Below are positions 1 through 64,000 of a stretch of 64,000 bases of DNA, in pieces. The notes under the pieces are model-generated. The model ran no database searches, was not told the origin of the DNA, and saw only the letters and a program-made list of their open reading frames with translations. How positions within the stretch are numbered: the stretch's first letter is position 1; the number at the start of each line of letters is the position of its first letter. The position numbers and the translations under genes were made by a program. The DNA comes from Flavihumibacter soli (GTDB taxonomy: Bacteria; Bacteroidota; Bacteroidia; Sphingobacteriales; Sphingobacteriaceae): positions 806,001 to 870,000 of the forward strand of contig NZ_JAAFZB010000096.1 of assembly GCF_010692725.1 (NCBI RefSeq). Direction: 5' to 3'.

Positions 1-203
1 ACTCATTCCTCAAAAGCAGCAAGGACTTCATAAATTAAGCCCCGCCCTCTTCCGGGCCGGGGACCCTCATTTCGAGTTTTAAATAAACATTTTCAGTTCA
101 GGTATTCGGCAAGCGCCCTATTGGAACTGAATGTCATCCTGTGGCCGGGCAATTCATATCGCTTTGGCTTCAGACTGCATTAGGACGATCTAAAAAATCA
201 GAT

Positions 204-617
204 ATGAAAAATACAACCCTCATAATCACTCAGAACAACCTGGACATGATCCGTCAACACATTGAATCCAGCGAAAACTTGTCGGTATTCAATAAAACCC
301 AACTTTCAGCTGACCTGCAAAACGCAGTGAAAGTCACGGCGGACGAACTACCTGCAGATGTTGTGACTACAAACTCATTTGTTAAGCTGCTTGACCTGGA
401 GTCCATGCAGGAGTTTAATTTTTACCTGGTTATGCCGGATTTCGCGGATATTAAAAGTAAAAAGGTTTCATGCCTGTCTCCAATTGGAATGGCATTATTC
501 GGTTACCGGACAGGCGCCGAAATTAAGTGGGAAACCCCTGCAGGCCTTAGGGCTTATAGACTCCTGAGTGTGACCAGGGCCGAAAAAGAGCCTTCCACAC
601 TGCTCTCGATTCCTTAG
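204..617 (+). CDS. Rnk-like GreA/GreB C-terminal domain protein (copy 1)
   Basis: A 137-residue protein resembling the Rnk / GreA-GreB C-terminal fold: an N-terminal helical stretch, then the conserved core 'LSPIGMALFGYR.GAEIKWE' near the end, typical of proteins that bind RNA polymerase through this domain. An upstream in-frame ATG at 141 would add 21 residues; the ATG at 204 (MKNTTLIIT) is preferred because the family begins there. It lies 47 bases upstream of a second member of the same family and on the same strand, so the two are probably co-transcribed. Family membership is fairly clear; the exact role (transcription modulation versus another function) is inferred. Confidence 0.72.
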   Translation: MKNTTLIITQNNLDMIRQHIESSENLSVFNKTQLSADLQNAVKVTADELPADVVTTNSFVKLLDLESMQEFNFYLVMPDFADIKSKKVSCLSPIGMALFGYRTGAEIKWETPAGLRAYRLLSVTRAEKEPSTLLSIP

Positions 618-664
618 ATCCGGCTTTTCAGTCGCAGTATTAATTTAAACAAATAATTAACGAC

Positions 665-1069
665 ATGACTACGATTATATCAGGAGAGAGCAATCCTCCA
701 ATCATTTTATCAACAGGGATGTACGACCTTTTGAAAGAGCAGTTGCGCAAGCGCAAACTGAGTAAATACAATGAAAATAAACTTAGCCTGGAACTCAAGT
801 CTGCAATCCAGGTACTGAAGAGGGAACTTCCTCATGATGTCGTGACGGTAGACCGTTCAGTGCGTGTGAAAGATCTTTCATCCGGCGAAGAGACCAGTTA
901 TCGGCTGGTGGCCCCGGATAAAGCAAAACGGAAGAACAATACAATTTCAATCTTATCACCGATCGGTGTTGCGATGCTTGGCTACAGGCAGGGGGCAATG
1001 GTGCGTTGGGAAATGCCTGGCGGGATCAGGGAATTTCGAATAGAGGATGTATCCAATCCTGAACATTAA
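665..1069 (+). CDS. Rnk-like GreA/GreB C-terminal domain protein (copy 2)
   Basis: A 134-residue paralog of the preceding gene. It shares the order of a helical N-terminus, a 'LP.DVVT' segment and a C-terminal 'LSPIGVAMLGYRQGAMVRWEMPGG' type core. Such proteins contain the FKBP-like domain of GreA/GreB and Rnk and are thought to contact RNA polymerase; they lack the long GreA coiled coil, so transcript-cleavage stimulation is not expected. A 13-bp perfect inverted repeat follows directly (1074-1121) and probably terminates the pair. The divergence between the two copies suggests an old tandem duplication. Confidence 0.75.
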   Translation: MTTIISGESNPPIILSTGMYDLLKEQLRKRKLSKYNENKLSLELKSAIQVLKRELPHDVVTVDRSVRVKDLSSGEETSYRLVAPDKAKRKNNTISILSPIGVAMLGYRQGAMVRWEMPGGIREFRIEDVSNPEH

Positions 1070-1073
1070 CAAC

Positions 1074-1121
1074 ATTAGATTTACGGGCTAGCCCCGCATA
1101 TGGAGCTGCCGTAAATCTAAT
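1074..1121 (+). terminator. 13-bp inverted repeat downstream of the Rnk-like pair
   Basis: The arms ATTAGATTTACGG (1074-1086) and CCGTAAATCTAAT (1109-1121) pair perfectly around a 22-base loop and are followed by a short T-rich stretch. The repeat sits just after the stop codon of the second Rnk-like gene and before the convergent gene ending at 1164, so a two-way terminator is likely. Confidence 0.6.
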
Positions 1122-1163
1122 ATGGAATTTTTAATCTGTCATTTCAACATTAAGACTGGCGGC

Positions 1164-1556
1164 TTATTTCCTGATCAAAAGCTCATGACAGTGTTTCTCG
1201 CCGGACAACTCTTCCAAAATAGTTAATCGTACTTTTCTATACAGATTGAGATAGAAGGACATATATGAAATACGGTTATTGAACAAAAGATATTTGAAAA
1301 GTTCTTCGGAAACCTCCGACTGCAAGGATCTTAAAAATCTTTCGGCATCGTTGTACAGGACGTCAACCAGTGAAAAAGCTTCCTTCGCACCCCGTATAAA
1401 GATCTGAACATTGATAAAATCCTCTTCCTTAAATACAAATTCAACCTTTATATCAGCTGGCAGTACGGGATAGCCGGATAGTTTCCGGATGGCGCCCATA
1501 AAAGCGGTTTTTACTTCTTTTTCCTTTTCTTCTGTCGTACTGATAAATAGTTCCAT
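1164..1556 (-). CDS. hypothetical protein, 130 aa
   Basis: I do not recognise this 130-residue cytosolic protein. It has no signal peptide or membrane segment. It is rich in charged and aromatic residues, with a basic C-terminus. It converges on the Rnk-like pair and shares the terminator region with it. Its start is followed by 'MELFISTTEEKEKEVKTAF', a normal-looking N-terminus. It could be an immunity or adaptor-type small protein, but nothing in the sequence proves this. Confidence 0.55.
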   Translation of the reverse strand: MELFISTTEEKEKEVKTAFMGAIRKLSGYPVLPADIKVEFVFKEEDFINVQIFIRGAKEAFSLVDVLYNDAERFLRSLQSEVSEELFKYLLFNNRISYMSFYLNLYRKVRLTILEELSGEKHCHELLIRK

Positions 1557-1778
1557 GTCTCGGCTTAAATGTTAATTACTGTTGACCTTAAAGAATCAGC
1601 TGACCCGGAAACAGGGCGCATAGGTAAATGCAGAGTCCTTTATCTTTATTAATTTCCGAATCAGCAGCCTTTAAATTCTGTTCTGTATTACAAGTATGCC
1701 GCAGGCAGATGCAGCCTATTTGCACGGAAACATTTTATTAAAAATAATGCCAGACCTTTATAAATTCTAAAACTCAAT

Positions 1779-2807
1779 ATGCCGACGAATTTTGACGCTG
1801 TACTGCGGTACCATACGATTGATCAGTGCCTGCAGAACCGGTACCGAACCTGGACCTGGGAAGAACTTGCGGAGAAATGCACCGACGCCATTATCGACGC
1901 CACGGGTAACCTAAAAAAGGACAGTATCAGCAAGCGAACCATACAGAACGATATCAAGATCATGCGCAGCAATCTTTTGGGATATGAAGCGCCTATAGGA
2001 GTCAGGAGCGGGGGATATTTCTACGAAGACCCGGAATATTCAATCCGGAATGCAACCGTCTCCCAGGCGGACATCAAAAGTATGGCCGCAGCCATTAAAA
2101 TGTTCCGAACCTATAAAGGCCTTGAATTCTTTACTGAAGTGGAAAGCCTGATCAACAAACTCGAGAAACAGGTTCATGTCAAAACCTACTCGGAGGTACA
2201 GAAGATCATTTGTTTCGAGCAGGTACCGCAGAGCTGCGGTCACGATAAAGTAAATTCACTGATGGCGGCTATCCTGTCAAAACAGGTTCTTAAGCTGTCG
2301 TATAAAAAGTACAACACTGAGGAAGTAAAAAGCTACATCTTTCATCCTTACTTCCTGAAGGAGTATCACAACCGCTGGTATATCCTGGGCTGGTTTGACG
2401 AAGGGAAGTATGTCAAGACGTTTGCGCTTGACCGAATAACAGGCTTTGAAGAGAGCCCTGATACCGACTACATCGATCTGCACAAACCGGATCCAGATAC
2501 CTATTTTAGGAACACCATCGGAATCACTTTAAACAATGCAGGCCCGGAAAAAGTCATCCTGAAATTCACAGGTGCCCAGTTGCCGTATATCCGCAGCCAG
2601 CCGATTCATGAAAGCCAGGAGATCATTGATGAGACGCCGGATTCGCTGACCATCCAGCTAACCTTAACGTTGAACTATGAACTCGAAAGTGTGATCCTGA
2701 GTTATGGAAATGAAGCGGAAGTTCTTGAACCCGCAATATTAAAAGAAAAGATCGGTGAAAGAATCGCGGCTGCCTTCAGAAAGATACATCCGGAGAATTT
2801 TTCATAG
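1779..2807 (+). CDS. WYL-domain transcriptional regulator
   Basis: A 342-residue regulator of the YafY/PafC-like class. Residues about 8-80 form an N-terminal winged-helix segment ('KRTIQNDIKIMR' is the recognition-helix region). Residues about 160-230 are a WYL domain, with the family signature visible as 'NRWYILGWF' and a following '.TFALDRI'. The C-terminal third resembles the WCX extension. WYL domains bind nucleic-acid or nucleotide ligands and regulate DNA repair or defence genes. Here the gene is convergent with sbcCD, so a link with DNA damage is possible, but operator sites were not identified. Confidence 0.85.
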   Translation: MPTNFDAVLRYHTIDQCLQNRYRTWTWEELAEKCTDAIIDATGNLKKDSISKRTIQNDIKIMRSNLLGYEAPIGVRSGGYFYEDPEYSIRNATVSQADIKSMAAAIKMFRTYKGLEFFTEVESLINKLEKQVHVKTYSEVQKIICFEQVPQSCGHDKVNSLMAAILSKQVLKLSYKKYNTEEVKSYIFHPYFLKEYHNRWYILGWFDEGKYVKTFALDRITGFEESPDTDYIDLHKPDPDTYFRNTIGITLNNAGPEKVILKFTGAQLPYIRSQPIHESQEIIDETPDSLTIQLTLTLNYELESVILSYGNEAEVLEPAILKEKIGERIAAAFRKIHPENFS

Positions 2808-2873
2808 CGGCAGCACTGAAGCTGGCTGAAGAAATAAACGGTGTATTAATTGCTCCAATCGGGGGAAGCGGGA

Positions 2874-5800
2874 TCAGGATTCCCAGCTTCCTGCTATATT
2901 ACTCCCCTTAACCGGATCATTCTGCACCTTCAGATAGACATCGATTTCCTGTTGCAATTCCTCCACATGGGAGATAATTCCTACTATCCTGTTTTCCTTT
3001 CTCAGCGACTTTAGAGTATCAAAAGCTACTTGCAGCGACTCCTTGTCGAGAGACCCAAAACCTTCATCCAGGAAGAAGAAATTCTGATCGGCCTTATTTT
3101 GCTGCTGAACGCTTTCTGCCAACGCAAGTGCGAGAGAAAGCGAAGCCTGGAATGTCTGTCCGCCGGATAGTGTTTTCACGCTTCGCACCTTCCCGTTATT
3201 CAGAAAATCTCGGACCTGGAAGTCATTCTTATCGGTCACTTCCAGCTGCAGCTGCTGACGGGTCAGTTTATAAAAGCGCTCATTGGCTGCAAGACAAAGA
3301 TTCTGCAGGTAAACCGAAGAAATATAACTAACGAAGCCACTCCCCTTAAACAGGTTTTTCAGGGTGGCCAGGTTACCGGCTCGATGCTGCAGCTTCGCAT
3401 GCTCCTCTTCGAGTAACAGCTTTTGCTGATATTGCCTGCTGAGTTGTTCAAATGCAGAACTTTCTTTTATGAAGTGAGTATTCAATTGCTCACAAGCTCC
3501 GGTGAGTTCTTTAATGCTGTCGAGTAACAGGCCGTAAGCTTCAGAATCGAATGACTCGCCATTTGTTTTCTTTTCCAGGTCGGCAAATAGCTGCCTGGCG
3601 GCATAAAGCCGTTCGCGGTAACTTGAAACCTGGATCTTTAATTCCTCATAGTCGAAGGTATCCCCAAGAATAGAGATCACTTCATCACAATCCTTGTAGG
3701 TAGAAGATTCAAGAGCCCCTTTAATCGCCTTTTCTACAGCTTCAAATTTTTCTTCTTCGTCTGCGAGCGTGCTGACCGCCGAACTTTTCCGCTCCAGCAA
3801 GGAAGCTTTTAAAAGGCCGTGGTCATTGATCTTAGTATTTTGCTGTTCAAACTGTGTCTTGACCTTGCTGATGTGAATACCCAGTTCATCCGCCCGCGAC
3901 TGAATTTCCTGTTGGGACAAGTGCATATGTGCGGGAAGATTGACCTTTCTTACCTGGCTTTCCAATGTTTTGCTTTCGGCGACTATAGCTATAAGCTGAC
4001 CGTTAAGGCCTTCGATAGCAGCTTTGAATTTCTCATGATCCTTACCCGCTGCGCTTAACACCTTTTCCTCTTCATCGATGCTCGTTTCAAGTGCTATTAA
4101 AGCCGACTGAAGTTTACCGGCATTCAAAAATGCGGTTTCAACCTTCTCCTTATCTTCAATGGTGTATGGTGTCCAATGAAATGCTTCCACAAGGCTCTTT
4201 TCTGTTGTAATTTCCTTTATCAGCTTTTGCCTGACATCCTCTGCCTGCTGAACCAGATACTGCTCACGCTGAATAAAGCCAGACAACTGATTAAGGATCG
4301 TTTCATATGAATGATCCAGGTTACGCTGACGATCTATTTCTTCCTGCGTAAGTGCTATGCTTTCCTCCACATCTTCGACCCGCAGAACGCTGGGGTGATG
4401 GGTTGAGCCGCAAAGCATACAGGGGTCTTCGTTGTTCAGCCTGGAACTGAATTCCCCGAGCTTAACCTGCATGTTATATTGGGCAACCTGGTTATGCAGA
4501 GCAATTTGCTTCTCCTGCACTTCCTTCCTAAGCTCCCGCACCTGTTCGGTGTAATAATTTGGGGAGTCGCCTTTCTCAACGTTCCCAAGGGCTGGATGCG
4601 TTAACTGCGCGTGAATATCTTTCGAAACCGCGTGTATCTGGTCTTCCAGGCCACTAAGCTCTTTACGCAAACTTTCAATATTCCTGCAGACGAGGTCCTT
4701 CTTTACGAACCAGTTTCGCAGTTCACCAAGCTGAGCAAGATCAGGAACCGCTCCTTTCTGTGCCCTGAGCTGAGCTTTCAACTCAATAAGCTTATTTTCC
4801 GAAGCATTCTTTTCAGCCAGGGCCCGATCTACATGCATTTGACCCTGATCAGTTCGAGATTTTAATATCCCGATGGAGTCCTTCAACTGCAGCAACTGCA
4901 GGATCAGCCTGTAATCATTCAGTATCTCCTTCTGTTCATCCTGCTTTAGAAAAGCTTCATTAATGACGACACTCGCCTTTTGAAGTTCGTCGAGCTCAGT
5001 ACAGCATGTGTTATAAGAACTTGTGAGTTCAACGATTGCCTGTCTGCGTTTACTAATAGAGATCTCCAGTTCCTTTTTGCGGCTCAGGTTGTCTTTGAAG
5101 TGCTTCTGGCAGTAATCATAATCACTGATCTTCCGGGAATACTCCTCATGACGCTGTTCATCAGCAAGCATCGTGGTAAGCTGTCTGCGACTAAGTTCCA
5201 GGTCGTCGAAAAGCTTCTTGCGGGCTTCCTGCTTGTCAGCCTCCGTTTTTTGTTCCGTTAGAAGATCTCTTTGTTGCTTGAGACTATCAGAAAGTTCCTT
5301 AACAAGCAGTTCCTTTTCCGCAATAAGCTCCTGTGTCGCAGCTTCATAATGAGAAAGCCTTCCTTTCAGGTTTTGAATAGCCTCGTTGTTCTTTTTATCC
5401 AGGGAGGCGGTTTGAAAAAAGAACTCGTATTTATCCAGCTGGAAGATCTCTTTCAACATGTCCGTGCGATGCTTGTCGGTGAGCTGGAGGAACTCCTGGA
5501 ATTTCCCCTGCGGAATAATGATGGTCCGCCGGAAGTTCTCATAACTCAGCCCGATGATCTTATCGGCAGCAGCACTTTCTAAAGGAAGCCAGCTGTTATT
5601 TTCAAAGACGTATGCCGTGCGCTCGAATGTATCTACTTTTTCGAAGGTCTTTTTATTTCGCCTCCCCCTGACGATGAAGCGGTATTGCTGCTGATCATAA
5701 TTTCTGAAGACGAAGTCGATAAGCAGTTCATCCGACTTCAAATTCATCATATTATACCCCCGGTTCTCTGCCCGGTTCAGTCGCTCTGTCTCACCATATA

Positions 5801-5954
5801 AGGCAAAAGAAATAGCCTCCAAAATGGAGGATTTACCCGAACCTACGGCTCCGAAGATCCCGAAGAGCTGGCCTTCAGTAAGTTTGTTAAAATCTATTTC
5901 CTGCTCTTCCTGGTAGGAATAGAGTCCCTTTATGGTTAATGAAACCGGTATCAT
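2874..5954 (-). CDS. sbcC: SbcC exonuclease subunit (Rad50-like SMC ATPase)
   Basis: A 1,026-residue ATPase subunit of the SbcCD nuclease, which opens DNA hairpins and degrades ends. The Walker A motif GAVGSGKSS lies at residues 35-43. A long coiled coil follows, interrupted by a zinc hook CMLC at about residue 510. The signature motif LSGGQTFQASLSLA is at about 930, and Walker B FFFLDEGFG is at about 960. Length is normal for the family. Its start overlaps the stop of sbcD by 4 bases (ATGA), indicating translational coupling in an sbcD-sbcC operon. Confidence 0.96.
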   Translation of the reverse strand: MIPVSLTIKGLYSYQEEQEIDFNKLTEGQLFGIFGAVGSGKSSILEAISFALYGETERLNRAENRGYNMMNLKSDELLIDFVFRNYDQQQYRFIVRGRRNKKTFEKVDTFERTAYVFENNSWLPLESAAADKIIGLSYENFRRTIIIPQGKFQEFLQLTDKHRTDMLKEIFQLDKYEFFFQTASLDKKNNEAIQNLKGRLSHYEAATQELIAEKELLVKELSDSLKQQRDLLTEQKTEADKQEARKKLFDDLELSRRQLTTMLADEQRHEEYSRKISDYDYCQKHFKDNLSRKKELEISISKRRQAIVELTSSYNTCCTELDELQKASVVINEAFLKQDEQKEILNDYRLILQLLQLKDSIGILKSRTDQGQMHVDRALAEKNASENKLIELKAQLRAQKGAVPDLAQLGELRNWFVKKDLVCRNIESLRKELSGLEDQIHAVSKDIHAQLTHPALGNVEKGDSPNYYTEQVRELRKEVQEKQIALHNQVAQYNMQVKLGEFSSRLNNEDPCMLCGSTHHPSVLRVEDVEESIALTQEEIDRQRNLDHSYETILNQLSGFIQREQYLVQQAEDVRQKLIKEITTEKSLVEAFHWTPYTIEDKEKVETAFLNAGKLQSALIALETSIDEEEKVLSAAGKDHEKFKAAIEGLNGQLIAIVAESKTLESQVRKVNLPAHMHLSQQEIQSRADELGIHISKVKTQFEQQNTKINDHGLLKASLLERKSSAVSTLADEEEKFEAVEKAIKGALESSTYKDCDEVISILGDTFDYEELKIQVSSYRERLYAARQLFADLEKKTNGESFDSEAYGLLLDSIKELTGACEQLNTHFIKESSAFEQLSRQYQQKLLLEEEHAKLQHRAGNLATLKNLFKGSGFVSYISSVYLQNLCLAANERFYKLTRQQLQLEVTDKNDFQVRDFLNNGKVRSVKTLSGGQTFQASLSLALALAESVQQQNKADQNFFFLDEGFGSLDKESLQVAFDTLKSLRKENRIVGIISHVEELQQEIDVYLKVQNDPVKGSNIAGSWES

Positions 5955-7177
5955 GCTTCCCTCCCTTCTGCTCTTACTTCTTTAAATAACTCCAGCAGCT
6001 CTGCATTTGGCAGCTGTCCGCGCTGGTTATGCTGAAAGAACTGCATGAACAACTCTTCTATATTCTGATTAAGATCTATCGTTTTTCTATCATCACCTGC
6101 CTGTTGGGGATTCTTTACGTCCGGAATGATCGTAATAATACCATCATGACCATTAGCCAGTCGCTTACGGTCTTCCGCAGTGAGGTAATGTTCCGTCTGC
6201 AATGTTAACTCTACCAGAGCGTCAGGATTCTCCCCGAGCCATGTTAAAGCGGCATCTACGCCTTCAAAGCGTTTACGATAAAGCTGACGGCCCTTGCTTA
6301 AAGCATGCTTCTTATACTTTACCGGTTGGCCCGGTTCCGCTTCAAGCATGACCACATACTTTTGCTGTTCAGCTTCGCCGAAGCTGTAACTCAAGGGACT
6401 GCTGCTATAAATCACCGGACAAGGTGCCTTATCAATTACCTGGTAGCGATGCAAATGTCCCAGCGCAGCATACTGAATTTGCGAAGGAATATTCTCCGAA
6501 TAAATTGCCTGTGCTCCGCCTACATGCAGGATAGGCTTTTCATCTTCCGGTTCCTCAGGAGGGATCTCTCCCTTCTTCATCATATACAGATGGGCCATCA
6601 GCATGTTAATGCCCTGTTCATCGCAGTACTTATCGGCAAGGTCCTTCCATGAATGTTCAAGAACCAACCGTAGCTCTTCCTCTTCATTTTCTGTTCCCAG
6701 GAAAGTCTTTAAGCGATATTCGTTGGCATAGGGAGTCAGCAATAAGCGCAGCGGGTAAGAATGCCCCGGAACTTTCAGTTCGATAAAGCCAGGCTCACTT
6801 TTTAGCACGCAGATCCCGGATTCGAGTTCACAGGTTGATATATGGGATCCCGGGTAGCCGGCAAATATAATCCCGCATTCCCGCGCCAGCGGATCAGGGG
6901 CCTCTATCCTGTCGGGAGAATCGTGATTACCTGCGATAGCCACTACCACCCGCTTCCCGTTATTCGAAAGCCGTTTTACCGTTTTATAAAATAATTCTAC
7001 TGCTTCTGTTGAAGGATTGAAGGCATCGTAAAGATCCCCGGCGATCAGCACCGCATCGGCATGCTGCTCATCGGCAATGCGAATGATCTCTTCCATCACC
7101 TGCTTCTGCTCCTCCAAACGCGAGAACCTATCCAGCTTCTTTCCCAGGTGCCAGTCGGCAGTATGCAATATCTTCAT
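5951..7177 (-). CDS. sbcD: SbcD exonuclease subunit (Mre11-like)
   Basis: A 408-residue metallophosphoesterase nuclease, partner of SbcC. The calcineurin-like motifs are in order: ADWHLG (residues 7-12), GDLYD (about 46-50), AGNHDSPDR (about 82-90) and LGHLHRYQ (about 240). The C-terminal portion is the SbcD capping region. It is the first gene of the operon and overlaps sbcC by four bases. The complex acts in the cytoplasm on double-strand ends and palindromes, which is notable given the many palindromic repeats in this window. Confidence 0.96.
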   Translation of the reverse strand: MKILHTADWHLGKKLDRFSRLEEQKQVMEEIIRIADEQHADAVLIAGDLYDAFNPSTEAVELFYKTVKRLSNNGKRVVVAIAGNHDSPDRIEAPDPLARECGIIFAGYPGSHISTCELESGICVLKSEPGFIELKVPGHSYPLRLLLTPYANEYRLKTFLGTENEEEELRLVLEHSWKDLADKYCDEQGINMLMAHLYMMKKGEIPPEEPEDEKPILHVGGAQAIYSENIPSQIQYAALGHLHRYQVIDKAPCPVIYSSSPLSYSFGEAEQQKYVVMLEAEPGQPVKYKKHALSKGRQLYRKRFEGVDAALTWLGENPDALVELTLQTEHYLTAEDRKRLANGHDGIITIIPDVKNPQQAGDDRKTIDLNQNIEELFMQFFQHNQRGQLPNAELLELFKEVRAEGREA

Positions 7178-7293
7178 GAGGTCAGGTAGTAATAATGTTT
7201 CAAAGATAGGGGCTGAAGATGCAGTGTATCTGCGCTGTGGAGAAATAGCCGGTTGTTAATATGTTGTAAAAGACAATCAGAAAAGTGATACGT

Positions 7294-9651
7294 TTATGAC
7301 AGCAAGGCCGTGATCTTCTGATACAAAAGCTTCTGATCGACGGGTTTAGTCATAAAATCATCGGCACCCAGCTCCATGATGCGCGTACGGGTAGTTTCCA
7401 TGACGTCGGCTGTCAGGACTATGATCGGGACTGAATCATTCTCCAGACCGGCTTTCCCTTTACGTATAGCCTCAGTAGCTTCATACCCATCCATAACCGG
7501 CATCTGCAGGTCCATCAGCACAAGGTCGATCGGGTTGTTCTTAAGTGCCTCCAGGCTTGCGGCACCGTTGTCTGAAAAGCTTACCGTGGTGTTCAGCCAT
7601 TTCTTCATCATCATCTTCATCACCATCTGGTTCATGGGATTATCTTCGACAACCAGTACATGCTTACCCATCAGGTCGTAAGAATCGGAAGGAAATTTAT
7701 TAATGAATTTGACTTCGGCAGGAGCCAGTTCATAGGGTATTGCCAGCGAGCAGCTTGTTCCCTCATGCTGCCGGCTGATCAACTCTATCTTACCGCCGTG
7801 CAAAGTAACGAGCGCGTTAACGACACAAAGCCCGATCCCGAAGCCGCCGTACTTCCGTTTATTGCTGATATCCACCTGCGAAAACATCTCAAATACGGAA
7901 GAGAGTTTTTCAGGGGAGATACCAATACCGGTATCACTGATACTTACCAGGAGATCCAGTTCACCGGCACTGTTTTGTTGACCCTCAACCTTAATTGAAA
8001 CGGAGCCTGAGGAAGTAAATTTTATAGCATTGCTCAGGATATTATTGACCATTTGCTGAAGGCGTGCCGGGTCACCTAATACCTGTAATGCAGGCGGCAG
8101 GTTCGTGGAATAATTAAATTCAAGACCTTTGATAAGGGCCTGACCCTGGTGGTTTAACTTTACCTTTTCAAGAATCTCAAAAGGTGAGAACTTCACCTTC
8201 TCGAGGCGGATCTCGCCTTTCTCGATCATGGAAAAGTCCATAATGTCATTCACCGAAGAGATCAGGTTAAAGGCTGCGTTGTTTATTTCTGCGCAATTCG
8301 CCAGTATTCCAGAGTTCGCCGTTTCGCGCTCCATCGCACTGGTCAAACCAAGGATAGCATTCAGCGGCGTGCGTAACTCATGACTCATATTAGAAAGAAA
8401 GTATGACTTCACTTCATTCATTTCCTCCGACTTCTTCAGGGCCAGGGCCTGCAGCTCCTCCTTTTTACTCTTTAGCAGGCGGATGCGGTTAGCCATTGAC
8501 AGGGATAGCATGATTACCTCCAGTCCGATCGCGGGCTTGGTGATATTGTCAATTGTAAAAGCGGTGATGAGGCCGAAATTCATCATGATGGCCAGCGTGA
8601 AACAGATGAACAGGATCGCAATACCAGTCGTATAGAACAAGTCGACCCCTTGTTTCCTGATGATCAGGGTAATGATGGCTATCGCAATGAGCAGCATGCC
8701 GATTAAGGTCAACACATTCACCGCCGGGTAGGAATAGGGAAGAAATGCCGGAACAAAAACTATAAGCGCCAGTGTGACACCGAGCAGGATGTACAGGAAC
8801 TTAAAGGCTATATAGATCTTCCTGTCATTCTTTTTAACATTCAGTACCAGTTCGCTGTACTTCCCAAAGAAGTAAGCACCCCCGATGGCAGAAATAATGA
8901 CCGCATGTAAGTTGACCCAGGAGTTACTCCGGTCTATATATTGGTGGAAGAATCCGTCGAGGGCAAACTGGCAGAGGGCGACAAAGGCGACATACAGCGT
9001 ATAAAAAAGAAAGATCCGCTCATTGATCGCGAAATAGAAGAATAGGTAAGTAATGGTAATGATCAGCAGGATGCCGTAAAAGACCCCCATCATGAGCTGG
9101 TCATGATAAACGATCTCCAGGAAACGTTCCTGGCTGATCAGGGTGAGAGGCAGGTTATTTTTCTCACCGTCATTTCTTACTTCCATGACAGCCTGCTTTT
9201 TTTCACCCGGATGTAACTGCAGTTTAAAAACCGTCTTTCTGAAATCAACAATTCTTTTATCAAAAGACAGATTGTCCCCGCTCTCCTGCACTTTGTATTT
9301 ATTGTCCTGGCCCAGCAAATACAAACGCACATTGTCGGTAACCGGCTCTGCCGTTTCGAGGTAATAGTAAACCGGCAGATCAGATGCATTATGAAGGTCA
9401 AACTTCAGCCAGTAGGTGTGATCTGTAAATCCGAGGTTGCCGGTCAGACCTTTTACCGGCCGGAATAATAAATCGCTTTGATTACCCACAACATCTTTAA
9501 TACTCAGCTCCCGGTTCCCGGCATCCGCAATCGATGAATATTTGATGATGGAAGTTTGTTCGGGAAGCTTATTAGCCCTGAAGACAAACTGGCCATTCAC
9601 CTTTAAAATGCTTAGTAACAGGAAGAGTATGAGGAGAGAAGGATGTTTCAA
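7294..9651 (-). CDS. hybrid sensor histidine kinase, 7TMR-DISM type with receiver domain
   Basis: A 785-residue membrane sensor. A signal peptide (residues 1-20) leads into a 7TMR-DISM extracellular sugar-binding-like domain (about 30-170), then seven membrane helices (about 185-395), a dimerisation/phosphoacceptor domain with the H-box SNMSHELRTPLNAI at about 420, an HATPase domain (about 520-645, DTGIGI and GGFGIGLCV boxes) and a C-terminal receiver (660-785) with DLQMPVMDG carrying the phosphoacceptor Asp at about 711. Family knowledge suggests sensing of carbohydrates or other periplasmic ligands. No output regulator is adjacent, so signalling must run through an orphan response regulator or phosphotransfer protein. 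Confidence 0.93.
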   Translation of the reverse strand: MKHPSLLILFLLLSILKVNGQFVFRANKLPEQTSIIKYSSIADAGNRELSIKDVVGNQSDLLFRPVKGLTGNLGFTDHTYWLKFDLHNASDLPVYYYLETAEPVTDNVRLYLLGQDNKYKVQESGDNLSFDKRIVDFRKTVFKLQLHPGEKKQAVMEVRNDGEKNNLPLTLISQERFLEIVYHDQLMMGVFYGILLIITITYLFFYFAINERIFLFYTLYVAFVALCQFALDGFFHQYIDRSNSWVNLHAVIISAIGGAYFFGKYSELVLNVKKNDRKIYIAFKFLYILLGVTLALIVFVPAFLPYSYPAVNVLTLIGMLLIAIAIITLIIRKQGVDLFYTTGIAILFICFTLAIMMNFGLITAFTIDNITKPAIGLEVIMLSLSMANRIRLLKSKKEELQALALKKSEEMNEVKSYFLSNMSHELRTPLNAILGLTSAMERETANSGILANCAEINNAAFNLISSVNDIMDFSMIEKGEIRLEKVKFSPFEILEKVKLNHQGQALIKGLEFNYSTNLPPALQVLGDPARLQQMVNNILSNAIKFTSSGSVSIKVEGQQNSAGELDLLVSISDTGIGISPEKLSSVFEMFSQVDISNKRKYGGFGIGLCVVNALVTLHGGKIELISRQHEGTSCSLAIPYELAPAEVKFINKFPSDSYDLMGKHVLVVEDNPMNQMVMKMMMKKWLNTTVSFSDNGAASLEALKNNPIDLVLMDLQMPVMDGYEATEAIRKGKAGLENDSVPIIVLTADVMETTRTRIMELGADDFMTKPVDQKLLYQKITALLS

Positions 9652-9768
9652 TTACGGATAGATAAATGTAGATCAAGCAGGGAACACTGCGGCCGCAAAG
9701 CTACGACAGAAAGTATGACCGCAAAACTTAATCGCAGGAATGTAGTCGAATGCGAAAGTCTTCCCAGT

Positions 9769-12768
9769 TTATCTGCTTTTTTCAATTTCAGCGAAAATTC
9801 CGTCTACTTCAGAGACGACCGCCAGCTGCTTAAATTTTCCCGCCTCCTCGCGAAATCCGTTCAGAACGGAAGCAGCCAGGCTGATCTCATCCATACGGCT
9901 CTCCTGTTTTTCTTTATCCAGGGAGCCCAGGAACCGAAGCTCCGCGGCCAGGAACTGAACCGTGCTGGCTGCTATTCTGTTTGCCTCAGCAGGTTCATTC
10001 AGCCGGTAAAGGGTAACTGCCGCCCTATACTTTTCCACGCTGTCGCGGATAGTATAGTTTCGCATTGGAAGATTTTCTACAGCTCTGCTGATGACATCTT
10101 TTGCCTCAGCTGTTCTGCCTTCAGCACCCAGATCAGCAGCGAGCGTATTCAGGAGGTTCCAGGTCTGCCTGGCTACCCGTCGCGATTCAGGATCTAGGTA
10201 AGCGGCTTTGTTGAAAGAATCCAGTAGAAACTTGTTTTTTAGATTGGAATAAAACACCCGTGAATGAGTGACTTCGGACTTATCCCGCTTATCCTCAGCG
10301 TCACGTCTGAGTGGTAAAAGCCGGTAAGTGAAGCCCTCCAGGTGAAGATAACGGTCAAGGCCGAAATAGCTGTCGTCGGAGACCCCAAACGTAAAATATA
10401 TAGGCCTTTTCCAGTTATTATGTGCAAGAATATCCATCAAAGCCAGATCGCTTCGGGTCATGTAATTCCGGGGGTAAGTCCATTGCATGCTGTCTTCAGC
10501 GTTAACTATCTCCTCTTTACTTAGCGTACCGGTTTTAAGCAGCTCTTCCCTGTTGACGCTCATCCGAAACTTTTTGGAAGGGAGAAAATTAACCTTTGAA
10601 CCGTCATTCATCGGCACCTTGTCCGATTCATGATCAGAAACCAGCAACTCAAACAGATCCTTAAGCTCTACAGAATCAGACAGTCCATAATCCATATAAT
10701 AGATCACATCCCGGACACCTGCCTTGTATTTTTCCGCAGACATCGTTACCGGTAAGGGATCAGAATTATTAATTTTCTTTTTCAGTGCGGTAACGTAATC
10801 CGGGTCGAAAAGCAGCTGTAAATTGACGATCCTGACATCCGGCCGGATACCTTCCACTTCCTGCGCATACCATAAGGGATAAGTATCGTTATCAGCATTT
10901 GTGAAAAGTATTGCATTCGGCGCACATGATTCAAGGTAGTTAACAGCCATCTCCCGTGCGACCCGGTTTTCAGAACGGTCATGATCATTCCAGCCCTCCC
11001 TGATCATTAAAAACGGCGCCGCTGCAAAACATATAAGTATTGCCAGTATTGATGCGGTTCTTGCTTTGGCTATTCCCGACAGCCAATGCTGCACGGCGAG
11101 CACCCCCAATCCCAGCCAGATGGCGAAGACATAGAATGATCCGACATAGGCATAGTCGCGTTCCCTGACCTGTAGCGGATCCTGGTTAAGATAGAGTACT
11201 ATTCCCAGGCCGGTAAAAAAGAAGAAAACAGCCAAAACCAGAGCGTCCTTGCTACGTCGCCGGAAATGAAAGATCAGGCCGCAGATCCCAAGGACAAACG
11301 GCAATCCGTAAAAACGATTATAACCCTCGTTTTGCTGCCCCAGGGGCGAAACTTCTGCATGCGCACCCAGGCGCAGCTGATCGAGCGGTTTCACACCACT
11401 TATCCAGTTTCCATTAACATTACTTCCCTGGCCCTGTTCATCGTCCTGCCGGCCGGCGAAGTTCCACATCAGGTAACGCATATACATGAAACCCAGCTGG
11501 TAAGAACTGAAGAACTGCAGGTTGTCCTTAAAATCAGGCCGGCTACTTTCATCAAGCCCCAGCCAGTTACGGTAGAAGGCTACATCACTGGCTTCGTCGC
11601 TGTAGATCCGTGGAAATAGGGTATTCCGGTCATACTGATATTTCCGGTCAGGGCCTGCTTCCGCATATTTGCCCTTATCCTCCCGGTAGGTCATTTTCCC
11701 TTGAGCCACCCCCGTTGTCTCTGAGTCGAAATACTGGCCATAAAGCAAGGGCGCCTGGCTATATTGACCGCGGGAAACATACCGCAGCAGGGAGTAAGCA
11801 TTGTCAGGGTTGCTGATATTGATAGAGGTCTTAGCTCCCGCCCTGATCAGGATCATCGCATAGCTGCTGTAACCCAGGATAATGAAGGAAACACAAACCA
11901 GTGCCAGATTTAAAACCGGTTTTTTACGCCGGTGCGAGTACCTGATTCCGAAACCAATAGCTGCAACGAGCACCAGGCCGAAAAACAAGACGCCGCTTCC
12001 GAAGGACATATTCAGACTATTAACAAAGAGCAGGTCAGTCTTGAAAGCAAAGAGGAGGAGGTATTGCACTATTCCCACCTGTACAAAGCCAAGGATCAGG
12101 CAGCCGGCTAACAGGGCAAGAAATGCTCCTTTTTTGTTTGCCGACTTATTTTGCTTAAAATACCAGAGCAGTACGATCCCGGGAATGGCAAGTAAACTTA
12201 GCAGGTGAATGCCTATAGAAAGTCCGATCATGTATGCGATGAAAACAAGCCATCTGTTTGCGGCAGGCCCGGAAGAAGCCTCCCATTTCAGCGCCCCCCA
12301 GAAAACGATAGCTGTACATAAAGATGAAAAGGAGTAAACCTCTGCTTCAACTGCCGAGAACCAGAAAGAATCTGTGAAGGCATAAGCCAAGGCTCCGGTG
12401 AGCCCGGCGCCCATGACGGTAACCAACTTGCGGGTTGAGTCTTTCTCTGCAGCTACCAGTTTGCGGCCAAGGGCGGTGATCGTCCAGAACAAAAACATGA
12501 CGGTCAGGGCACTGGCCAGGGCGGAAAGGGAGTTCACCCAAAAGGCAACTTCCCCAGAATCCCCAGCCAGGAATGAAAACAGTCTTCCCAGCATCATAAA
12601 TAAGGGTGCCCCGGGTTGATGCCCTACCTGAATTCCATAAGCTGTTGCTATAAATTCTCCGCAATCCCAGAAGCTGCCTGATGGCTGAAGAGTCAACATA
12701 TAGACCGTGAAAGCCAAAGCAAAGCTTAGCCAGCCAAAAAGAATATTGATCCGGTTGTACTTTTCCAT
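9769..12768 (-). CDS. DUF2723 membrane protein (GT-C / PMT-like glycosyltransferase)
   Basis: An integral membrane protein of about 999 residues. The N-terminal half has about a dozen hydrophobic helices and the DUF2723 hallmark 'WDCGEFIATAYGIQVGHQPGAP'-like stretch (near residues 35-57); the C-terminal half is soluble. DUF2723 proteins have the fold of protein O-mannosyltransferases and are near-universal in Bacteroidota; a role in envelope or protein glycosylation is inferred. The reading frame extends to 12828, but the start MEKYNRINILFG at 12768 fits the family better than the longer version. It is transcribed alone, away from the kinase gene. Confidence 0.85.
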   Translation of the reverse strand: MEKYNRINILFGWLSFALAFTVYMLTLQPSGSFWDCGEFIATAYGIQVGHQPGAPLFMMLGRLFSFLAGDSGEVAFWVNSLSALASALTVMFLFWTITALGRKLVAAEKDSTRKLVTVMGAGLTGALAYAFTDSFWFSAVEAEVYSFSSLCTAIVFWGALKWEASSGPAANRWLVFIAYMIGLSIGIHLLSLLAIPGIVLLWYFKQNKSANKKGAFLALLAGCLILGFVQVGIVQYLLLFAFKTDLLFVNSLNMSFGSGVLFFGLVLVAAIGFGIRYSHRRKKPVLNLALVCVSFIILGYSSYAMILIRAGAKTSINISNPDNAYSLLRYVSRGQYSQAPLLYGQYFDSETTGVAQGKMTYREDKGKYAEAGPDRKYQYDRNTLFPRIYSDEASDVAFYRNWLGLDESSRPDFKDNLQFFSSYQLGFMYMRYLMWNFAGRQDDEQGQGSNVNGNWISGVKPLDQLRLGAHAEVSPLGQQNEGYNRFYGLPFVLGICGLIFHFRRRSKDALVLAVFFFFTGLGIVLYLNQDPLQVRERDYAYVGSFYVFAIWLGLGVLAVQHWLSGIAKARTASILAILICFAAAPFLMIREGWNDHDRSENRVAREMAVNYLESCAPNAILFTNADNDTYPLWYAQEVEGIRPDVRIVNLQLLFDPDYVTALKKKINNSDPLPVTMSAEKYKAGVRDVIYYMDYGLSDSVELKDLFELLVSDHESDKVPMNDGSKVNFLPSKKFRMSVNREELLKTGTLSKEEIVNAEDSMQWTYPRNYMTRSDLALMDILAHNNWKRPIYFTFGVSDDSYFGLDRYLHLEGFTYRLLPLRRDAEDKRDKSEVTHSRVFYSNLKNKFLLDSFNKAAYLDPESRRVARQTWNLLNTLAADLGAEGRTAEAKDVISRAVENLPMRNYTIRDSVEKYRAAVTLYRLNEPAEANRIAASTVQFLAAELRFLGSLDKEKQESRMDEISLAASVLNGFREEAGKFKQLAVVSEVDGIFAEIEKSR

Positions 12769-12869
12769 TCTCAAAAATTTACCAACTAATATACCGGTAA
12801 ACAGCAGCCTGACCCGGGGCTTTAACAATCTTTAACACATGCTCATGCGATGCATCCGGACGCCTTCTG

Positions 12870-13613
12870 TCAGAGAGTTAATTCAAGGAATTCCCGACCG
12901 CCGGTATCAACGTAGGTTATGGAAGTATTACTGTCACCCGGATCGCTGATCCGCTCGATAGACCCGACGACCGTATGTCCAACTACCTGGTGGTAACCTG
13001 TCAGGCAGTCATGCTCCGTTTCACGTTTATCCGCCCATATGATACCGCCTGAAATACCCGGGTCCGGAGGATAGATCCGCAGGCCAGAAACCGTAAATAG
13101 TATCTGCCGGCCGCGCGCTGTTGAGCGCAAATGATTCAGTATTTCGGCAATTGAAAGGCCGGTTAAAGATGGATCATTTGATGTGATGTTCTGCAGTTCC
13201 TGCCTGATCAGCCCCTCGTAAGCATGAAGCCAGCGGTTTGAAATTCCCGCATGAGTGAAGAGGTAAGTTTGATATTGAAACGCCATCCGGAAGAGTTCTG
13301 CGTTCTGCCGGTAAATAGCCCTGAGATCCGCGAACATCTGCGGCCTGAAGCCGCTGCATATACCGGCCTCCTCAGGATACATATAATGGACATCATGGTT
13401 CCCAAGGAGCAGGACCACCTTTTCATGCTGAGCTGCCTTGAAAGCGATGATCCTTTCCAGGTTTTCCAGAATAAGCAGATCACTCAATTCTTCGCCCGCA
13501 GGGGGATCCACGTAATCGCCCAGGAAAATGATCTTATCGTAGCATGAGGGGTCGAGACGTGTCAACACATCCTTTCCATGGACGTCTCCCACAGCTAAAA
13601 TTTTCAGCGGCAT
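12870..13613 (-). CDS. calcineurin-like metallophosphoesterase
   Basis: A 247-residue soluble phosphoesterase with all metal-binding boxes: GDVHG (residues 9-13), GDYVDPP (about 31-37), LGNHD (about 68-72) and THAGIS (about 113-118). The layout resembles Ser/Thr protein phosphatase or bis(5'-nucleosyl)-tetraphosphatase-like enzymes, but the substrate cannot be read from the sequence. The frame opens at 13619 (MLM); MPLKILAVGDVHG at 13613 is the more usual start for such enzymes. The neighbouring genes do not share its theme. Confidence 0.82.
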   Translation of the reverse strand: MPLKILAVGDVHGKDVLTRLDPSCYDKIIFLGDYVDPPAGEELSDLLILENLERIIAFKAAQHEKVVLLLGNHDVHYMYPEEAGICSGFRPQMFADLRAIYRQNAELFRMAFQYQTYLFTHAGISNRWLHAYEGLIRQELQNITSNDPSLTGLSIAEILNHLRSTARGRQILFTVSGLRIYPPDPGISGGIIWADKRETEHDCLTGYHQVVGHTVVGSIERISDPGDSNTSITYVDTGGREFLELTL

Positions 13614-13779
13614 GAGCAATTGAATCTTCTACTACCCTGCAAATTTATGGCCTTAACCTGAACCGATACTCAGTCCCGCAGAGAAATTGACAAAATCGGG
13701 GGACATTTAACTAATTACTCGCTATAAATCAGATATTTATAGAGCGAAGCGCTAAGAGTCTTCGCTTTATCCCATTTTC

Positions 13780-14829
13780 ATGAAAGATCTTGCACAAAGG
13801 TTTTCACAAAATCCCCTGCTGAGTCCGGCCGAACTGAAGCCCAGTACGGAAGGCCTGGAAATCACCTGCCTGCTGAATCCCGGCGTGTTTCGCTATGAGG
13901 ACAAGACCTGGCTGATCGTACGTGTCGCCGAAAGGCCTGCCCAGAAGGACGGCATCATCTCCTTCCCGATCCTAACGCCCACAGGAACTGAAATAATAGA
14001 AATCGCGCTGAATGACCCGGAGCTGAATGCCAGCGACCCGCGCGTGATCAATTACAAGGGTACCGATTACCTGACAACACTTTCGCATTTGCGCCTGCTT
14101 TGCAGCGATGACGGTATCCGCTTCTATGAACCTGAGGGCTACCGGCACCTGGCAGGTGAAGGCATGCTCCAGAGTTTCGGTATCGAAGACTGCCGCGTTA
14201 CCTGTATTGACAACAAATATTACCTCACCTTCACCGCGGTATCTGGTAATGGTGTAGGTGTAGCCATGCGCACCACTACTGACTGGAAAGACTTTGAGGA
14301 CCATGGGATGATCCTCCCGCCGCACAATAAGGACTGCGCTATTTTCGAGGAAACGATCGGCGGCAAGTACTATGCGCTGCACCGCCCGAGTAGTGTCGAT
14401 ATCGGCGGCAACTATATCTGGCTTGCGGAATCACCTGACGGCATCCATTGGGGAAATCATAAATGCCTTGCCCGGACTCGCCCAGACAGCTGGGACAGTG
14501 CCCGGATCGGCGCAGGCGCAGCACCCATCAGAACCGAACGCGGCTGGCTTGAGATCTACCACGGTGCCAACAAGCAGCACCAGTATTGCCTCGGTGCCTT
14601 ACTCCTCGACCTGGATGATCCCTCTAAAGTGCTGGCCCGGACCGAAGATCCGATCATGATCCCTTCTACTCCCTACGAGCTAAGCGGCTTTTTCGGCAAT
14701 GTGGTCTTTACCAACGGCCATGTTCTGAGCCCTGACGGCGATACACTGACGATGTATTACGGGGCCGCCGATGAATTTGTATGCGGTGCTGACTTCTCAA
14801 TCAAAGAAATATTATCATTACTTAAATAA
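13780..14829 (+). CDS. GH130 beta-mannoside phosphorylase/hydrolase
   Basis: A 349-residue cytoplasmic five-bladed beta-propeller enzyme of glycoside hydrolase family 130. Typical features are 'NPGVFRYEDKTWLIVRV.ERP' near residue 35, SDPRVI at about 88, and GIEDCRVT at about 134, which holds the conserved catalytic Asp. GH130 members either phosphorolyse beta-mannosyl-glucose or mannobiose, or hydrolyse beta-1,2-mannosides; I cannot tell which here because the phosphate-binding arginines need an alignment. It starts an operon: the MFS gene follows 6 bases later and a secreted protein overlaps that. Together they suggest uptake and cytoplasmic breakdown of a mannoside. Confidence 0.9.
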   Translation: MKDLAQRFSQNPLLSPAELKPSTEGLEITCLLNPGVFRYEDKTWLIVRVAERPAQKDGIISFPILTPTGTEIIEIALNDPELNASDPRVINYKGTDYLTTLSHLRLLCSDDGIRFYEPEGYRHLAGEGMLQSFGIEDCRVTCIDNKYYLTFTAVSGNGVGVAMRTTTDWKDFEDHGMILPPHNKDCAIFEETIGGKYYALHRPSSVDIGGNYIWLAESPDGIHWGNHKCLARTRPDSWDSARIGAGAAPIRTERGWLEIYHGANKQHQYCLGALLLDLDDPSKVLARTEDPIMIPSTPYELSGFFGNVVFTNGHVLSPDGDTLTMYYGAADEFVCGADFSIKEILSLLK

Positions 14830-14835
14830 GACCTG

Positions 14836-16155
14836 ATGTTCAATAAATTGAAAGTTGAAATTGCGCATTTTAAAAGCCAGCCTCATAATTTTCAGATCCT
14901 GATGATGACGAACCTGGTCTATGCGCTTGTACTGCCGGTCATCGATATTTTCGTTGCCGCTTATGTGATGCGCAGCTCGAATGACCCTTCCAAAGTGGTC
15001 ATTTACCAGCTGACCATCTACACCGGCATTCCCCTGACCTTCCTGCTGAACGGGTGGCTGCTGAAGCATTTCAATATCCGCAAGCTTTACTCCGCAGGCA
15101 TGCTGCTCAGCGGAATTTCCATGATGGTGATGATGTCCTTAAAAACCCTGGACATTGTGGGTATCGGTTTTGCCGGGATGATCATGGGAATGTCCTTCGG
15201 CTTTTACTGGGCGAACCGCGATTACCTGGCACTGGCGATTACCAATGACAGTAACCGGAACTATTATTACGGACTGGAAACCTTCTTTTATACCATTATT
15301 GCTGTGGTCGTACCGGTAGCCATTGGCTGGTTCATCGAGACGCAGGGCGGGCAGGTAGCCAGTCAGCAGGCCTCACAGATCTCCGTGGCCTACAAGATCA
15401 TCACGGGACTTGTCTTCCTTATTACCATTGTTGCTTCCATCGTATGCTTCAGGGGAACCTTCACCAATCCCGCACAGAAAAAGTATGTCTTCTTTAAGTT
15501 CCACCCGCTTTGGAATAAACTATTGCTTCTTGCCTCGCTGAAAGGCCTCGTGCAGGGCTTCCTGGTAACTGCACCGGCCATGCTGATCATGCTGCTGCTG
15601 GGTAAGGAAGGAGCGCTGGGTACCGCGCAGTCTGTGGGCGCCGTGATCGCTGCTATCCTGATGTATATTATCGGGCGGATCTCCAAACCGGAGCATCGCC
15701 TGAATATCTTCGCCGCAGGACTGACCCTGTTTGCGACCGGTGCGTTCCTGAATGGGATCCTGTTCAATGAACTGGGGGTGATACTGTTCATGCTGCTGTT
15801 ACTGATAGCCAAACCACTGATGGACCTGGCCTATTTCCCGATACAGTTCAAGGTGATCGATATCGTGTCGAAGATCGAAAAGCGGGGCGAATTTGCTTAC
15901 ATCCTGAACCATGAAGCGGGACTATACGTGGGCCGTTTCACCGGGGCAGGCACCTTCCTGCTCATCGCATACCTCTTCTCAACCGAGGCTGCCCTTCGCT
16001 GGGCGATCCTGGCAGTAGCCATCATGCAGCTCTGCTCCATCTTCGTAGCAAAGAACATTATTGCCCAGGGTAAGATCCTGAAGAACGAAGAGCCCATTGA
16101 TGAGCCCTTAGTTGATGATACCGTTGCCCGAGCAACAATTAATCCGACCCTATGA
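14836..16155 (+). CDS. MFS transporter linked to GH130
   Basis: A 439-residue major facilitator carrier with about 12 hydrophobic segments and the usual charged loop after helix 2 ('LKHFNIRKL'). It sits 6 bases after the GH130 gene and its stop overlaps the next start (ATGA at 16152), so the three genes are translationally linked. Substrate inference, from context only: the mannosyl disaccharide processed by the GH130 enzyme. It does not carry the sugar-porter PESPR/PETKG signatures seen in the other carrier of this window, so it belongs to a different MFS branch. Confidence 0.85.
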   Translation: MFNKLKVEIAHFKSQPHNFQILMMTNLVYALVLPVIDIFVAAYVMRSSNDPSKVVIYQLTIYTGIPLTFLLNGWLLKHFNIRKLYSAGMLLSGISMMVMMSLKTLDIVGIGFAGMIMGMSFGFYWANRDYLALAITNDSNRNYYYGLETFFYTIIAVVVPVAIGWFIETQGGQVASQQASQISVAYKIITGLVFLITIVASIVCFRGTFTNPAQKKYVFFKFHPLWNKLLLLASLKGLVQGFLVTAPAMLIMLLLGKEGALGTAQSVGAVIAAILMYIIGRISKPEHRLNIFAAGLTLFATGAFLNGILFNELGVILFMLLLLIAKPLMDLAYFPIQFKVIDIVSKIEKRGEFAYILNHEAGLYVGRFTGAGTFLLIAYLFSTEAALRWAILAVAIMQLCSIFVAKNIIAQGKILKNEEPIDEPLVDDTVARATINPTL

Positions 16156-17861
16156 GATATCTCTTAAGAACGCTTTCCCTCCTTTTAATTACTACGACCT
16201 GCAGCTATGCCCAGGTTAAGCAACTGAATATTCCGCGGGTAGATAAAATGGCCGATCTCCCGAAACCCCTGCAAATAATTGACTGGCATAAGATGTCGCG
16301 TGACTTCGACAGCACGATCTATGATTTCAATGCCAAAGGCGAATACTGGCCGATGGTCTGGGTGGACAGCACCCGCAAGAATTTCAACCAGGATGTCGTA
16401 GGCATGTACACCGCAGTCGGTGATGTGCGCCAGGGCATCAATAATAAGGGGATGTTCCATGAAGCAGTGGCCAGCATGGGTTCCGTGCTCGGAGCGACAC
16501 TCGTGGGCATTGATAAGAGCAAGCAGGACGGCCGTAATTATGTGGCCATGCTGAAGAACTATTTCAACAGCGGTACTGGCTGGGACATTATGATGAATAA
16601 TACCGCCCCTGAAGTCGCGCTACTGGGCGGCGGCTATGGTCGCGACTGGTGGTATGATGTTTATCCCAATGTGCTGTTCTATGCAGTCTATGACAAGTAC
16701 CAGAATGAACCTGGTTTTGACGGGATAGCTAAGACTATTGCCGAGAAGTTCTATAAAGCCGATTCTATCCTGAACGGGAACTATAACTACTCCTACTTCG
16801 ATTACGGCAAAATGAAGCCGATGACCAACAATATCTGTGCGCAGCCGGATGCGGCGGCAGGCCATGCCTACGTGCTTTATTCGGCTTACAGGAAATTTGG
16901 TGATAAGCGCTACCTGGAAGGCGCCAAAAGTGCGATGAAAGCTCTTGAAAGCAATAAGATCAATCCCACCTATGAATTACTGATGCCTTTCGGAGCTTAT
17001 GTAGCTGCCCGCATGAATGCGGAGCAGGGCACTGACTATGACGTAGCAAAAATGCTCGATTGGACATTCGACGGAACGGCCATCTGCCGGGAAGGCTGGG
17101 GCTTCCTGATCGGCAACTGGAACGGAATTGATATTTCAGGAACAGTCGGGAGTACGGTAGATCATGGCGGTTACGGATTCCTGATGAATACTTTCGACGC
17201 AGCCTGGCCGCTGATCCCGCTGGTGAAGTACGAACCTGCCTATGCCACCGCTATCGGAAAATGGATGCTGAATGCGGTCAATGCCTCGCGCTACTTCTAT
17301 CCGCAGTATATGCCGAAGGAGCACCAGACAATCCCGCAATATGCCAGCGTAACAAAAGGCGTGATCGCATACGAAGGGATCTCCAAAACTTCCACATACG
17401 ATGATAAATACACAAGCCTGAAATCTCCCGTAGCCCAGGGCGACGGTCCCAAGTGGGTACCCGGCAAAAACCCGGAGGTTTCGCAGTTCAGTGTCTACGG
17501 CAGCGCGCATGCAGGCATCTTCGGCGGCATTGTACGGTCCACCAACGTGGAAGGCATCTTACAGCTGAACCTGCAGACCACAGATTTCTACCAGGAAAAG
17601 TCACACCCGGCATTCCTGTATTATAATCCCTATGACCGCAGCAAAAAAGTTGCTGTACCAGTTGGTAACAAAGAAACAGACCTGTATGACACCGTGAGCG
17701 GGCGTTTTGTAGCCCGTAATATCAAAGGCACGAAAAAGATAAAGCTGCCTGCCAATGGCTCAGCGATCCTGGTATTTGTTCCCGCCGGTGGCGAGCTTAG
17801 CCGGAATGGTAATAAGATGCTTGTAGGTGGGATGGTGGTGGAATATAAGGCGGGGAGGTAA
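16152..17861 (+). CDS. secreted protein of unknown family in the mannoside operon
   Basis: A 569-residue exported protein: residues 1-20 form a signal peptide ending SYA-Q. The middle (about 50-400) is rich in aromatic and helical segments with repeated 'YA.Y.K'-type patterns and conserved-looking WGFLIGNWNG and DHGGYGF motifs, which suggest an (alpha/alpha) barrel as in many glycoside-active enzymes. The C-terminal 120 residues look like a beta-sandwich. I do not recognise a CAZy family. The four-base overlap with the MFS gene ties it to mannoside use, perhaps as a periplasmic glycosidase that produces the transported sugar. Confidence 0.72.
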   Translation: MRYLLRTLSLLLITTTCSYAQVKQLNIPRVDKMADLPKPLQIIDWHKMSRDFDSTIYDFNAKGEYWPMVWVDSTRKNFNQDVVGMYTAVGDVRQGINNKGMFHEAVASMGSVLGATLVGIDKSKQDGRNYVAMLKNYFNSGTGWDIMMNNTAPEVALLGGGYGRDWWYDVYPNVLFYAVYDKYQNEPGFDGIAKTIAEKFYKADSILNGNYNYSYFDYGKMKPMTNNICAQPDAAAGHAYVLYSAYRKFGDKRYLEGAKSAMKALESNKINPTYELLMPFGAYVAARMNAEQGTDYDVAKMLDWTFDGTAICREGWGFLIGNWNGIDISGTVGSTVDHGGYGFLMNTFDAAWPLIPLVKYEPAYATAIGKWMLNAVNASRYFYPQYMPKEHQTIPQYASVTKGVIAYEGISKTSTYDDKYTSLKSPVAQGDGPKWVPGKNPEVSQFSVYGSAHAGIFGGIVRSTNVEGILQLNLQTTDFYQEKSHPAFLYYNPYDRSKKVAVPVGNKETDLYDTVSGRFVARNIKGTKKIKLPANGSAILVFVPAGGELSRNGNKMLVGGMVVEYKAGR

Positions 17862-17910
17862 AGGACCCCTTTCAGGCCACTAGCAAATTAACAATTGACA
17901 GGTCAGTAGA

Positions 17911-18108
17911 ACCACCTCCGCCCTTCGGGCACCTCCGCCAGCGGAGGACAAGAGTCCGTGCCATCGGAAAAGTCGGTTCCCTAAGAAATGTAAATGAGGA
18001 GCAAACTTCAAGGAGGCCCCACAAACAACTCTAACATCCCTAAAACCGCAGCGATGCACTATCCTCCGCTGGCGGAGGTGGCTGCCCCTATCGGCAGACG
18101 GAGGTGGT
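17911..18108. repeat. inverted-repeat element R1 (198 bp)
   Basis: An element bounded by ACCACCTCCG at the left and its complement CGGAGGTGGT at the right. Inside each end lies a second palindrome (CTCCGCCAGCGGAG / its reverse orientation CTCCGCTGGCGGAG). The interior matches R3 almost base for base. It lies 15 bases beyond the stop codon of the DUF559 nuclease gene. Confidence 0.85.
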
Positions 18109-18123
18109 TGACCGTTCAGGTTT

Positions 18124-18522
18124 CTATAAATGATTATTTAAATATCGCTTATCAATCCAATCCTCTAAATACGCAAGTACCGCATTTATATTCTTAAGAA
18201 CTTCTTCATCCGTAAATCTCAAAATGGTAAACCCTACTGCTTTAATTTCCTGCTCTCTTGTAAGGTCTTTTTCATGAATCTCCTCCCAGTCATGCGTTAT
18301 TCCATCAACTTCAATTATCAACATTAACTCAGTGCACATAAAGTCAGCGATATACCTAAGAACGGGTCTTTGCCTTCTGAACTGGTACCCGCGAAGTTTA
18401 CGTGCCTTTAAGACATATTTCCACAGACATGCCTCTGCCTTTGTCATTTGCTTTCGAAGTGATAAAGCGAAGGGTTGCAAATGCGTATTATAAGCGTATA
18501 GATTCTCTTTACTAGCTTCCAT
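18124..18522 (-). CDS. DUF559 (Vsr-like PD-(D/E)XK) endonuclease-domain protein
   Basis: A 132-residue DUF559 protein. The region 'LRKQMTKAEACLWKYVLKARKLRGYQFRRQRPV', then IADFMC, LIIEVDG and 'GFTILRFTDEEVLKN', follows the DUF559 order: the D of ADF and the E.D of IIEVDG are the presumed nuclease residues of the Vsr-like fold. The open frame continues to 18684, but that extension translates the R2 repeat; MEASKENLYAYN at 18522 is the likely start. It is the only gene between R1 and R2. Function in cells is unknown; many Bacteroidota carry such genes beside repeats. Confidence 0.85.
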   Translation of the reverse strand: MEASKENLYAYNTHLQPFALSLRKQMTKAEACLWKYVLKARKLRGYQFRRQRPVLRYIADFMCTELMLIIEVDGITHDWEEIHEKDLTREQEIKAVGFTILRFTDEEVLKNINAVLAYLEDWIDKRYLNNHL

Positions 18523-18586
18523 AGCTGAATTTAATGAAAGAAATCCTGTGCTCGATTTGAATTTCAATGCTGACTTTCGATGTCTG

Positions 18587-18771
18587 ACCACCTCCGCCAG
18601 CGGAGGATAAAAGTCCGCAAAGGATAAAGGGTGTTTCCCAAAAAATGTGAATGAGAAGCAGCCTTCATTGTAGTAGGCAAACAAACTTAAATATTCTTAA
18701 AACCGATCCGAAGCACTATTCCCGATTTTATCGGGATGGATCCCGATCCTTTATCGGGAGACGGAAGTGGT
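18587..18771. repeat. inverted-repeat element R2 (185 bp)
   Basis: Bounded by ACCACCTCCG at the left and CGGAAGTGGT at the right. It is more diverged inside than R1 and R3 but keeps the order of the left palindrome, a 'GAAAATGTGAATGAG'-like middle and a right palindrome, here replaced by CCCGAT..ATCGGG hairpins. It lies 65 bases upstream of the DUF559 start. Confidence 0.8.
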
Positions 18772-18815
18772 TAACCTGTCTTCATTGCAAAAACTTCACC
18801 TACACAAATACATTG

Positions 18816-19019
18816 ACCACCTCCGCCCTGAGGGCACCTCTGCCAGCGAAGGACAAGAGTCCGTGCCATCGGAAAAGTCGGTTCCCTAAGAAATGTAAAT
18901 GAGGAGCAAACTTCAAGAAGGCCCCCACAAACAACTCTAATATCCCTAAAACCGATCCGAAGCACTATCCTCCGCTGGCGGAGGTGGATCCCGATTTTTC
19001 ATCGGGAGACGGAGGTGGT
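18816..19019. repeat. inverted-repeat element R3 (204 bp)
   Basis: Same architecture and termini as R1 (ACCACCTCCG ... CGGAGGTGGT), with a nearly identical interior from the 'AAGAGTCCGTGCCATCGG' stretch to the 'CTAAAACCG' stretch. The high identity of R1 and R3 across the interior indicates recent duplication or gene conversion. Confidence 0.85.
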
Positions 19020-19125
19020 TAACCTAGCGTTATTGAGAAAATCTAAAGACAAAAGTCCGTTCTACCGAAAAAGTCGTCTCAGAGGAAATGTAAATAAAAA
19101 TGTAAGTAAGAAGCGGCTCTCATCA

Positions 19126-19199
19126 TCCCCCAACTCCAAACTATTAACCCCCAACTCCCAACTCCTCACTCCAAACTCCAAACTCAAAACCCCATCCTC
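19126..19199. repeat. degenerate heptad array (CCAACTC type)
   Basis: About ten 7-bp units of the type CCCAACT / CCAAACT, each differing at one or two positions. The array begins at, and slightly overlaps, the stop codon (19184-19186) of the minus-strand membrane-protein gene. Confidence 0.75.
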
Positions 19200-19684
19200 A
19201 CCCTTATATACTGCTGTATCAGCACCGGCACCAAATTATAAAATAAGTTCGCGAGCAAAATGAAGGCAGCCAGCCCATACTCATGCTCCCGCAGGGCAAG
19301 GCAGAAGGTTAAGAGAAAGAAGTCAAAGCAAGCCCAGTGGAACTTCTCATAAACCAGCATCCGGCTCCTTAAACTGTTGTAATCACGCCGGCTTCTGACC
19401 GTCCGGTAACCGGGCTTCGTTCTCCTGATCAGCTGGTTGACCAGGTAGCCGTCCTGGGTGAAAGCCTGCATTTTCCGGATACCGATGCTTTCATAAAAAG
19501 ACCGCTTTCTGCTGAACTGCAGGTAATCAAACCAACTGGCCGGCAGGAAGAGCGGAACCATACTAACCCCAAGTATCCAGAACAAATCCGGGCCTGAATA
19601 ATAATTTATCCAATACCGCAGAACAGGAATGAAAGCCAGGACTGTCCAGAAGGCATTCAGGATTTGATTATAAGCCCGGATCAT
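19184..19684 (-). CDS. small integral membrane protein
   Basis: A 166-residue protein with four hydrophobic segments (about residues 12-28, 33-50, 110-128 and 132-152) and a basic central loop containing 'FYESIGIRKMQAFTQDG'. This loop faintly recalls glycosyl-diaponeurosporenoate acyltransferase (CrtO)-like membrane proteins, but I would not assign it on that basis. It ends inside a heptad repeat array and sits 18 bases after the GH32 stop on the same strand, so it may be the last gene of the fructan operon. Confidence 0.6.
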   Translation of the reverse strand: MIRAYNQILNAFWTVLAFIPVLRYWINYYSGPDLFWILGVSMVPLFLPASWFDYLQFSRKRSFYESIGIRKMQAFTQDGYLVNQLIRRTKPGYRTVRSRRDYNSLRSRMLVYEKFHWACFDFFLLTFCLALREHEYGLAAFILLANLFYNLVPVLIQQYIRVRMGF

Positions 19685-19702
19685 CTTTCAATCTGATCAA
19701 AA

Positions 19703-21232
19703 TCAATCCTCCCGCTTAGGCCAGATGCCTGCCACCTTCGAATAAGTTACCATATCGATATTGATTCCCGGCGAGCGGATTCCCAGGTTTTCCATAGTCT
19801 CATTCGGGAAGAAAATACCGGTCATAAGCGACAAGCCCTTATCAGCAAAGAGTTCCACCGAGGCGACATCCACCACCAGGGTCAGATCCACCGGCAAATC
19901 TGTGGAAACCCGCGGCGAGGTCAGCCGTTTAGCAAAGCCCTTTTTAAAATCCTTCTTTCCCGCTCTGGTCCGGTCGATAAAATATACATTGGCTTCCTTA
20001 TCGTAACCCACCAGCAGTTCTTCTCCGAGGTCATTGGAAAGCACGATCGCAAAGTCCTGTATCTCCTTGCTGCTGAGTGTCAGGACGTACTTCCCGCCCA
20101 GGTCCTTCACATTTTCTGAAAGATCCATATCACCTGCTATTTTAAGCTCCGGGCTCTCGCGGGGATCGGAGACAATACTATTCAGCTCCTCTATAGGCTG
20201 AGAACGCAGGTAATACGCACCCTCCGTATGCGCCAGGCTGAGCTCCCGCGGAACCGTCATGGCGCTTCTCCAGTTGATGGTAGGCACAAGATTGGCATAC
20301 TGCCAGTTGCTCATCCAGCCAAGGAAGATCTTCCGCTTCCCGGTATTAGACCAGGTGACACCGGCGTAGTTATCCGGTCCCCAATCCACCCACTTTGTAT
20401 CGATGCTGTTCGGCGTAAAGGTGGAGCCGTCAAAATCACCGACAAAATACTGCGTGGCAGAGCCGCCGTTCGGTCCACCGGGATTGATGCTGACCAGCAG
20501 CACCCAGTGCGTTTTACCCTCGAATTCCAGGGGAAAGAGATCCGGGCATTCCCATACACCGTCGTGGGCGCCCAGCTTTTCACCGAACTCACTCTCCTTT
20601 TTCCAGGTCTTCAGATCGGGTGATGAATAAAACGTGATCCGGTCCTTCACCGCCAGGGCCATCACCCACTTTTTACCCTTTTCAAACCACATGACCTTAG
20701 GATCCCGGAAATCAATGATCCCCGGATTCTTCAGCACCGGGTTACCAGGATATTTTGTCCATGTCTCTCCGTCGTCGAGACTATAAGCAAGGCTCTGAAC
20801 CTGGTAATCGAGCTTTTTCGCCTTTTCACCTTTGGGATCATGATGGGTGAAGATGGCTACCAAAGGCACCTGGCCATTCTTTCCGAACCCGCTGGTATTA
20901 TTCACATCGACCACCACGCTGCCCGAAAATATATAACCCAGGCTGTCCGGAAATAAGGCAATCGGCTTATGTTCCCAACGGATCATGTCTTTACTGACGG
21001 CATGGCCCCAGTGCATCGGCCCCCAAACGGTCGAATCCGGGTAATGCTGATAAAAAAGATGATAAACACCCTTATGGAATACCATGCCATTGGGATTGTT
21101 CATCCATTTGGAAGGCGGTGTAAAATGGAATTGGGGGCGATGCGCCTCAGGATCATCTGTCTTTGGACCACAGGCCTGCACTAGCAGGAACAGGCAAAAC
21201 ATCATGAAGTATGGAATGTGCAGTTTTTTCAT
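19703..21232 (-). CDS. GH32 fructanase-like lipoprotein with altered nucleophile motif
   Basis: A 509-residue lipoprotein (lipobox LVQAC, Cys21) with the GH32 five-bladed propeller and a C-terminal beta-sandwich ('VELFADKG'). Of the three catalytic boxes, FRDPKV (about 175) and WECPDLF (about 227, acid/base Glu) are intact, but the nucleophile box reads WMNNPNG at 43-49, where the family has WMNDPNG: Asn46 stands at the catalytic Asp. It follows the sugar porter gene on the same strand, suggesting use of levan, inulin or sucrose-like fructans at the cell surface. Activity is uncertain if Asn46 is real. Confidence 0.88.
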   Translation of the reverse strand: MKKLHIPYFMMFCLFLLVQACGPKTDDPEAHRPQFHFTPPSKWMNNPNGMVFHKGVYHLFYQHYPDSTVWGPMHWGHAVSKDMIRWEHKPIALFPDSLGYIFSGSVVVDVNNTSGFGKNGQVPLVAIFTHHDPKGEKAKKLDYQVQSLAYSLDDGETWTKYPGNPVLKNPGIIDFRDPKVMWFEKGKKWVMALAVKDRITFYSSPDLKTWKKESEFGEKLGAHDGVWECPDLFPLEFEGKTHWVLLVSINPGGPNGGSATQYFVGDFDGSTFTPNSIDTKWVDWGPDNYAGVTWSNTGKRKIFLGWMSNWQYANLVPTINWRSAMTVPRELSLAHTEGAYYLRSQPIEELNSIVSDPRESPELKIAGDMDLSENVKDLGGKYVLTLSSKEIQDFAIVLSNDLGEELLVGYDKEANVYFIDRTRAGKKDFKKGFAKRLTSPRVSTDLPVDLTLVVDVASVELFADKGLSLMTGIFFPNETMENLGIRSPGINIDMVTYSKVAGIWPKRED

Positions 21233-21309
21233 GGGTCAAGGATTAACGGTTTAATTTTCAGATTTTAAGAGCATAGAGGAACCCGGATTCCCCATCTCAT
21301 ATCTCATAT

Positions 21310-22641
21310 CTAATGAAGCACCATACTCGCTTCTATCTTCTCAAGCGATTTCCCCTTGGTTTCAGGCATCACGCGCCAGACAAATACCAGCTGAATGATC
21401 ATCATCACGCTGAAGAACAGAAAGGTATTGCCGCCGCCCGCGATCTCCGACAAGTAGGGAAAGCTGAAGGCAATAGCTGCCGCCATGATCCAGTGTGTCG
21501 AACTGCCGAGAGTCTGACCCTTCGCCCTTACCTCGTTCGGGAAGATCTCTGAAATGAACACCCAGATAACGGCGCCCTGCGAAAAAGCAAAAAAGGCGAT
21601 GTAGGCCATCAGGTACACGGTGATGGCGTAGCCGCTAAAGTCATTGGCGAAAAAAGTGCGTGAGACCAATCCCAGTGAGACGATCAGGCCGACCGAACCG
21701 ATGAGCATCAGCGTCTTTCGCCCTATCTTATCAATAAATCCGATCGCCAGCAAGGTGAATGTAAAATTTACTATTCCTATTCCCACAGTCGACAGCAGGG
21801 ATGATTGGGTACCCAGTCCGGCCATTTCGAAGATCCGCGGGGAATAGTAAATAATGGCGTTTATCCCGGACACCTGGTTGAAGACGGCAAAAAGCACCGC
21901 CAGCATGATCGGCGTTCGGTACTTACTGGAAAATAAGGTAGGCTCCTTTTCATCCTTCTCCAGGGGAATATGCGATTCTTTAATCGCCTGTAACTCCTGC
22001 TTATAATTGGCTGGGTTGATCCTCTTCAGCACTTCAAGAGCTGCGGCATCTTTCCCCTTATGCAGGATCAGCCAGCGCGGGCTCTCCGGAACAAGCGTGA
22101 TCAGCCCAAGGAACAAGGCTGATGGGAAGGCCTGCACACCCAGCATCCAGCGCCATGCGTCTTCGCCGGTCTGCCCGATGAGGTAATTCGACAGGTAAGA
22201 GACCAGGATCCCCAGTACGACATTCAGCTGAAATAAGGCCACCAGGCGGCCTCGTGAATTGGCCGGTGAGATCTCGGAAATATAAACAGGTGCCGTCACG
22301 GATGACATACCGACCCCAAAACCACCCATCAGACGAAAGATCAGGAACACATACCAGTCTGTCGCCAGGGCCGAGCCGACCGAAGAAAGCAGGTACAAGG
22401 CAGCCACCATATACAAAGTGTTCTTCCGGCCATACTTGTCGGAAGGTATCGACCCGAGCAGGGAACCGATAACCGTCCCGATCAGGGCGATGGAAACGGT
22501 CAGTCCGTGCTCAAACACATTGAGGTCCCAGTAGCGTTGAATGGCTCTTTCTGCCCCCGAAATCACGGCCGTATCAAAACCGAAGAGGAAGCCGCCCATC
22601 GCTACTACCAGCGCCCAGGCGATAACAGTCTTTTTTTGCAT
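21310..22641 (-). CDS. sugar porter (MFS) transporter
   Basis: A 443-residue carrier of the sugar porter family with 12 predicted helices. Signatures are present in order: 'DTAVISGA' after helix 1, 'DKYGRKNT' in the loop after helix 2, RGRLVALFQLNVVLGI, PESPRWL at about 190, DKIGRKTLM at about 300, and PETKGKSLEKIE at the C-terminus. It imports a hexose or disaccharide by proton symport. The GH32 gene 77 bases downstream on the same strand suggests fructose or a fructoside as substrate (inference). Confidence 0.92.
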   Translation of the reverse strand: MQKKTVIAWALVVAMGGFLFGFDTAVISGAERAIQRYWDLNVFEHGLTVSIALIGTVIGSLLGSIPSDKYGRKNTLYMVAALYLLSSVGSALATDWYVFLIFRLMGGFGVGMSSVTAPVYISEISPANSRGRLVALFQLNVVLGILVSYLSNYLIGQTGEDAWRWMLGVQAFPSALFLGLITLVPESPRWLILHKGKDAAALEVLKRINPANYKQELQAIKESHIPLEKDEKEPTLFSSKYRTPIMLAVLFAVFNQVSGINAIIYYSPRIFEMAGLGTQSSLLSTVGIGIVNFTFTLLAIGFIDKIGRKTLMLIGSVGLIVSLGLVSRTFFANDFSGYAITVYLMAYIAFFAFSQGAVIWVFISEIFPNEVRAKGQTLGSSTHWIMAAAIAFSFPYLSEIAGGGNTFLFFSVMMIIQLVFVWRVMPETKGKSLEKIEASMVLH

Positions 22642-22717
22642 GCATTGGTTGGTTTAGGTGACTCTCATAAGGGAGGTCGGTATTCTACAAAATAATGATT
22701 CTAACTGGGAAATGAAA

Positions 22718-22826
22718 GGGGCGGGAAGGATGGAAGGTGGAAGGCGGAAGGTTGGAGTTGGGAGATTGGAGTTGGGAGTTGGGAGTTTGGTGTTTGGAGT
22801 CTGGAGTTAGGGGTGGGGAGTGGGGA
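22718..22826. repeat. degenerate heptad array (GGAGTTG type)
   Basis: About fifteen 7-bp units such as AGTTGGG, AGATTGG and AGTTTGG, drifting gradually from AAGGTGG-type to AGTGGGG-type along the array. It lies between the sugar porter start and the 93-bp tandem repeat, with no gene of its own. Confidence 0.75.
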
Positions 22827-22897
22827 GCTTGGGGTAGTGTCACTCTGAGCGGAGTCGAAGAGCGACCGCCGGGTAACTTCTAGTAAATCCCAGAGCT

Positions 22898-23205
22898 GCC
22901 GTCCTTGGACTTTCCCGATAGATCGGGACATGCTGCGCTCAGGATGACAGAAAAGCAGAAAGGTGAAAGCAGACAGCTATTCCCAGCGCTGTCGTCCTTC
23001 GACTTTCCCGATAGATCGGGACATGCTGCGCTCAGGATGACAGAAAAGCAGAAAGGTGAAAGCAGAAAGCTATTCCCAGAGCTGCCGTCCTTCGACTTTC
23101 CCGATAGATCGGAACATGCTGCGCTCAGGATGACAGAAACGCAGAAAGGTGAAAGCAGAAAGCTATTCCCAGTGCTGTCGTCCTTCGACTTCGCTCAGGA
23201 TGACA
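22898..23205. repeat. tandem repeat, 93-bp period, three copies plus a partial fourth
   Basis: The block starting GCTGCCGTCCTT recurs at exact 93-base steps: the marker GACTTTCCC falls at 22908, 23001 and 23094, with a shortened copy at 23187. Each unit contains the hairpin CCCGATAGATCGGG and the word 'GCTCAGGATGACAG'. Because 93 is a multiple of three, a repetitive open frame runs through it (22905-23282, plus), but its product has no gene character. Confidence 0.9.
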
Positions 23206-23213
23206 GAGATCCT

Positions 23214-23265
23214 GATACCTGTTACCTGTTACCTGATACCTGTTACCTGTTACCTGCTAGCTATA
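23214..23265. repeat. degenerate heptad array (ATACCTG/TTACCTG type)
   Basis: Seven 7-bp units alternating ATACCTG and TTACCTG. The array runs into the stop codon (23261-23263) of the minus-strand GAF/PAS kinase gene. Confidence 0.8.
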
Positions 23266-25306
23266 CCGGCACCGTAAAATGAAAGCTCGATCCCTTACCC
23301 AGTTCACTTTCTACCCATATCTCACCGTCGTGGCGCTGAATGATCTCCGAACAGATATAGAGTCCAACACCAAAACCGGCGATCGACTTTGTCTGAGCAT
23401 TCTCCACCCGGAAGTAGCGGTCGAAAAGCTTGTCAATATCCTGGGCTTTGATACCCATTCCCTCATCCTTAACGGTAACATGCGCTTTCCCGTCACCGGT
23501 GACACATGATACCGTGATCACGCTGCCGGCAGGCGAGTACTTGACAGCATTGCTCAGGAAGTTGTTTACTACCTGGCTGATCTTGTCCTGGTCGGCGTCA
23601 ACAATCATACTGGGCACCGGTTCAAATATGAATTCGTGTGTCGTGATACTCTCGATCGTTTCTTTTTCCATATCCCGGATCAGCGCTGCTATATCAAAAC
23701 GTGTCTTCGTGATAGAGATCTTTCCTGATTCAAGGCGGGAGAGATTCAGAAAGCCGTTGATCAGGTTGCTCATCCGCCCTACCTGCTTATTGGCTTTCTC
23801 CAGCGCGCCATAACTAAAGTCATCGTGGCTTTTCTGAGCTTTACCCTTAAGCATCTGGATATAAGCCGTCAGGCTGGTCAGCGGTGTTTTCAGCTCGTGA
23901 CTCACCATTCCGATAAAGTCGTTCTTACGCTGCTCATCACGCTTCTGCTCGGTGATATCCAGCAGGACGCCGGTAATGTACCCGGTATCATTCCGGGTAC
24001 CGATCTGCTTGCCTAATGACCGCACCCATCGTTCCTTACCTTCCTGCCGCTCAATAATGGGGAATTCTATATTGAAACTGTCGCCTCTGCGGATAGAGGC
24101 ATTGAAAGCATCCCTGACAATTGCCTGGTAATCCGAACGTACCTGTTCGATGACCGCTTCATAGGGCATCATCGCATCCGCGTCCAGCCCGAAGATCTGT
24201 TTCAGCCTTGGGGATGAAACGAATTCACCGCTCGCAGAATCCAGTGACCAGGTTGCCAGCTCAGCAGATTCCGTCGCTATCCGAAGGTTCTCTTCGGCCT
24301 GCTGCGTTTTCTTACGCGCTGCAACCTGTTCCGTCACATCGTTAGCAACGATCATAATACTATGTGTTATTCCCTGCGGATCCATCAGCGGCTGGAACAC
24401 CACATCGTAATAAGCATCCTCGAGCCTGGTTTCAAGGTTAAGAACAGCCTTCAGTTCGCTTGAGTGAAAAGCACGGCCGCTTGTAAAGACCTCCTGTAAC
24501 AAAGCCATGACCGGCTGACCCTCAAGTTCAGGCAATGCCAGCAGAATAGCCTTCCCGATAATGGCCTCATCCTTAGCCCAGTATTCCAGGATCTTCCTGT
24601 TTGCTGTTTCGATGACCAGGTCGGTACCCGCAAGCACGGCGATCGCCACCGGGGCATCCTGCACCATATAACGCAGTCTGGCCTCACTCGCAGAAAGTTT
24701 GTCCATCCCCGTCTTCAACAGGGCCTGTGAAGCCTGGATCTCTTCGTTACTTGCCATGAGCATCGCATTGATCTCATGCATTTTCTCGTTCTCATGAATC
24801 GCGGACAGCCTGATCTCAATCTCATCCATCACGATCGCTGCAAGCCCTTCGAGTATAACCCGCTCCTCCTGTGAAAATTCCCTGGGCTTTTTATCAATAA
24901 TGCAAAGCGTTCCGATCAAATAACCGTCATGGGTGATCAATGGAGCCCCGGCGTAAAACTTCAAACCAAAACTTCCGGCAACATTCGGATTAGCCAGCAG
25001 GCAGGGCTCACTGGCCGCATCTTCAAATACGGTCACTTCAGGCTTCAAAACCGCTAAAGAGCAGACGCTGTCGCCCCGGTTGGTCTTCCGGGCATTTCCC
25101 ATCCCGATATTCGCTTTGAAAAATACCTCCTCAGCACCCACAATGGAGATCAGGGATATAGGAGTCCGGAAGATCTGGGTAGCCAGCCGGGCAACATTAT
25201 CAAAAGCGCCTTCAGGCGGTGTATTTAAAATTTTGTAGCGGTGCAGCGCTTCAATGCGCTGCTTATCGTTTTCAGGAATAATGTTTATTCCAAAGCTGTT
25301 GGTCAT
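23261..25306 (-). CDS. GAF-PAS sensor histidine kinase
   Basis: A 681-residue cytoplasmic kinase. Residues about 20-160 form a GAF domain ('GLKFYAGAPLI...GYLIGTLCIID'), followed by two PAS domains (about 205-330 and 340-450), then HisKA with the H-box GMVSHELKTPLTSL at about 467 and an HATPase domain (about 570-680) with NNFLSNAVKYSP, DEGMGI and GFGVGLYIC boxes. There is no membrane segment, so it reads an internal signal or binds a soluble partner. No response regulator is next to it. The upstream region is occupied by a 330-bp heptad-repeat array, so its promoter must lie in or beyond that array. Confidence 0.92.
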   Translation of the reverse strand: MTNSFGINIIPENDKQRIEALHRYKILNTPPEGAFDNVARLATQIFRTPISLISIVGAEEVFFKANIGMGNARKTNRGDSVCSLAVLKPEVTVFEDAASEPCLLANPNVAGSFGLKFYAGAPLITHDGYLIGTLCIIDKKPREFSQEERVILEGLAAIVMDEIEIRLSAIHENEKMHEINAMLMASNEEIQASQALLKTGMDKLSASEARLRYMVQDAPVAIAVLAGTDLVIETANRKILEYWAKDEAIIGKAILLALPELEGQPVMALLQEVFTSGRAFHSSELKAVLNLETRLEDAYYDVVFQPLMDPQGITHSIMIVANDVTEQVAARKKTQQAEENLRIATESAELATWSLDSASGEFVSSPRLKQIFGLDADAMMPYEAVIEQVRSDYQAIVRDAFNASIRRGDSFNIEFPIIERQEGKERWVRSLGKQIGTRNDTGYITGVLLDITEQKRDEQRKNDFIGMVSHELKTPLTSLTAYIQMLKGKAQKSHDDFSYGALEKANKQVGRMSNLINGFLNLSRLESGKISITKTRFDIAALIRDMEKETIESITTHEFIFEPVPSMIVDADQDKISQVVNNFLSNAVKYSPAGSVITVSCVTGDGKAHVTVKDEGMGIKAQDIDKLFDRYFRVENAQTKSIAGFGVGLYICSEIIQRHDGEIWVESELGKGSSFHFTVPV

Positions 25307-25640
25307 TAGTAGGTAGTAGAGGTAGTAGTTAGTAATTAGTATTTAGTAGGTGAAAGGTAAAAGCGGAAAGCGGAAAGCGGAAAGCGGAAAGCGGAAAGCG
25401 GAAAGCTGAAAGGTAAAAGCCAAAACCTGCTACCCCTTACCTGATACCTGATACCTCTCACCTGATACCTGATACCTCTCACCTGATACCTCCTACCTGA
25501 TAGCTGACGGCTGATACCTGATACCCGATACCTGATACCTGATACCTAACACCTGATACCTCCTACCTGATACCTGATACCCGATACCTGATACCCGATA
25601 CCTCCTACCTGATACCCGATACCTCTCACCTAATCCCTAA
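25307..25640. repeat. long heptad array with changing unit (TTAGTAG to GCGGAAA to TACCTGA)
   Basis: A continuous 7-bp periodicity whose unit changes along its length: TTAGTA-type units, then about seven CGGAAAG units, then about thirty TACCTGA-type units with variants TACCTCT, CACCTGA, TACCCGA and TACCTCC. It begins at the kinase start codon and ends about 150 bases before the next gene. It has no spacers and no constant repeat, so it is not a CRISPR array. Confidence 0.9.
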
Positions 25641-25789
25641 TAGCTAAAAAAATTTTATATTTATAATAAGTATTTGCCCATTAGTACTGGCTTTCTGCCA
25701 TGCTAACGGGATTCCGGCAGTTGTAGTACAGCTCTGAAGATAGAGTTTTTTTTCAGAACAGATTTCATGATAAAAACCATCGACAATAT

Positions 25790-28700
25790 ATGAAGTGTTT
25801 TCATAGAACCTGCTTGTCCATTTTATTCACCTGTTCCCTTGCTTTCTCCTTCGCCCAGTCACCTGAGGTGCAGTTCAATCTCTTTACCGGCATTGACGGG
25901 GTGAACGTAGGTAAGGTTAACTGTATCACCCAGGATGCCAACGGCTATATGTGGTTTTCCGACCAGACGCGGCGATGCATCACCCGTTTCGACGGCTATC
26001 ACATGACCAGCTACCGCAATGAACCCGACAACCCGCATTCGCTGGGCGGCACCTACCCCGAAGTGATCTTTGCCGATACCTCGGGCGTATTATGGATCGG
26101 CTTCTATGGCACGGGACTCGACAAATTCGATCCGAAGACCGGGCGATTCACGCATTACCGCCATAATGAGAATGATCCCTCCAGCATCCGCAGCGATACC
26201 GTGGCGGCCATCCTGCGCGACAGCAAGGGCAAGCTATGGGTGGGAAGTTACGGCGGCCTGGAACTGCTGGACGAGCAGACCGGGAAGTTCACCCACTACC
26301 CGCATAAGCCCGACGATCCGAAAAGCTTAAGCAGCAATACGATCCGTTCACTCTACGAAGACCGGCAGGGAACCCTTTGGGTCGGCACGGGCATGTTCCT
26401 CGAGCTGACCAAACCCCTGGACGGCGGACTCAACCGCTTCGAACGGCAGACAGGTACCTTTACCCGATTCCTGAACGACCCGAAGGATCCGCAGAGCCTG
26501 ATCAACAATAAGGTCCGCGCGATCTACGAAGACAGCCGCGGAACGTTCTGGGTGGGAACTGCCGGCGACGGGCTGCATACCATGGACCGTGCCAGCGGCA
26601 AGTTCACCCGACATACTTATAATCATGACAATCCCGGGCAGCTGAGCCGTCCGCCGCTATCGGGCAGTGTCGATCATATCACCTTCATCGTCGAAGACAG
26701 CCTGAAGACCATCTGGATAGGCACTATGGCCGGCGGACTGAACCGCTATGATCCCGCAGCGAAAAAGATCTACCATTATGGCAAAGGCCGCAGCCCGCTC
26801 CAGGACTTTGGAGATAATACCTGCTGGTGGGCCTATACTTCCCGCGACGGCGTTATCTGGATGAGCACGCAGCAGAATAACCTTTACCGGATCAACCCTT
26901 CGCACATCACCATCCCGCATACCAATACGGGCGTCGCCATCCTTTCCTTTGCCGAGGAACCCCCGACGGGAGGCCTGTGGCTGGGTACTGACAACGGCTT
27001 ATTTAAGCTGGACAAGGATCGCAGGATAACGAAGCGCTACAGCCATGATATGGGCGACACCCGTACCATGAGCAACAATATCATCAACGTGATCTACCGC
27101 GACCGGCAGGGGCGCATGTGGCTTGGCACGGAGAACGGCCTGAACCTCTTCGACCCGCATAAGGAGACCTTTGAACGTTTTCAGCATCTGCCGTCAGACC
27201 CGCAGAGCATCTTTTCGGGCTCCGTGAATGTCATTTACGAAAGCCGGTCGGGCCAGTTCTGGATCGGCGGTCTCGGCGGCCTGGCGCTGATGAACCGCGA
27301 GACCGGCAGGTTCAACCACTATAGGCGAAACCCGAAGCTGCCTTCCAACCTTGTTAATGATATGGTCCTTGGCCTGGCAGAAGACAAAGCGGGCGACCTC
27401 TGGATCGCCCGGATCAGCGGAGCCGGCCTGAACCGCATGAATCCCCGGACCGGCCGAAGCATCCATTATCTCCCCGGTCATTCGGTGAAAAGCATCTATA
27501 TTGATTCAGCTGGCACAGTCTGGGCCGGCACCGAGCTCGGCCTCTACCGGAAGACCCCGAACGCAAAAGACTTCGCGGTATTCCGCGACGCCAATTCGGA
27601 AGTAGGCTCGGCCTATTTCTCCAGCATCATTGAAGACGATCAGCAGAATCTCTGGGCGAGCTCCATGTCCGGCATCTTCCGGATCAACGCCAAGCGAGAC
27701 CATACCATCCTCTACGGCCGGGCCTACGGTGTCGTACCCGGCTTCATCTTCGGCGATAAGACCAGCAAGGGCGAGCTGCTCTTCGGCGATGCCATCGGTT
27801 ACCATGCCTTTTACCCGGAGAAGCTGATCGCAGATCCGAAGCCGATGCGCATCCTGCTGACCGCCTTCAAGATCGCCGACGAACTGGTGCCGCCCTCGAA
27901 CCGCAAGGTGATGAAGCGGCCCATCGAGCAAACGGAGAACATCCGCCTGGAATGGGACGAGAATAACTTTTCCTTCGAGTTCGCCGCCATCGACTACCGC
28001 GACCCGCAGGTGAACCAGCACCAGTATATGCTGGAAGGCTACGACAAGATCTGGCGCAAGGCGGGATCAGACAAGTCGGCCTATTATTTCAATGTACCGC
28101 CGGGCGTTTACACCTTCCGGGTGAAAGCCTCGGGCAGCGACGGTGTCTGGGCCGAGAAGGCCGTAAAAGTGAAGATCACCCCGCCGTGGTGGCAAACCTG
28201 GTGGGCTTACCTCCTGTATTTTGCACTGATCCTGCTGGGCCTGTACTATTTCGACCGCGTGCAAAGACACCGCCTGCTGAAGGATGAGCGCGAAAAAGCC
28301 CGCATCCGGGAACTGAACCAGGCGCGCGAAGTGAAGAAGGCCTACCACCAGCTGAAGGCTACGCAGGCACAGCTGATCCACTCCGAGAAAATGGCATCCC
28401 TCGGAGAACTGACCGCCGGCATCGCCCACGAGATCCGCAACCCGCTGAACTTCGTCAATAACTTCTCGGAACTGGGCCGCGAACTGCTGGATGAAATGAC
28501 CACCGAACTGGAGAACGGCAACAGCAAGGACGCCCTGGGACTGGTGCCCGACATCCGGGAGAGCTTCGACAAGATCCACCACCACGGCAGCCGCGCCGAT
28601 GCCATCGTCAATAGCATGCTGCTGCACAGTCGCAATAACCCCGGCGTAAAGGAACCAACGGACCTGAACTACCTGGCGGAAGAATACCTGATCCTGACCT

Positions 28701-29164
28701 TCCACGGGCTGAAGGCCAAGGACAAGACCTTCAATGCTACTTATAAAACCGACTTCGACGAATCCATCGGCAAGGTGGAGATCATCCCCCAGGATGTAGG
28801 CCGGGTACTGTTGAATCTCTTAAACAACGCCTTTTACGCCGTCTCAGGAAATAAGAAGAAGCTTGCCGCCGCTGGCTTACCCGAAGACAATGATTATGTT
28901 CCGACAGTCACCCTGATAACCCGGCTCCTCGGCGAAGGAAAAAACAGGCGGGTGGTCATAACGGTACGAGACAACGGACCCGGTATCCCGAAAGGGGTAC
29001 TGGAAAAGATCTTCCAGCCCTTCTTCACCACCAAACCCACCGGCGAAGGTACCGGCCTCGGCCTCTCCCTTAGCTACGACATTATCAAAGCCCACGGCGG
29101 GGAATTAAGCGTCAAATCGGAAGAAGGGGAAGGATCGGAATTTACTGTGACTTTGCCGGTTTAA
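25790..29164 (+). CDS. two-component-propeller sensor histidine kinase
   Basis: A 1,124-residue membrane sensor. A signal peptide (1-22) is followed by some 12 or more Reg_prop blades forming two beta-propellers (about 30-690; recurring 'G.LWVGT..GL' and 'F.HY...DPKSL'), a Y_Y_Y domain (about 710-795), one membrane helix (about 803-822), a coiled coil, a kinase domain with H-box [15 protein letters not shown] at about 877 and an HATPase domain to the end ([21 protein letters not shown]). It lacks the receiver and AraC domains of hybrid two-component regulators. Codon use is clearly more GC-rich than in the genes around it. Degraded copies of its 3' end occur near 35.2 and 35.8 kb. Confidence 0.93.
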
Positions 29165-29196
29165 ATTAACAGTCATATGGTAGTCTAAGACGAGGT

Positions 29197-29499
29197 TTAC
29201 GCTAAGTGGTCTTGCCATTTTTTATCAGTGTACTCATCTTTCATCTCCGATTCTTCATAAGCTATTCGTACAAGCGGCCTTAAATCTTCTGATAATTCAA
29301 GGGGATATAGCATAACCCAGGCGGGAACACGCTTTTGAAATTTCTCCCAGGCCAATTCTTTAGTACTAAAGCTTTCCTGGTCTCCTGCACTAAACATCTC
29401 AGAAACGGTTACCTGGAAAACTTCAGCACCGTTTTCCTTAAGTAAGGTTATCCTGGCCGACCCACCTTCTGCTCCGAGCAGGAGTAATGTTTTTTTCAT
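29197..29499 (-). CDS. hypothetical protein, 100 aa
   Basis: An unrecognised 100-residue acidic protein starting 'MKKTLLLLGAEGGSARITL', which looks like a nucleotide-binding or beta-strand start rather than a signal peptide. It contains several Trp and Glu residues ('AWEKFQKRVPAWVMLYP'). It is convergent with the propeller kinase and ends 32 bases from it. The remnant kinase-efp copies near 35.2 kb do not contain this gene. Function unknown. Confidence 0.6.
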   Translation of the reverse strand: MKKTLLLLGAEGGSARITLLKENGAEVFQVTVSEMFSAGDQESFSTKELAWEKFQKRVPAWVMLYPLELSEDLRPLVRIAYEESEMKDEYTDKKWQDHLA

Positions 29500-30156
29500 T
29501 AATTGAGGGTTTAAAGTTGTGTTGAAGTTTACTATTTCGCCGATGTAAATGATCCCAGGCGGCCTTTAAATTAAACTTGACTTGGTCATTTCTTATTTAC
29601 CTGATTAATAGAAATCAGGATCAAAAACGTTGAAGTAAAACCAAATTTAGTTTTCTTCAGCAATTCCACCAACTACCGGGTATGCTACCTATTCCGAAAC
29701 GCTGACACAGGGTTCGGCCTCACAGAATGGAGCGTTAAGAAAGTTCTAAAAGCGGCATGCAGAAACCCTCAACAGCCGACAACAAGAAGCAATTCGGGAA
29801 GTGTTGCACAAACCGATAAAACCGCCACTACCATACCCACGTCTTCGAATTGCAGATAGCCGTGTTTAGAACTTTTAGCTCCGGGCTGTGCAGCCTTGAT
29901 CTTTTGTTTCTTTTCCATCAAGGGAAAAGAAATAGGCCCCCCGCCGGCCATGAGGCGGACAAACTTAAATTTATGTATAAACGAAGTTTTATGTGCACTT
30001 CCCCGACTAGATTCTGCAGGCCGATTAGCTTATCAGTTTAATCAGTTTACGTAAAATCCGAAATCCCCCCTAATCCCCATGTTCTTATAAATATAAGCCC
30101 CTATATTTACGGCCGAAAAAGATCACCTGCCTGGCAGACGAACAAATAAAATAATT
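29500..30156. other. 657-bp intergenic region upstream of efp
   Basis: No convincing gene. It holds a short-word inverted pair (AGTTCTAAAAGC near 29740 / AGAACTTTTAGCTC near 29868) and the sequence around 29880-29950, which translates to repetitive artefact peptides on the minus strand. A possible efp promoter lies at its right end. Confidence 0.5.
30102..30109 (+). promoter_or_regulatory. possible -7 box of efp (TATATTTA)
   Basis: TATATTTA matches the Bacteroidota TAnnTTTG element in 7 of the defined positions and lies 48 bases before the efp start, giving a leader of about 40 bases. No clear TTTG -33 box is seen, so this is weak. Confidence 0.35.
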
Positions 30157-30717
30157 ATGGCAAAAGCATCAGAAATAAAAACCGGTAACATCCTGAGATA
30201 CAATGGAGACCTGGTAGTAGTAGAGGAAATCACGCACCGTACGCCCGGAAAAGGCGGGGCATTCTATATTGGGAAATTCCGCAATATAAAAAGCAGTAAA
30301 ACCGTAGAAGCCCGTTTAGGTACGGATGAGCAGGTGGAGATCTGCCGCGTGGAGACAAATGATTACCAGTATCTTTATGAAGACGGCGATTATTATGTCG
30401 TGATGGATAATAACAGTTTTGAGCAGCACAACATTCCTAAAACACTGTTCGGCGATGCGGCCCGTTTCCTGGTTGAAGGAATGAATGTGATCATTTCCAT
30501 GGAGAGTGAAGAACCAATTATGGCGCAGGCTCCTTCCTTCGTCGAGCTGGAAGTAATATATTCTGAACCCGCAGTTAAAGGCGATACCTCTACCAACGCA
30601 TTAAAAAGCGCTACGGTTGGCAATAACATCGAGATCAAAGTACCGATGTTTGTCAACCAGGGAGATAAAGTAAAAGTAGATACCCGCTCAGGGACTTATG
30701 TTGAAAGAGTAAAATAG
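30157..30717 (+). CDS. efp: translation elongation factor P
   Basis: A 186-residue EF-P with all three domains. The domain I tip loop reads THRTPGKGGAF with Lys32 at the position that is usually modified, domain II contains YLYEDGD and 'MDNNSFEQ', and domain III ends with the signature 'GD.VKVDTRSGTYVERVK'. It binds ribosomes stalled at polyproline. The gene is transcribed alone and is followed by a strong terminator (30732-30766). Two decayed copies of its 3' end lie downstream (31275 and 35405), both followed by a terminator unlike the one here. Confidence 0.97.
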   Translation: MAKASEIKTGNILRYNGDLVVVEEITHRTPGKGGAFYIGKFRNIKSSKTVEARLGTDEQVEICRVETNDYQYLYEDGDYYVVMDNNSFEQHNIPKTLFGDAARFLVEGMNVIISMESEEPIMAQAPSFVELEVIYSEPAVKGDTSTNALKSATVGNNIEIKVPMFVNQGDKVKVDTRSGTYVERVK

Positions 30718-30731
30718 ATTCTCAGATATTA

Positions 30732-30766
30732 AAAAAGAGGCCCGGAAGATATCCAGGCCTCTTTTT
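30732..30766 (+). terminator. Rho-independent terminator of efp
   Basis: Perfect 11-bp arms AAAAAGAGGCC (30732-30742) and GGCCTCTTTTT (30756-30766) with a 13-base loop; the right arm ends in the T-run. It lies 15 bases after the efp stop. Confidence 0.92.
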
Positions 30767-30811
30767 ATTGTATCCTATAATTCAGTTCCTTAAAGGGCAG
30801 TTCATTCACCA

Positions 30812-31168
30812 CTAGTCAGTGACCGTGAGTTTGAGGGTTGTTTTGCGGGTATCATAAACCGACGCCCCGGTCGACATGCTCAGGGTAAATTCAACCTGGT
30901 CGCTGCCAACAAAATCTGGCGCCGGCTGATAAGTATAAATAATATTCCCGGAATCATCTCTCGATAAAGCACTGGTCACATAACGGCTAGGCTGTTTGCT
31001 CACGCTGAAACCATCTTCTATGCCGATCAATCCAAAATTATGCTGATAAAGCTGGTTCTTTTTAACCGTTGCGCTTATTGTCTGCTCTTCGATGTCATCT
31101 TTTTTGCAGGACTGCAGCAATACCGTAAGGGTTAGCAGCAATGTAAAGCAGAGTAAAATTCGTTTCAT
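30812..31168 (-). CDS. small lipoprotein with Ig/cadherin-like repeat
   Basis: A 118-residue lipoprotein: signal peptide with lipobox LLQSC (Cys21), then KKDD after the cysteine, then one beta-sandwich repeat with the pattern 'G.IIYTYQPAPDFVGSDQVEFTL', as in tandem cadherin/Big-type repeats of Bacteroidota surface proteins. Only one repeat is present, so it may be a remnant of a larger adhesin or a small structural lipoprotein. It lies between efp and the first displaced efp end, and so belongs to the variable insert at this locus. Confidence 0.75.
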   Translation of the reverse strand: MKRILLCFTLLLTLTVLLQSCKKDDIEEQTISATVKKNQLYQHNFGLIGIEDGFSVSKQPSRYVTSALSRDDSGNIIYTYQPAPDFVGSDQVEFTLSMSTGASVYDTRKTTLKLTVTD

Positions 31169-31274
31169 AAGTCAATATTAATTTGATTTTATTCTCTAAT
31201 GTAGTCAGTTTTTTCGGCTCATAAAAAGAATCTACTGCATCGGACAACACACCTTTCATCTGCACGACGTCTAT

Positions 31275-31386
31275 AAAGCGCTACGGTCGGCAATAACATC
31301 GAGATCAGAGTACCAATGTTTGTCAACCGGGGCGATAAAGTAAATTAGATACCCGCTCAGGAACTTATGTTGAAAGAGTGAAATAA
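31275..31386 (+). pseudogene. displaced 3' end of efp (fragment 1)
   Basis: About 112 bases match the last codons of efp (from AAAGCGCTACGG to the stop TAA) with several substitutions and a 4-base loss near 'GTAAATTAG' that breaks the frame. The stop context is GTGAAATAAGCTGG and a different terminator follows, showing that this end came from a different efp allele from the intact gene. Confidence 0.88.
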
Positions 31387-31401
31387 GCTGGAATTTATAA
31401 A

Positions 31402-31430
31402 AAAGCGGGCATCTAATTTCTGCCCGCTTT
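31402..31430 (+). terminator. terminator of the displaced efp allele
   Basis: Arms AAAGCGGGCA (31402-31411) and TGCCCGCTTT (31421-31430), a 10-bp perfect stem. The left half of the same terminator occurs again at about 35706-35717 after efp fragment 2. Confidence 0.8.
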
Positions 31431-31559
31431 GCTAACCGGCAATTCCTTTCGTTTTGGGTGGATCACAATCAATCTGAATTCAATCAATTCCTGATCTCCC
31501 TGATACAGCAGGCCAGCCTTTTCTTGCTGCTACTTTATCCCGGGCTGAAACTTCAGGCC

Positions 31560-31934
31560 TCAATTATCACGCTTATGATTTCTTTTACCAACTTCCCTTA
31601 TATAGGCACTTATTGCATCCATTGACGCCAGGACTTTCACATTCGTCTCAAGATGGTCCGTGTACTGAGGCGCACGCTTTGAAAGCTCCTTGCTTAAATG
31701 GATAGTAAAGCATAGGATCGTTCCCCATAATAAGGCAAGGTCAGGTTCGTGGCTGAATGAATACAAGCCGGTCAGAAACACCGCAGAAAATAGCTGCACC
31801 CGGTTCTGCAAAGTAAGTGCCCTTAAAATAAACATAGGTTTCCGCGGATGCCAAAAAAGAACGGCGAAAATCAGGCCGCTTGAAACGTACTGAAGCATGG
31901 CAATCGTTGCTGCCATGGTTAATTGGTCATGCAT
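31560..31934 (-). CDS. hypothetical membrane protein, 124 aa
   Basis: An unrecognised protein with three hydrophobic segments (about residues 12-28, 45-58 and 66-82) and a charged C-terminal tail (KRNHKRDN). It lies between displaced efp fragment 1 and the cold-shock/zinc protein. No family motif is visible; an immunity or membrane-effector role would be speculation. Confidence 0.5.
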   Translation of the reverse strand: MHDQLTMAATIAMLQYVSSGLIFAVLFWHPRKPMFILRALTLQNRVQLFSAVFLTGLYSFSHEPDLALLWGTILCFTIHLSKELSKRAPQYTDHLETNVKVLASMDAISAYIREVGKRNHKRDN

Positions 31935-32080
31935 ATTCTTGTGTATTCAACTACTATCTGGGTACGACGTAGAGATCGGTCGATTGATATATTAAAATAC
32001 TCAACGCTTTAGCGCAACCCCTCATAGGGTACCCATTTTCATTCTTTTTGCGACAAATCTACGTGTTCTGGATTGTTGCT

Positions 32081-35000
32081 TTATTCATCCTCCCGCCAGA
32101 TAGCAGCCAGTTTTTGTTTTCGAAGTTTATGCGGCCTATTAAAATTGTAGGAGCTGGTGTCATATCTTACGTAACAACAATTACACTGAAATAAATCCTT
32201 TCCAACCACGGACATCTCTTTCTGACATTTATAACAATAATACTCACCTCGTTCGAGATGTCCTGTATTATTAGCCACTGCATGAACAAGTTCTGGATGG
32301 ATATATCCTCCAGTTAATGAAAGGTTTTCTAGCCTCCTTTTAAACATTTCATGTGAGCAGCAAGTACCGCAATCATCGCAAATGATTAGTCCGTTAGAAC
32401 AACGCTGTGAAATTCTGCTATCAATTATTCCGCTGCACCGGCCATTTAGACAATGTGTTAGATAAACCTCTTTCTCGAATTCACCACATTTGTCATTGTT
32501 ACAAGAGAAACGTACAACCGTGTAGGCGGCAAAATGGGAAGTATCAGTAGGAAATAATATCTGGCCGCAATCGTTACAATACAATCTTTCTAGCAAACGT
32601 CCAAATCGATTGATCAGCGAAACAAATTTGTAGTACTGGCCTTTTGGAACTAGGTCCTGCATTTTGTTTCTTTCATCAGTATCAAAACCCAAGATGTTGC
32701 AGAAATCCAGAAGAGTGTAACGTTCCCATTGTTCGGGATTATGAGATGTCTCACAATTTTCGAAGCAAGGCCCACCTCGACACCACCAAAAGTCTCGATT
32801 AAGTGTATCGTGCTTTTTATTTGCTAGCCGCCCTTCGCAGTACTTGATTCCAGGTGGTTTTTCACTTCGCTTATAGTTAACAAGGTGAACATTATTAATA
32901 TATTTATTTCCTGGCAAATCGATAAAAAACCTCTCCTTTTTCGCAAAATCATATACCTCTTCTTCGTATTTTTTTGGTACGCCCCAGTGTAACAACTCTG
33001 AATTCCACTTACGACCAGGAAGTTCTTTAACCTTTTCCTTTAAACGTTTAAAATGAGGATTAACGACAAAATAGTTATGTCCATAATGGTTCGTTTCATC
33101 TTCACCTACCTCAAAGGAAATTGCGAAATAGAATGAGTTACCAAAATGCCTTTTTGTTATACTTCCTTTAGTTTTCCAATTAAATTCATTAACCATTCGG
33201 CCAGAACATTCCTCAAAAAAATTGCCGAGTGAAAATTTTCTTTTATTATTCCCATACAGATTTTCCAGAACACATGCTAATAATTCGGATTCAGCTAAGA
33301 AACGATGTTCTTGTTTGAATTTAACCAACCCTTTGATGATAATGTCAATTGACAGATCCCATTTTAATTCGTTAGACCATTCAGTATCGATTTTGTATAA
33401 ATCTACATCTACCCGTTTAATCTCATTAAGCTTTTCTACTGTTAGGCTAAAATCACCCTGTGCACACAAGTAAAATAGCCTTTTAATTATTTTGATCTGG
33501 TCGGATGAATCGAAATATATAAATTTATTTTTAAGGAACTCGAAATCAAAAGTTTCTTGTCTACCAAAAAACCAAAGGATCAGGGAATAAAAAGGGTTAT
33601 TTAGTTTGTCCAACTGAGGTAGAACATTTTCAACATCTTTTGATCGGTGTAACAGCTTAATTAACTTATACTGCCTTCTAAACGTTTCCCGGCTTGTAAT
33701 AATTTGTTGTTCCTTTAAACACTCTAAGATAATCTTTTCTTGTTCTTGGCTGGTGAATAAGTCCATAATTGCCCAACGGTCTAATCTAACTGTTGCCTGC
33801 TCATATGACATGTCATGTATTAACTTTACTACAGCTGCCTTTGGAAAAATATAAACTTCTCCAGATTCCCATAGATTGAGATAAGCTTCGCTATCAAGTA
33901 GCTCGAACAATTCACCATTAAACAACTCGAAATCCCTTGGCTCCAAATAATCATTTGCTAATTTGCATAACCAACTCAGATTAATTGAGTGATCATTTTT
34001 AGCTTTTACCAAAAGCAACGCTACGATATTTTTAGAGTTGTTTACTCTTTTTAACAACTCAATGAATTGCCTGTTATCAAGAATTAAGACGTTTTTAGTG
34101 ATTATACTTTCATCGATATGGAAATATAATCCTTCACAATAAAGAATTAGTTTTTCCTGGTCGTCACTGGAAAATTCCACATACTGGTTGAAGGAAGTTA
34201 ATAAATCAAATCCGGTTTTGTCAATCCAATACTCTTGATTAAATATTTGTGTTGATAATGCAAAATTATTTAAAGAATTTTTGTTCATTACAAATCTTTC
34301 AAGAAGTGAATACCCTGAAAGCAAGCCGTATTGTTTACTATAGAGCTTCAAGAGTTCGAGTTGACCTATTAGATCAAGTTTTGAAAGGAAGTTGATTCGT
34401 CTTTGCATAGTAACAGTACTATCGCAAAGATCTAACAGGTTAGGAATTTCGCCTAATCCGTTCTCCCATAAAAGCACTTTATCATCGCAACGTTTAATAA
34501 TTGCTTTTTTTATCTTCTCATCAACATGCTGTTGAACAGAAGTCAAATAATTGATGCCGTAAATGCTTTTTGTTCCATTATATTTCATAAGGTCTGATTC
34601 AGATCTAATAACTGGAATCGCCTTATAAAGCCCCAAAAGGTCTCGATTAAATTTCTTTATAAAAAATGTTTCAAATTTCTGCATAAACGCCTTATCGGCT
34701 AGATCTAAATGTTGCAGAAAAGGAACCAAATCTTCAATATCGTCGATTTGAAAATATTCAACCATCTCACTAGTAAACTTTATTTTATTAGTTTGTTTTG
34801 GTAAAAGTTCCTTGATAGTTCGAAGTGATATTGACCTGATATTGTATCTGCTGACACTTCGCCGTTCATCAACAATCACGTCGGCTTTTCTATCAATAGA
34901 TAGGCATAGGGATAAGTGTGAAAGGGTTAGCCGGTAAACTTGTATCTGTTTTCTTGGTTGAACGCAGGTTTGAATTGCGAAGGCATCCCCAGATGCAATC

Positions 35001-35116
35001 GAAATACATTCTTCAACAAAATCAGTGTCTCGAATTTTAAAATCAGGTTGACTAGCCGACCCAATTAACCCAAAACCCTTTTTTAAATCATACCATTTTA
35101 CAATCCCTATAACCAT
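32081..35116 (-). CDS. giant cold-shock-domain / zinc-ribbon protein of unknown function
   Basis: About 1,011 residues. The N-terminus is a cold-shock-like OB fold (GIVKWYDLKKGFGLI, the RNP1 position, residues 4-18). Residues about 80-640 are helix-rich with no recognised domain. About 655-730 contains 'LPGRKWNSELLHWGVPKKY', resembling the HARP/annealing-type 'LPG.KWN...W.VP' module. From about 745 to the end there are many paired cysteines (YCNDCG, SCNNDKC, HCLNGRC, ICDDCGTCC, YCYKC, QCNCC), enough for at least three zinc ribbons. The frame opens at 35146, but MVIGIVKWYD at 35116 fits cold-shock starts. Nucleic-acid binding is likely; no nuclease or ATPase motif is seen. AT-rich, between displaced efp ends. 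Confidence 0.8.
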   Translation of the reverse strand: MVIGIVKWYDLKKGFGLIGSASQPDFKIRDTDFVEECISIASGDAFAIQTCVQPRKQIQVYRLTLSHLSLCLSIDRKADVIVDERRSVSRYNIRSISLRTIKELLPKQTNKIKFTSEMVEYFQIDDIEDLVPFLQHLDLADKAFMQKFETFFIKKFNRDLLGLYKAIPVIRSESDLMKYNGTKSIYGINYLTSVQQHVDEKIKKAIIKRCDDKVLLWENGLGEIPNLLDLCDSTVTMQRRINFLSKLDLIGQLELLKLYSKQYGLLSGYSLLERFVMNKNSLNNFALSTQIFNQEYWIDKTGFDLLTSFNQYVEFSSDDQEKLILYCEGLYFHIDESIITKNVLILDNRQFIELLKRVNNSKNIVALLLVKAKNDHSINLSWLCKLANDYLEPRDFELFNGELFELLDSEAYLNLWESGEVYIFPKAAVVKLIHDMSYEQATVRLDRWAIMDLFTSQEQEKIILECLKEQQIITSRETFRRQYKLIKLLHRSKDVENVLPQLDKLNNPFYSLILWFFGRQETFDFEFLKNKFIYFDSSDQIKIIKRLFYLCAQGDFSLTVEKLNEIKRVDVDLYKIDTEWSNELKWDLSIDIIIKGLVKFKQEHRFLAESELLACVLENLYGNNKRKFSLGNFFEECSGRMVNEFNWKTKGSITKRHFGNSFYFAISFEVGEDETNHYGHNYFVVNPHFKRLKEKVKELPGRKWNSELLHWGVPKKYEEEVYDFAKKERFFIDLPGNKYINNVHLVNYKRSEKPPGIKYCEGRLANKKHDTLNRDFWWCRGGPCFENCETSHNPEQWERYTLLDFCNILGFDTDERNKMQDLVPKGQYYKFVSLINRFGRLLERLYCNDCGQILFPTDTSHFAAYTVVRFSCNNDKCGEFEKEVYLTHCLNGRCSGIIDSRISQRCSNGLIICDDCGTCCSHEMFKRRLENLSLTGGYIHPELVHAVANNTGHLERGEYYCYKCQKEMSVVGKDLFQCNCCYVRYDTSSYNFNRPHKLRKQKLAAIWREDE

Positions 35117-35171
35117 GGTTGCTAAGATATCCGTTTTCGAGGGCAAAGGAAAGAATCGCGAACTTTATTAA

Positions 35172-35237
35172 GGCGGCGAGTTAACCGCCACATCCGACGA
35201 TGCAGAAGGATCGGAGTTTACGGCTAGTTTGCCGGTG
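35172..35237 (+). pseudogene. remnant 3' end of a propeller-type histidine kinase (copy 1)
   Basis: 22 codons translating to GGELTATSDDAEGSEF..LPV, aligning with the last residues of the kinase ending at 29164 ([19 protein letters not shown]). Nothing of the rest of the gene is present. Confidence 0.75.
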
Positions 35238-35404
35238 TGGCGTGTCAAAGACTATTTTACAAGAGAGCATCACAGCACTTGATATTCCTGTTACAAAGTA
35301 TAAATCCAGTGCATTTGACAGCCAAAGAACAGTGGCTTCATCTACAGGTATGACGACTGTTATAAATGTGGTAAAATTTATCCGAGCTGTAGCAGATCAG
35401 TTAT

Positions 35405-35693
35405 GAGCAGTTCAACATCCCAAAAACACTGTTCGGCGATGCGGCCCGTTTCCTGGTTGAAGGAATGAATGTGATCATTTCCATGGAGAGTGAAGAACCG
35501 ATCATGGCTCCTTCCTTTGTCGAGCTGGAAGTAACTTATTCTGAACCCGCCGTTAAAGGCGATACCTCTACCAACGCATTAAAAAGCGCTACGGTCGGCA
35601 ATAACATCGAGATCAAAGTACCGGTTAGTCCACCAGGGCGATAAAGTAAAAGTAGATACCCGCTCTGGAACTTATGTTGAACGGGTGAAATAA
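35405..35693 (+). pseudogene. displaced 3' half of efp (fragment 2)
   Basis: About 289 bases matching efp from the codons of EQ(H)NIPKT to the stop, with a 6-base deletion near CATGGCTCC and an internal frameshift near 35625. It ends GTGAAATAAGCTGG, like fragment 1, and is followed by half of the same terminator. The order kinase-end, spacer, efp-end repeats that of the intact locus. Confidence 0.9.
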
Positions 35694-35810
35694 GCTGGAA
35701 TGTATAAAAAAGCGGGCATAAACATTCCGTGAATAAAATGGCCACCATTGCTGATCACCGGGTTAAGATCTTAAGCTGGTAGAAATAACGTCAGGATACT
35801 GGTCGGGCGT

Positions 35811-35885
35811 TAGGGAAAGATCTTCCAGGCACATGCCGGCAACTTAACCGTCAAATCGGAAGATGGAGATAATCGGAATTTACGG
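35811..35885 (+). pseudogene. remnant 3' end of a propeller-type histidine kinase (copy 2)
   Basis: A short block joins the kinase word AAAGATCTTCCAG directly to the terminal segment coding AHAGNLTVKSEDGD, then frameshifts. About 60 bases of the functional gene are missing between the two words. Second decayed kinase end in the locus. Confidence 0.7.
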
Positions 35886-35939
35886 TGTATCTGCAGATAT
35901 CATAATAAGCCAGTTGTAGAATATACAACTGGCTTTCAT

Positions 35940-36860
35940 TTACTTGCTGTTTTTAAAATAAGAGCCAAATTGACGACTCCAATCTTCCAGGTTATGATGA
36001 ATAATTCTTTTTAAAAAGGACGGATCCGTCATAGCCGTTTGCTTATTTAAATCAGCTTTTTTGTTAAAATGCGATAAAGTAAATAGGAATGTTGCATTGC
36101 CAGTTTTAAGGTTTTCCAACACCATTAAATCATCAGGGAAGTATTCAAACATTAAGTATTCATTGAACCCTCCCACGCCCATTGTTACATCAGATGGTTT
36201 TTTTTCATTTAGTAAGGCAAATCTATAGCTATTACCTTCAGATAAGATACCGTCGCCATTGGTAATCAAATCCTTCTTTATTATTTCTAGTTTTTCATAA
36301 ACAGTAAAATTACCTGGAGGTAAAATTCTCCTACTCTCAAGTTTAGTTACCGGAATGAAGGGCTCGAACTTATGATTATAGGGAAGGAAATAGGATCCTA
36401 ATGCGATCGCCAAATTCATGGCCGCGCCTGCTTTCATGTAAGTAGCATCATCATCCGCCATTTTAAAGGCAGGAAAATGGAGAATAGTTTCACCTTGTGG
36501 TGTTACAGCTATTTCTAAAGCTAGGTTATACTTATGAAGAACTTCCCTTTCCCAGATGTGAAACTCCCTATCATAATCAATATCCTTTTCAAATCTCTTA
36601 CTATAGTAGTGAATATGCTTCCAAATATCCTCTTTCCTTTCTGGTTGTTTTCGAACAAGCTTGCCTTTAGTATTTTCCTTTAGTACTCCTTTTTTACCTG
36701 TAACAATCACTGAGGATTTTCTCTGAGCTACTAGGTCCGTTATGTCCGAATCTTTCTTAGCAATATCAGTAAGATTCTTAATTCCAAAACCGATGTAAAA
36801 GGTCGCTCCTATTGGTACAATTTCTTTTAGGTACTTACTTGGATTCAAAACCCTGTTCAT
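35940..36860 (-). CDS. hypothetical protein of a two-gene cassette, 306 aa
   Basis: An unrecognised 306-residue protein. One weak hydrophobic segment occurs near the N-terminus (IVPIGATFYIGFGI, about 14-27) and another near 148-160 (AAMNLAIALGSYF). The central part is basic, then mixed alpha/beta. Its ATG overlaps the stop of the 59-aa gene (ATGA, 36857-36860), so the two are translated together. The pairing with a tiny conserved-looking gene at the edge of a defence-rich region suggests an effector or conflict role, but no catalytic motif is visible. Confidence 0.65.
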   Translation of the reverse strand: MNRVLNPSKYLKEIVPIGATFYIGFGIKNLTDIAKKDSDITDLVAQRKSSVIVTGKKGVLKENTKGKLVRKQPERKEDIWKHIHYYSKRFEKDIDYDREFHIWEREVLHKYNLALEIAVTPQGETILHFPAFKMADDDATYMKAGAAMNLAIALGSYFLPYNHKFEPFIPVTKLESRRILPPGNFTVYEKLEIIKKDLITNGDGILSEGNSYRFALLNEKKPSDVTMGVGGFNEYLMFEYFPDDLMVLENLKTGNATFLFTLSHFNKKADLNKQTAMTDPSFLKRIIHHNLEDWSRQFGSYFKNSK

Positions 36861-37036
36861 TTGGACGTCTCCTTCCTGACTCCTTTGAAAGGCTCGCCAT
36901 CTTGTTTAACATCCATGAATCTTCCAGTTTCAGAATCCCTTTTAACCCATTGATCAATAGTAGGGTTAGATGTTTGGGAACGGTCTTTTACCGCTCCATG
37001 CCGGCGGTTGTCGCCTGATTTGCCATTTGTGGCCAT
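36857..37036 (-). CDS. small basic protein, 59 aa (DNRR..GAVK / FKGVRKE family)
   Basis: A 59-residue frame with the pattern GDNRRHGAVKDRSQ, an NP..DQWVKRD middle, TGRFMDVK and a C-terminal PFKGVRKE. I recall small proteins with this layout being widespread in bacteria, usually unannotated and just upstream of a larger variable gene; that memory cannot be checked here. It overlaps the 306-aa gene by four bases. It has strong positive charge and no membrane segment; DNA binding or an antitoxin-like role is possible but unproven. Confidence 0.75.
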   Translation of the reverse strand: MATNGKSGDNRRHGAVKDRSQTSNPTIDQWVKRDSETGRFMDVKQDGEPFKGVRKETSK

Positions 37037-37189
37037 TGTTTATAACATCAAATTAATACTCCCCAACATACTTCACATGTAGCCAGGATTAACTAATTCC
37101 GATTACTGGCATGTTGGTAACCACATGGCTAAGGAAGGAGCGACAAAAGCGTTGTTTAGTTTTAGCCTGTTGAGGCAGTGAGTTAAAAG

Positions 37190-37219
37190 TTTGCAATTAC
37201 AAAACAATTGATACTTTTG
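37190..37219 (+). promoter_or_regulatory. Bacteroidota-type promoter (TTTG-N18-TACTTTTG)
   Basis: TTTG at 37190-37193 and TACTTTTG at 37212-37219 match the sigma-ABfr consensus TTTG / TAnnTTTG with 18-base spacing. No ORF follows; a terminator lies about 60 bases downstream. Confidence 0.75.
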
Positions 37220-37225
37220 CACCGT

Positions 37226-37320
37226 TGAATCAAAACACGTTTATTTGGAGACCCCTCCACTAAGCATTTATAAAGTTTGAAGCCTGAAAGATTTCGCACA
37301 TCTGGTCAGGCTTTTACTTT
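37226..37320 (+). ncRNA. candidate small RNA between strong promoter and terminator
   Basis: About 95 bases starting 6-8 bases after the -7 box, without an ATG ORF, ending in a hairpin: AAGCCTGA (37280-37287) pairs with TCAGGCTT (37306-37313), with inner pairing AGAT/ATCT, then a T-rich tail. It could be a free-standing small RNA or the leader remnant of a gene deleted when the island was remodelled. Confidence 0.5.
37280..37316 (+). terminator. Rho-independent terminator of the small RNA
   Basis: An 8-bp perfect outer stem with a 4-bp inner stem and the tail CTTTTACTTT. Confidence 0.75.
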
Positions 37321-37594
37321 ATAAACCGACATGCTCAGTTCACATTTTGTACCAAAAAAATTAGTAAGGAGACTTATAATACGAGTATTTTTAGAAAAGC
37401 TTGCTATCTGGTGTTAATTTAAACGAAACTAACTAGTACATAAAATTTAAAAAAAATCATATAGGGTGACAGTATGGCATATTGAGTAAAAAACCTGTGA
37501 CATTGTCGTAGGTTTTACATAGACCTGACAAAATGATAGGGATATAATTGATGCACCTCCGAGGTAATCCAGTTGTTTGTGGATGTGAAGCTGC

Positions 37595-38449
37595 TTATAA
37601 ATTAATGATTGATTTTTGGCCTAATTGATTTTCAACCTCCACAATCTTTTCATGAGGATTAAGTGTACAAAGAAATGTAGCCCCATCAGATTCCAGATAT
37701 CTTATTGTACTCCCATCAGTCGTGCTCGAACTTACTATTGTAGGCATTATTAGATAAAACTTTGCCGTTTTCTTGGTTTTAGCAATCTTCTTGACTAAAC
37801 TGTTAATATCTGTGCAGTTAAGAACATGAAGATTTAACTTGTGAACACTTGTAGCAAAATTAACGGAGCTAACCGCTAGATGTACTTGATATGCATAATC
37901 AATAGAGATTGGAAAGTTTAAGATTTTATTGTCTTTAGTCGGCACCGATACGTTGGTAGTCAATCTGGATTCTTGTGTTAATGCAATCAAATCTTTTGCA
38001 TTCAATGAAAGCATTGGGTTTATAGTGGCAAATCTAAAAATGACTTGGTCAAAAGGCTCTGCAGATATAAATTTCCGAATCACAGTGTCGATGGATTGTA
38101 CTTTTAGGGATATAATACTGTCTGGAACCGCGATCCTTGACAAGTGTGGGTATTTAATTATAAGATCGACTTTTTCTGCAGCCTTCATTCCATTATTATG
38201 CAGATCAATTGGCAGCGTGGCAAAATCAATTGACTGTTCACTTATTTTGGTTCCAATGTAAACCTCTGAAATTTCTTCTGTACTTAACTTATGCCCTCCG
38301 AGGCTTAATGAAAGCTCTGGTTTATCAAAGGTTCCAGACCGCTCCGCAATGCTTTCTGAACTTATTATTCCCCAGATTGAAAGTATTATAGCTAATAGCG
38401 CTAATCCGAAGTTAATGAAGTCGGCATATTTTTTTAATGTTTTGGTCAT
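37595..38449 (-). CDS. membrane-tethered hypothetical protein, 284 aa
   Basis: One N-terminal membrane helix (about residues 11-30, FINFGLALLAIILSIWGII) followed by an extracytoplasmic-looking beta-rich domain of about 250 residues ('LPIDLHNNGMKAAEKVDLII' resembles Ig-like folds seen in DUF-type defence proteins). It is one of three neighbouring minus-strand genes coding for unknown proteins with a membrane segment, separated by 120 bases or less. No family recognised. Confidence 0.6.
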   Translation of the reverse strand: MTKTLKKYADFINFGLALLAIILSIWGIISSESIAERSGTFDKPELSLSLGGHKLSTEEISEVYIGTKISEQSIDFATLPIDLHNNGMKAAEKVDLIIKYPHLSRIAVPDSIISLKVQSIDTVIRKFISAEPFDQVIFRFATINPMLSLNAKDLIALTQESRLTTNVSVPTKDNKILNFPISIDYAYQVHLAVSSVNFATSVHKLNLHVLNCTDINSLVKKIAKTKKTAKFYLIMPTIVSSSTTDGSTIRYLESDGATFLCTLNPHEKIVEVENQLGQKSIINL

Positions 38450-38572
38450 TGGCGTGGTGTCGATTTAATATGCAATACCGTGAGGGCTTTCCTCGTCACT
38501 AAAATTTTGAGTGCGGCTTAATGAGAATTTATAAAACAGGTTGTATTTTAACTGGCAGAATTACGGTTTTGT

Positions 38573-39292
38573 TTAAAAGGATAGGGAAGCTTTTAGGCCT
38601 GAAACATAAACTGAAAATTTATTAAACCATAACTTCGGAATCTCAGGATCTAAAATCCCACTGGTTACCCACGAAAACATTATACCGATAAATAGCAAAC
38701 TCCAATCTTTAGAAGATATTTTATTGCTATTTGCTTCAAGTCTTCTAATGTCAGCTTGTACTAGATCAACATGAGTTTTTGATAAAGCCGTGTCGGCTAA
38801 AATTAAGTTCTGAATATCCAACAATCCTTTTGAAATACGATCTACTTCAATTGAAGAGAAAAACTTTTCACCATTCTGATATTCGTCATTAATATCCTCG
38901 TAAAGTTGATGCTCAAACTCGTCTTCAGTCCAAGGATCTCCAATCTCCAACTCTGTTACTATCGTATCAAGCCATATCTCCAAATAAGGCAAGTTTGGCT
39001 TCCACCCACCAACATTTGCAGAATGGGATATTACTTTGTCTGGTCCCGGGCGCATTACAAAACCATCCTTATCTGTTCTAAAGTACAGGTCAGTATCTCT
39101 AAAAGTCAACTTAAAAAAATTATTGGTCACCGGTTGAAAATCAAACTGCTTTAGTTTTAAGCCCTTTAGTTTTATTAAATCAGTAATCTCCTTTTGCCGA
39201 GACCTAAGCATTACAGTTTCCATGATCATGGTAATACATCTATTATTGTCCAATACCTTATTAAATTCTATTCTAAAAATGTTGTTGGACAA
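38573..39292 (-). CDS. hypothetical protein with C-terminal hydrophobic segment, 239 aa
   Basis: An unrecognised 239-residue protein. The middle (about 80-150) is acidic; a C-terminal stretch 'WSLLFIGIMFSWVTSGIL' (about 197-214) could insert in the membrane. The start is uncertain because another Met at residue 22 would also serve. Same strand and AT-rich composition as its neighbours, 33 bases downstream of the 176-aa gene. Confidence 0.55.
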   Translation of the reverse strand: MSNNIFRIEFNKVLDNNRCITMIMETVMLRSRQKEITDLIKLKGLKLKQFDFQPVTNNFFKLTFRDTDLYFRTDKDGFVMRPGPDKVISHSANVGGWKPNLPYLEIWLDTIVTELEIGDPWTEDEFEHQLYEDINDEYQNGEKFFSSIEVDRISKGLLDIQNLILADTALSKTHVDLVQADIRRLEANSNKISSKDWSLLFIGIMFSWVTSGILDPEIPKLWFNKFSVYVSGLKASLSF

Positions 39293-39324
39293 TACTCGTC
39301 CAAAGCGGACTTATTTAATTCAGT

Positions 39325-39855
39325 CTAACTCTTAAACAGCTTTTTCCACTTATTATGAATGGGTGGAGATACGTTAACATAATTTATTATCCCGCCATCA
39401 TTGCTAGGATTATACTGCTGGACTATTTTCCATTCTTGCGTGTAATCCCCTCCCGCAAAATCTTGGAATGTGGCTTTACCACTTAAATCATCTTTGGGAA
39501 CATACAGTTTGACCAAGATAGGAGAGCTTGGTTCAATTATCTTCCAATGCTTATCGTTAGGTTGTTTGTTTTGGCTAAGCTCACTTTGAGCACCAATTCG
39601 GAAATTAAATATTGGATTGTTTATAGCTTCAATTTCTACTTGAACCATCCTGATGCCGTCATACTCTATGCTCCCACCCACTGCATTATATATTATATCT
39701 GGCAGAAATTGACGATCGATATTTAACTGCTGCAGTAAGTTTGCCTTGGATTGTAATTTTAGTGTTTGAACGAGCCCGATTGCTGCGCCTAATGCTGCAG
39801 TTGCCTGTATCCAATCTGTAACATTGGCATCTAAAAAAAATCTATCCCAATTCAT
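39325..39855 (-). CDS. membrane-tethered hypothetical protein, 176 aa
   Basis: An N-terminal helix (DWIQATAALGAAIGLVQTL, about 15-33) followed by a beta-rich domain containing 'IKF'-free but Asn-rich segments (NNPIFNFRIG). The helix type 'DWIQA.AA.GA..G' is common in small bacterial membrane-anchored proteins next to defence genes. Function unknown. It lies 43 bases after the helicase gene stop on the same strand. Confidence 0.58.
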   Translation of the reverse strand: MNWDRFFLDANVTDWIQATAALGAAIGLVQTLKLQSKANLLQQLNIDRQFLPDIIYNAVGGSIEYDGIRMVQVEIEAINNPIFNFRIGAQSELSQNKQPNDKHWKIIEPSSPILVKLYVPKDDLSGKATFQDFAGGDYTQEWKIVQQYNPSNDGGIINYVNVSPPIHNKWKKLFKS

Positions 39856-39898
39856 TCAATAAAATTTATTGTTCAATAACATTATCATATTTCAATTG

Positions 39899-41761
39899 CT
39901 AATTGATTTGAACTGTTTTAATAAAATAATCCTCGGTCTCTTCATCCACTAAATACACATAACACCCTTTCATCCCCCTGGTCATCAAAGTACGATATGT
40001 GTTCTTAATGATTCTATCTAAGCGTCCTGCTGTCTCTGTCGGTGCTCTTTTCATCAGGGATTTGTAGCCTCTCACAGAAGAATCGTTCTTAGATCGCTTG
40101 GTTGCATCTGTAATAATTTGACCGTCCCTAACGACAAGATCCTCTCCGACAATAACGCCAATGTAATCTACTTCCAGTCCCTGGCATGTATGAATACAGC
40201 CTACTTCATTAACCGAGTTCGGACTCATGATCCAAAGGCTACCGTCATCGGTTAAATTCCATTGCATGGCAAAATCATCATCCGGAAATACAATATCTTT
40301 TGCTAAAGGATTTTTCTGGCTGACCCAGTCCCAGCAATATCCTGCCACAAGGCGCGCCTTGTTATTTTCCTTGTTCTTCTCAAAGATCAGATCGCGCAAT
40401 TCTGAAGGTGAACTGCAAACGCGGAAGTCATAGTCTTTTGTATCCAGCGTAGGGTTAGCCGTTTCTTTTATCTGCAGGCTATGATCGAGCCATGCCAGGT
40501 ATCCGTCCGAACCGTTACACCGAAATTGTGAAGTGAGATCCAGTTCATGAACTTTTGCACCGGAGGCGACCGCCCAATTAATTAATTCCGACTTTTCGCC
40601 GATATCGTTAAGAGTTACGCGTTGATCCTCATCAATAAAGAATACAGAGAATTTTGAAGCCTCAATGATCTCCTTTATCTGGTTCTCACCCAGGTTCTTG
40701 AACATGCCCGACTTTTCATTGAGCCGGTGTGCTTCATCAACTACCAGTGCATCAAAGGTATTTGCATCTGCCCCAATATATGCCCCGGAACCTTTGAACA
40801 GGTTAGAAATAACCGTTTTCTTCAGCGTCCCTGTAAGTTTGCTCTCGTAGACGGCACGCGGTGCGGCGTTCTTGGTTACATACTGTGTATTCAGGCCCTT
40901 TTTATTAAGCTCGACTAAAAGATTTACGGCAACAACAGATTTTCCCGTGCCGGGACCGCCTTCAACGATCAGCACATTTTTATTGGTTTCAGATGACTGC
41001 TGTGCAAGTGCTTTTGCAGTCTCAAATACAACCTTTTGATCATCGATCAGGATGAATTCATCATTACCCTTGAGCATGGAGGCCATGCTGTCCGCAAGAC
41101 TTTTAGACGGCTTGATCTTCCCGCATTCAATACGGTACATGATCCGGCTCCTGTCTCCAAATTTTACAAAGCGCTTAATGAATTCACGAAGCTTGATGGC
41201 ATCCGGCTTAAGGAATATCGGAGCCTTCTCTATATACTCTGAATAGAATTTGTTGTCAATAATACCATCCGCGGTGTAGTTATGCAGGTATGCGCATGGG
41301 CTGAGCTGTATATTCTCGTCATAAACCGCCTGGTTAAAACCATTCAGCAGCGCTGCATAGGACCATGCCTGGTATGAAGGATGGGCAGTATCCTTATAGC
41401 TCCCCCTGAATGGCGTCCGGATAATGCTGTCACGGTTGGTTAGCTCGGCTTCCGACCATTGCTTTAATTCGATCAGCACCGCATGATCAGCATTGCTTGA
41501 ATCCTGCCCTGTAATAATAAAATCCAGGCGCTTGGAAGTTTGAGGGATATGATATTCTATCGCCACATTGCAGTCGCCGGGAATTTCAGGATCCTGCAAT
41601 ACGGTACCCATGTACATCAGGGAGTTTTTCCAGGATAATAACTCGCTTGAGCCTACCCGTTTTCCGGCGTAGGTTTCGAAGTCCTCGCGAACAATATTTT
41701 CAATGTCGTTGGAAAGAATATCATTCAGAAACTGGGTCTTGGTAGAATGGTATACGATCAT
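39899..41761 (-). CDS. DUF2075 Schlafen-type helicase with N-terminal nuclease-like domain
   Basis: A 620-residue protein. Residues about 60-110 (RLDFIITG...VLIELKQW) have the spacing of a PD-(D/E)XK nuclease core. The DUF2075 helicase domain follows, with Walker A EGGPGTGKS at about 263, Walker B VVDEAHRL at about 340, FIDEDQRV at about 375 and the late motif 'TCQGLEVDYIGVIVGEDL' at about 520. DUF2075 proteins belong to the Schlafen-group SF1 helicases found in defence islands. The gene starts 3 bases after the MazG-like gene and is surely in one operon with it. Confidence 0.88.
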   Translation of the reverse strand: MIVYHSTKTQFLNDILSNDIENIVREDFETYAGKRVGSSELLSWKNSLMYMGTVLQDPEIPGDCNVAIEYHIPQTSKRLDFIITGQDSSNADHAVLIELKQWSEAELTNRDSIIRTPFRGSYKDTAHPSYQAWSYAALLNGFNQAVYDENIQLSPCAYLHNYTADGIIDNKFYSEYIEKAPIFLKPDAIKLREFIKRFVKFGDRSRIMYRIECGKIKPSKSLADSMASMLKGNDEFILIDDQKVVFETAKALAQQSSETNKNVLIVEGGPGTGKSVVAVNLLVELNKKGLNTQYVTKNAAPRAVYESKLTGTLKKTVISNLFKGSGAYIGADANTFDALVVDEAHRLNEKSGMFKNLGENQIKEIIEASKFSVFFIDEDQRVTLNDIGEKSELINWAVASGAKVHELDLTSQFRCNGSDGYLAWLDHSLQIKETANPTLDTKDYDFRVCSSPSELRDLIFEKNKENNKARLVAGYCWDWVSQKNPLAKDIVFPDDDFAMQWNLTDDGSLWIMSPNSVNEVGCIHTCQGLEVDYIGVIVGEDLVVRDGQIITDATKRSKNDSSVRGYKSLMKRAPTETAGRLDRIIKNTYRTLMTRGMKGCYVYLVDEETEDYFIKTVQIN

Positions 41762-41764
41762 CCG

Positions 41765-42094
41765 CTAAAGTTGATCGTATTTCTTAGCAGTTCCCTTCGC
41801 TTTATCCACCGGGTATTTCGCCCGATTCTTTTCTATCTTATCCAGTACGATCTTATTAATATCAAAGCCGTATTTCTCTGCAACCAGTAACGCATAACCA
41901 ATCACGTCAGCCAGCTCATCCTTGATCTTTTCAGGGTCGGCTTCTTCGGCCTTCTTCCAGAGAAACAATTCATTTAATTCCGAAGCTTCGATGGAGAGTG
42001 CCAAAGCAAGGTCCTTGGCATTGTGAAACTGCTGCCAGTCGCGTTCCTCCCTGAACTTAATTAGTTCTTGTATAAGCTTGTCCCAATCCTGCAT
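41765..42094 (-). CDS. MazG-like nucleotide pyrophosphohydrolase
   Basis: A 109-residue all-helical enzyme of the MazG/dCTPase-like superfamily. The metal-binding acidic motif appears as EASELNE (about 32-38), followed by the second motif DELADVIGYAL (about 59-69). It would hydrolyse NTPs or dNTPs to monophosphates. Paired with a DUF2075 helicase in one operon, it may lower nucleotide pools during infection; this is inference, not shown by the sequence. Confidence 0.88.
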   Translation of the reverse strand: MQDWDKLIQELIKFREERDWQQFHNAKDLALALSIEASELNELFLWKKAEEADPEKIKDELADVIGYALLVAEKYGFDINKIVLDKIEKNRAKYPVDKAKGTAKKYDQL

Positions 42095-42525
42095 GCTGTT
42101 AAAAAGTAGATGCCCTAAAGTAGTAATTTATTGAGGACATTACCATATAAAGCAAAATAGTTAATTCAAACGCTGATTGCAGCCAATATCTTTAGAGATC
42201 TAGCTGGTAAATCCACTTGACCAGGGATGAGTTTTTAGCTTAAATGGCTCTCTGATATAAAAGGCCTATTGCGTAACTTAGCTACCTCCTAGATAACAAG
42301 CCATTAAAATAAATTCGTCTGACCGAAAAAGCAAAGGCTTAACCGCAGGTTCTCTTAAAGATCTGCGGACAGTTAATTTCCGTCGGAGTTAACTTGTGGC
42401 GAGCTTCCCGCCGCAACAAGGGCTTGGGATTCACACCTTTATGAAAGCAAAAAGATTTTTCGAAGTAGAAAGGTGCTACGATTCGAATTTACTCAAAATA
42501 AAGGCAGGCCAGTCTTCTCTATAAC
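42095..42525. other. 431-bp intergenic region
   Basis: No gene seen. AT-rich spacer between the MazG-like gene start and the convergent end of the membrane-protein gene; a short GCAGGTTCTCTTAAAGATCTGC hairpin near 42343 is the only structure of note. Confidence 0.4.
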
Positions 42526-42933
42526 TCAACCATAAATGAACAAGCACATGATTATTGTGGTAATTAACAAAATCGCGACAAACACAACCCATACAGTTAC
42601 CGAGAATGTACTAGATATCCAAGTGTTTTTCCCGTTATTGTAACTTGAAACATCCATTGAATAATCTATCGCGGAATCTACTTTGCCAGCTACTACTTTA
42701 TATAATGCCCTAAACTGCCTCTCTTTGCTTAAATAGTATCCATCAAGTCCCCAAAAAATTAGGACAGAAATATAAGAGATCAGGATATATTTAACATTAG
42801 CATCGTTTGCCGCCAAAGCACAAATTGCGGAAATTAAAGTAATTGCCCACCCCTTAATCAAAAAAGAATTGGAGTTCATTCTAGTAATTACATTTTGGAT
42901 AAACTCTAAATGTTTTTGTTTGTTATCAGCCAT
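42526..42933 (-). CDS. multi-pass membrane protein of the TIR/ATPase cassette
   Basis: A 135-residue protein starting MADNKQKHLEF at 42933; a longer frame to 43047 has no family character. Three hydrophobic segments: about residues 22-40 (FLIKGWAITLISAICALAA), 44-64 and 108-131. The word 'FIQNVITRM..NSFLIKGWA' recalls a frequent small membrane protein found beside bacterial defence genes. It is the third gene after TIR and the KGGVGR ATPase, 118 bases downstream of the ATPase stop. A pore-forming or membrane-damaging effector is a reasonable guess, unproven. Confidence 0.75.
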   Translation of the reverse strand: MADNKQKHLEFIQNVITRMNSNSFLIKGWAITLISAICALAANDANVKYILISYISVLIFWGLDGYYLSKERQFRALYKVVAGKVDSAIDYSMDVSSYNNGKNTWISSTFSVTVWVVFVAILLITTIIMCLFIYG

Positions 42934-43051
42934 GTTTTCAGCATAAAAAATTAAAGAAAGATACTGGCACCTAGTCAAGCGAACGAATCTAAACCATGGT
43001 TTCCATTTTGAGCGGATCATTTGGCAACGACATTGAAAAGTGAACAAATGA

Positions 43052-45100
43052 TCAATTCCAATCTATAGGTTTCTTCATAGTAAACTTATCAAGTTCTTCA
43101 AGAGTGCCATTAAATTGATTTACATCAACTCTTTGACCATTGGATGTTGAAATTCCGTTGACAACTTCAGTGGTACTAAATTGCCAAAAACTCCAGTTTT
43201 TTACTCCGGCAGGCAAAATTGGGGATTTTATTCTATTCTTCCCGTAAACACCAATCCACAATGGATAAGTACCATATTCCGATTCATTGGCAAGGGCTTT
43301 TACCAAATTGTAGCGGGCGTAAATAATGGGTTTTACTCTATATTCTTCTTCGAATAAATCGAGTATTATTTTAACATTTCTTAGCATCTGAATAAAAGAT
43401 GAGGATTGAATATTTGCCGAATGAGATAGGGCATCTAAATTAAGAATCGGCGGAAGATCTCCAGGTTGGAGTTTAACTGTTTTGATGAAAAGATCCGCTT
43501 GTTTTGATGGATCTGTCTTAACTGAGAAATAATGATATGCCCCCCTTACAAAATTGAATTTTCTTGCATTCGGCCAGTTATTAACGAAGCTTATATCAAC
43601 TCGTCCATTGCCATCAGTCGCTTTCATTAAAATAAAGTCTACTCCTGACCCCTTTACTTTCAACCAACTCTCGATTTTGTTTAATCTAGAGATATCAATC
43701 CCAACTGGCTTACCTTGATTGAATATTTCCTTTAACCGCGGCGATAGTTGTGATGAATCAATTTCTGCTGATTCTGAAGTAACCGAATCTATTTGCTCCG
43801 CGAGCGTTGAATCGGTATTAAGGTTTGACTTGGATGAGTCGCTTAGGTTTTTAAGTACCACATTATCAGATTGTTGATTAATTCTCAAATAAAAAATGAA
43901 GGCAACTAAAGGCAAAATGGCTGCCATGCCATAAGTGAGTAACTTTATTTTTCTTTCCTTCTTTGCTATTTCCTGATTTTTAGCTTCATATTTAGATTCA
44001 AGGGAGTTCAATCTTTTCACCTGAGTTTCCAACAGATCGTCTTTGTATTTCATCGAACCGGTTATCGTGGTGTGATCGATATCTTCATTTTCACCTGAAT
44101 AATGCATTACAGAAGATGAGTTCTTTGCCAAATTTACTAGTGTAGTTCTGTTATCTACCAAATATTTGGCCTGATTTAATTGTACGGCAATTAATGCGGC
44201 TATTGCTTCATAGGCATAGCCCATTCTAGCAGGATCAATTAAACCCTCATCTATAACCGGAAGACGTTCCCCAAAACTGTAAAATGGAGTATATGGTATT
44301 TTAGTAAATAATAAAAAGGTTTTTCGGTTAACATCTTTAGGTAGCCAGACGTCATATATTTCAGCCAAACCCTTTTCAAATTTTTCCATCCATTCATTAA
44401 TTTTCTCCGTCTCCGAATTATCAATCCTGGTGGGTATGGGTAAGGTCAATAAATTAATTCTATCAAATGGCAACTTCATCTGAGCCTTTGCGGCTTTTGC
44501 CGCAACCCTTCTTACACCTTCAAAACCTTGATCAGTAGGGGTAAATAATAACGCTAAAATATCTGGCAATTGAATAGTACACACACCACCTATATCCGTT
44601 ACCCCGGTGCGGCTGTCTATAAAAATAAAATCAAATTCCTTTTTCCAATCGTTCCTCAAATCCTCAATAATTTGGCCCCCGTTACTATTGGTATAAAAAT
44701 TATTGAAATCAAACGCTCTCACCTTGTCATAATAATTTTCGTCGAAATTGCCGGAAGTTATCAGGTTAAGGGATTCTATATTAAGATTAGATTTGAAATC
44801 ATCATATTTAATGGGCAATAAACAATCTCTCCAAGAAACTTTTTTTGTAGTCGAATCTGTTGCGCTGGTGAGTATATCAATCAAACCTGGTTTTGCCCTT
44901 GCGCTATCGATAGATATATAATCTTTAAAAAAATTCTCCAGTCCCGGTGCTTCTAAATCCCAATCTATTATTAGAGTTTTATATCCCCACTGAGCTAATA
45001 CTACTGAAACATTAGCCAAGGCAAAGCTTCGGCCGACTCCCCCTTTATAAGAATAGAAAGTTACAATCGTACCAGCTTTGTCTATTATTTTTTTATTCAT
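43052..45100 (-). CDS. KGGVGR-motif ParA-like ATPase fused through a membrane helix to a degenerate GH25 domain
   Basis: A 682-residue fusion. Residues 1-320 are a MinD/ParA-like ATPase with variant Walker A KGGVGRS (19-25), DWDLEAPG (46-53) and FIDSRTG (about 159-165). A linker and coiled coil lead to one membrane helix (about 387-406) and then a GH25 lysozyme-like barrel (about 464-680; GIDIS with Asp469, 'GVDFILMKATDG', 'RGAYHYFS', 'VDVNQFNG'). The usual D-x-E catalytic pair is N554-L-D556, so lysozyme activity is doubtful. It overlaps the TIR gene by four bases. TIR next to KGGVGR ATPases is an association I know from bacterial conflict systems; the GH25 fusion I do not know. Confidence 0.9.
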   Translation of the reverse strand: MNKKIIDKAGTIVTFYSYKGGVGRSFALANVSVVLAQWGYKTLIIDWDLEAPGLENFFKDYISIDSARAKPGLIDILTSATDSTTKKVSWRDCLLPIKYDDFKSNLNIESLNLITSGNFDENYYDKVRAFDFNNFYTNSNGGQIIEDLRNDWKKEFDFIFIDSRTGVTDIGGVCTIQLPDILALLFTPTDQGFEGVRRVAAKAAKAQMKLPFDRINLLTLPIPTRIDNSETEKINEWMEKFEKGLAEIYDVWLPKDVNRKTFLLFTKIPYTPFYSFGERLPVIDEGLIDPARMGYAYEAIAALIAVQLNQAKYLVDNRTTLVNLAKNSSSVMHYSGENEDIDHTTITGSMKYKDDLLETQVKRLNSLESKYEAKNQEIAKKERKIKLLTYGMAAILPLVAFIFYLRINQQSDNVVLKNLSDSSKSNLNTDSTLAEQIDSVTSESAEIDSSQLSPRLKEIFNQGKPVGIDISRLNKIESWLKVKGSGVDFILMKATDGNGRVDISFVNNWPNARKFNFVRGAYHYFSVKTDPSKQADLFIKTVKLQPGDLPPILNLDALSHSANIQSSSFIQMLRNVKIILDLFEEEYRVKPIIYARYNLVKALANESEYGTYPLWIGVYGKNRIKSPILPAGVKNWSFWQFSTTEVVNGISTSNGQRVDVNQFNGTLEELDKFTMKKPIDWN

Positions 45101-45762
45101 AGAGTAGGTAGTGGCATGGGATTTTGGCTTGCACTATAGCTAAACGGCGGAATAAAATATGAGTCGGATCTCCAATCAGGGTCCCATGAGGGAGCTTGTG
45201 AAACAACAGGGTAAATACTTTTTCTTACCCATCTTAGTACAATTGTTCTAAGTTCATCATAAGCTAAACTTTCCTTAAAGCCACTGCTAACGGAATTATA
45301 CTTTAAGTTTAACCGCAAAGGAGAAATATTCAGAATTAAATTTCGCATTCCAACATCTCTAAAAACGGGACTTTGTTCTTCTATGGTAGTTTCTTCTTCA
45401 TCAACAAAGACAATTGGGAAAATTAGTCCCGTATGATTCGGGTTGTTAGCTCTGATATTTAGTACCGTTTCCCTTTTTAACATAGCAGCAAATTCAGAAG
45501 GGCACCAAATTGAATTAACAAAGTATGGAAGCGTAATAATACATACCATGCATTTTGAAAAAGCAACACCATCCTTTAAGACATCAGGCAAGTAAGCGCC
45601 TGACAGGGTTTGGCTCACATCATGAAATATGTCGTCTCGATTAATGGTTCCTTTAACATTTTCAAGGGATTCCCTGAGGATAGGTAGAAATATCTGATCC
45701 ACCCACCTTTTTCTATCACCTCCCCATTTATAACTTACAAAAATATCATGACGGTAACTCAT
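45097..45762 (-). CDS. TIR-domain protein
   Basis: A 221-residue protein with an N-terminal TIR domain: 'HDIFVSYKWGG' (residues 5-15), 'TLSGAYLPDVLKDGVAFSKCMVCIITLPYF' strand-helix pattern, and 'WCPSEF' with Glu90 at the position of the NADase glutamate in SARM1-like TIRs. The C-terminal 80 residues are not recognised. It is the first gene of a three-gene operon; its TGA overlaps the ATG of the KGGVGR ATPase. Likely NAD-consuming or NAD-derived signal-making effector, inferred from family. Confidence 0.92.
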   Translation of the reverse strand: MSYRHDIFVSYKWGGDRKRWVDQIFLPILRESLENVKGTINRDDIFHDVSQTLSGAYLPDVLKDGVAFSKCMVCIITLPYFVNSIWCPSEFAAMLKRETVLNIRANNPNHTGLIFPIVFVDEEETTIEEQSPVFRDVGMRNLILNISPLRLNLKYNSVSSGFKESLAYDELRTIVLRWVRKSIYPVVSQAPSWDPDWRSDSYFIPPFSYSASQNPMPLPTL

Positions 45763-46215
45763 AATTTTAGTATTAAGGAAATCTACAAGGCTTGATTACT
45801 ATCAATTGCCAGTTATCTACTATATTCAATGCTTGAATAAGTTCGACGCTCATATTATCTTTAAGTATGTCTAGTGTCTAATAAATTTCGAAAATAAATA
45901 GATAAATAACGCATGGTTTACAATAAATCTAAACCATGCAATTCTAAGAACTATTCTCTCCTACTCTTTGAGTAAAACCGTCGCCCACTTTCCCCAAAAA
46001 GCCAGAACGCTCCTCAAAACAACCTCAGCTTCTCCGTTTATGTAGTGAGAAATGCCATCACAACCAGCCGCACGAAGTTTCCATCTTCTAAGCGATGAAA
46101 ATATGCTTCATTTAGGGCATTTGTGCCTCGAAAGCCTCGATTAGGATTAATCAACAGTTACCTAACGGGTGAAGAACGAAGCTTCCGAACCCAGCGGATA
46201 GAACCCACAAAACTT
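45763..46215. other. 453-bp intergenic region upstream of the TIR operon
   Basis: No gene seen. AT-rich in its left two-thirds; should contain the operon promoter on the minus strand but no clear TAnnTTTG box was found. Confidence 0.4.
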
Positions 46216-47376
46216 TTACAGGTATTTCAACCACCAATCTCCATGCGTTGCTTTATACTTTCCATACCACAGGCATGGTTTATATAGGATCACAAGCACC
46301 GCTATCCAAAGTAAATAGACCACCCCAAGTGCTACCCCGCTTTCCACTCCCTTCGGCCTCCCGAATGTCCCGGAAGCAAATTCCATCTGCTCCCAGGAAA
46401 AACCTTGCAGAAACAATAGTGCGACCAGCAAAAGGTGAATCAGGAGGAAGTGCATCAGAAAATAGAACAAGGGAACTTTCCCATAAACGGAAACTATTCG
46501 TCCAAGCCTGCTTGCGGACCTTTCGGTGAATGCCAGCATGAGGAACATAATGCCCAAGGTGACCAGGCAGAACATTAAGGAGGGTGCATACTTGGTTACA
46601 TTAATAAAGGACAGGAACGTAAATACTGTCGTCTCTTGTGGGGTCCAGGTTACGGGATCGCCATAGCTATTGATCAATCGAAGCGCTGCAAACAAAAGCA
46701 ATGCGCCGACACCGATCCTGATGAATAAGCTTTTCCTTTTTTCATCCGCCAGCTCAAAAAACTTTCCCGAAGCAAAACCCACAAGCATGATTCCTAACCA
46801 TGGAACCGGTGGATAAGCCATCACGAAGACTCTGCCCGGGGAAAGCGGAATGGCAGTGAGATTAAAAAGCAATGTAAAAAACGTTTTTGCAGAACCTTCA
46901 GCGAATGGTATCAATGGAAACAGGTTGTGACAAAACAGGATGACAAGGCCTATGAAGCCTATTGTAACCGGCGATGCATTCAGCAGCAAACCAAGAACGA
47001 TAAAACCGAATCCGATAGCAGCAATGACTTCGAACAGCAGCGTATGAAATGCAGGGTCGAAAAACAAAATAAGATTGACCACCAGGAATTCCAGCGCTAT
47101 TAGATAGCACCCACGTTGAATGAGGAAACGCCTGCTGGCCGCCGCATTGTTCGCGTTCTTAAAGGAGATATACGCCGAGGTCCCGGCTAAGAAAACAAAT
47201 GTGGGAGCACATAAATACGTGATCCACCGGGTGAAAAACAACAACGGCGTCGTTGTGTCTAAATTAGTAGGACTTTGGGTAATGGCATCGACGTGCATCA
47301 GGTCGCGTACATGATCCAGCGCCATGATCACCATAACAATTCCACGGGTAACATCAATCGAGTTGATCCTTTTCAT
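46216..47376 (-). CDS. DUF1624 / HGSNAT-like integral membrane acyltransferase
   Basis: A 386-residue membrane protein with about ten helices. The N-terminus 'R INSIDVTRGIVMVIMALDHVRD' holds the catalytic-type His (ALDH) characteristic of the heparan-alpha-glucosaminide N-acetyltransferase / DUF1624 family, which transfers acetyl groups across the membrane to sugars. 'FVFLAGTSAYI' and 'GKVPLFYFLMHFLLIH' further match the family. It probably modifies an envelope glycan; the substrate cannot be read. Composition is back to the core level, so it marks the edge of the accessory region. Confidence 0.85.
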   Translation of the reverse strand: MKRINSIDVTRGIVMVIMALDHVRDLMHVDAITQSPTNLDTTTPLLFFTRWITYLCAPTFVFLAGTSAYISFKNANNAAASRRFLIQRGCYLIALEFLVVNLILFFDPAFHTLLFEVIAAIGFGFIVLGLLLNASPVTIGFIGLVILFCHNLFPLIPFAEGSAKTFFTLLFNLTAIPLSPGRVFVMAYPPVPWLGIMLVGFASGKFFELADEKRKSLFIRIGVGALLLFAALRLINSYGDPVTWTPQETTVFTFLSFINVTKYAPSLMFCLVTLGIMFLMLAFTERSASRLGRIVSVYGKVPLFYFLMHFLLIHLLLVALLFLQGFSWEQMEFASGTFGRPKGVESGVALGVVYLLWIAVLVILYKPCLWYGKYKATHGDWWLKYL

Positions 47377-47739
47377 CGCTGGTTAAGGGGCGACTTTCCT
47401 AAGCTGATTGTCGTAAACCAGATCAGGGAAAAACATAAAACGGCTACTTTCATTGCACTTCTCTCGGTTGCTGCTCTTCTTCCCGTCCTTGAACAGGTAT
47501 GATGGCGGGCAATTGAAGGTAACAGAAATTACTGAAGACGGAGCATCCCGGGCGAATTACCAATTTGCAGATGCCGTTGCAGTAAAACCTTTCGAACTGC
47601 GCTTGGCGATTGGAAATCACGTACAAATGCACCCCGATTTCCACCCGGCGAAAGAATCTACTAATACTATTAAAGCTTTGCGTCATTTCCACTCCTGATC
47701 ACGACAGCACAAATTAAGCCTACTCATCCACCGTTACCA
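47377..47739. other. 363-bp intergenic region
   Basis: Two overlapping short frames (47453-47698 plus, 47450-47692 minus) occur but neither has a recognised motif or a natural start context. Treated as non-coding. Confidence 0.4.
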
Positions 47740-48843
47740 TTACTCCCCTCTCTTAAAAACCAGCATCTCCTCACCTTCCCCGAGGTAAAGCATTTCATCA
47801 CTGACTTTATAGGAAAGTGGTTTACTGGTTAGCAGGCTTAGGAAACGATCTTCTATATTGTCCTCAAGACAAGCCATCTTAGTCGAAGCAAGGGGCTTGA
47901 AGGAAATCTGAAGTCCTGTTATGCTGAAGCCGCCTGTGAAACGGTTACAGCCGCCGTAGCCGGAAGCCTTGCCTTCATTAAGATTCAGTTCCAGGAAAGG
48001 TATTTTCTTTCCGGCACCGGCAGTCATTGTCGTCGAGCCGATGCGCTGCAACGTCCAATGTTCGTTCAAACGATAGTTCCCGATAAACCTCCCGCAACCA
48101 CTGAACTCCTGAAAAGCGTTATCTGTATTCTTTTTCGCGCTAACCTGTACTTTCCAGGCACTCTTCTCACCCGACATACTGTTTGTGCAGACTTGTTTAA
48201 ATAGTTGCACGGTAAGAACGCCTTGCTCTGTTTCAGCGTGGTAGCGGGTTACGTTGGCGTCGGCTGCTTTTACGCCTTTTACTGAAGGTGCAGTAATTTC
48301 CAGGCCGGCCATTGTTTTAAAATGCATGGATCTGTCGAAGTCAATTTCCAGCGACCAGGCGGGTTCATTTCCGCTTGCTAAGAAATCCACCCCCTGTATT
48401 GCCTTCTCATTGCGGAGGGCCGCATTACTTTCCCCGATCGTTTTATGTAGTTGGTAAAGTTCAGGGAAACCAGAGCTTATTTTCTTGCCGTTACGATCCA
48501 GCATCTCCAGAGTATTGCCTTTAAAAGCATACTGAAATTTGTCTCCTTTGGCTGGTGTTAAAGTAATAAGACTGTCGGGGCTGATCTGCCACGTTCCCGA
48601 TTGAGTAAATCCAGTCCCTGCTTTCCCCAAATAGACCGAATGAGTCTCAAAAGAACCATCCGCTTTCAGGCTTAACCGGTAAGCAATACCTTCGCAATCT
48701 GCGCATGGGAGTTCTCCTTCCCAGGAGGCTGCAACCTGCTGCATTAAAGCCGGGGAAACCTGCGTATCCGTGGTACTTTTAATGGCTTTACAGCCTGCAA
48801 AGGCCCAAAAAAGCAAAAATAACAAAGACAATATCCGGTTCAT
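47740..48843 (-). CDS. NlpE-N / META domain lipoprotein
   Basis: A 367-residue lipoprotein: signal peptide with lipobox AFAGC, then an NlpE N-terminal domain (about 30-125) with the C-x-x-C pair in ELPCADCEG, then a COG3650-type domain ('GNEPAWSLEIDF', about 150-240), then a META/HslJ domain (about 265-360) with GYGGCNRFTGG and 'ASTKMACLEDN'. These domains occur in envelope-stress and heat-resistance lipoproteins. The frame opens four codons earlier (48855, MGME); MNRILSLLF gives a normal signal peptide. Confidence 0.85.
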   Translation of the reverse strand: MNRILSLLFLLFWAFAGCKAIKSTTDTQVSPALMQQVAASWEGELPCADCEGIAYRLSLKADGSFETHSVYLGKAGTGFTQSGTWQISPDSLITLTPAKGDKFQYAFKGNTLEMLDRNGKKISSGFPELYQLHKTIGESNAALRNEKAIQGVDFLASGNEPAWSLEIDFDRSMHFKTMAGLEITAPSVKGVKAADANVTRYHAETEQGVLTVQLFKQVCTNSMSGEKSAWKVQVSAKKNTDNAFQEFSGCGRFIGNYRLNEHWTLQRIGSTTMTAGAGKKIPFLELNLNEGKASGYGGCNRFTGGFSITGLQISFKPLASTKMACLEDNIEDRFLSLLTSKPLSYKVSDEMLYLGEGEEMLVFKRGE

Positions 48844-49047
48844 TTCCATTCCCATTTAGAACTTAGAGAAGTTTGGAAATGTTTTCGTTTAACCGGTTTG
48901 TGAATTTTTATATCCAGCCAGGCTTCCCTTAGCATGATTCTTGCCTGCAAGAAGCGATCTGTCGGATCGGCAGCTTGAAATATTTAACCGCAATTAAAAT
49001 AAGGTCCGGGTTTCTGAGAGGGGGCATATTCCGGAACATTTAATTTA

Positions 49048-49428
49048 ATGGAAAACAAAGACCAAACACTTCTGCAGGGAATAGACACTGTCATTCTCAG
49101 GGTTTGCAATATTGACGTTTCTAAGGCCTGGTACCAGGTTAAACTGGGCTTGAAGCCTATCTGGGAAGACTCCAGGATGAGCCTGGTGGTGCTGGACACC
49201 AATAGTCCCACCAGCTTAACGCTCTGGCAAACAGACCAGCTGGTGAGCGTCAACCGGCGGACCGCCTCATTCCCTATCTTTAAAACCACCGACGCTACCC
49301 TGCTCCGGGAAGTGCTGGAAAGCCGGGACGTAGAGGTCGGCGAGGTGATCCAGGATGCCCTGGTCAGTTATTTCCCCTTTTATGATCCCGACGGAAACGT
49401 GCTGGAAGCCTGCCAGGTGAATGAATGA
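49048..49428 (+). CDS. VOC-superfamily (glyoxalase/bleomycin-resistance-like) protein
   Basis: A 126-residue vicinal-oxygen-chelate fold protein: 'IDTVILRVCNIDVSKAWYQVKLGLKP' followed by beta strands and the C-terminal 'YFPFYDPDGNVLEACQVN', where Glu is the usual metal ligand. Acts as a small metal enzyme or binding protein; the substrate is unknown. Transcribed alone. Its stop codon is directly followed by a heptad array. Confidence 0.87.
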   Translation: MENKDQTLLQGIDTVILRVCNIDVSKAWYQVKLGLKPIWEDSRMSLVVLDTNSPTSLTLWQTDQLVSVNRRTASFPIFKTTDATLLREVLESRDVEVGEVIQDALVSYFPFYDPDGNVLEACQVNE

Positions 49429-49735
49429 GTAGGGAGTTGGGAGCTTGGAGTTTAGAGTGTGATGTCTAAAATCTAATGTCTAAGCTCTCCTTTCCCGCTT
49501 ACCTCGGCGATGAGGAATTTATTCCCCAATAAGTGCCCGCAGATATTCGCAGAAAAGAATCGTAGATATTCGCGGATTTCAGTACAATCTCAGCGTAAAT
49601 CTGCGAATATTTTCCGCGCGAATCTGCGGGAAATAATTGCTGCCCCCTCAACTCCGAGTTAAAATTCGTATTTCCCAGTTAGCCACCAACTAGTCTTAAT
49701 ACTAAATACTAAATACTTAGAACTTAGTACTTAGT
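49429..49735. repeat. intergenic heptad arrays flanking a degenerate-repeat block
   Basis: 49429-49490 holds GTTGGGA/GCTTGGA/GTTTAGA units starting right after the VOC stop. 49690-49735 holds AAATACT/TAGTACT/TAGTATT units that run into the stop codon of the minus-strand truncated secreted gene. Between them (about 49540-49650) the word GCGAATATT and its complement recur, giving imperfect hairpins. Confidence 0.75.
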
Positions 49736-50188
49736 ATTTCCCTCAGCCGGCTCTGTGATTTTAATCGTTGGACCTGTTGTTAAACTGCCGCCGCTATCGC
49801 TATCAATGGTAAAGCTCCTGCCAGTTACGCCCTGCGTGTTAGCAGACCCGGTCCAGAGCTTACCGGTCATCAGGTAACCCTTTGCTCTCGTATAGGCCCT
49901 GTCGCAACCGATCTCTTTGGAGTAAGTTTTCCGTGGCTCTAAAGTATGGTGATCGTCGTTCGTAAACTTTATCATCGCCTTTAATGGTGCCATGCCCTGT
50001 CCGTAAAGCAAAATGCCGCATTCTACCTGCTCCAGGTATTTCGTAGGCGTTATTTCCACCACAAACCTCCCGGGCTCAGTCATCCTGACGCTCCACCGGG
50101 CCTGGCCCTGTGCATGCTGAACAATGAAGAATAATATGCAAAGCAGAATACCTCTCTTTGCAAACCCTGGTTTATGTAAGGTTTTCAT
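49724..50188 (-). CDS. secreted protein, truncated paralog of the ricin-lectin gene
   Basis: A 154-residue secreted protein with signal peptide ending at HAQGQA. Residues 25-145 match the N-terminal domain of the 295-aa protein upstream (ARWSV.M...GRFVVEITPT.YL.QVECGI; 'SKEIGCDRAYT'). It ends 'ITEPAEGNTKY' at the point where the longer paralog enters its ricin domain; the last residues and stop codon come from the heptad array. So the lectin domain has been lost. The remaining domain may still work alone. Confidence 0.75.
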   Translation of the reverse strand: MKTLHKPGFAKRGILLCILFFIVQHAQGQARWSVRMTEPGRFVVEITPTKYLEQVECGILLYGQGMAPLKAMIKFTNDDHHTLEPRKTYSKEIGCDRAYTRAKGYLMTGKLWTGSANTQGVTGRSFTIDSDSGGSLTTGPTIKITEPAEGNTKY

Positions 50189-50194
50189 AGCTTT

Positions 50195-50225
50195 TTAAGT
50201 ACTAAGTAGTAAGTAGTAAGTACTG
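50195..50225. repeat. heptad array (GTAAGTA type)
   Basis: Four to five units CTAAGTA / GTAAGTA ending 7 bases before the stop codon of the 295-aa lectin gene (minus strand). Confidence 0.7.
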
Positions 50226-50231
50226 ATGTAC

Positions 50232-51119
50232 TCACCTCTCCTGTATCTCCCACTGTTGGTGGAACTTGTATGTATTCTGATACAGCGAGATCTGCATCCG
50301 GTCGCCGCCGCCATATGAAGTGAGAACCCGCGTATCTCGCTTTGGTTGTATGAAGTAATTACCGTTCCCGTGCTTGATCAGTTTCCATTTCTGATTCTCT
50401 TTACTGCCACAAGGAGTCTGAATTACATCGGACTGTGAAGAACCTAAACGGGCTTCCAGGCACATACTGCTGTTCTGAGCAGGGCGGATGAGAAAATAAC
50501 CTTTGTCTGCCCCGGACAAAGCCGTAAAAATCCATAGCTGCGAGTCGAGCTTCTTGTAAGCAGTCTGCTCTATGCTTGCCCCGGAATCACTGGCATCACC
50601 AAACACCGTAATGACCTGCTTGTCGTTGTATTGATTGATGACATATTGCTTTCCTGGCCTAGGAAAAATAACCGGCACATCTTCTGTGTCGGTGATGGTA
50701 ATCTTTGGACCACTCGTTAAAGTGCTGCCGCTATTGTTATTAAAGGTGAAGCTTTCTGCAATTTCATCGCCTGTATCACTAATCCCGGTCCAACTGTTGC
50801 CCTTTATAAAATCCCCGCTTGCACTTGTGTAGGCCCTGTCGCATGTTATCCTTTTCGAATACGTGTTTCCGGGTCTTAATGTAGAATAACGTTCATTTGT
50901 AAACTGTATCGTTTTATGAAGTCTTCGATTGCCTTCGGTAAGCACAATACCGCATTCTACTTGCCCCAGGTATACCGTAGGCGTTATCTCCACAACATAC
51001 TTACCTGGTTGAACCATCTTAACGTTCCACCGGGCCTGGCCGGCGACGTATTGAACGATGAAAAATAAAATGCAAATAAGAAGACCTCTTTTTGCAAATC
51101 CTGGTTTAAAGGTTTTCAT
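50232..51119 (-). CDS. secreted protein with C-terminal ricin B-type lectin domain
   Basis: A 295-residue secreted protein: signal peptide (1-28), an N-terminal beta domain (about 30-150, unrecognised, two conserved Cys), then a ricin-type trefoil (about 160-295; 'YVINQYNDKQVITVFG', 'LWIFTALSGADKGYFLIRPA', 'QKWKLIKHGNGNYFIQPK', ending QQWEIQER). It probably binds carbohydrate on or outside the cell. It lies in tandem with a truncated paralog downstream and with a remnant of a third copy upstream, indicating local gene amplification and decay. Confidence 0.83.
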   Translation of the reverse strand: MKTFKPGFAKRGLLICILFFIVQYVAGQARWNVKMVQPGKYVVEITPTVYLGQVECGIVLTEGNRRLHKTIQFTNERYSTLRPGNTYSKRITCDRAYTSASGDFIKGNSWTGISDTGDEIAESFTFNNNSGSTLTSGPKITITDTEDVPVIFPRPGKQYVINQYNDKQVITVFGDASDSGASIEQTAYKKLDSQLWIFTALSGADKGYFLIRPAQNSSMCLEARLGSSQSDVIQTPCGSKENQKWKLIKHGNGNYFIQPKRDTRVLTSYGGGDRMQISLYQNTYKFHQQWEIQER

Positions 51120-51134
51120 ATCGATTTATCATGA

Positions 51135-51165
51135 AAGTAATAAGTAATAAGTAATACGTAATGAG
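51135..51165. repeat. heptad array (GTAATAA type)
   Basis: Four units GTAATAA / GTAATAC / GTAATGA directly downstream of the stop of the lectin remnant (51177, minus strand). Confidence 0.7.
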
Positions 51166-51176
51166 TGCTCAGGTAC

Positions 51177-51272
51177 TCACCTTTCCAATATCTCCCACTG
51201 TTGATGGTACTTGTATGTATTTTCTGCGAGCGAGAGCTGCAGCCGGTCGCCACCACCCAAGGAGGTAAGAAC
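51177..51272 (-). pseudogene. C-terminal remnant of a third ricin-lectin paralog
   Basis: About 96 bases code on the minus strand for the last 30 or so residues of a ricin domain (VLTSLGGGDRLQL ... HQQWEILER, stop), closely matching the end of the 295-aa gene. Nothing of the upstream part remains. Confidence 0.85.
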
Positions 51273-51484
51273 TAAGAAATAGGATATATCAAACGAACAG
51301 TCAGGCTTAATTTACGGTGGGTAGTGAGAGGGCTTAAACGGAAAGGTTCCGGCGAAAACGAGGAATTTGAATAACCGTATTCCCTCTTTAATATACATTA
51401 TTTCAGCGAATTATGCAACAGCGCCCATTGCAAAACCTTACCCCAGACTCCCAATTAATGCGTAACTTCTGGATAGCAAATACC

Positions 51485-51525
51485 TCCATCAATTAATAAT
51501 TCTTAATTCTTAATTCTTAATTACC
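51485..51525. repeat. heptad array (TTAATTC type)
   Basis: Five units TTAATTC in near-perfect form, just upstream of the DUF4386 start at 51532; this is one of the few arrays placed before a start rather than after a stop. Confidence 0.75.
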
Positions 51526-51531
51526 ACCGCA

Positions 51532-52254
51532 ATGTCCAAAAATAAAACAATAGCCCTCCTCCTGATCCTAGGTGCCATCGGGGTCATGATACCGTACAGC
51601 ATTTTGACCATTACCTTCGACTATCCCGACATTCTGCGGGAAGCCAGCGGAACCATACTGACGAAATTCCACGACGGCGGGGCGGCATTGATCCTAACCT
51701 GGCTGGCCTTCGCCCTGCTGGGCCTTCCGCTGCTGGTCGCCTATTCGATGATCGGCCATAAGCTCGAGGACCTGCAGCCATCTATGCGCTGGGTGACGAC
51801 CGTCGGGATCATCTCCGTTGTCGTGCAGCTCATCGGTCTCCTGAGGTGGGTGTTCGTGGTGCCTGTGCTGGCCACCGACTATATTACGGCTACAGACCCT
51901 GCCAGCCGGGAAGCCGCGATCGTCGGCTTCAAGGTCATTCACCAGTTTGGCGGCGTGCTGCTGGGCGAACACCTGGGGCAGCTCTTCACCATTATATGGA
52001 CGGTCTTTACCGCCGCCGCCCTCCAAAAGGAAGGCATCATCCCGAAATGGCTGGCTTACTGGGCCTATATCGCTTCGCTAATCTACCTGCTCGCCCAGGC
52101 GGAACTGCTGGATACCGTCATTCCGCGTTTACCGGTGATCGGCATTGCCGGTTTCCTGGGAAGCACACTCTGGCTTGTATGGATCATCCTGGTCGGCATC
52201 CGGTTCCTCGGACAGGAAGAGGAGCATACCGAGACGGTGGATTCTATTTTATAA
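51532..52254 (+). CDS. DUF4386-like integral membrane protein
   Basis: A 240-residue membrane protein with six hydrophobic segments. The central 'GFKVIHQFGGVLLGEHLGQLF' and 'PKWLAYWAYIAS' segments fit the DUF4386 family of Bacteroidota and Actinobacteria, whose function is unknown. It is GC-rich compared with the flanking intergenic DNA and transcribed alone. Family assignment is from memory of the pattern, not from an alignment. Confidence 0.7.
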   Translation: MSKNKTIALLLILGAIGVMIPYSILTITFDYPDILREASGTILTKFHDGGAALILTWLAFALLGLPLLVAYSMIGHKLEDLQPSMRWVTTVGIISVVVQLIGLLRWVFVVPVLATDYITATDPASREAAIVGFKVIHQFGGVLLGEHLGQLFTIIWTVFTAAALQKEGIIPKWLAYWAYIASLIYLLAQAELLDTVIPRLPVIGIAGFLGSTLWLVWIILVGIRFLGQEEEHTETVDSIL

Positions 52255-52730
52255 TTCAAAGAAAGCTTACCGGGAACCGCACTTACCCAAAGGTTAAATT
52301 CGGGCTGCCAGTCTGGGCTTCACTCAAGCCTGATGGGCTTTATCCATTTTTTTGATTGTCAGGAGCATTTAACCCCGAAAACCTCCTTCAGGATATCCAG
52401 TGGCGGTCTTCCTATACTTTGGCTTAGGTCTTCTTTAGGTTAGTCCGCTAAATTAGTGGACTAACTACTAGATGACCTATACGAGACCTATCCAAAGTGT
52501 CCGCAAAAAGCCTTGAAAAACTCAGGAGATCCGGATGGAATTTTACAGCAAATTTAACTTTACGAAAAGCAGAACTTATAAAGAAGTCAATTCATTAAAT
52601 GGTTAAGGATTGAAAAACTGTGAATATCCCTGCGCATTTTTCTCAGCATTCTGTGCTTATTTCACAAAAGCCTGAATAGCAGGATACTTAGCCTGCCTAA
52701 GCGTTATATTGGTGTTAAAATCATTGGGAT
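52255..52730. other. 476-bp intergenic region
   Basis: No gene seen. A small hairpin TTAGTCC/GGACTAA lies at 52440-52464; otherwise AT-rich spacer without repeats. Confidence 0.45.
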
Positions 52731-53281
52731 ATGCCGACAAAATTTGATGAAAAAAGGCTCTGGCTTGTCGCTGCCGCGGTGGCGTTCGCAGGATTCTTCG
52801 CTGTTCTGGTAAAAAAACTGCTCTCACTGCCTGACAAAGACGAGCCGGAGCTGCAGGGGAAGAAGATGCATTGTTACCTGCATCTTCCCGCTGAGATGAT
52901 CGACAAATACGTGAAAAGCGGGGCAAAGAAAATGAAGTTCCGGTTTGTTAACGACAATAAACGAGTCAAACTGCACCTGGCAGGGTATGATGAAGAGATA
53001 AGCAATGCTTCAATAAGAAGATGGACGCTATCTCACCAGATAATGACGTGGAACTGGAAAACAAGAAGTTCGGATACTTCGAGGAAGAGAGCGGACACAA
53101 ACTGTTGCACGATATTCTTACCGAAGAACCTCTCAGGGACTGGGATCTCAGACCCATTGAATGCGATCTGCCGGACGGTAAAGGCTATGTGAGCTACGAA
53201 ATGTCGGACAAGTCGCTGCAGATAGCTATTCGTGTGAATCCATGTCCTCCGGGATGCAGGCCACCGGGCGGAGGGTTTTGA
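52731..53281 (+). pseudogene. frameshifted membrane-anchored protein, paralog of the gene at 60872
   Basis: Two overlapping frames together give one protein: frame 1 from 52731 (helix WLVAAAVAFAGFFAVLV at about 10-26, then a beta domain to 'AGYDEEISNAS') and frame 2 continuing '..KKMDAISPDND' to 53281. The joined product ends 'LLHDILT...VSYEMSDKSLQIAIRVNPCPPG', matching the protein at 60872 ('LLHDLFT...VSYDL...IKLNPSPPA'). A net one-base shift at about 53012-53020 breaks it. It could be a true pseudogene or a sequencing error. Its stop is followed directly by a heptad array. Confidence 0.8.
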
Positions 53282-53340
53282 GTTGGGAGTTGGGAGTTTT
53301 GAGTTGGGAGTTTAGAGTTTTGAGTTGGGAGTTTAGGGGA
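53279..53340. repeat. heptad array (GTTGGGA/GTTTTGA type)
   Basis: Eight units alternating GTTGGGA, GTTTTGA and GTTTAGA, starting at the stop codon of the frameshifted gene. Confidence 0.8.
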
Positions 53341-53374
53341 AGTATGGCTCCTCAACAAACTTTAATATTTAATA

Positions 53375-53600
53375 AGCCACTCCGAAGCACTATCCTCCGC
53401 TGGCGGAGGTGCCCGCAGGGTGGAGGTGGTCAATATTTGCCTGGATTTAAATTTTGCGATAAGGGTGAGTGAACCACTTCTGTCTAGCGGAGGATAGAAG
53501 CCATGCAGCTTGACTGCCTGTCCCTGAACACACAGATCAACACAGGTTATTAGCAGGACCACCTCCGGCTGCCGATAGAGCAGCCACCTCCGCCAGCGGA
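53375..53600. repeat. composite remnant of the inverted-repeat element family (R4)
   Basis: A right half ends CGGAGGTGC..GGAGGTGGT at 53430; left-half copies start ACCACTTCTG at 53473 and ACCACCTCCG at 53558, with palindromes CTCCGCCAGCGGAG and CTCCGCTGGCGGAG. It seems to be two or more broken elements side by side. Confidence 0.75.
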
Positions 53601-53664
53601 GGATAGAAGTTATGCAGCTTTACTGTCTGTCCCTGAACACACGGATCTACATAGATTATCAATG

Positions 53665-53740
53665 GATTCGCATCTCATTAGCAAATTGACAAATTACCGA
53701 ATTAGCACATTATCAAATTATCCCATTAACACATTACCTG
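53665..53740. repeat. octad array (CAAATTAC type)
   Basis: About eight 8-bp units (CAAATTGA, CAAATTAC, CGAATTAG, CACATTAT) ending in the stop codon of the minus-strand gene at 53734. Confidence 0.75.
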
Positions 53741-54108
53741 AACATCCTTTCCTCAAACAGCTCCTGCTTAAAGCGTTTAACTTCCGCCAGGAAATTCTGC
53801 ACGCGGCTCTTTAAGTACTGGTGCTGACTGGTGGAGGTTGCTTCGCTTTGCACAGCGCCGCCATGCCTGAGCAGTTCGATCAGCTGCCGGTAGTTAACCA
53901 GGTCGATCCGCAGGGAGTGCTTGCGGACTCGAAGCTGGAATATGCTCCTGTTGATCTTCTCCAGATCCGGTCGGTTCCGGGAATGCTGCTGCTGGTCGTA
54001 TTTATTGATGACTTTGGTCAGAAAGCGAAGTTCGTTCTCCGCAAACTCCACGTCCTCCAGCCAGCAGGCTGACTCACTATATGATATGATTGTCGTTCTA
54101 TGTTCCAT
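53734..54108 (-). CDS. hypothetical cytosolic coiled-coil protein, 124 aa
   Basis: An unrecognised 124-residue protein, largely helical with heptad-like leucine spacing ('WLEDVEFAENELRFLTKVINKYDQQ', 'YRQLIELLRHGGAV', 'FLAEVKRFKQELFEERM'). No signal peptide or membrane segment. Its stop codon lies in an octad repeat array. Upstream (54109-55372) there is no other protein gene. Function unknown. Confidence 0.65.
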   Translation of the reverse strand: MEHRTTIISYSESACWLEDVEFAENELRFLTKVINKYDQQQHSRNRPDLEKINRSIFQLRVRKHSLRIDLVNYRQLIELLRHGGAVQSEATSTSQHQYLKSRVQNFLAEVKRFKQELFEERMFR

Positions 54109-54522
54109 TTTCAGATTGTTGATTCGTTAAAAACAGATGATCAGATTCGATGAGCGCGCGGCAATTCGTTATTAAAGTCTTTGGGTTCGTATTAAAAAAT
54201 GTTCCCGAATGGGTAAAAACAATTTTATATTTCATTAGATCCCTTAATTACCAGCTACATACCCTCCTAATAATTATAAAACAGCTTATTTGTTTAAATA
54301 TTTTAACAACAAGGCCCGGGAATGGGACAAAAAGACAAGATAATCAGGTATAATTTCTGACTAAAATCCATAAATCACCCCTACTAATTAACATTTTTTA
54401 AAAAACGCGATCAGTTTGGCAGGTAACCCCTTGCAAATTTTCAAAAAACACGCTGTTTTTCGCACTTTTCATAAAAATGCAAGAAATGATAAATTTTATT
54501 TTACTAAGTGTATAAAGTACAC

Positions 54523-54530
54523 TATATTTG
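54523..54530 (+). promoter_or_regulatory. -7 box TATATTTG of candidate small RNA
   Basis: TATATTTG is a perfect TAnnTTTG match; the -33 region (TTTTA at about 54499) is weak. A strong hairpin terminator lies 56 bases further on with no ORF between. Confidence 0.65.
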
Positions 54531-54536
54531 TCCCAG

Positions 54537-54626
54537 CGAGTTCATATTATTGGTTAGTATCAAACTCGGTTTAATTGGTTGGTTAGAAACATCTCCATTC
54601 TCCCCGTCTGGAGATGTTTCATTTTT
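54537..54626 (+). ncRNA. candidate small RNA of about 90 bases
   Basis: The segment after the TATATTTG box contains TTGGTTAGTAT...TTGGTTGGTTAG, a repeated GGTTAG word, and ends in an 11-bp perfect stem (GAAACATCTCC 54586-54596 with GGAGATGTTTC 54610-54620) followed by ATTTTT. No ORF of note. It is likely transcribed; its identity is unknown to me. Confidence 0.55.
54586..54626 (+). terminator. Rho-independent terminator, 11-bp stem
   Basis: Perfect 11-bp arms, 13-base loop, ATTTTT tail; one of the strongest terminators in the window. Confidence 0.85.
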
Positions 54627-54855
54627 AGGGACCTTAAAGCGTTTATAGGTTTAGGGTTTAGGGATCAACTCTGATTAAAAAGCGAATGACCATATGAAAA
54701 TCTCCACTGCTCCACTAATTAGGATTAACACAGATTGTCCACAGGCAATCCCTTCCCATTAGAAAATAGACTAATTAGCAAATTGAGTCCACCACAGATT
54801 CCACGAATTATTAAAGAGTTTATAGGGTTAGAGGTTTAGAAGTTTAGAGGAATGA

Positions 54856-55051
54856 ACCACCTCCGCCCTTCGGGCACCTCCGCCAGCGGAGGATAAAAGC
54901 AACTGCATTCAGTAAAAGTCAAACTCAAAATATAAGTTAAGACGCAGCTTGGCGAGGAGCCTGGCATCTAACTTTAATTTCTGTTAAGCCGCTCCGAAGC
55001 ACTATCCTCCGCTGGCGGAGGTGGCTGCCCCTATCGGCGGACGGAGGTGGT
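54856..55051. repeat. inverted-repeat element R5 (196 bp)
   Basis: Termini ACCACCTCCG and CGGAGGTGGT as in R1-R3, with the same end palindromes but an unrelated middle third. No DUF559 gene is near it. Confidence 0.82.
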
Positions 55052-55372
55052 CCTACTCAATTCGGAAACGTGCAAATGGCAAATTGTATATCTGCACTCT
55101 GTCCTGTTATCAAGACAGCTGATCGCTGCCTTGTCCGGACTATGCGGGTCTTTTGTCACTTTATTGTTGGATTGCCCGCCAATTCGGCGAAAGAAGATAA
55201 GGAGCTTCCCCGCTTTTAAAATAATTCCGCGGACCTTCGTTTTTTGGGATGCTTTTTGCGAAGAAATTTGCAGGGAGGCTGAATGAAAGAAGGCTGCCGA
55301 TTTAACAAAATTTTAACATGCATAAAACACCTTCTTCATAAGGGAAGGGGATCTTTGTAAAAAGCTACCGCT

Positions 55373-55501
55373 ATGAAAAACACTATACTGCATCTGTTCC
55401 ACTGGTTCTCATCAATTATCGCCAGAGTATTCAAGAGGTTTATAAACGTGCGTGGAAAATACACCTGGGACAAGCAAAGCCAGAATGTGCTTTTTATCTA
55501 A
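55373..55501 (+). CDS. possible 42-aa peptide, amphipathic
   Basis: A short frame MKNTILHLFHWFSSIIARVF ... to the stop at 55499-55501. It is hydrophobic-basic (FHWFSSIIARVFKRF) and would make an amphipathic helix. Support comes from an octad array beginning exactly at its stop codon, the position such arrays take after proven genes here. It might also be a chance frame. Confidence 0.35.
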   Translation: MKNTILHLFHWFSSIIARVFKRFINVRGKYTWDKQSQNVLFI

Positions 55502-56055
55502 TGTGCTAGTGTGATAATGTGCTAATGTGATAATGAATCGCGTTAACGGAAATGCTGTGAGGATTTATGAAGCGATTTTCCCCGGAAAGACGTTATTTAA
55601 CAGCACCAATTACCACGGATTAGCAAAGACTTATTTTTGGTATCCACACAGATTATCCAAATTACATGGATTTTGTGCGACCGCCTTCGTGGTCGGGATC
55701 AATCACCATACTCTCTTCTACAGACCTTCGATACCTTCGGCATCGGCCCCGTTAAAATAACCCGCCTGATCAACCGAATAACCATCATCATCCTACGGAT
55801 TGAATGCCTGTATGAAGGGAATCTGATCCCGAAGGGATCACAGGTTTATAGATTTATCCAGTCTCGATAACAACGACCTGGAGGGATCGAACTGAGCAGC
55901 ACCGAAGCACTATTCCTGATTTATCGATCAACACAAATTACACGAATGGCACAAATTATCTTTGGGAAGATTCTCCCATCGACAAATTGACAAATTGCCG
56001 AATCAGCAAATTGTCACCTCCCATTAGCAAATTACCGTATTAGCAAATTACCGAA
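55502..56055. repeat. intergenic stretch with two octad arrays
   Basis: 55502-55535 holds four units TGTGCTAG/TGTGATAA. 55980-56058 holds GACAAATT/AGCAAATT/AAATTACC units running into the stop codon of the DUF3606 gene. Between them I see nothing that codes. Confidence 0.65.
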
Positions 56056-56229
56056 TTATTTTTTCAGCTCGTTCTCTACGTCCTTCGGTGAGGACCCTAC
56101 CGCCTGAACAGCCTGCTTTAACTGGCCGGGTTTAACGCCAAATTTTTTGGCCCAGTATTCTACTTCGTAGTATTCCTTGATATTGATGCAATCGCGATAA
56201 AAGCTGTTTGCAGGGTAGTTGAAATCCAT
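56056..56229 (-). CDS. DUF3606 small protein, 57 aa
   Basis: A 57-residue protein with the DUF3606 pattern: 'YEVEYWAKKFGVKPGQLKQAVQAVGSSPKDVENEL' region, read in parts as EYWAKKFGV, QLKQAVQAVG and KDVENEL. The family is widespread in Proteobacteria and Bacteroidota and thought to bind DNA or act in stress; function is not established. The gene is too short for most ORF filters. Its stop lies in an octad array; its start MDFNYPANSF is at 56229. Confidence 0.82.
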   Translation of the reverse strand: MDFNYPANSFYRDCINIKEYYEVEYWAKKFGVKPGQLKQAVQAVGSSPKDVENELKK

Positions 56230-56404
56230 AGTCGAGAGTTTTAATTTAATATTAAACAGGAACGTGCTATTGTTTCTTTATCAATAAAGACAAAAAGAAT
56301 ACCAGAAATCTTCTTTCCTAATACGGTGATCCTTTTGCTTTAATATAGTGAAAATTGACGAGATATCAATTTGTCGATGAGACAATTTGTCCATTGGCCA
56401 ATGA

Positions 56405-56577
56405 GACGAGTGCAATCCTTGAAAGTCTTTTTTTATGAGCACGAATTTCGCGGATTAACACAGATTTCAATTTGTCGATAAGACAATTTACCGATTTGCC
56501 GATGATACGGGTGCAGTCCTTGAAAGTCCTTTTTTATTAGCACGAATTCCGCGGATTTCGCGAATTAAAACAGATTG
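56405..56577. repeat. imperfect direct repeat of about 75 bp, two copies
   Basis: The block with GTGCAATCCTTGAAAGTC then a T-run, GAGCACGAATTTCGCGG and TTAACACAGATT occurs at about 56405-56478 and again at about 56508-56577. The word CACGAATT..GCGG..AACACAGATT also recurs weakly near 54720 and 55925. Confidence 0.7.
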
Positions 56578-56645
56578 GGATCGGAACATTGTCCCGGCAA
56601 TTTACTGACTCTGATTACAATAGGTTCCCCGCATTGCAACGGGCC

Positions 56646-56690
56646 CATTGGCAAATTGACTAATTGGCAAATTGACTAATTGACAAATTC
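56646..56690. repeat. octad array (CAAATTGA/CTAATTGG type)
   Basis: Five units alternating GCAAATTGA-type and CTAATTGG-type; the last unit contains the stop codon (56676) and last residues of the minus-strand TPR gene. Confidence 0.75.
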
Positions 56691-58351
56691 CCTTATATCC
56701 TTTAGTTCCTTTCGAGGGGAATTTTTATCGACAAAGCTGAGGAGGGTGTGGTAATACTCAGCCGCTTCTTCCGGCTTGCCGGATTTCCGGGCGGCTGTGC
56801 CGGCACCGTAAAGGGCATTGAAGCGGTTGGGATGCTTTAACAGAACTGCCTGGTACGCTTCAAGGGCTTTCGCCCGTTTTCCCATTTCCATCAACATATC
56901 GCCAAGCAGTTCCCGTGCTGGAATAACTTCCGAGGGGGTAACCGGGTGCTTCTCGGTTTTATCTTCCATATCGGCCGCGAGCTTCATCAGTTCCAGGGCC
57001 TTTTCATTGCTTCCCTCCCTGAACTGGATCCATGCTTCCGAAGCCTTCAACTGAATCAGCACCTGGTTCGCCTTATAGGCATCCTTCTGCCGGACAAGTG
57101 ATTCATGATTAGTTTTAAGTGCTTCCAGGTCCGACCGTGCTGTCTTTATATCGCCTGTATGAACAGCGCCGAGCAGCCTGGTAAAATTGACGATGGCATG
57201 CTGCCAGGGGTAATCGGTCCATGTAACGCCGGGGCTATGCGTTTTAAGGGCTGCGGCTTCCTGCCATAGCTTATTTTCGAGCAGGTAGCGGGAAGGAACC
57301 GCAGCAAAGGCATAGGCGACCTTGAAATTAACAGGGTGAACCTCCCGGATGTCGTTGAGGTAATCCCATTGCTTCTTAGCCTGCTCATTATTTCCTTTCT
57401 GCAGGTATGCGTAAGCGAGATAATCTATTCCGTGAAGCTCCTCATCCCAGTGGCCCTTAATGCCGGCCGACTCGGCATAACACTGTGCCGAAGAAACTGA
57501 AGCCTGGTTGGAGTTGATAGCTTCCTGCCACAGGCCCAGCCGTGTAAAGATATGAGAAGGCATATGCAGGGCATGTGCCGACGACGGGGCAACACTTGCA
57601 TACCTGCGGGCGGCCGGAAGTGCCAGTGTAGCCAGTTCCGGCGAGTCATAGGTATGTATGATATAGTGTACGATGCCGGGATGATCCTTTTTACCCGGTT
57701 CGAGCTTATTCAGAATTGCGCCGGCGTGCTTCTGCCGGGCAAAGGATTTATCGGCAGGATCGGCAGCCGCGTTAAGCGCGAGTGCATAAAACACCGCTGT
57801 CTCCGTATCCCCGGGATAATCGACATAAAGCTGCCGCATTGCCTTTTCAAAGCGCAGGCTCCTGGTCTTATGATCCGACCCCGGCTGTAATTGTCAAAGT
57901 ATGCACCGATAGCGTTGATATACTGCGTTTCCCGTACTGATCCGGCTTTGAGTGAACGGGCGATCTTAAGAGCCCCGGCTCCTTTCTGCAGCTCGTCAGG
58001 GGTTGGCGGCGTCCAGAGCGGGTGGAAATTACTCATAGCAACGCCCCAGTAAGCCATCGCACAGGAAGGTTCTTTGCTGATAATTCCCGCGAAGACCTTT
58101 TCTGCCTCTTCATATTCAAATGAGTGCAGCAACTGCATGGCCAGCTCAAAATCTTCTTTGACAGCAGGGGCGCAAGAGGTTTCAAATGCAAGCTTCCCGA
58201 ACTTTTTGAAAGAGCCGCAGGTAGCCACCTCACCCGTCTTCAGATTCAGTTCGCTGATAGCGGCCTGGGACGGCGCTTCACTGTGCCTGCAGGCAGGGAT
58301 CACGAATAATGACAGTAGGAGCAGGAATAGCTGACTGAATGTTTTATTCAT
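56676..58351 (-). pseudogene. TPR-repeat lipoprotein interrupted by a frameshift
   Basis: Two frames make one protein of about 558 residues: 57710-58351 (signal peptide, lipobox VIPAC, TPR-like start 'FELAMQLLHSFEYEEAEKVFAGII') and 56676-57839 (rest, with TPR motifs such as 'AYAYLQKGNNEQAKKQWDYL' and 'GKRAKALEAYQAVLLKHPN'). Joining them through 'GSDHKTRSLRFEKAMRQLY' restores the protein if one G is added to the GGGG run at about 57880-57884. A run-length error in the sequence is the simplest explanation; a natural phase-variation tract of four bases is less likely. The role is unknown; homologs are lipoproteins of Bacteroidota. Confidence 0.85.
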
Positions 58352-58411
58352 GGCCTTCGGTTGAGGTAGCTTAAATTTAGTTAATTAGTTACAGTCGAAT
58401 GAAAGAGGTAG

Positions 58412-58475
58412 GAGTAAGAATTAAGAATTACGAATTAAAGAGTTGGGAGCTGGGAGTTGGGAGTAAAGATTATGG
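58412..58475. repeat. heptad array (TTAAGAA to GTTGGGA)
   Basis: Eight units moving from GTAAGAA/TTACGAA to GTTGGGA/GCTGGGA, showing a unit switch inside one array, just downstream of the outer-membrane gene stop (58482). Confidence 0.75.
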
Positions 58476-58481
58476 TACAGA

Positions 58482-59051
58482 TCATAGCTTATATTTTGCC
58501 GCAATCCCTAAGCCCCAATAGCCCCGTTCACTGGTTAAAATGGGGTTCCACCTTATTTCAGGTTCTACAATTAACTGCTTATTGACCCGAATGTCTTTGC
58601 TGATTTTCGCTATGAGTCCGATGTGAAAAGCAGGATCAATATAATACTCATCTAACTTAATGATCGGGTCGCGATTCGTTTGTTTCCAGCCGAGATAAAA
58701 TTCAAAGCTGGGCCCTGCTGAGATATTGACAATTTTTGTGTGAAATTTATAAAGGGCGGGAATTGACAGGTAACGTTCGGCGACGTTAATCGATGAAAAT
58801 ATAGAGTTTGACCCGTCACTAAAAGTTATAGCCCCACCCTGGGAGTAGTTGCGAAAAAATAAACCCGTTTCCAAGGCGCTTCGGCGGGTGAACCTCTGTT
58901 CATAATGAAACCCAAAACCTGGTTTGAAGGCGCGGGTGGAGGTTTCCAGGGTGCCTGTCAGGCCGACATACTTTGCTTTTTGGGCATAAGAACTGTAAGA
59001 GCATAGTACAATCAGGCAAGTAAGCAGTAATAAGGGCAGGCGAAGGTTCAT
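58482..59051 (-). CDS. outer-membrane beta-barrel protein (PorT/OmpW-like)
   Basis: A 189-residue protein with signal peptide (about 1-22, ending SYA-Q) followed by alternating hydrophobic beta strands ending with an aromatic or hydrophobic residue (final 'GLGIAAKYKL'), the pattern of small eight-stranded outer-membrane barrels. 'GLTGTLETSTRAFKPGFGFHYEQRF' is a typical first-strand pair. Function may be structural or small-molecule passage. Transcribed alone and bordered by heptad arrays on both sides. Confidence 0.78.
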   Translation of the reverse strand: MNLRLPLLLLTCLIVLCSYSSYAQKAKYVGLTGTLETSTRAFKPGFGFHYEQRFTRRSALETGLFFRNYSQGGAITFSDGSNSIFSSINVAERYLSIPALYKFHTKIVNISAGPSFEFYLGWKQTNRDPIIKLDEYYIDPAFHIGLIAKISKDIRVNKQLIVEPEIRWNPILTSERGYWGLGIAAKYKL

Positions 59052-59217
59052 GTAGTCTGGAATGTTAAGTGATTTATGATTAGGAAAATTGGCGTTTGCA
59101 GAAAATATCGCCGTTAAAGTAAATCATATGAATGACTGTTTAACAGGATTCGCGACAAAAAAGGGTGAACGGCCGGTATTTGCCTGTGAACGGTAAAGTT
59201 TATTCATCAAGTAGAAT

Positions 59218-59345
59218 TAAGAATTATGAATTACGAATTACGAATTAAAGGAGGATAGATTAAGATTAAAGAGCAAGGAACAAGGAGCAAGGATTACGAA
59301 TTGACAATTGAGAATTAATAATTAATAATTAATAAGCAGAGATTA
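59218..59345. repeat. long heptad array with changing units
   Basis: About seventeen 7-bp units passing from GAATTA-type to CAAGGAG-type to TAATAAT-type and back to TAAGGAG. It lies between divergent genes, upstream of DUF4251. Confidence 0.8.
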
Positions 59346-59425
59346 AGGAGAAGGACAAAATGATCAGTTAAACATTTCGAAATCAGGGCGGTTATATGGG
59401 TATATGAGTGCAAATTATTAAGATC

Positions 59426-59938
59426 ATGAAATCTCAGACCGCCCTGCTTCTGCTTATCATACTTTCATGTATTAGTATACGGTCCGGCTCCCTAACGACA
59501 GCCACAGAAGGGCAGTCGGCGAAGGAGACGGATGTACAGAAGCTGTTGAAAAGCCGGACCTACCGTTTTGTACCACAATCGGTACAGACCCAAACCGGAC
59601 GCAGCATCCAGATCAACAATTATTCGCTGGAAATCCGTAACGATACCCTGGTCTCTCACCTTCCTTATTACGGAAAGGCTTACTCCGGGAGCGTTGGGGC
59701 CACAGACAGTCCCCTGGATTTTAAGGCGACAAACATCAAGTACACCAGCGAGGCGGGCAAGAAGGACAGAACGCAGATCAACATCCGGCCCGAAGATCCC
59801 AAGATCGACGCACAGGAATTCTCCATGAGTGTTTCCTCCAGCGGATATGCCAACCTGAGTGTTCAGTTCAATAACCGACAGCCAGTATCCTTTTATGGTG
59901 AGATCAGCAGCCTTCCTGTTAAGAAAAAGCGCAATTAG
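59426..59938 (+). CDS. DUF4251 domain secreted protein
   Basis: A 170-residue exported protein with signal peptide (about 1-20) and the DUF4251 pattern 'YRFVPQSVQTQTGRSIQIN.YSLEIRNDTL.SHLPYYGKAYSG', a beta-rich domain found only in Bacteroidota. The frame opens at 59408, but MKSQTALLLLIIL at 59426 gives the normal signal peptide. Function unknown; probably periplasmic. The stop codon is directly followed by heptad units (AGATGTT, AGATATG, AGATTTA). Confidence 0.86.
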   Translation: MKSQTALLLLIILSCISIRSGSLTTATEGQSAKETDVQKLLKSRTYRFVPQSVQTQTGRSIQINNYSLEIRNDTLVSHLPYYGKAYSGSVGATDSPLDFKATNIKYTSEAGKKDRTQINIRPEDPKIDAQEFSMSVSSSGYANLSVQFNNRQPVSFYGEISSLPVKKKRN

Positions 59939-59980
59939 ATGTTAGATATGAGATTTAGACATTAGATAAAAGTTCGAAAC
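59936..59980. repeat. heptad array (AGATATG type)
   Basis: Five degenerate units starting at the DUF4251 stop codon. Confidence 0.6.
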
Positions 59981-60022
59981 TGCCGGCAGGAACCCGGCAC
60001 GAGAGTTTAAATTTGAAAGATC

Positions 60023-60544
60023 ATGAAAATTAAGTGTCTACAAAGTTCTCCGTGCAGAACTTTCTTTCTGATTTTGACGGGCTCAGTTCTTCTGAACACG
60101 GGAGTCTTAGCCCAGGAACATGTGATGGATTCGTCCATGACCAAACAGGCGCACGTCATGCTACTACCCGGGGATCTCAAGTGGGGTGACGGTCCTCCGG
60201 GACTGCCGCCGGGAGCAAAGGCCGTTGTAATGGCCGGTGACCCTTCAAAGCCCGGTCTATTCACCCTGCGGCTGAAATTCCCGGCAAACTTTAATATTCC
60301 GGCACACTGGCATCCCACAGATGAACATGTAACGGTGATCTCGGGCACTTTGTGGCTCGGCATGGGCGAGAAGACTGACAGTAAAAAGGTAAAATCGCTA
60401 ATTCCCGGAAGCTACTCCCTGATGCCTGCAAAGACCGGGCACTATGCGATGACTAAGGAGGAAACCATCGTTCAGATTCAGGGCATAGGTCCGTTCGGTA
60501 TTACCTATTTTAATCCGGCGGAAGATCCGCGAAACAAGAAATAG
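60023..60544 (+). CDS. secreted cupin-domain protein
   Basis: A 173-residue protein with signal peptide (about 1-32) and a cupin fold: first motif 'FNIPAHWHPTDEHVTVISGTLWLGMGE' holds H-x-H and the E, second motif 'YSLMPAKTGHYAMTKEE' holds the later His. It binds a metal and probably a small molecule in the periplasm. Transcribed in the same direction as DUF4251 with an 84-base gap, so possibly co-transcribed. Confidence 0.86.
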   Translation: MKIKCLQSSPCRTFFLILTGSVLLNTGVLAQEHVMDSSMTKQAHVMLLPGDLKWGDGPPGLPPGAKAVVMAGDPSKPGLFTLRLKFPANFNIPAHWHPTDEHVTVISGTLWLGMGEKTDSKKVKSLIPGSYSLMPAKTGHYAMTKEETIVQIQGIGPFGITYFNPAEDPRNKK

Positions 60545-60634
60545 CGCCAGATCACTTCCAGAGTCCGAAAATAAGTTGTAACAATACTCTATTAACATTC
60601 ATAAAAGTTATATTAGTATATAATATTGCTTATT

Positions 60635-60820
60635 ATGAAAAGAGAGAACCTGTACTATGCGATTTTCGCCCTGCTGGTGATCATCTTCTGTGCAGTAACC
60701 GCAATGAGAGTCTTTGCGAATACCCTGCCTGTCACGAAGCCGAAAAAGAAAAAGCATTCGAGCGTGAGGATAAACAATGAGCCTGATTATTCAATCACCA
60801 CCCGCCAAATGATCTGCTGA
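60635..60820 (+). CDS. single-pass membrane protein, 61 aa
   Basis: A 61-residue protein starting MKRENLYYAIFALLVIIF; one membrane helix (about 9-27) followed by a basic KPKKKKH tail. A start three codons upstream (60626) is also possible. It lies 51 bases before the 149-aa gene. In the paralogous frameshifted locus at 52731 a similar helix is joined to the following domain, so the two may act together. Confidence 0.6.
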   Translation: MKRENLYYAIFALLVIIFCAVTAMRVFANTLPVTKPKKKKHSSVRINNEPDYSITTRQMIC

Positions 60821-60871
60821 TGTTTACCCGGCCTGGATAAGAGGAAACCTTAAACACCTAAATTCAATCAT

Positions 60872-61321
60872 ATGGAAAAAGAACTAGCAACTAAAGCCGG
60901 GGAAACGAACGTTCCGACAAATACCGCTAAGAAAAAGTATTATACGGTTACCATTCCCCAAAGTCTGATTAGCGAGTACTTAAACCTGAAAGGGGTACGG
61001 ATCGTTCTCTCATTCCGTGACGGGAGCGGCAATCACGTGCCCCTGATCTTTACCGGCTTTGACCAAAACCAGGTTCCCATCATAACGAAAGAACTGGAAC
61101 AAAAAGGGAATGATTTCATCGACTCCCGAAATGTGTTTTTCGGGATCATATTCAAGGATAGCAACGGCACATTACTGCATGACCTCTTCACATCGGGTGC
61201 CGGAAAGGACTGGATTCTGACACCGGAACCGTATGGTACTAAAGGAGACTATGTCAGCTATGACCTTGCCGGAGTCGCAAGCCTGGGTGTTATCAAGTTA
61301 AACCCATCACCGCCCGCTTGA
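60872..61321 (+). CDS. hypothetical protein, 149 aa, paralog of the 52.7-kb pseudogene
   Basis: An unrecognised 149-residue protein with no signal peptide. 'YYTVTIPQSLISEYLNLKGVRIVLSFRDGSG' is followed by TGFDQ, 'LLHDLFTSG', 'GDYVSYDLAG' and a C-terminal NPSPPA. The frameshifted gene at 52731 has the same order, and its intact parts confirm these as family features. The genes are probably co-transcribed with the preceding 61-aa membrane protein. Function unknown. Confidence 0.7.
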   Translation: MEKELATKAGETNVPTNTAKKKYYTVTIPQSLISEYLNLKGVRIVLSFRDGSGNHVPLIFTGFDQNQVPIITKELEQKGNDFIDSRNVFFGIIFKDSNGTLLHDLFTSGAGKDWILTPEPYGTKGDYVSYDLAGVASLGVIKLNPSPPA

Positions 61322-61364
61322 AACTGATCCTTCCAATTCCCCAATTCTTTACCCGGGAGTTCAG

Positions 61365-62390
61365 TCAAAAAGGATTGAACTCCCAAATATCTTTTTTAAA
61401 TCCGGGAGCCCCCGTGTAGTAGCCCGTACCGATATATCCCTTACCGCCTGCGCTGAAGCCTGCTGCAGCGCCCCTTACATCACCGCCGAAATCGGATTTT
61501 CGCAGCCAGATATTGCCAGCTGGAATATATTCCCAAAAGTCATTCTTCCGGACACTGAAATCGGCTATCCCTGTCCCAACAAATCCGCTGTTGCCCAGGC
61601 TAAAGCCTACAGCATTTACCCTTTCGCCACCACCAAAGTCGGCTACCCGGGTCCATACATCTGAAGCAGGATCATATTCCCAGAAATCTTTCATATTACC
61701 GTTAGGCGCAAAGCCCGTACCCAGGTACCCTTTAGCACCAATACCAAAACCAGTCGCCTGGATTCTACCTTCACCGGGCACATTAGCTTTCCGACTCCAG
61801 CTATCGGTCAAAGGATCGTATTCCCAGAAATCGCTCTTAAAATCCCCCTGCCCTATTCCGGTGCCTATGTATCCTTTTCCACCAATACTAAAGCCCGTGG
61901 CCTGGTTCCTGGGACCGCCCGCAAACGGCGCCCGCTTAGTCCATTTGTTTGCTGCCGGGTCGTATTCATAAAAATCTCCCAGATCGCCCTGTGCCTGACC
62001 CTGCCTGAATCCGGTGCCTGCATATCCCTTTTCCCCGATACTGAAGGCTACGGCTAAAGCGCGTCCTGCGCCGGGCATGCTTGCTACCTGGGTCCAAACT
62101 CCCGTCGTTGTATTATACTCCCAAAAATCATTCAAAGCCGGGCCGCTTTCACAATATCCTGTACCCAGGTAACCCTTTGCACCGATACCAAAAGCTGCTG
62201 CGTAATACCGGGCAGTGCCGGCAAAGTCTGCCAGCTGAACCCAGGATCCCTCGCCGGATTGAACAGTTTGCGACGGGTTGTCTGAAATAGTATCGGGTCC
62301 TGGTTTTTCACAGGCCTGAATGCCCAGGATAAGTACAATAAGAATCGTTAACTTTTTCACATCCGTAATTTTAATGTTTGTTTCAATCAA
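61365..62390 (-). CDS. Kelch-repeat lipoprotein
   Basis: A 341-residue lipoprotein: signal peptide with lipobox GIQAC (Cys about 27), then six Kelch-type blades with the pattern 'FWEYDP.TD.W.R.A...G.GR..ATGF.IG.KGYIGTG', closing a beta-propeller. It probably binds ligands at the outer membrane. Its start overlaps the stop of the DUF4907 gene by 8 bases, so the two are expressed together. Confidence 0.88.
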   Translation of the reverse strand: MIETNIKITDVKKLTILIVLILGIQACEKPGPDTISDNPSQTVQSGEGSWVQLADFAGTARYYAAAFGIGAKGYLGTGYCESGPALNDFWEYNTTTGVWTQVASMPGAGRALAVAFSIGEKGYAGTGFRQGQAQGDLGDFYEYDPAANKWTKRAPFAGGPRNQATGFSIGGKGYIGTGIGQGDFKSDFWEYDPLTDSWSRKANVPGEGRIQATGFGIGAKGYLGTGFAPNGNMKDFWEYDPASDVWTRVADFGGGERVNAVGFSLGNSGFVGTGIADFSVRKNDFWEYIPAGNIWLRKSDFGGDVRGAAAGFSAGGKGYIGTGYYTGAPGFKKDIWEFNPF

Positions 62391-62721
62391 TGACTTTTAA
62401 CTTTTTCATTTCCTCAATACTCACTGTGGGAGGAATTTCACCCTGCTGAATTTTGCTTATTACAAGCCGGGCCATCGTTGATGCCCTGACCTCTGTTTTA
62501 AAACCAGTTCTACCCGGTAACCCGGGTACGAAGGGCTGGTCAATGAAGACCTGGTTTTTATTTAAGATCTGATAGCCGAAAGTATGGTCAGGTAACCTGA
62601 TTATTTGGTACTTTAAGTCAGGAAACTTTTGGTACTTCAGTGGTGTCTGGACGGTGGTCCCAGGCAAAACAAAGAAAAGCAGGCAGCAAAGGGCTTTCAT
62701 CATTCGCTTATTGATCTTCAT
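62383..62721 (-). CDS. DUF4907 domain protein
   Basis: A 112-residue exported protein: a hydrophobic start (MKINKRMMKALCCLLFF) and the DUF4907 pattern 'IIRLPDHTFGYQILN', FIDQPFVPGLPG, 'GFKTEVRASTMARLVISKIQQGEIPPTVS.EE'. The family often occurs beside Kelch lipoproteins, as here, where the genes overlap by 8 bases. Its function is unknown. An earlier Met at 62766 opens the frame but would lengthen the N-terminus unusually. Confidence 0.82.
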   Translation of the reverse strand: MKINKRMMKALCCLLFFVLPGTTVQTPLKYQKFPDLKYQIIRLPDHTFGYQILNKNQVFIDQPFVPGLPGRTGFKTEVRASTMARLVISKIQQGEIPPTVSIEEMKKLKVID

Positions 62722-62970
62722 GGGACTGTTAACCAGAAAAAGCTGAACCAGGTAGAGAAAAAGCACTCCCGTTAGTGGAACACAGGAGAACTTACATAAA
62801 TAAATCTTTGTATAAATTTACGTTAATAAGTAGTCATCAAGCCATATCATATTGAAATTGTGAACTTTGTGATACTGTTATAATTGATTTCACATAGTGT
62901 TAGAAAAGATACCTGGCGCGCTGATTCACGCTAACAACCCTGGCACCCACCTTTTAATTGAGAATCCTGT

Positions 62971-64000
62971 ATGAGCAAACACAACTCACTTCATTTTTTC
63001 CGCCTTTGTACATCCTTCACCAACGCAAAATTTTCTTTCACACTACTCCTCCCGGTCCTTCTTTCACTTAATTCCTGTAAGACTTTAAAAACACCCCCAC
63101 CGGGTGGTAATGATGATGGTCGCATCACGGTGAATTACCTGCTTGTGAATGATGTCTATGAGATAGCTCCCCTTGGGGGTGGCGCTGTGGGAGGTATGGC
63201 ACGGGTGGCAACGCTGAAAAAAGAATCCCTTCGCTTCAATCCAAACACTTACCTCATAATGGCCGGCGATTTTCTAAGCCCCTCGGTGTTCAACAGCCTA
63301 CAATATGATGGTAAGCGAATTCGCGGGCGTCAAATGGTTGAAACCATGAACGCGGCAGGTATGGACCTTGCTGTTTTCGGGAACCACGAGTTCGACATTA
63401 ATGAGCCGGAATTACAAGCACGTATCAACGAATCAACGTTCCGCTGGGTTGCTTCGAATACATTTCACAAAAAGAATCCGGCGATCGTTCCTTTCGCGAA
63501 AGAGACCAGCTCCGGCGAAGAGCCTTTCGCTGAAACCTGGATACAATCGGTGACTGATGCCGACGGAACACGGGCACGTATCGGTTATATCGGACTAACG
63601 CTGCCTTTTAATAAGGCTCCGTATGTCAGCTACACTGATCCCCTGGCAACTGCCGAGAAACTGTACAAGCAGCTTGAGGATTCCTGTGATGCGATTATCG
63701 CTGTCACTCATCAGCTGGTGGAAGATGATATTCTCCTTGCAAAAAGGCTGCCCGGCCTTGCTATGATACTCGGCGGGCATGAACATGATATGCGCATGGA
63801 GAAAGTCGGCAGCGTATATGTGCTGAAAGCACATGCGAACGCCCGGTCTGTCTATTCCGCCGAGCTGCTGATCGACAAGAAAAGAAAACGTCTGAAGGTA
63901 AAGCCTGAACTGAAGATGATCGACACGACGGTCGCTGATGATAAGGCCACAGCCGCTGTTGTAGAGAAATGGACCGATATCGCCAACAACAGCTACGCAG
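62971..64000 (+). CDS. 5'-nucleotidase-like metallophosphatase lipoprotein (runs off the window)
   Basis: 343 residues visible and no stop before the window ends. A signal peptide with lipobox SLNSC (Cys about 36) precedes the UshA-type metallophosphatase domain: LLVNDVYE (first metal box), 'YLIMAGDFLSPS', 'FGNHEFDIN' and ILGGHEHDMR. Homologs carry a C-terminal 5'-nucleotidase substrate domain, expected beyond 64000. It would hydrolyse nucleotides outside the cytoplasm. A partial ORF is therefore certain, but its full length is not visible. Confidence 0.85.
   Translation, partial: MSKHNSLHFFRLCTSFTNAKFSFTLLLPVLLSLNSCKTLKTPPPGGNDDGRITVNYLLVNDVYEIAPLGGGAVGGMARVATLKKESLRFNPNTYLIMAGDFLSPSVFNSLQYDGKRIRGRQMVETMNAAGMDLAVFGNHEFDINEPELQARINESTFRWVASNTFHKKNPAIVPFAKETSSGEEPFAETWIQSVTDADGTRARIGYIGLTLPFNKAPYVSYTDPLATAEKLYKQLEDSCDAIIAVTHQLVEDDILLAKRLPGLAMILGGHEHDMRMEKVGSVYVLKAHANARSVYSAELLIDKKRKRLKVKPELKMIDTTVADDKATAAVVEKWTDIANNSYA

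Follow-up and report, generated by a model that had tools for sequence, protein, structure and literature searches.

The gene and its site at efp

The window, that is, the whole stretch of 64,000 nucleotides analysed here, carries a gene that runs from an ATG at 35116 to a stop ending at 32081 (1,011 codons plus stop). An in-frame TTG lies 10 codons upstream of the ATG. The original prediction was of a protein of about 1,000 residues with the strand unstated; the open reading frame is real, lies on the minus strand and encodes 1,011 aa. The gene is present in single copy in the 4.4-Mb genome, and its product is referred to as P0001. The features of the gene and of the efp copies around it are as follows.

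30157..30717, plus strand: intact efp, the reference copy
31272..31385, plus strand: decayed efp 3' end (115 bp, 91%)
32081..35116, minus strand: whole gene, 1,011 codons plus stop
34919..35116, minus strand: cold-shock domain (CSD)/OB-fold, residues 1-66; RNP1-like KGFGLI kept, RNP2-like motif degenerate in P0001
33167..34849, minus strand: long helical middle, residues ~90-650, with possible ~100-aa repeats
32912..33154, minus strand: HARP-like module, residues ~655-735 (best-matched stretch 677-727), from profile and pairwise matches
32354..32842, minus strand: universal Cys-rich core, residues 759-921, from the alignment of 12 relatives
32162..32263, minus strand: extra C-terminal zinc ribbon, residues 952-985, missing in some relatives
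35398..35692, plus strand: second decayed efp 3' end, matching 303 bp of efp (91%)

Both efp remnants share about 27 bases past the stop, AGCTGGAATkTATAAAAAAGCGGGCAT, that do not follow the intact efp. With these remnants and their common 3' flank on either side, the gene occupies a segment of about 4.2 kb bounded by efp ends of one type, and a larger island extends beyond this segment. Fragments resembling the 3' end of the histidine-kinase gene at 25790-29164 were found at 35173-35237 and 35845-35888, which makes the junction a graveyard. The GC content is 32-35% at 33.0-35.0 kb; it is 43-44% near efp and reaches 55-59% within the kinase gene upstream. Thus the predicted AT-rich insert and the displaced efp ends, with decayed 3' copies of about 91% on both sides, were recovered. 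The pattern of the two remnants suggests serial insertion or allele exchange at efp. When the site was compared with that of three genus relatives in search of an empty site, none of the flanking genes of the window was found beside efp.

Domain organization and the cysteine-rich core

P0001 alone gave nothing above threshold in Pfam, PADLOC or PDB. Its N-terminus matches the Pfam CSD weakly as a single sequence (E=0.12), and the predicted OB-fold start is carried by the relatives. Five members match the Pfam CSD, four at 2e-5 to 9e-5, just below the Pfam cut-off, and one at 0.006, and an 11-row family profile matches solved CspB at E=1.3e-8. The nearest cold-shock proteins are CspB/CspD/CspE. 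In P0001 the RNP2 motif reads FKIRD, compared to FFLH/FFHK in the relatives L016/L011. By reading of the sequence, two CSD-like stretches open the proteins of L018 and L032.

The long helical middle, also part of the original prediction, was recovered as predicted helices of low confidence. It varies in length among the relatives and may be built of internal repeats of about 100 aa; in P0001 the repeat starts are possibly near residues 213, 322, 412 and 512, for which the evidence is weak. In a held-out test, three of four proteins had one or two units that outscored shuffles (6.5-12.9 bits versus 2.5-3.7 for the best shuffle), and no unit did so in L032. The L032 protein (6553-10479) contains at residues 521-657 two nearly alike adjacent helical units of about 95 aa (LYARGL.DD.PSSWVK.NLDDL), which on their similarity are a recent internal duplication.

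The module with LPG.KWN..W.VP, described earlier as annealing-like, matches the N-terminus of an SNF2-type ATPase that is encoded in a phage-like region of the genome G080 and has the DDMGLGKT and DESH motifs; residues 677-727 are 41% identical to it over 51 aa (pairwise E=2e-7). At the equivalent place Pfam HARP matches L018 at 3e-5, just below the cut-off, and L016 at 0.006, and it is unrecognisable in about half of the relatives. No SNF2 ATPase domain came up in the Pfam scan. Weak Pfam matches of P0001 to CheR and DarP (E 0.02-0.09) were dismissed as spurious; following the CheR-like stretch brought up a chemotaxis locus (L021).

Conservation of the C-terminal region was determined from an alignment of 12 divergent sequences, in P0001 numbering. 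The core follows the motif CEGR...WWCxxxxC...NR...CxxC...CxNxxC...HCxNxxCxxIIDxR...C...ICxxCGxCC. Twelve Cys are kept in all 12 sequences (C760, C779, C784, C847, C850, C872, C877, C889, C906, C913, C916, C919), as are N836, D899 and R901, while C894, C920, H888, E761, W778, R837 and N874 are kept in 11. The 14 Cys kept in at least 11 of the 12 exceed the three or more C-terminal cysteine-pair ribbons proposed previously, and could form at least three zinc sites. The extra C-terminal ribbon is present in most relatives. As the CSD is unrecognisable in L009, L010 and L012, the first two of which are core-half proteins of about 500 aa, and HARP in about half of the relatives, only the zinc core is essential to the family. 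By this alignment, the family is defined by a new Cys-rich, putatively zinc-binding core, the sole part common to all members.

Neither the helical middle nor the core is covered by any Pfam, NCBIfam, PADLOC, PHROGs or PDB family, and for these parts the predicted absence of a known family holds. In the full text of open-licence papers on cold-shock proteins together with BREX, restriction-modification (RM), defence islands, embedded genes, YecA or SprT, no description of the family was found. Judged from these searches, the core is a domain without match in the family databases searched; accessory nucleic-acid-binding defence proteins are, as a kind, already known. AlphaFold2 with three-sequence input gave models too poor for interpretation, both for the full protein (pLDDT 41.3, pTM 0.30) and for the zinc core (pLDDT 46.8, pTM 0.41), and Foldseek with the low-confidence core model gave no match at E<=0.001.

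Distribution and genomic neighbourhoods

Relatives are patchy, occurring in 1-2% of the sampled genomes. In a phylum-wide sample, 8 of 396 genomes gave any match: besides the window, the true relatives are L002/L016, L003/L017, L004/L018, L005/L019 and L006/L020, and the other matches are HARP-only (G080) or spurious and CheR-type (G224). Four of 401 genomes matched in the order sample, the genome of the window alone among 395 in the class sample, and the window plus a HARP-only match among 201 in the family sample. Within the genus the gene is present in 1 of 20 genomes and absent from the other 19, which does not agree with a conserved core-genome family of housekeeping function. A search of genome contigs added L009 (a Flavobacteriales MAG) and L010 (Larkinella), a plasmid search added Prevotella and 131 Klebsiella-type records, and a further family search added L032. 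Core identity is 62% between the window protein and the relative in G185, a genome of another family in the phylum, and in G768, from the window's own family, a stop-riddled remnant of a relative's C-terminal ribbon lies at about 9640-9800 of L024. The gene thus moves horizontally and gets lost. No match was obtained by tblastn in 50,697 phage records, nor with a DNA signature of the core in 2.9 million viral contigs; this signature finds 9 of the 12 known members and no unrelated locus among those fetched.

In a raw count of loci, 10 of 12 adjoin defence genes, and 7 of these 10 lie beside systems called strongly by curated models. In at least three loci the gene is inside or touching a defence operon. 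At L020 it lies within a BREX cluster that is on one strand throughout, in the order PglX (4e-257), an unknown gene, PDC-M36A-like, AlbA-type, the family gene, PglZ (5e-255) and BrxL (E=0), with gaps of about 30 bp flanking the family gene. On a Klebsiella plasmid (L011) and in E. coli the order is hsdM-hsdS-yecA(UPF0149+SEC-C)-family gene-hsdR-SprT/M48-DUF262, and a longer reading of the gene overlaps yecA. The yecA (SEC-C) and SprT/M48 genes within this type I RM operon (L033, L036, L050-L059, L011) are themselves unexplained. In Prevotella (L012) the gene follows hsdM-hsdS-hsdR with 1 bp between it and hsdR. It comes after Wadjet JetC and JetD at L017, and at L019 after a type III REase, a TIR-like protein, Septu PtuA and a partner of HNH type (TIR and HNH assigned by reading). 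At L009 it belongs to a Hma locus with HmaB and HmaC, and L010 has Shedu SduA upstream and a type ISP enzyme downstream. The neighbours are PADLOC candidates at L016 (FRG, DUF1016 and RhuM genes), and at L018 a DUF4145 gene similar to PD-T7-4 (2.6e-10). At L023 and L032 no defence gene was recognised among the neighbours that were read.

The neighbours in the window are an SLFN-g3 helicase similar to Nhi/AbiO and TIR-like and ParA-GH25 genes. The Schlafen-group-3 helicase (39899-42094, minus strand; 3e-103) lies 3 bp from a gene reading as MazG-like. At 43052-45762 on the minus strand, a ParA/KGGVGR-type NTPase is fused to a GH25 lysozyme domain (3e-31), and its gene overlaps by 4 bp the upstream TIR-like gene at 45097-45762 (TIR_2 4e-5, below cut-off). 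This pair resembles a conflict system of two genes whose effector is a muramidase.

The E. coli and Klebsiella orthologues are annotated only as 'cold shock domain-containing protein'. Among complete E. coli genomes, 264 of 5,426 match, and 198 of these, about 4% of the genomes, have at least 80% of the query; all places are chromosomal. At the 12 loci read (L033, L036, L050-L059) yecA and the gene are intact without exception. The RM genes are broken at three; at one of these hsdM alone is affected, truncated next to an IS element. Gene fragments elsewhere in E. coli also adjoin IS elements. Pairwise dN/dS between E. coli/Klebsiella copies, over the part beyond yecA, is 0.16-0.21 versus 0.04-0.07 for hsdR; purifying selection thus acts on the E. 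coli copy, which evolves faster than hsdR.

These neighbourhoods make it very probable that the family is associated with defence, and so support, independently of the window, the defence role proposed from the window alone. Nothing speaks for RNA sensing, proposed along with it; both the HARP module and the accompanying systems, which target DNA (RM, BREX, Wadjet, Shedu, Hma), indicate DNA instead.

Known systems share parts of this architecture. P0001 has the N-terminal CSD in common with the cold-shock proteins CspA/CspB (PF00313) and is some 15-fold larger. That CSDs do occur in defence is seen from the effector of retron Se72 (type V) and from the CoCoNuT proteins. L018 and L020 match the Se72 effector model (NF038236, PADLOC CSD_V) over the CSD only (E=7e-4 and 0.016). 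The retron reading was rejected because its defining parts are missing: the best score is 19.5 bits (L018), under the NCBIfam cut-off of 82, the 62-position model lacks the HARP module and zinc core of the P0001 family, and no retron RT was recognised among the neighbours read. CoCoNuT type IV restriction proteins combine CSD-like OB-folds, zinc ribbons and HEAT-like helices (PMC11090510), whereas P0001 has no McrB GTPase, McrC, coiled-coil or PD-(D/E)xK part and no sequence match was obtained; this reading was rejected on the absence of the McrB GTPase and McrC nuclease from P0001 in the Pfam/PADLOC scans. SMARCAL1-type SNF2 ATPases (PF07443) have the HARP/substrate-recognition module in common with P0001, but P0001 lacks the SNF2 ATPase and none is consistently adjacent. 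BREX and type I RM operons or islands carry accessory genes with a role of their own (e.g. PMC8565348). Compared to such genes, the P0001 family recurs across BREX, RM-I, RM-III, Wadjet, Shedu, Septu and Hma, and it matches no PADLOC family.

Proposed function

The domain layout, horizontal patchiness, residence by or in defence operons and purifying selection in E. coli together argue for an accessory defence protein. We tentatively prefer a mobile accessory protein of modular build that belongs to anti-phage defence islands and would act, without enzymatic activity, as a sensor/adaptor for DNA that is single-stranded or branched. Since structure prediction failed (pLDDT 41-47), the mechanism is one that we infer. 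Binding of nucleic acid through the CSD and HARP modules is well motivated by homology. The CSD would bind single-stranded nucleic acid, and the HARP-like module would bind branched or fork DNA, such as replication, recombination or cutting by the resident restriction system exposes in phage DNA. The helical middle may serve as a scaffold, and the zinc core may dock onto host or defence machinery, or onto DNA. DNA captured in this way would be held or blocked, and restriction would become irreversible.

The main rival is a stand-alone or back-up abortive effector. Phage nucleic acid would then be sensed by the CSD/helical part, and the cell would be harmed by the zinc core, acting as an enzyme of a kind not recognised so far, such as a zinc-finger nuclease. 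We regard this reading as somewhat unlikely, although several observations speak for it. The partner systems differ at every locus and the window gene is solitary, without an operon partner, both of which count against a sensor/adaptor. In E. coli the gene is intact at all three of the sampled loci with broken RM genes, and CSD proteins are known retron effectors (PMC10568477). The core, the only universal part, carries the invariant polar N836, D899 and R901 and the near-invariant H888. The prediction that no nuclease or ATPase site is visible holds for known motifs, but the invariant residues may mean another activity. However, no known nuclease, NADase or NTPase motif was found in Pfam, NCBIfam and PADLOC scans, and the D-x-R and N may be structural within a zinc fold.

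Embedding in DNA-targeting systems, with modules that by homology recognise ssDNA and forks, would also suit a self-protection or alleviation factor that binds gaps and forks in host DNA and stops neighbouring restriction from cutting un- or hemimodified host DNA. This is improbable, as the family also accompanies the modification-free systems Wadjet, Septu and Shedu, the flanks that were read at L023 and L032 showed no recognisable restriction system, and most RM and BREX systems do without a family gene. Still less probable is a regulatory role, in which an RNA chaperone or antiterminator of the cold-shock type, equipped with zinc ribbons, would control translation of the defence operon: the likeness of the CSD to CspB/CspD/CspE and the position within operons agree with it, but regulators of this sort are quite unlike a HARP-containing protein of about 1,000 aa, the position of the gene in the operon varies, and the window copy has no operon. 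The location in hotspots (efp remnants, a tRNA/yecA island) could point to a protein of mobile elements, or of housekeeping, that is simply carried along by variable islands. The searches of phage records and viral contigs, the occurrence in a single genome of the genus and the placement inside BREX/RM operons make this the least credible explanation, and a very unlikely one.

The family recurs by or in at least seven mechanistically different defence systems. This hints at a shared step, the handling of phage DNA intermediates, the need for which figures in none of the present descriptions of those systems. It is conceivable, if doubtful, that the core represents a new fold with a new activity and that the family is a portable immune module taken up independently by many unrelated defence systems. 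If this is true, RM, BREX, Wadjet, Shedu, Septu and Hma would all be upgraded by one shared sensor or effector for the intermediates of phage replication.

What the first reader, a model, noticed from the sequence alone, without database searches (positions are those of the whole stretch)
42526..45762. TIR / KGGVGR-ATPase-GH25 / membrane-protein cassette: a likely undescribed conflict system
Seen: three minus-strand genes: a TIR protein with Glu90 in WCPSEF, an ATPase with KGGVGRS fused through a membrane helix to a GH25-like barrel (four-base overlap with TIR), and a small three-helix membrane protein. Known: TIR proteins and KGGVGR ATPases occur in bacterial immune or conflict operons. Inference: the ATPase may sense and gate TIR NADase activity, with the barrel in the periplasm detecting cell-wall damage or phage entry, and the membrane protein acting as a second effector.
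Basis: partly seen in the sequence, partly recalled or inferred. Interest (0 to 1): 0.88.

Follow-up and report, generated by a model that had tools for sequence, protein, structure and literature searches.

The report
TIR enzyme with pseudo-lysozyme membrane receptor
A Bacteroidota bacterium carries a three-gene cassette in which a TIR enzyme is paired with a membrane-spanning ATPase whose outer part is a lysozyme fold that has lost its catalytic residues, so it looks like an immune receptor that watches the cell wall; the TIR-ATPase pairing is already known in outline, but this wall-facing form appears to be new.

Summary
On the minus strand lie a TIR gene (45097-45762, Glu90), a 4-nt-overlapping KGGVGR ATPase-TM-GH25 gene (43052-45100) and a small membrane protein whose likely start is ATG 42933 (42526-42933). 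It is not an assembly error: the ATPase-TM-GH25 join recurs in Mucilaginibacter (with TIR and the same overlap) and in another genus of the window's family. The TIR-KGGVGR pair is not undescribed: it is the core of actinobacterial FxsC/FxSxx-TPR loci, and TIR lies just upstream in 74 of 80 KGGVGR loci (controls 1 and 0 of 80). New is the variant. Three ATPases end in a GH25 domain beyond one transmembrane helix, and all three have lost the catalytic DxE motif that 19 of 19 stand-alone GH25s keep, so it is probably a non-enzymatic wall or muropeptide sensor. The membrane protein is PADLOC candidate PDC-M50A, which I find beside TIR genes almost everywhere (9/9 plasmids, 12/16 genomes of the phylum, 18/21 viral contigs). 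Best reading: envelope damage is sensed outside, the MinD-fold module relays it, TIR consumes NAD+, and the membrane protein is TIR's partner. Function is untested.

The parts
45097..45762 (-). TIR protein (221 aa), FxsC-like; catalytic-type Glu90 at 45493-45495; C-terminal APxWxxxW ... PxL tail
   Evidence: Pfam TIR_2 4.3e-5; FxsC_Nterm 2e-4; Glu90 conserved in the 11 aligned TIRs; profile hits plant TIRs in the PDB
45097..45100 (-). 4-nt ATGA overlap of TIR stop and ATPase start (likely translational coupling)
   Evidence: same overlap in L072 and L073
43052..45100 (-). KGGVGR ATPase - single TM helix - GH25 fusion (682 aa)
   Evidence: recurs in L072 (654 aa) and L071 (886 aa)
44111..45070 (-). 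MinD/ParA-fold ATPase domain, residues 11-330; deviant P-loop KGGVGR at 45029-45046
   Evidence: NF047398 142.7 bits; AlphaFold model and Foldseek hits to FlhG, Soj, MinD
43886..43942 (-). single transmembrane helix, residues 387-405, preceded by a Lys/Arg-rich helix (ATPase inside, GH25 outside)
   Evidence: hydropathy 2.09; long helix 347-410 in the model
43151..43699 (-). GH25 (lysozyme-fold) domain, residues 468-650, predicted catalytically dead
   Evidence: Pfam PF01183 3.2e-31; PDB 2wag 2.3e-22
43433..43441 (-). site of the GH25 catalytic DxE motif, here N554-L-D556
   Evidence: alignment with 19 stand-alone GH25s, all DxE
42526..42933 (-). small membrane protein (135 aa), PADLOC family PDC-M50A; TIR-associated membrane partner
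   Evidence: PDLC04686 1.5e-50; AlphaFold pLDDT 91.3; TIR neighbours of its family

Best explanation
This is a membrane-anchored member of the TIR + KGGVGR-ATPase conflict systems (the FxsC/FxsT-like pair) in which the usual cytoplasmic TPR/NB-ARC part has been replaced by a transmembrane helix and a periplasmic pseudo-lysozyme. Shown by sequence: the pairing, the topology signal, the loss of GH25 catalytic residues, the TIR glutamate, and the habitual TIR neighbourhood of the membrane-protein family. Inferred: the dead GH25 binds peptidoglycan, muropeptides or a lytic enzyme; that binding is relayed through the helix to the MinD-fold module, which acts as a nucleotide-bound assembly switch rather than an ATP motor; the switch assembles and activates the co-translated TIR, which consumes NAD+ directly or makes an ADP-ribose signal; and the small membrane protein is the TIR's partner, most likely a membrane-damaging effector. 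The result would be growth arrest or death of a cell whose wall is being breached.
For: TIR-encoding frame upstream in 74 of 80 KGGVGR loci against 1 of 80 and 0 of 80 in control windows of the same loci. FxsC + FxSxx_TPR identity of the actinobacterial relatives. Fused GH25 lacks DxE in 3 of 3 (NLD, DLH, NLF), 19 of 19 stand-alone keep it, while the rest of the cleft (GIDIS, GAYHYF/Y, WQF, VDxNxF/LDLNQF) is kept. One TM helix between ATPase and outer part in the window, L072, L074, L075 and L071. TIR Glu90 conserved. The membrane-protein family is next to, or one gene from, a TIR gene in 9/9 plasmids, next to one in 12/16 genomes of the phylum and 18/21 viral contigs, and third in TIR - ATPase - membrane-protein order in an Acidobacteriota genome, L126. 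Precedents: conflict NTPases with peptidoglycan-binding domains beyond a TM helix, and TIR genes accompanied by 2TM SLATT proteins predicted to form pores (Kaur et al. 2020, PMC7159879); a TIR product that triggers a TM effector in type II Thoeris (PMC12847820).
Against: No functional data for any GH25 member. The GH25 form is rare: 3 instances, 2 of 251 sampled genomes of the family and 1 of 147 of one genus. In the window N554-L-D556 keeps an acidic residue, so weak residual activity is not excluded. GH25 was not modelled because the permitted alignment held only one other GH25. In L072 the membrane protein is on the opposite strand beside a ThsB-like TIR, so it may not belong to the ATPase system there. 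The ATPase of L071 falls in another clade and is paired with a different TIR-like gene.
Confidence: 0.45

Rival explanations
1. Decoy model: the pseudo-lysozyme is bait bound by a phage lysis protein or a competitor's muramidase or its inhibitor, rather than a peptidoglycan sensor; the output (TIR activation) is the same.
For: The fold is retained with the catalytic motif gone, as expected of a decoy as well as of a binder; fused GH25s form a clade apart from stand-alone ones.
Against: The non-catalytic cleft motifs are conserved, which suggests glycan binding; no partner known.
Confidence: 0.2
2. The GH25 domain is itself the weapon: residual or altered muramidase activity, switched on by the ATPase, lyses the cell.
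For: Kaur et al. 2020 list a lysozyme-like domain among predicted effectors of conflict systems (PMC7159879); the window protein retains Asp at the Glu position.
Against: Catalytic acid lost in 3 of 3 fused domains and replaced by His or Phe in two.
Confidence: 0.08
3. Not anti-phage: a regulated cell-death or development switch that reads wall remodelling or interbacterial competition.
For: The KGGVGR relatives are prominent in multicellular actinobacteria, and Kaur et al. propose multicellular settings for such systems (PMC7159879).
Against: PADLOC candidate defence models match both flanking proteins; low-G+C, patchy, island-like distribution.
Confidence: 0.2
4. The small membrane protein is a membrane anchor or sensor for the TIR rather than an effector, or in this locus an unrelated neighbour (this concerns only the third gene and can be true together with the best explanation's first two genes).
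For: 118-nt gap from the ATPase; opposite strand in L072; no recognisable nucleotide-binding domain.
Against: TIR-adjacent nearly everywhere, and third in the same order in L126.
Confidence: 0.4

Closest known systems
FxSxx-COOH system: FxsC (TIR-like) + FxSxx TPR protein (KGGVGR ATPase - NB-ARC - TPR), actinobacteria
   Same: TIR gene directly upstream of a KGGVGR ATPase; homologous TIR and ATPase domains
   Different: No FxsC C-terminal domain, no NB-ARC/TPR, no FxsB radical-SAM gene in the genome; instead a TM helix and pseudo-GH25
PADLOC candidate PDC-M50 (M50A membrane protein + M50B ThsB-like TIR)
   Same: M50A membrane protein in a locus with a TIR gene
   Different: The window's TIR is FxsC-like, not M50B, and an ATPase-GH25 receptor lies between them
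PADLOC candidate PDC-M28
   Same: PDC-M28B shares the KGGVGR ATPase segment
   Different: Only part of the M28B profile matches; no M28A partner seen
Thoeris (ThsB TIR + ThsA effector, types I, II, IV)
   Same: TIR gene in an operon with a possible effector; type II has a TM effector
   Different: TIR does not match the PADLOC ThsB models; no SIR2, macro or caspase effector
Conflict NTPases with peptidoglycan-binding domains beyond a TM segment (iSTAND and GAP1-N2 systems, Kaur et al. 2020)
   Same: Cytoplasmic NTPase, TM helix, cell-wall-facing domain
   Different: Different NTPase (MinD/ParA fold) and a dead GH25 instead of PEGA, OmpA, PASTA or SH3
Swarozyc (DUF4062 TIR-like NADase, PMC13174449)
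   Same: L071, the third GH25 fusion, has a TIR-like gene nearby that by eye resembles DUF4062
   Different: Resemblance not confirmed by a profile; Swarozyc as described acts as one protein

Membership tests
TIR + KGGVGR ATPase pair | KGGVGR-motif ATPase over the curated cut-off | tested here: met
   NF047398 142.7 bits, cut-off 90
TIR + KGGVGR ATPase pair | TIR gene immediately upstream, same strand | tested here: met
   general in 74 of 80 relatives
FxSxx-COOH system | FxsC at equivalog level (N- and C-terminal domains) | tested here: not met
   FxsC_Nterm 21.3 bits, cut-off 130; no FxsC_Cterm
FxSxx-COOH system | FxSxx_TPR C-terminal region | tested here: not met
   C-terminus is TM + GH25
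FxSxx-COOH system | FxsB radical-SAM maturase in the genome | tested here: not met
   no match to TIGR04269 in G000
FxSxx-COOH system | FxsA precursor peptide | not tested
   not searched
GH25 muramidase (active) | GH25 fold | tested here: met
   Pfam 3.2e-31; PDB 2wag 2.3e-22
GH25 muramidase (active) | catalytic DxE motif | tested here: not met
   NLD in the window, DLH in L072, NLF in L071; 19/19 stand-alone DxE
PDC-M50 | M50A membrane protein | tested here: met
   PDLC04686 1.5e-50
PDC-M50 | M50B TIR partner | tested here: not met
   window TIR has no PDC-M50B match at E<=1; M50B does match partners in L198, L200, L191, L194, L161
PDC-M28 | M28B | tested here: inconclusive
   2.1e-22 over positions 129-319 of 438 only, the ATPase segment
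Thoeris | ThsB TIR | tested here: not met
   no ThsB model hit for the window TIR at E<=1
Thoeris | ThsA effector (SIR2-SLOG, TM-macro, caspase) | tested here: not met
   no such domain in the three genes or the neighbours scanned
TIR NADase | conserved catalytic glutamate | tested here: met
   Glu90
TIR NADase | NAD+ cleavage | not testable with these tools
   needs biochemistry
SLATT membrane effectors | match to a SLATT family profile | tested here: not met
   no SLATT Pfam hit for any of 14 members at E<=1

The most novel reading that the evidence does not exclude
A bacterial Toll-like logic: a single-pass receptor whose outer domain is a pseudo-lysozyme reading cell-wall integrity or muropeptides and whose inner switch fires a TIR enzyme and a TIR-coupled membrane protein, i.e. 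a wall-damage surveillance receptor that triggers abortive infection.
Probability: 0.3. Interest if true: 0.85.

Novelty: new variant of a known kind. Interest (0 to 1): 0.62.

Why it matters
Most bacterial TIR systems studied so far are thought to sense something inside the cell (own knowledge). This variant would couple a TIR to the outside of the membrane, with an enzyme fold converted into a receptor, and so gives a concrete, testable candidate for cell-wall damage sensing in bacterial immunity. Separately, the survey gives the PADLOC candidate family PDC-M50A a clear context, a near-constant TIR neighbour across bacteria and in one archaeon, which makes it a ready target for asking whether it is a TIR-activated membrane effector.

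Tried and rejected
Assembly-error explanation: rejected, since the fusion sits in a 1.32-Mb contig and recurs in two other genomes. Prophage origin: no phage or viral-contig record carries the full-length fusion; the listed phage hits cover the GH25 part only, and viral contigs gave distant ATPases only. Active lysozyme effector: disfavoured by loss of DxE. FxSxx peptide system proper: no FxsB in the genome. SLATT membership of the membrane protein: no profile hit, and no convincing PDB relative by sequence or fold. Structure of the GH25 part: not obtained, as the permitted alignment held one other GH25. The extra C-terminal domain of L071 looked by eye like a dead CHAP/NlpC domain but gave no database support. 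My gene caller missed many actinobacterial TIR genes in high-G+C DNA (36 of 68), so I repeated the count in all three forward frames (74 of 80). Papers on the PADLOC candidates were not held beyond brief mentions.

Full report
WHAT IS THERE. The three minus-strand genes exist as described. The TIR protein (45097-45762) has Glu90 in WCPSEF. It scores weakly on Pfam TIR_2 (4.3e-5), but a profile of its family finds plant TIR domains in the PDB at 1.2e-13 with the same WC..E glutamate aligned. The second gene (43052-45100) overlaps the TIR gene by ATGA and encodes a KGGVGR ATPase (NCBIfam 142.7 bits, cut-off 90), one transmembrane helix at residues 387-405 and a GH25 domain at 468-650 (3.2e-31). 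The ATPase part is well modelled (blocks mostly 80-90 pLDDT) and is a MinD/ParA fold. The third gene is best started at ATG 42933, giving 135 aa; the model is a helical hairpin plus a third helix (pLDDT 91). The module is 36% G+C in a 46% window. The genome is Bacteroidota by its 16S gene.

RECURRENCE. The ATPase-TM-GH25 join recurs twice: in a Mucilaginibacter genome (L072: TIR, 4-nt overlap, ATPase-TM-GH25; ATPase domain 61-62% identical) and in another genus of the window's family (L071, 886 aa). It is rare: two of 251 sampled genomes of the family, one of 147 of the second genus. The wider pairing is old and widespread. A TIR-encoding frame lies within 2.2 kb upstream in 74 of 80 KGGVGR loci found in GTDB genomes, against 1 of 80 and 0 of 80 in two control windows of the same loci; these include Bacteroidota, Ignavibacteria, Chloroflexota, Myxococcota, Acidobacteriota and Actinomycetota. 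The part after the ATPase varies: TPR, NB-ARC-TPR, a second TIR, TIR-TPR-cold-shock, a GTPase, TIR-YEATS, or TM plus an outer domain. In the tree the window and L072 are sisters within a group that holds TM-bearing Flavobacterium and Chitinophagales forms, whereas L071's ATPase belongs to another clade paired with a different TIR-like gene. The three fused GH25 domains group together (97/95, but with long branches), which suggests that the same outer module was joined to two ATPase lineages.

THE KEY DETAIL. All 19 stand-alone GH25 proteins I aligned keep the catalytic DxE; the three fused domains read N-L-D (window), D-L-H (L072) and N-L-F (L071), while the other cleft motifs stay (alignment with solved lysozymes). 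That DxE is the GH25 catalytic pair is family knowledge. I infer a binding or receptor role, not cutting. With basic residues before the helix, the ATPase should be inside and GH25 in the periplasm (inference).

THE MEMBRANE PROTEIN. It matches PADLOC candidate PDC-M50A at 1.5e-50. I surveyed its neighbours: a TIR gene is adjacent or one gene away in 9 of 9 plasmid loci, from Vibrio to Lactobacillaceae to the archaeon Halorussus, adjacent in 12 of 16 genomes of the window's phylum and 18 of 21 viral contigs. Several partners match PDC-M50B, whose members also match ThsB TIR models. In an Acidobacteriota genome (L126) the order TIR, KGGVGR ATPase(-TIR), membrane protein is the same as in the window. 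So the third gene is a TIR partner by family habit; in L072, however, it lies on the other strand beside a ThsB-like TIR.

COMPARISON. Relatives in actinobacteria are FxsC and the FxSxx TPR protein by equivalog models; Kaur et al. (PMC7159879) noted an inactive MinD/ParA-like domain there, conflict NTPases with peptidoglycan-binding domains beyond a TM helix, and 2TM proteins beside TIR genes predicted as pores. The window is not an FxSxx system (no FxsB, FxsC_Cterm or TPR), not Thoeris and not PDC-M50 as defined. The PADLOC candidates are described as unpublished or mostly unvalidated in the papers I could read (PMC12988326, PMC11811056).

MECHANISM. Most likely: wall damage or lytic activity is read by the pseudo-lysozyme; the MinD-fold switch (P-loop lysine replaced by arginine, so probably not a normal ATPase) assembles; the TIR is activated and consumes NAD+ or makes a signal; the membrane protein is the TIR's effector. 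Only the sequence facts are shown; every functional step is inference. Rivals are given in their field.

VERDICT. A real, recurrent new variant of a known kind, with one striking feature (a dead lysozyme as putative receptor) and one useful by-product (the TIR partnership of PDC-M50A).

Noticed in passing
window 42986-42998 and 45926-45938 (minus strand): The 13-mer CATGGTTTAGATT occurs exactly twice in the window, 5' of the membrane-protein gene and 5' of the TIR gene; a shared operator is possible but may be chance.
   Followed up: partly
window 39899-42094: A MazG-like gene followed 3 nt later by a Schlafen-group-3 helicase gene, next to the cassette; low-G+C genes without any Pfam or PADLOC match continue to about 32 kb.
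   Followed up: partly
L188:1733-4538: Rhizobium plasmid: a protein that looks caspase-like by eye fused to GH25 with a degenerate DxD motif, beside a GH25 gene with DxE and a CHAT-TPR gene; a second possible pseudo-GH25 in a conflict setting.
   Followed up: no
L071:7074-7589: Extra C-terminal domain of the L071 ATPase-GH25 resembles by eye a CHAP/NlpC hydrolase without its Cys and His; no database support.
   Followed up: partly
window 45100-45200 and relatives in alignment A4: TIRs paired with KGGVGR ATPases share a C-terminal APxWxxxW stretch and often end in PxL or PxI, possibly a contact with the ATPase.
   Followed up: no
L164:1-2980: PDC-M50A gene 1 nt after an LRR-ROC-COR-like protein with a TIR-like C-terminus (by eye).
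   Followed up: no
L202, L204, L207: In one family of the phylum the PDC-M50A gene precedes a roughly 440/340/820-aa three-gene cassette with no adjacent TIR detected.
   Followed up: no
L070, L165, L166, L168: A separate Bacteroidota clade of KGGVGR-TPR proteins lies downstream of small genes, in L070 an HTH regulator, instead of a TIR.
   Followed up: partly
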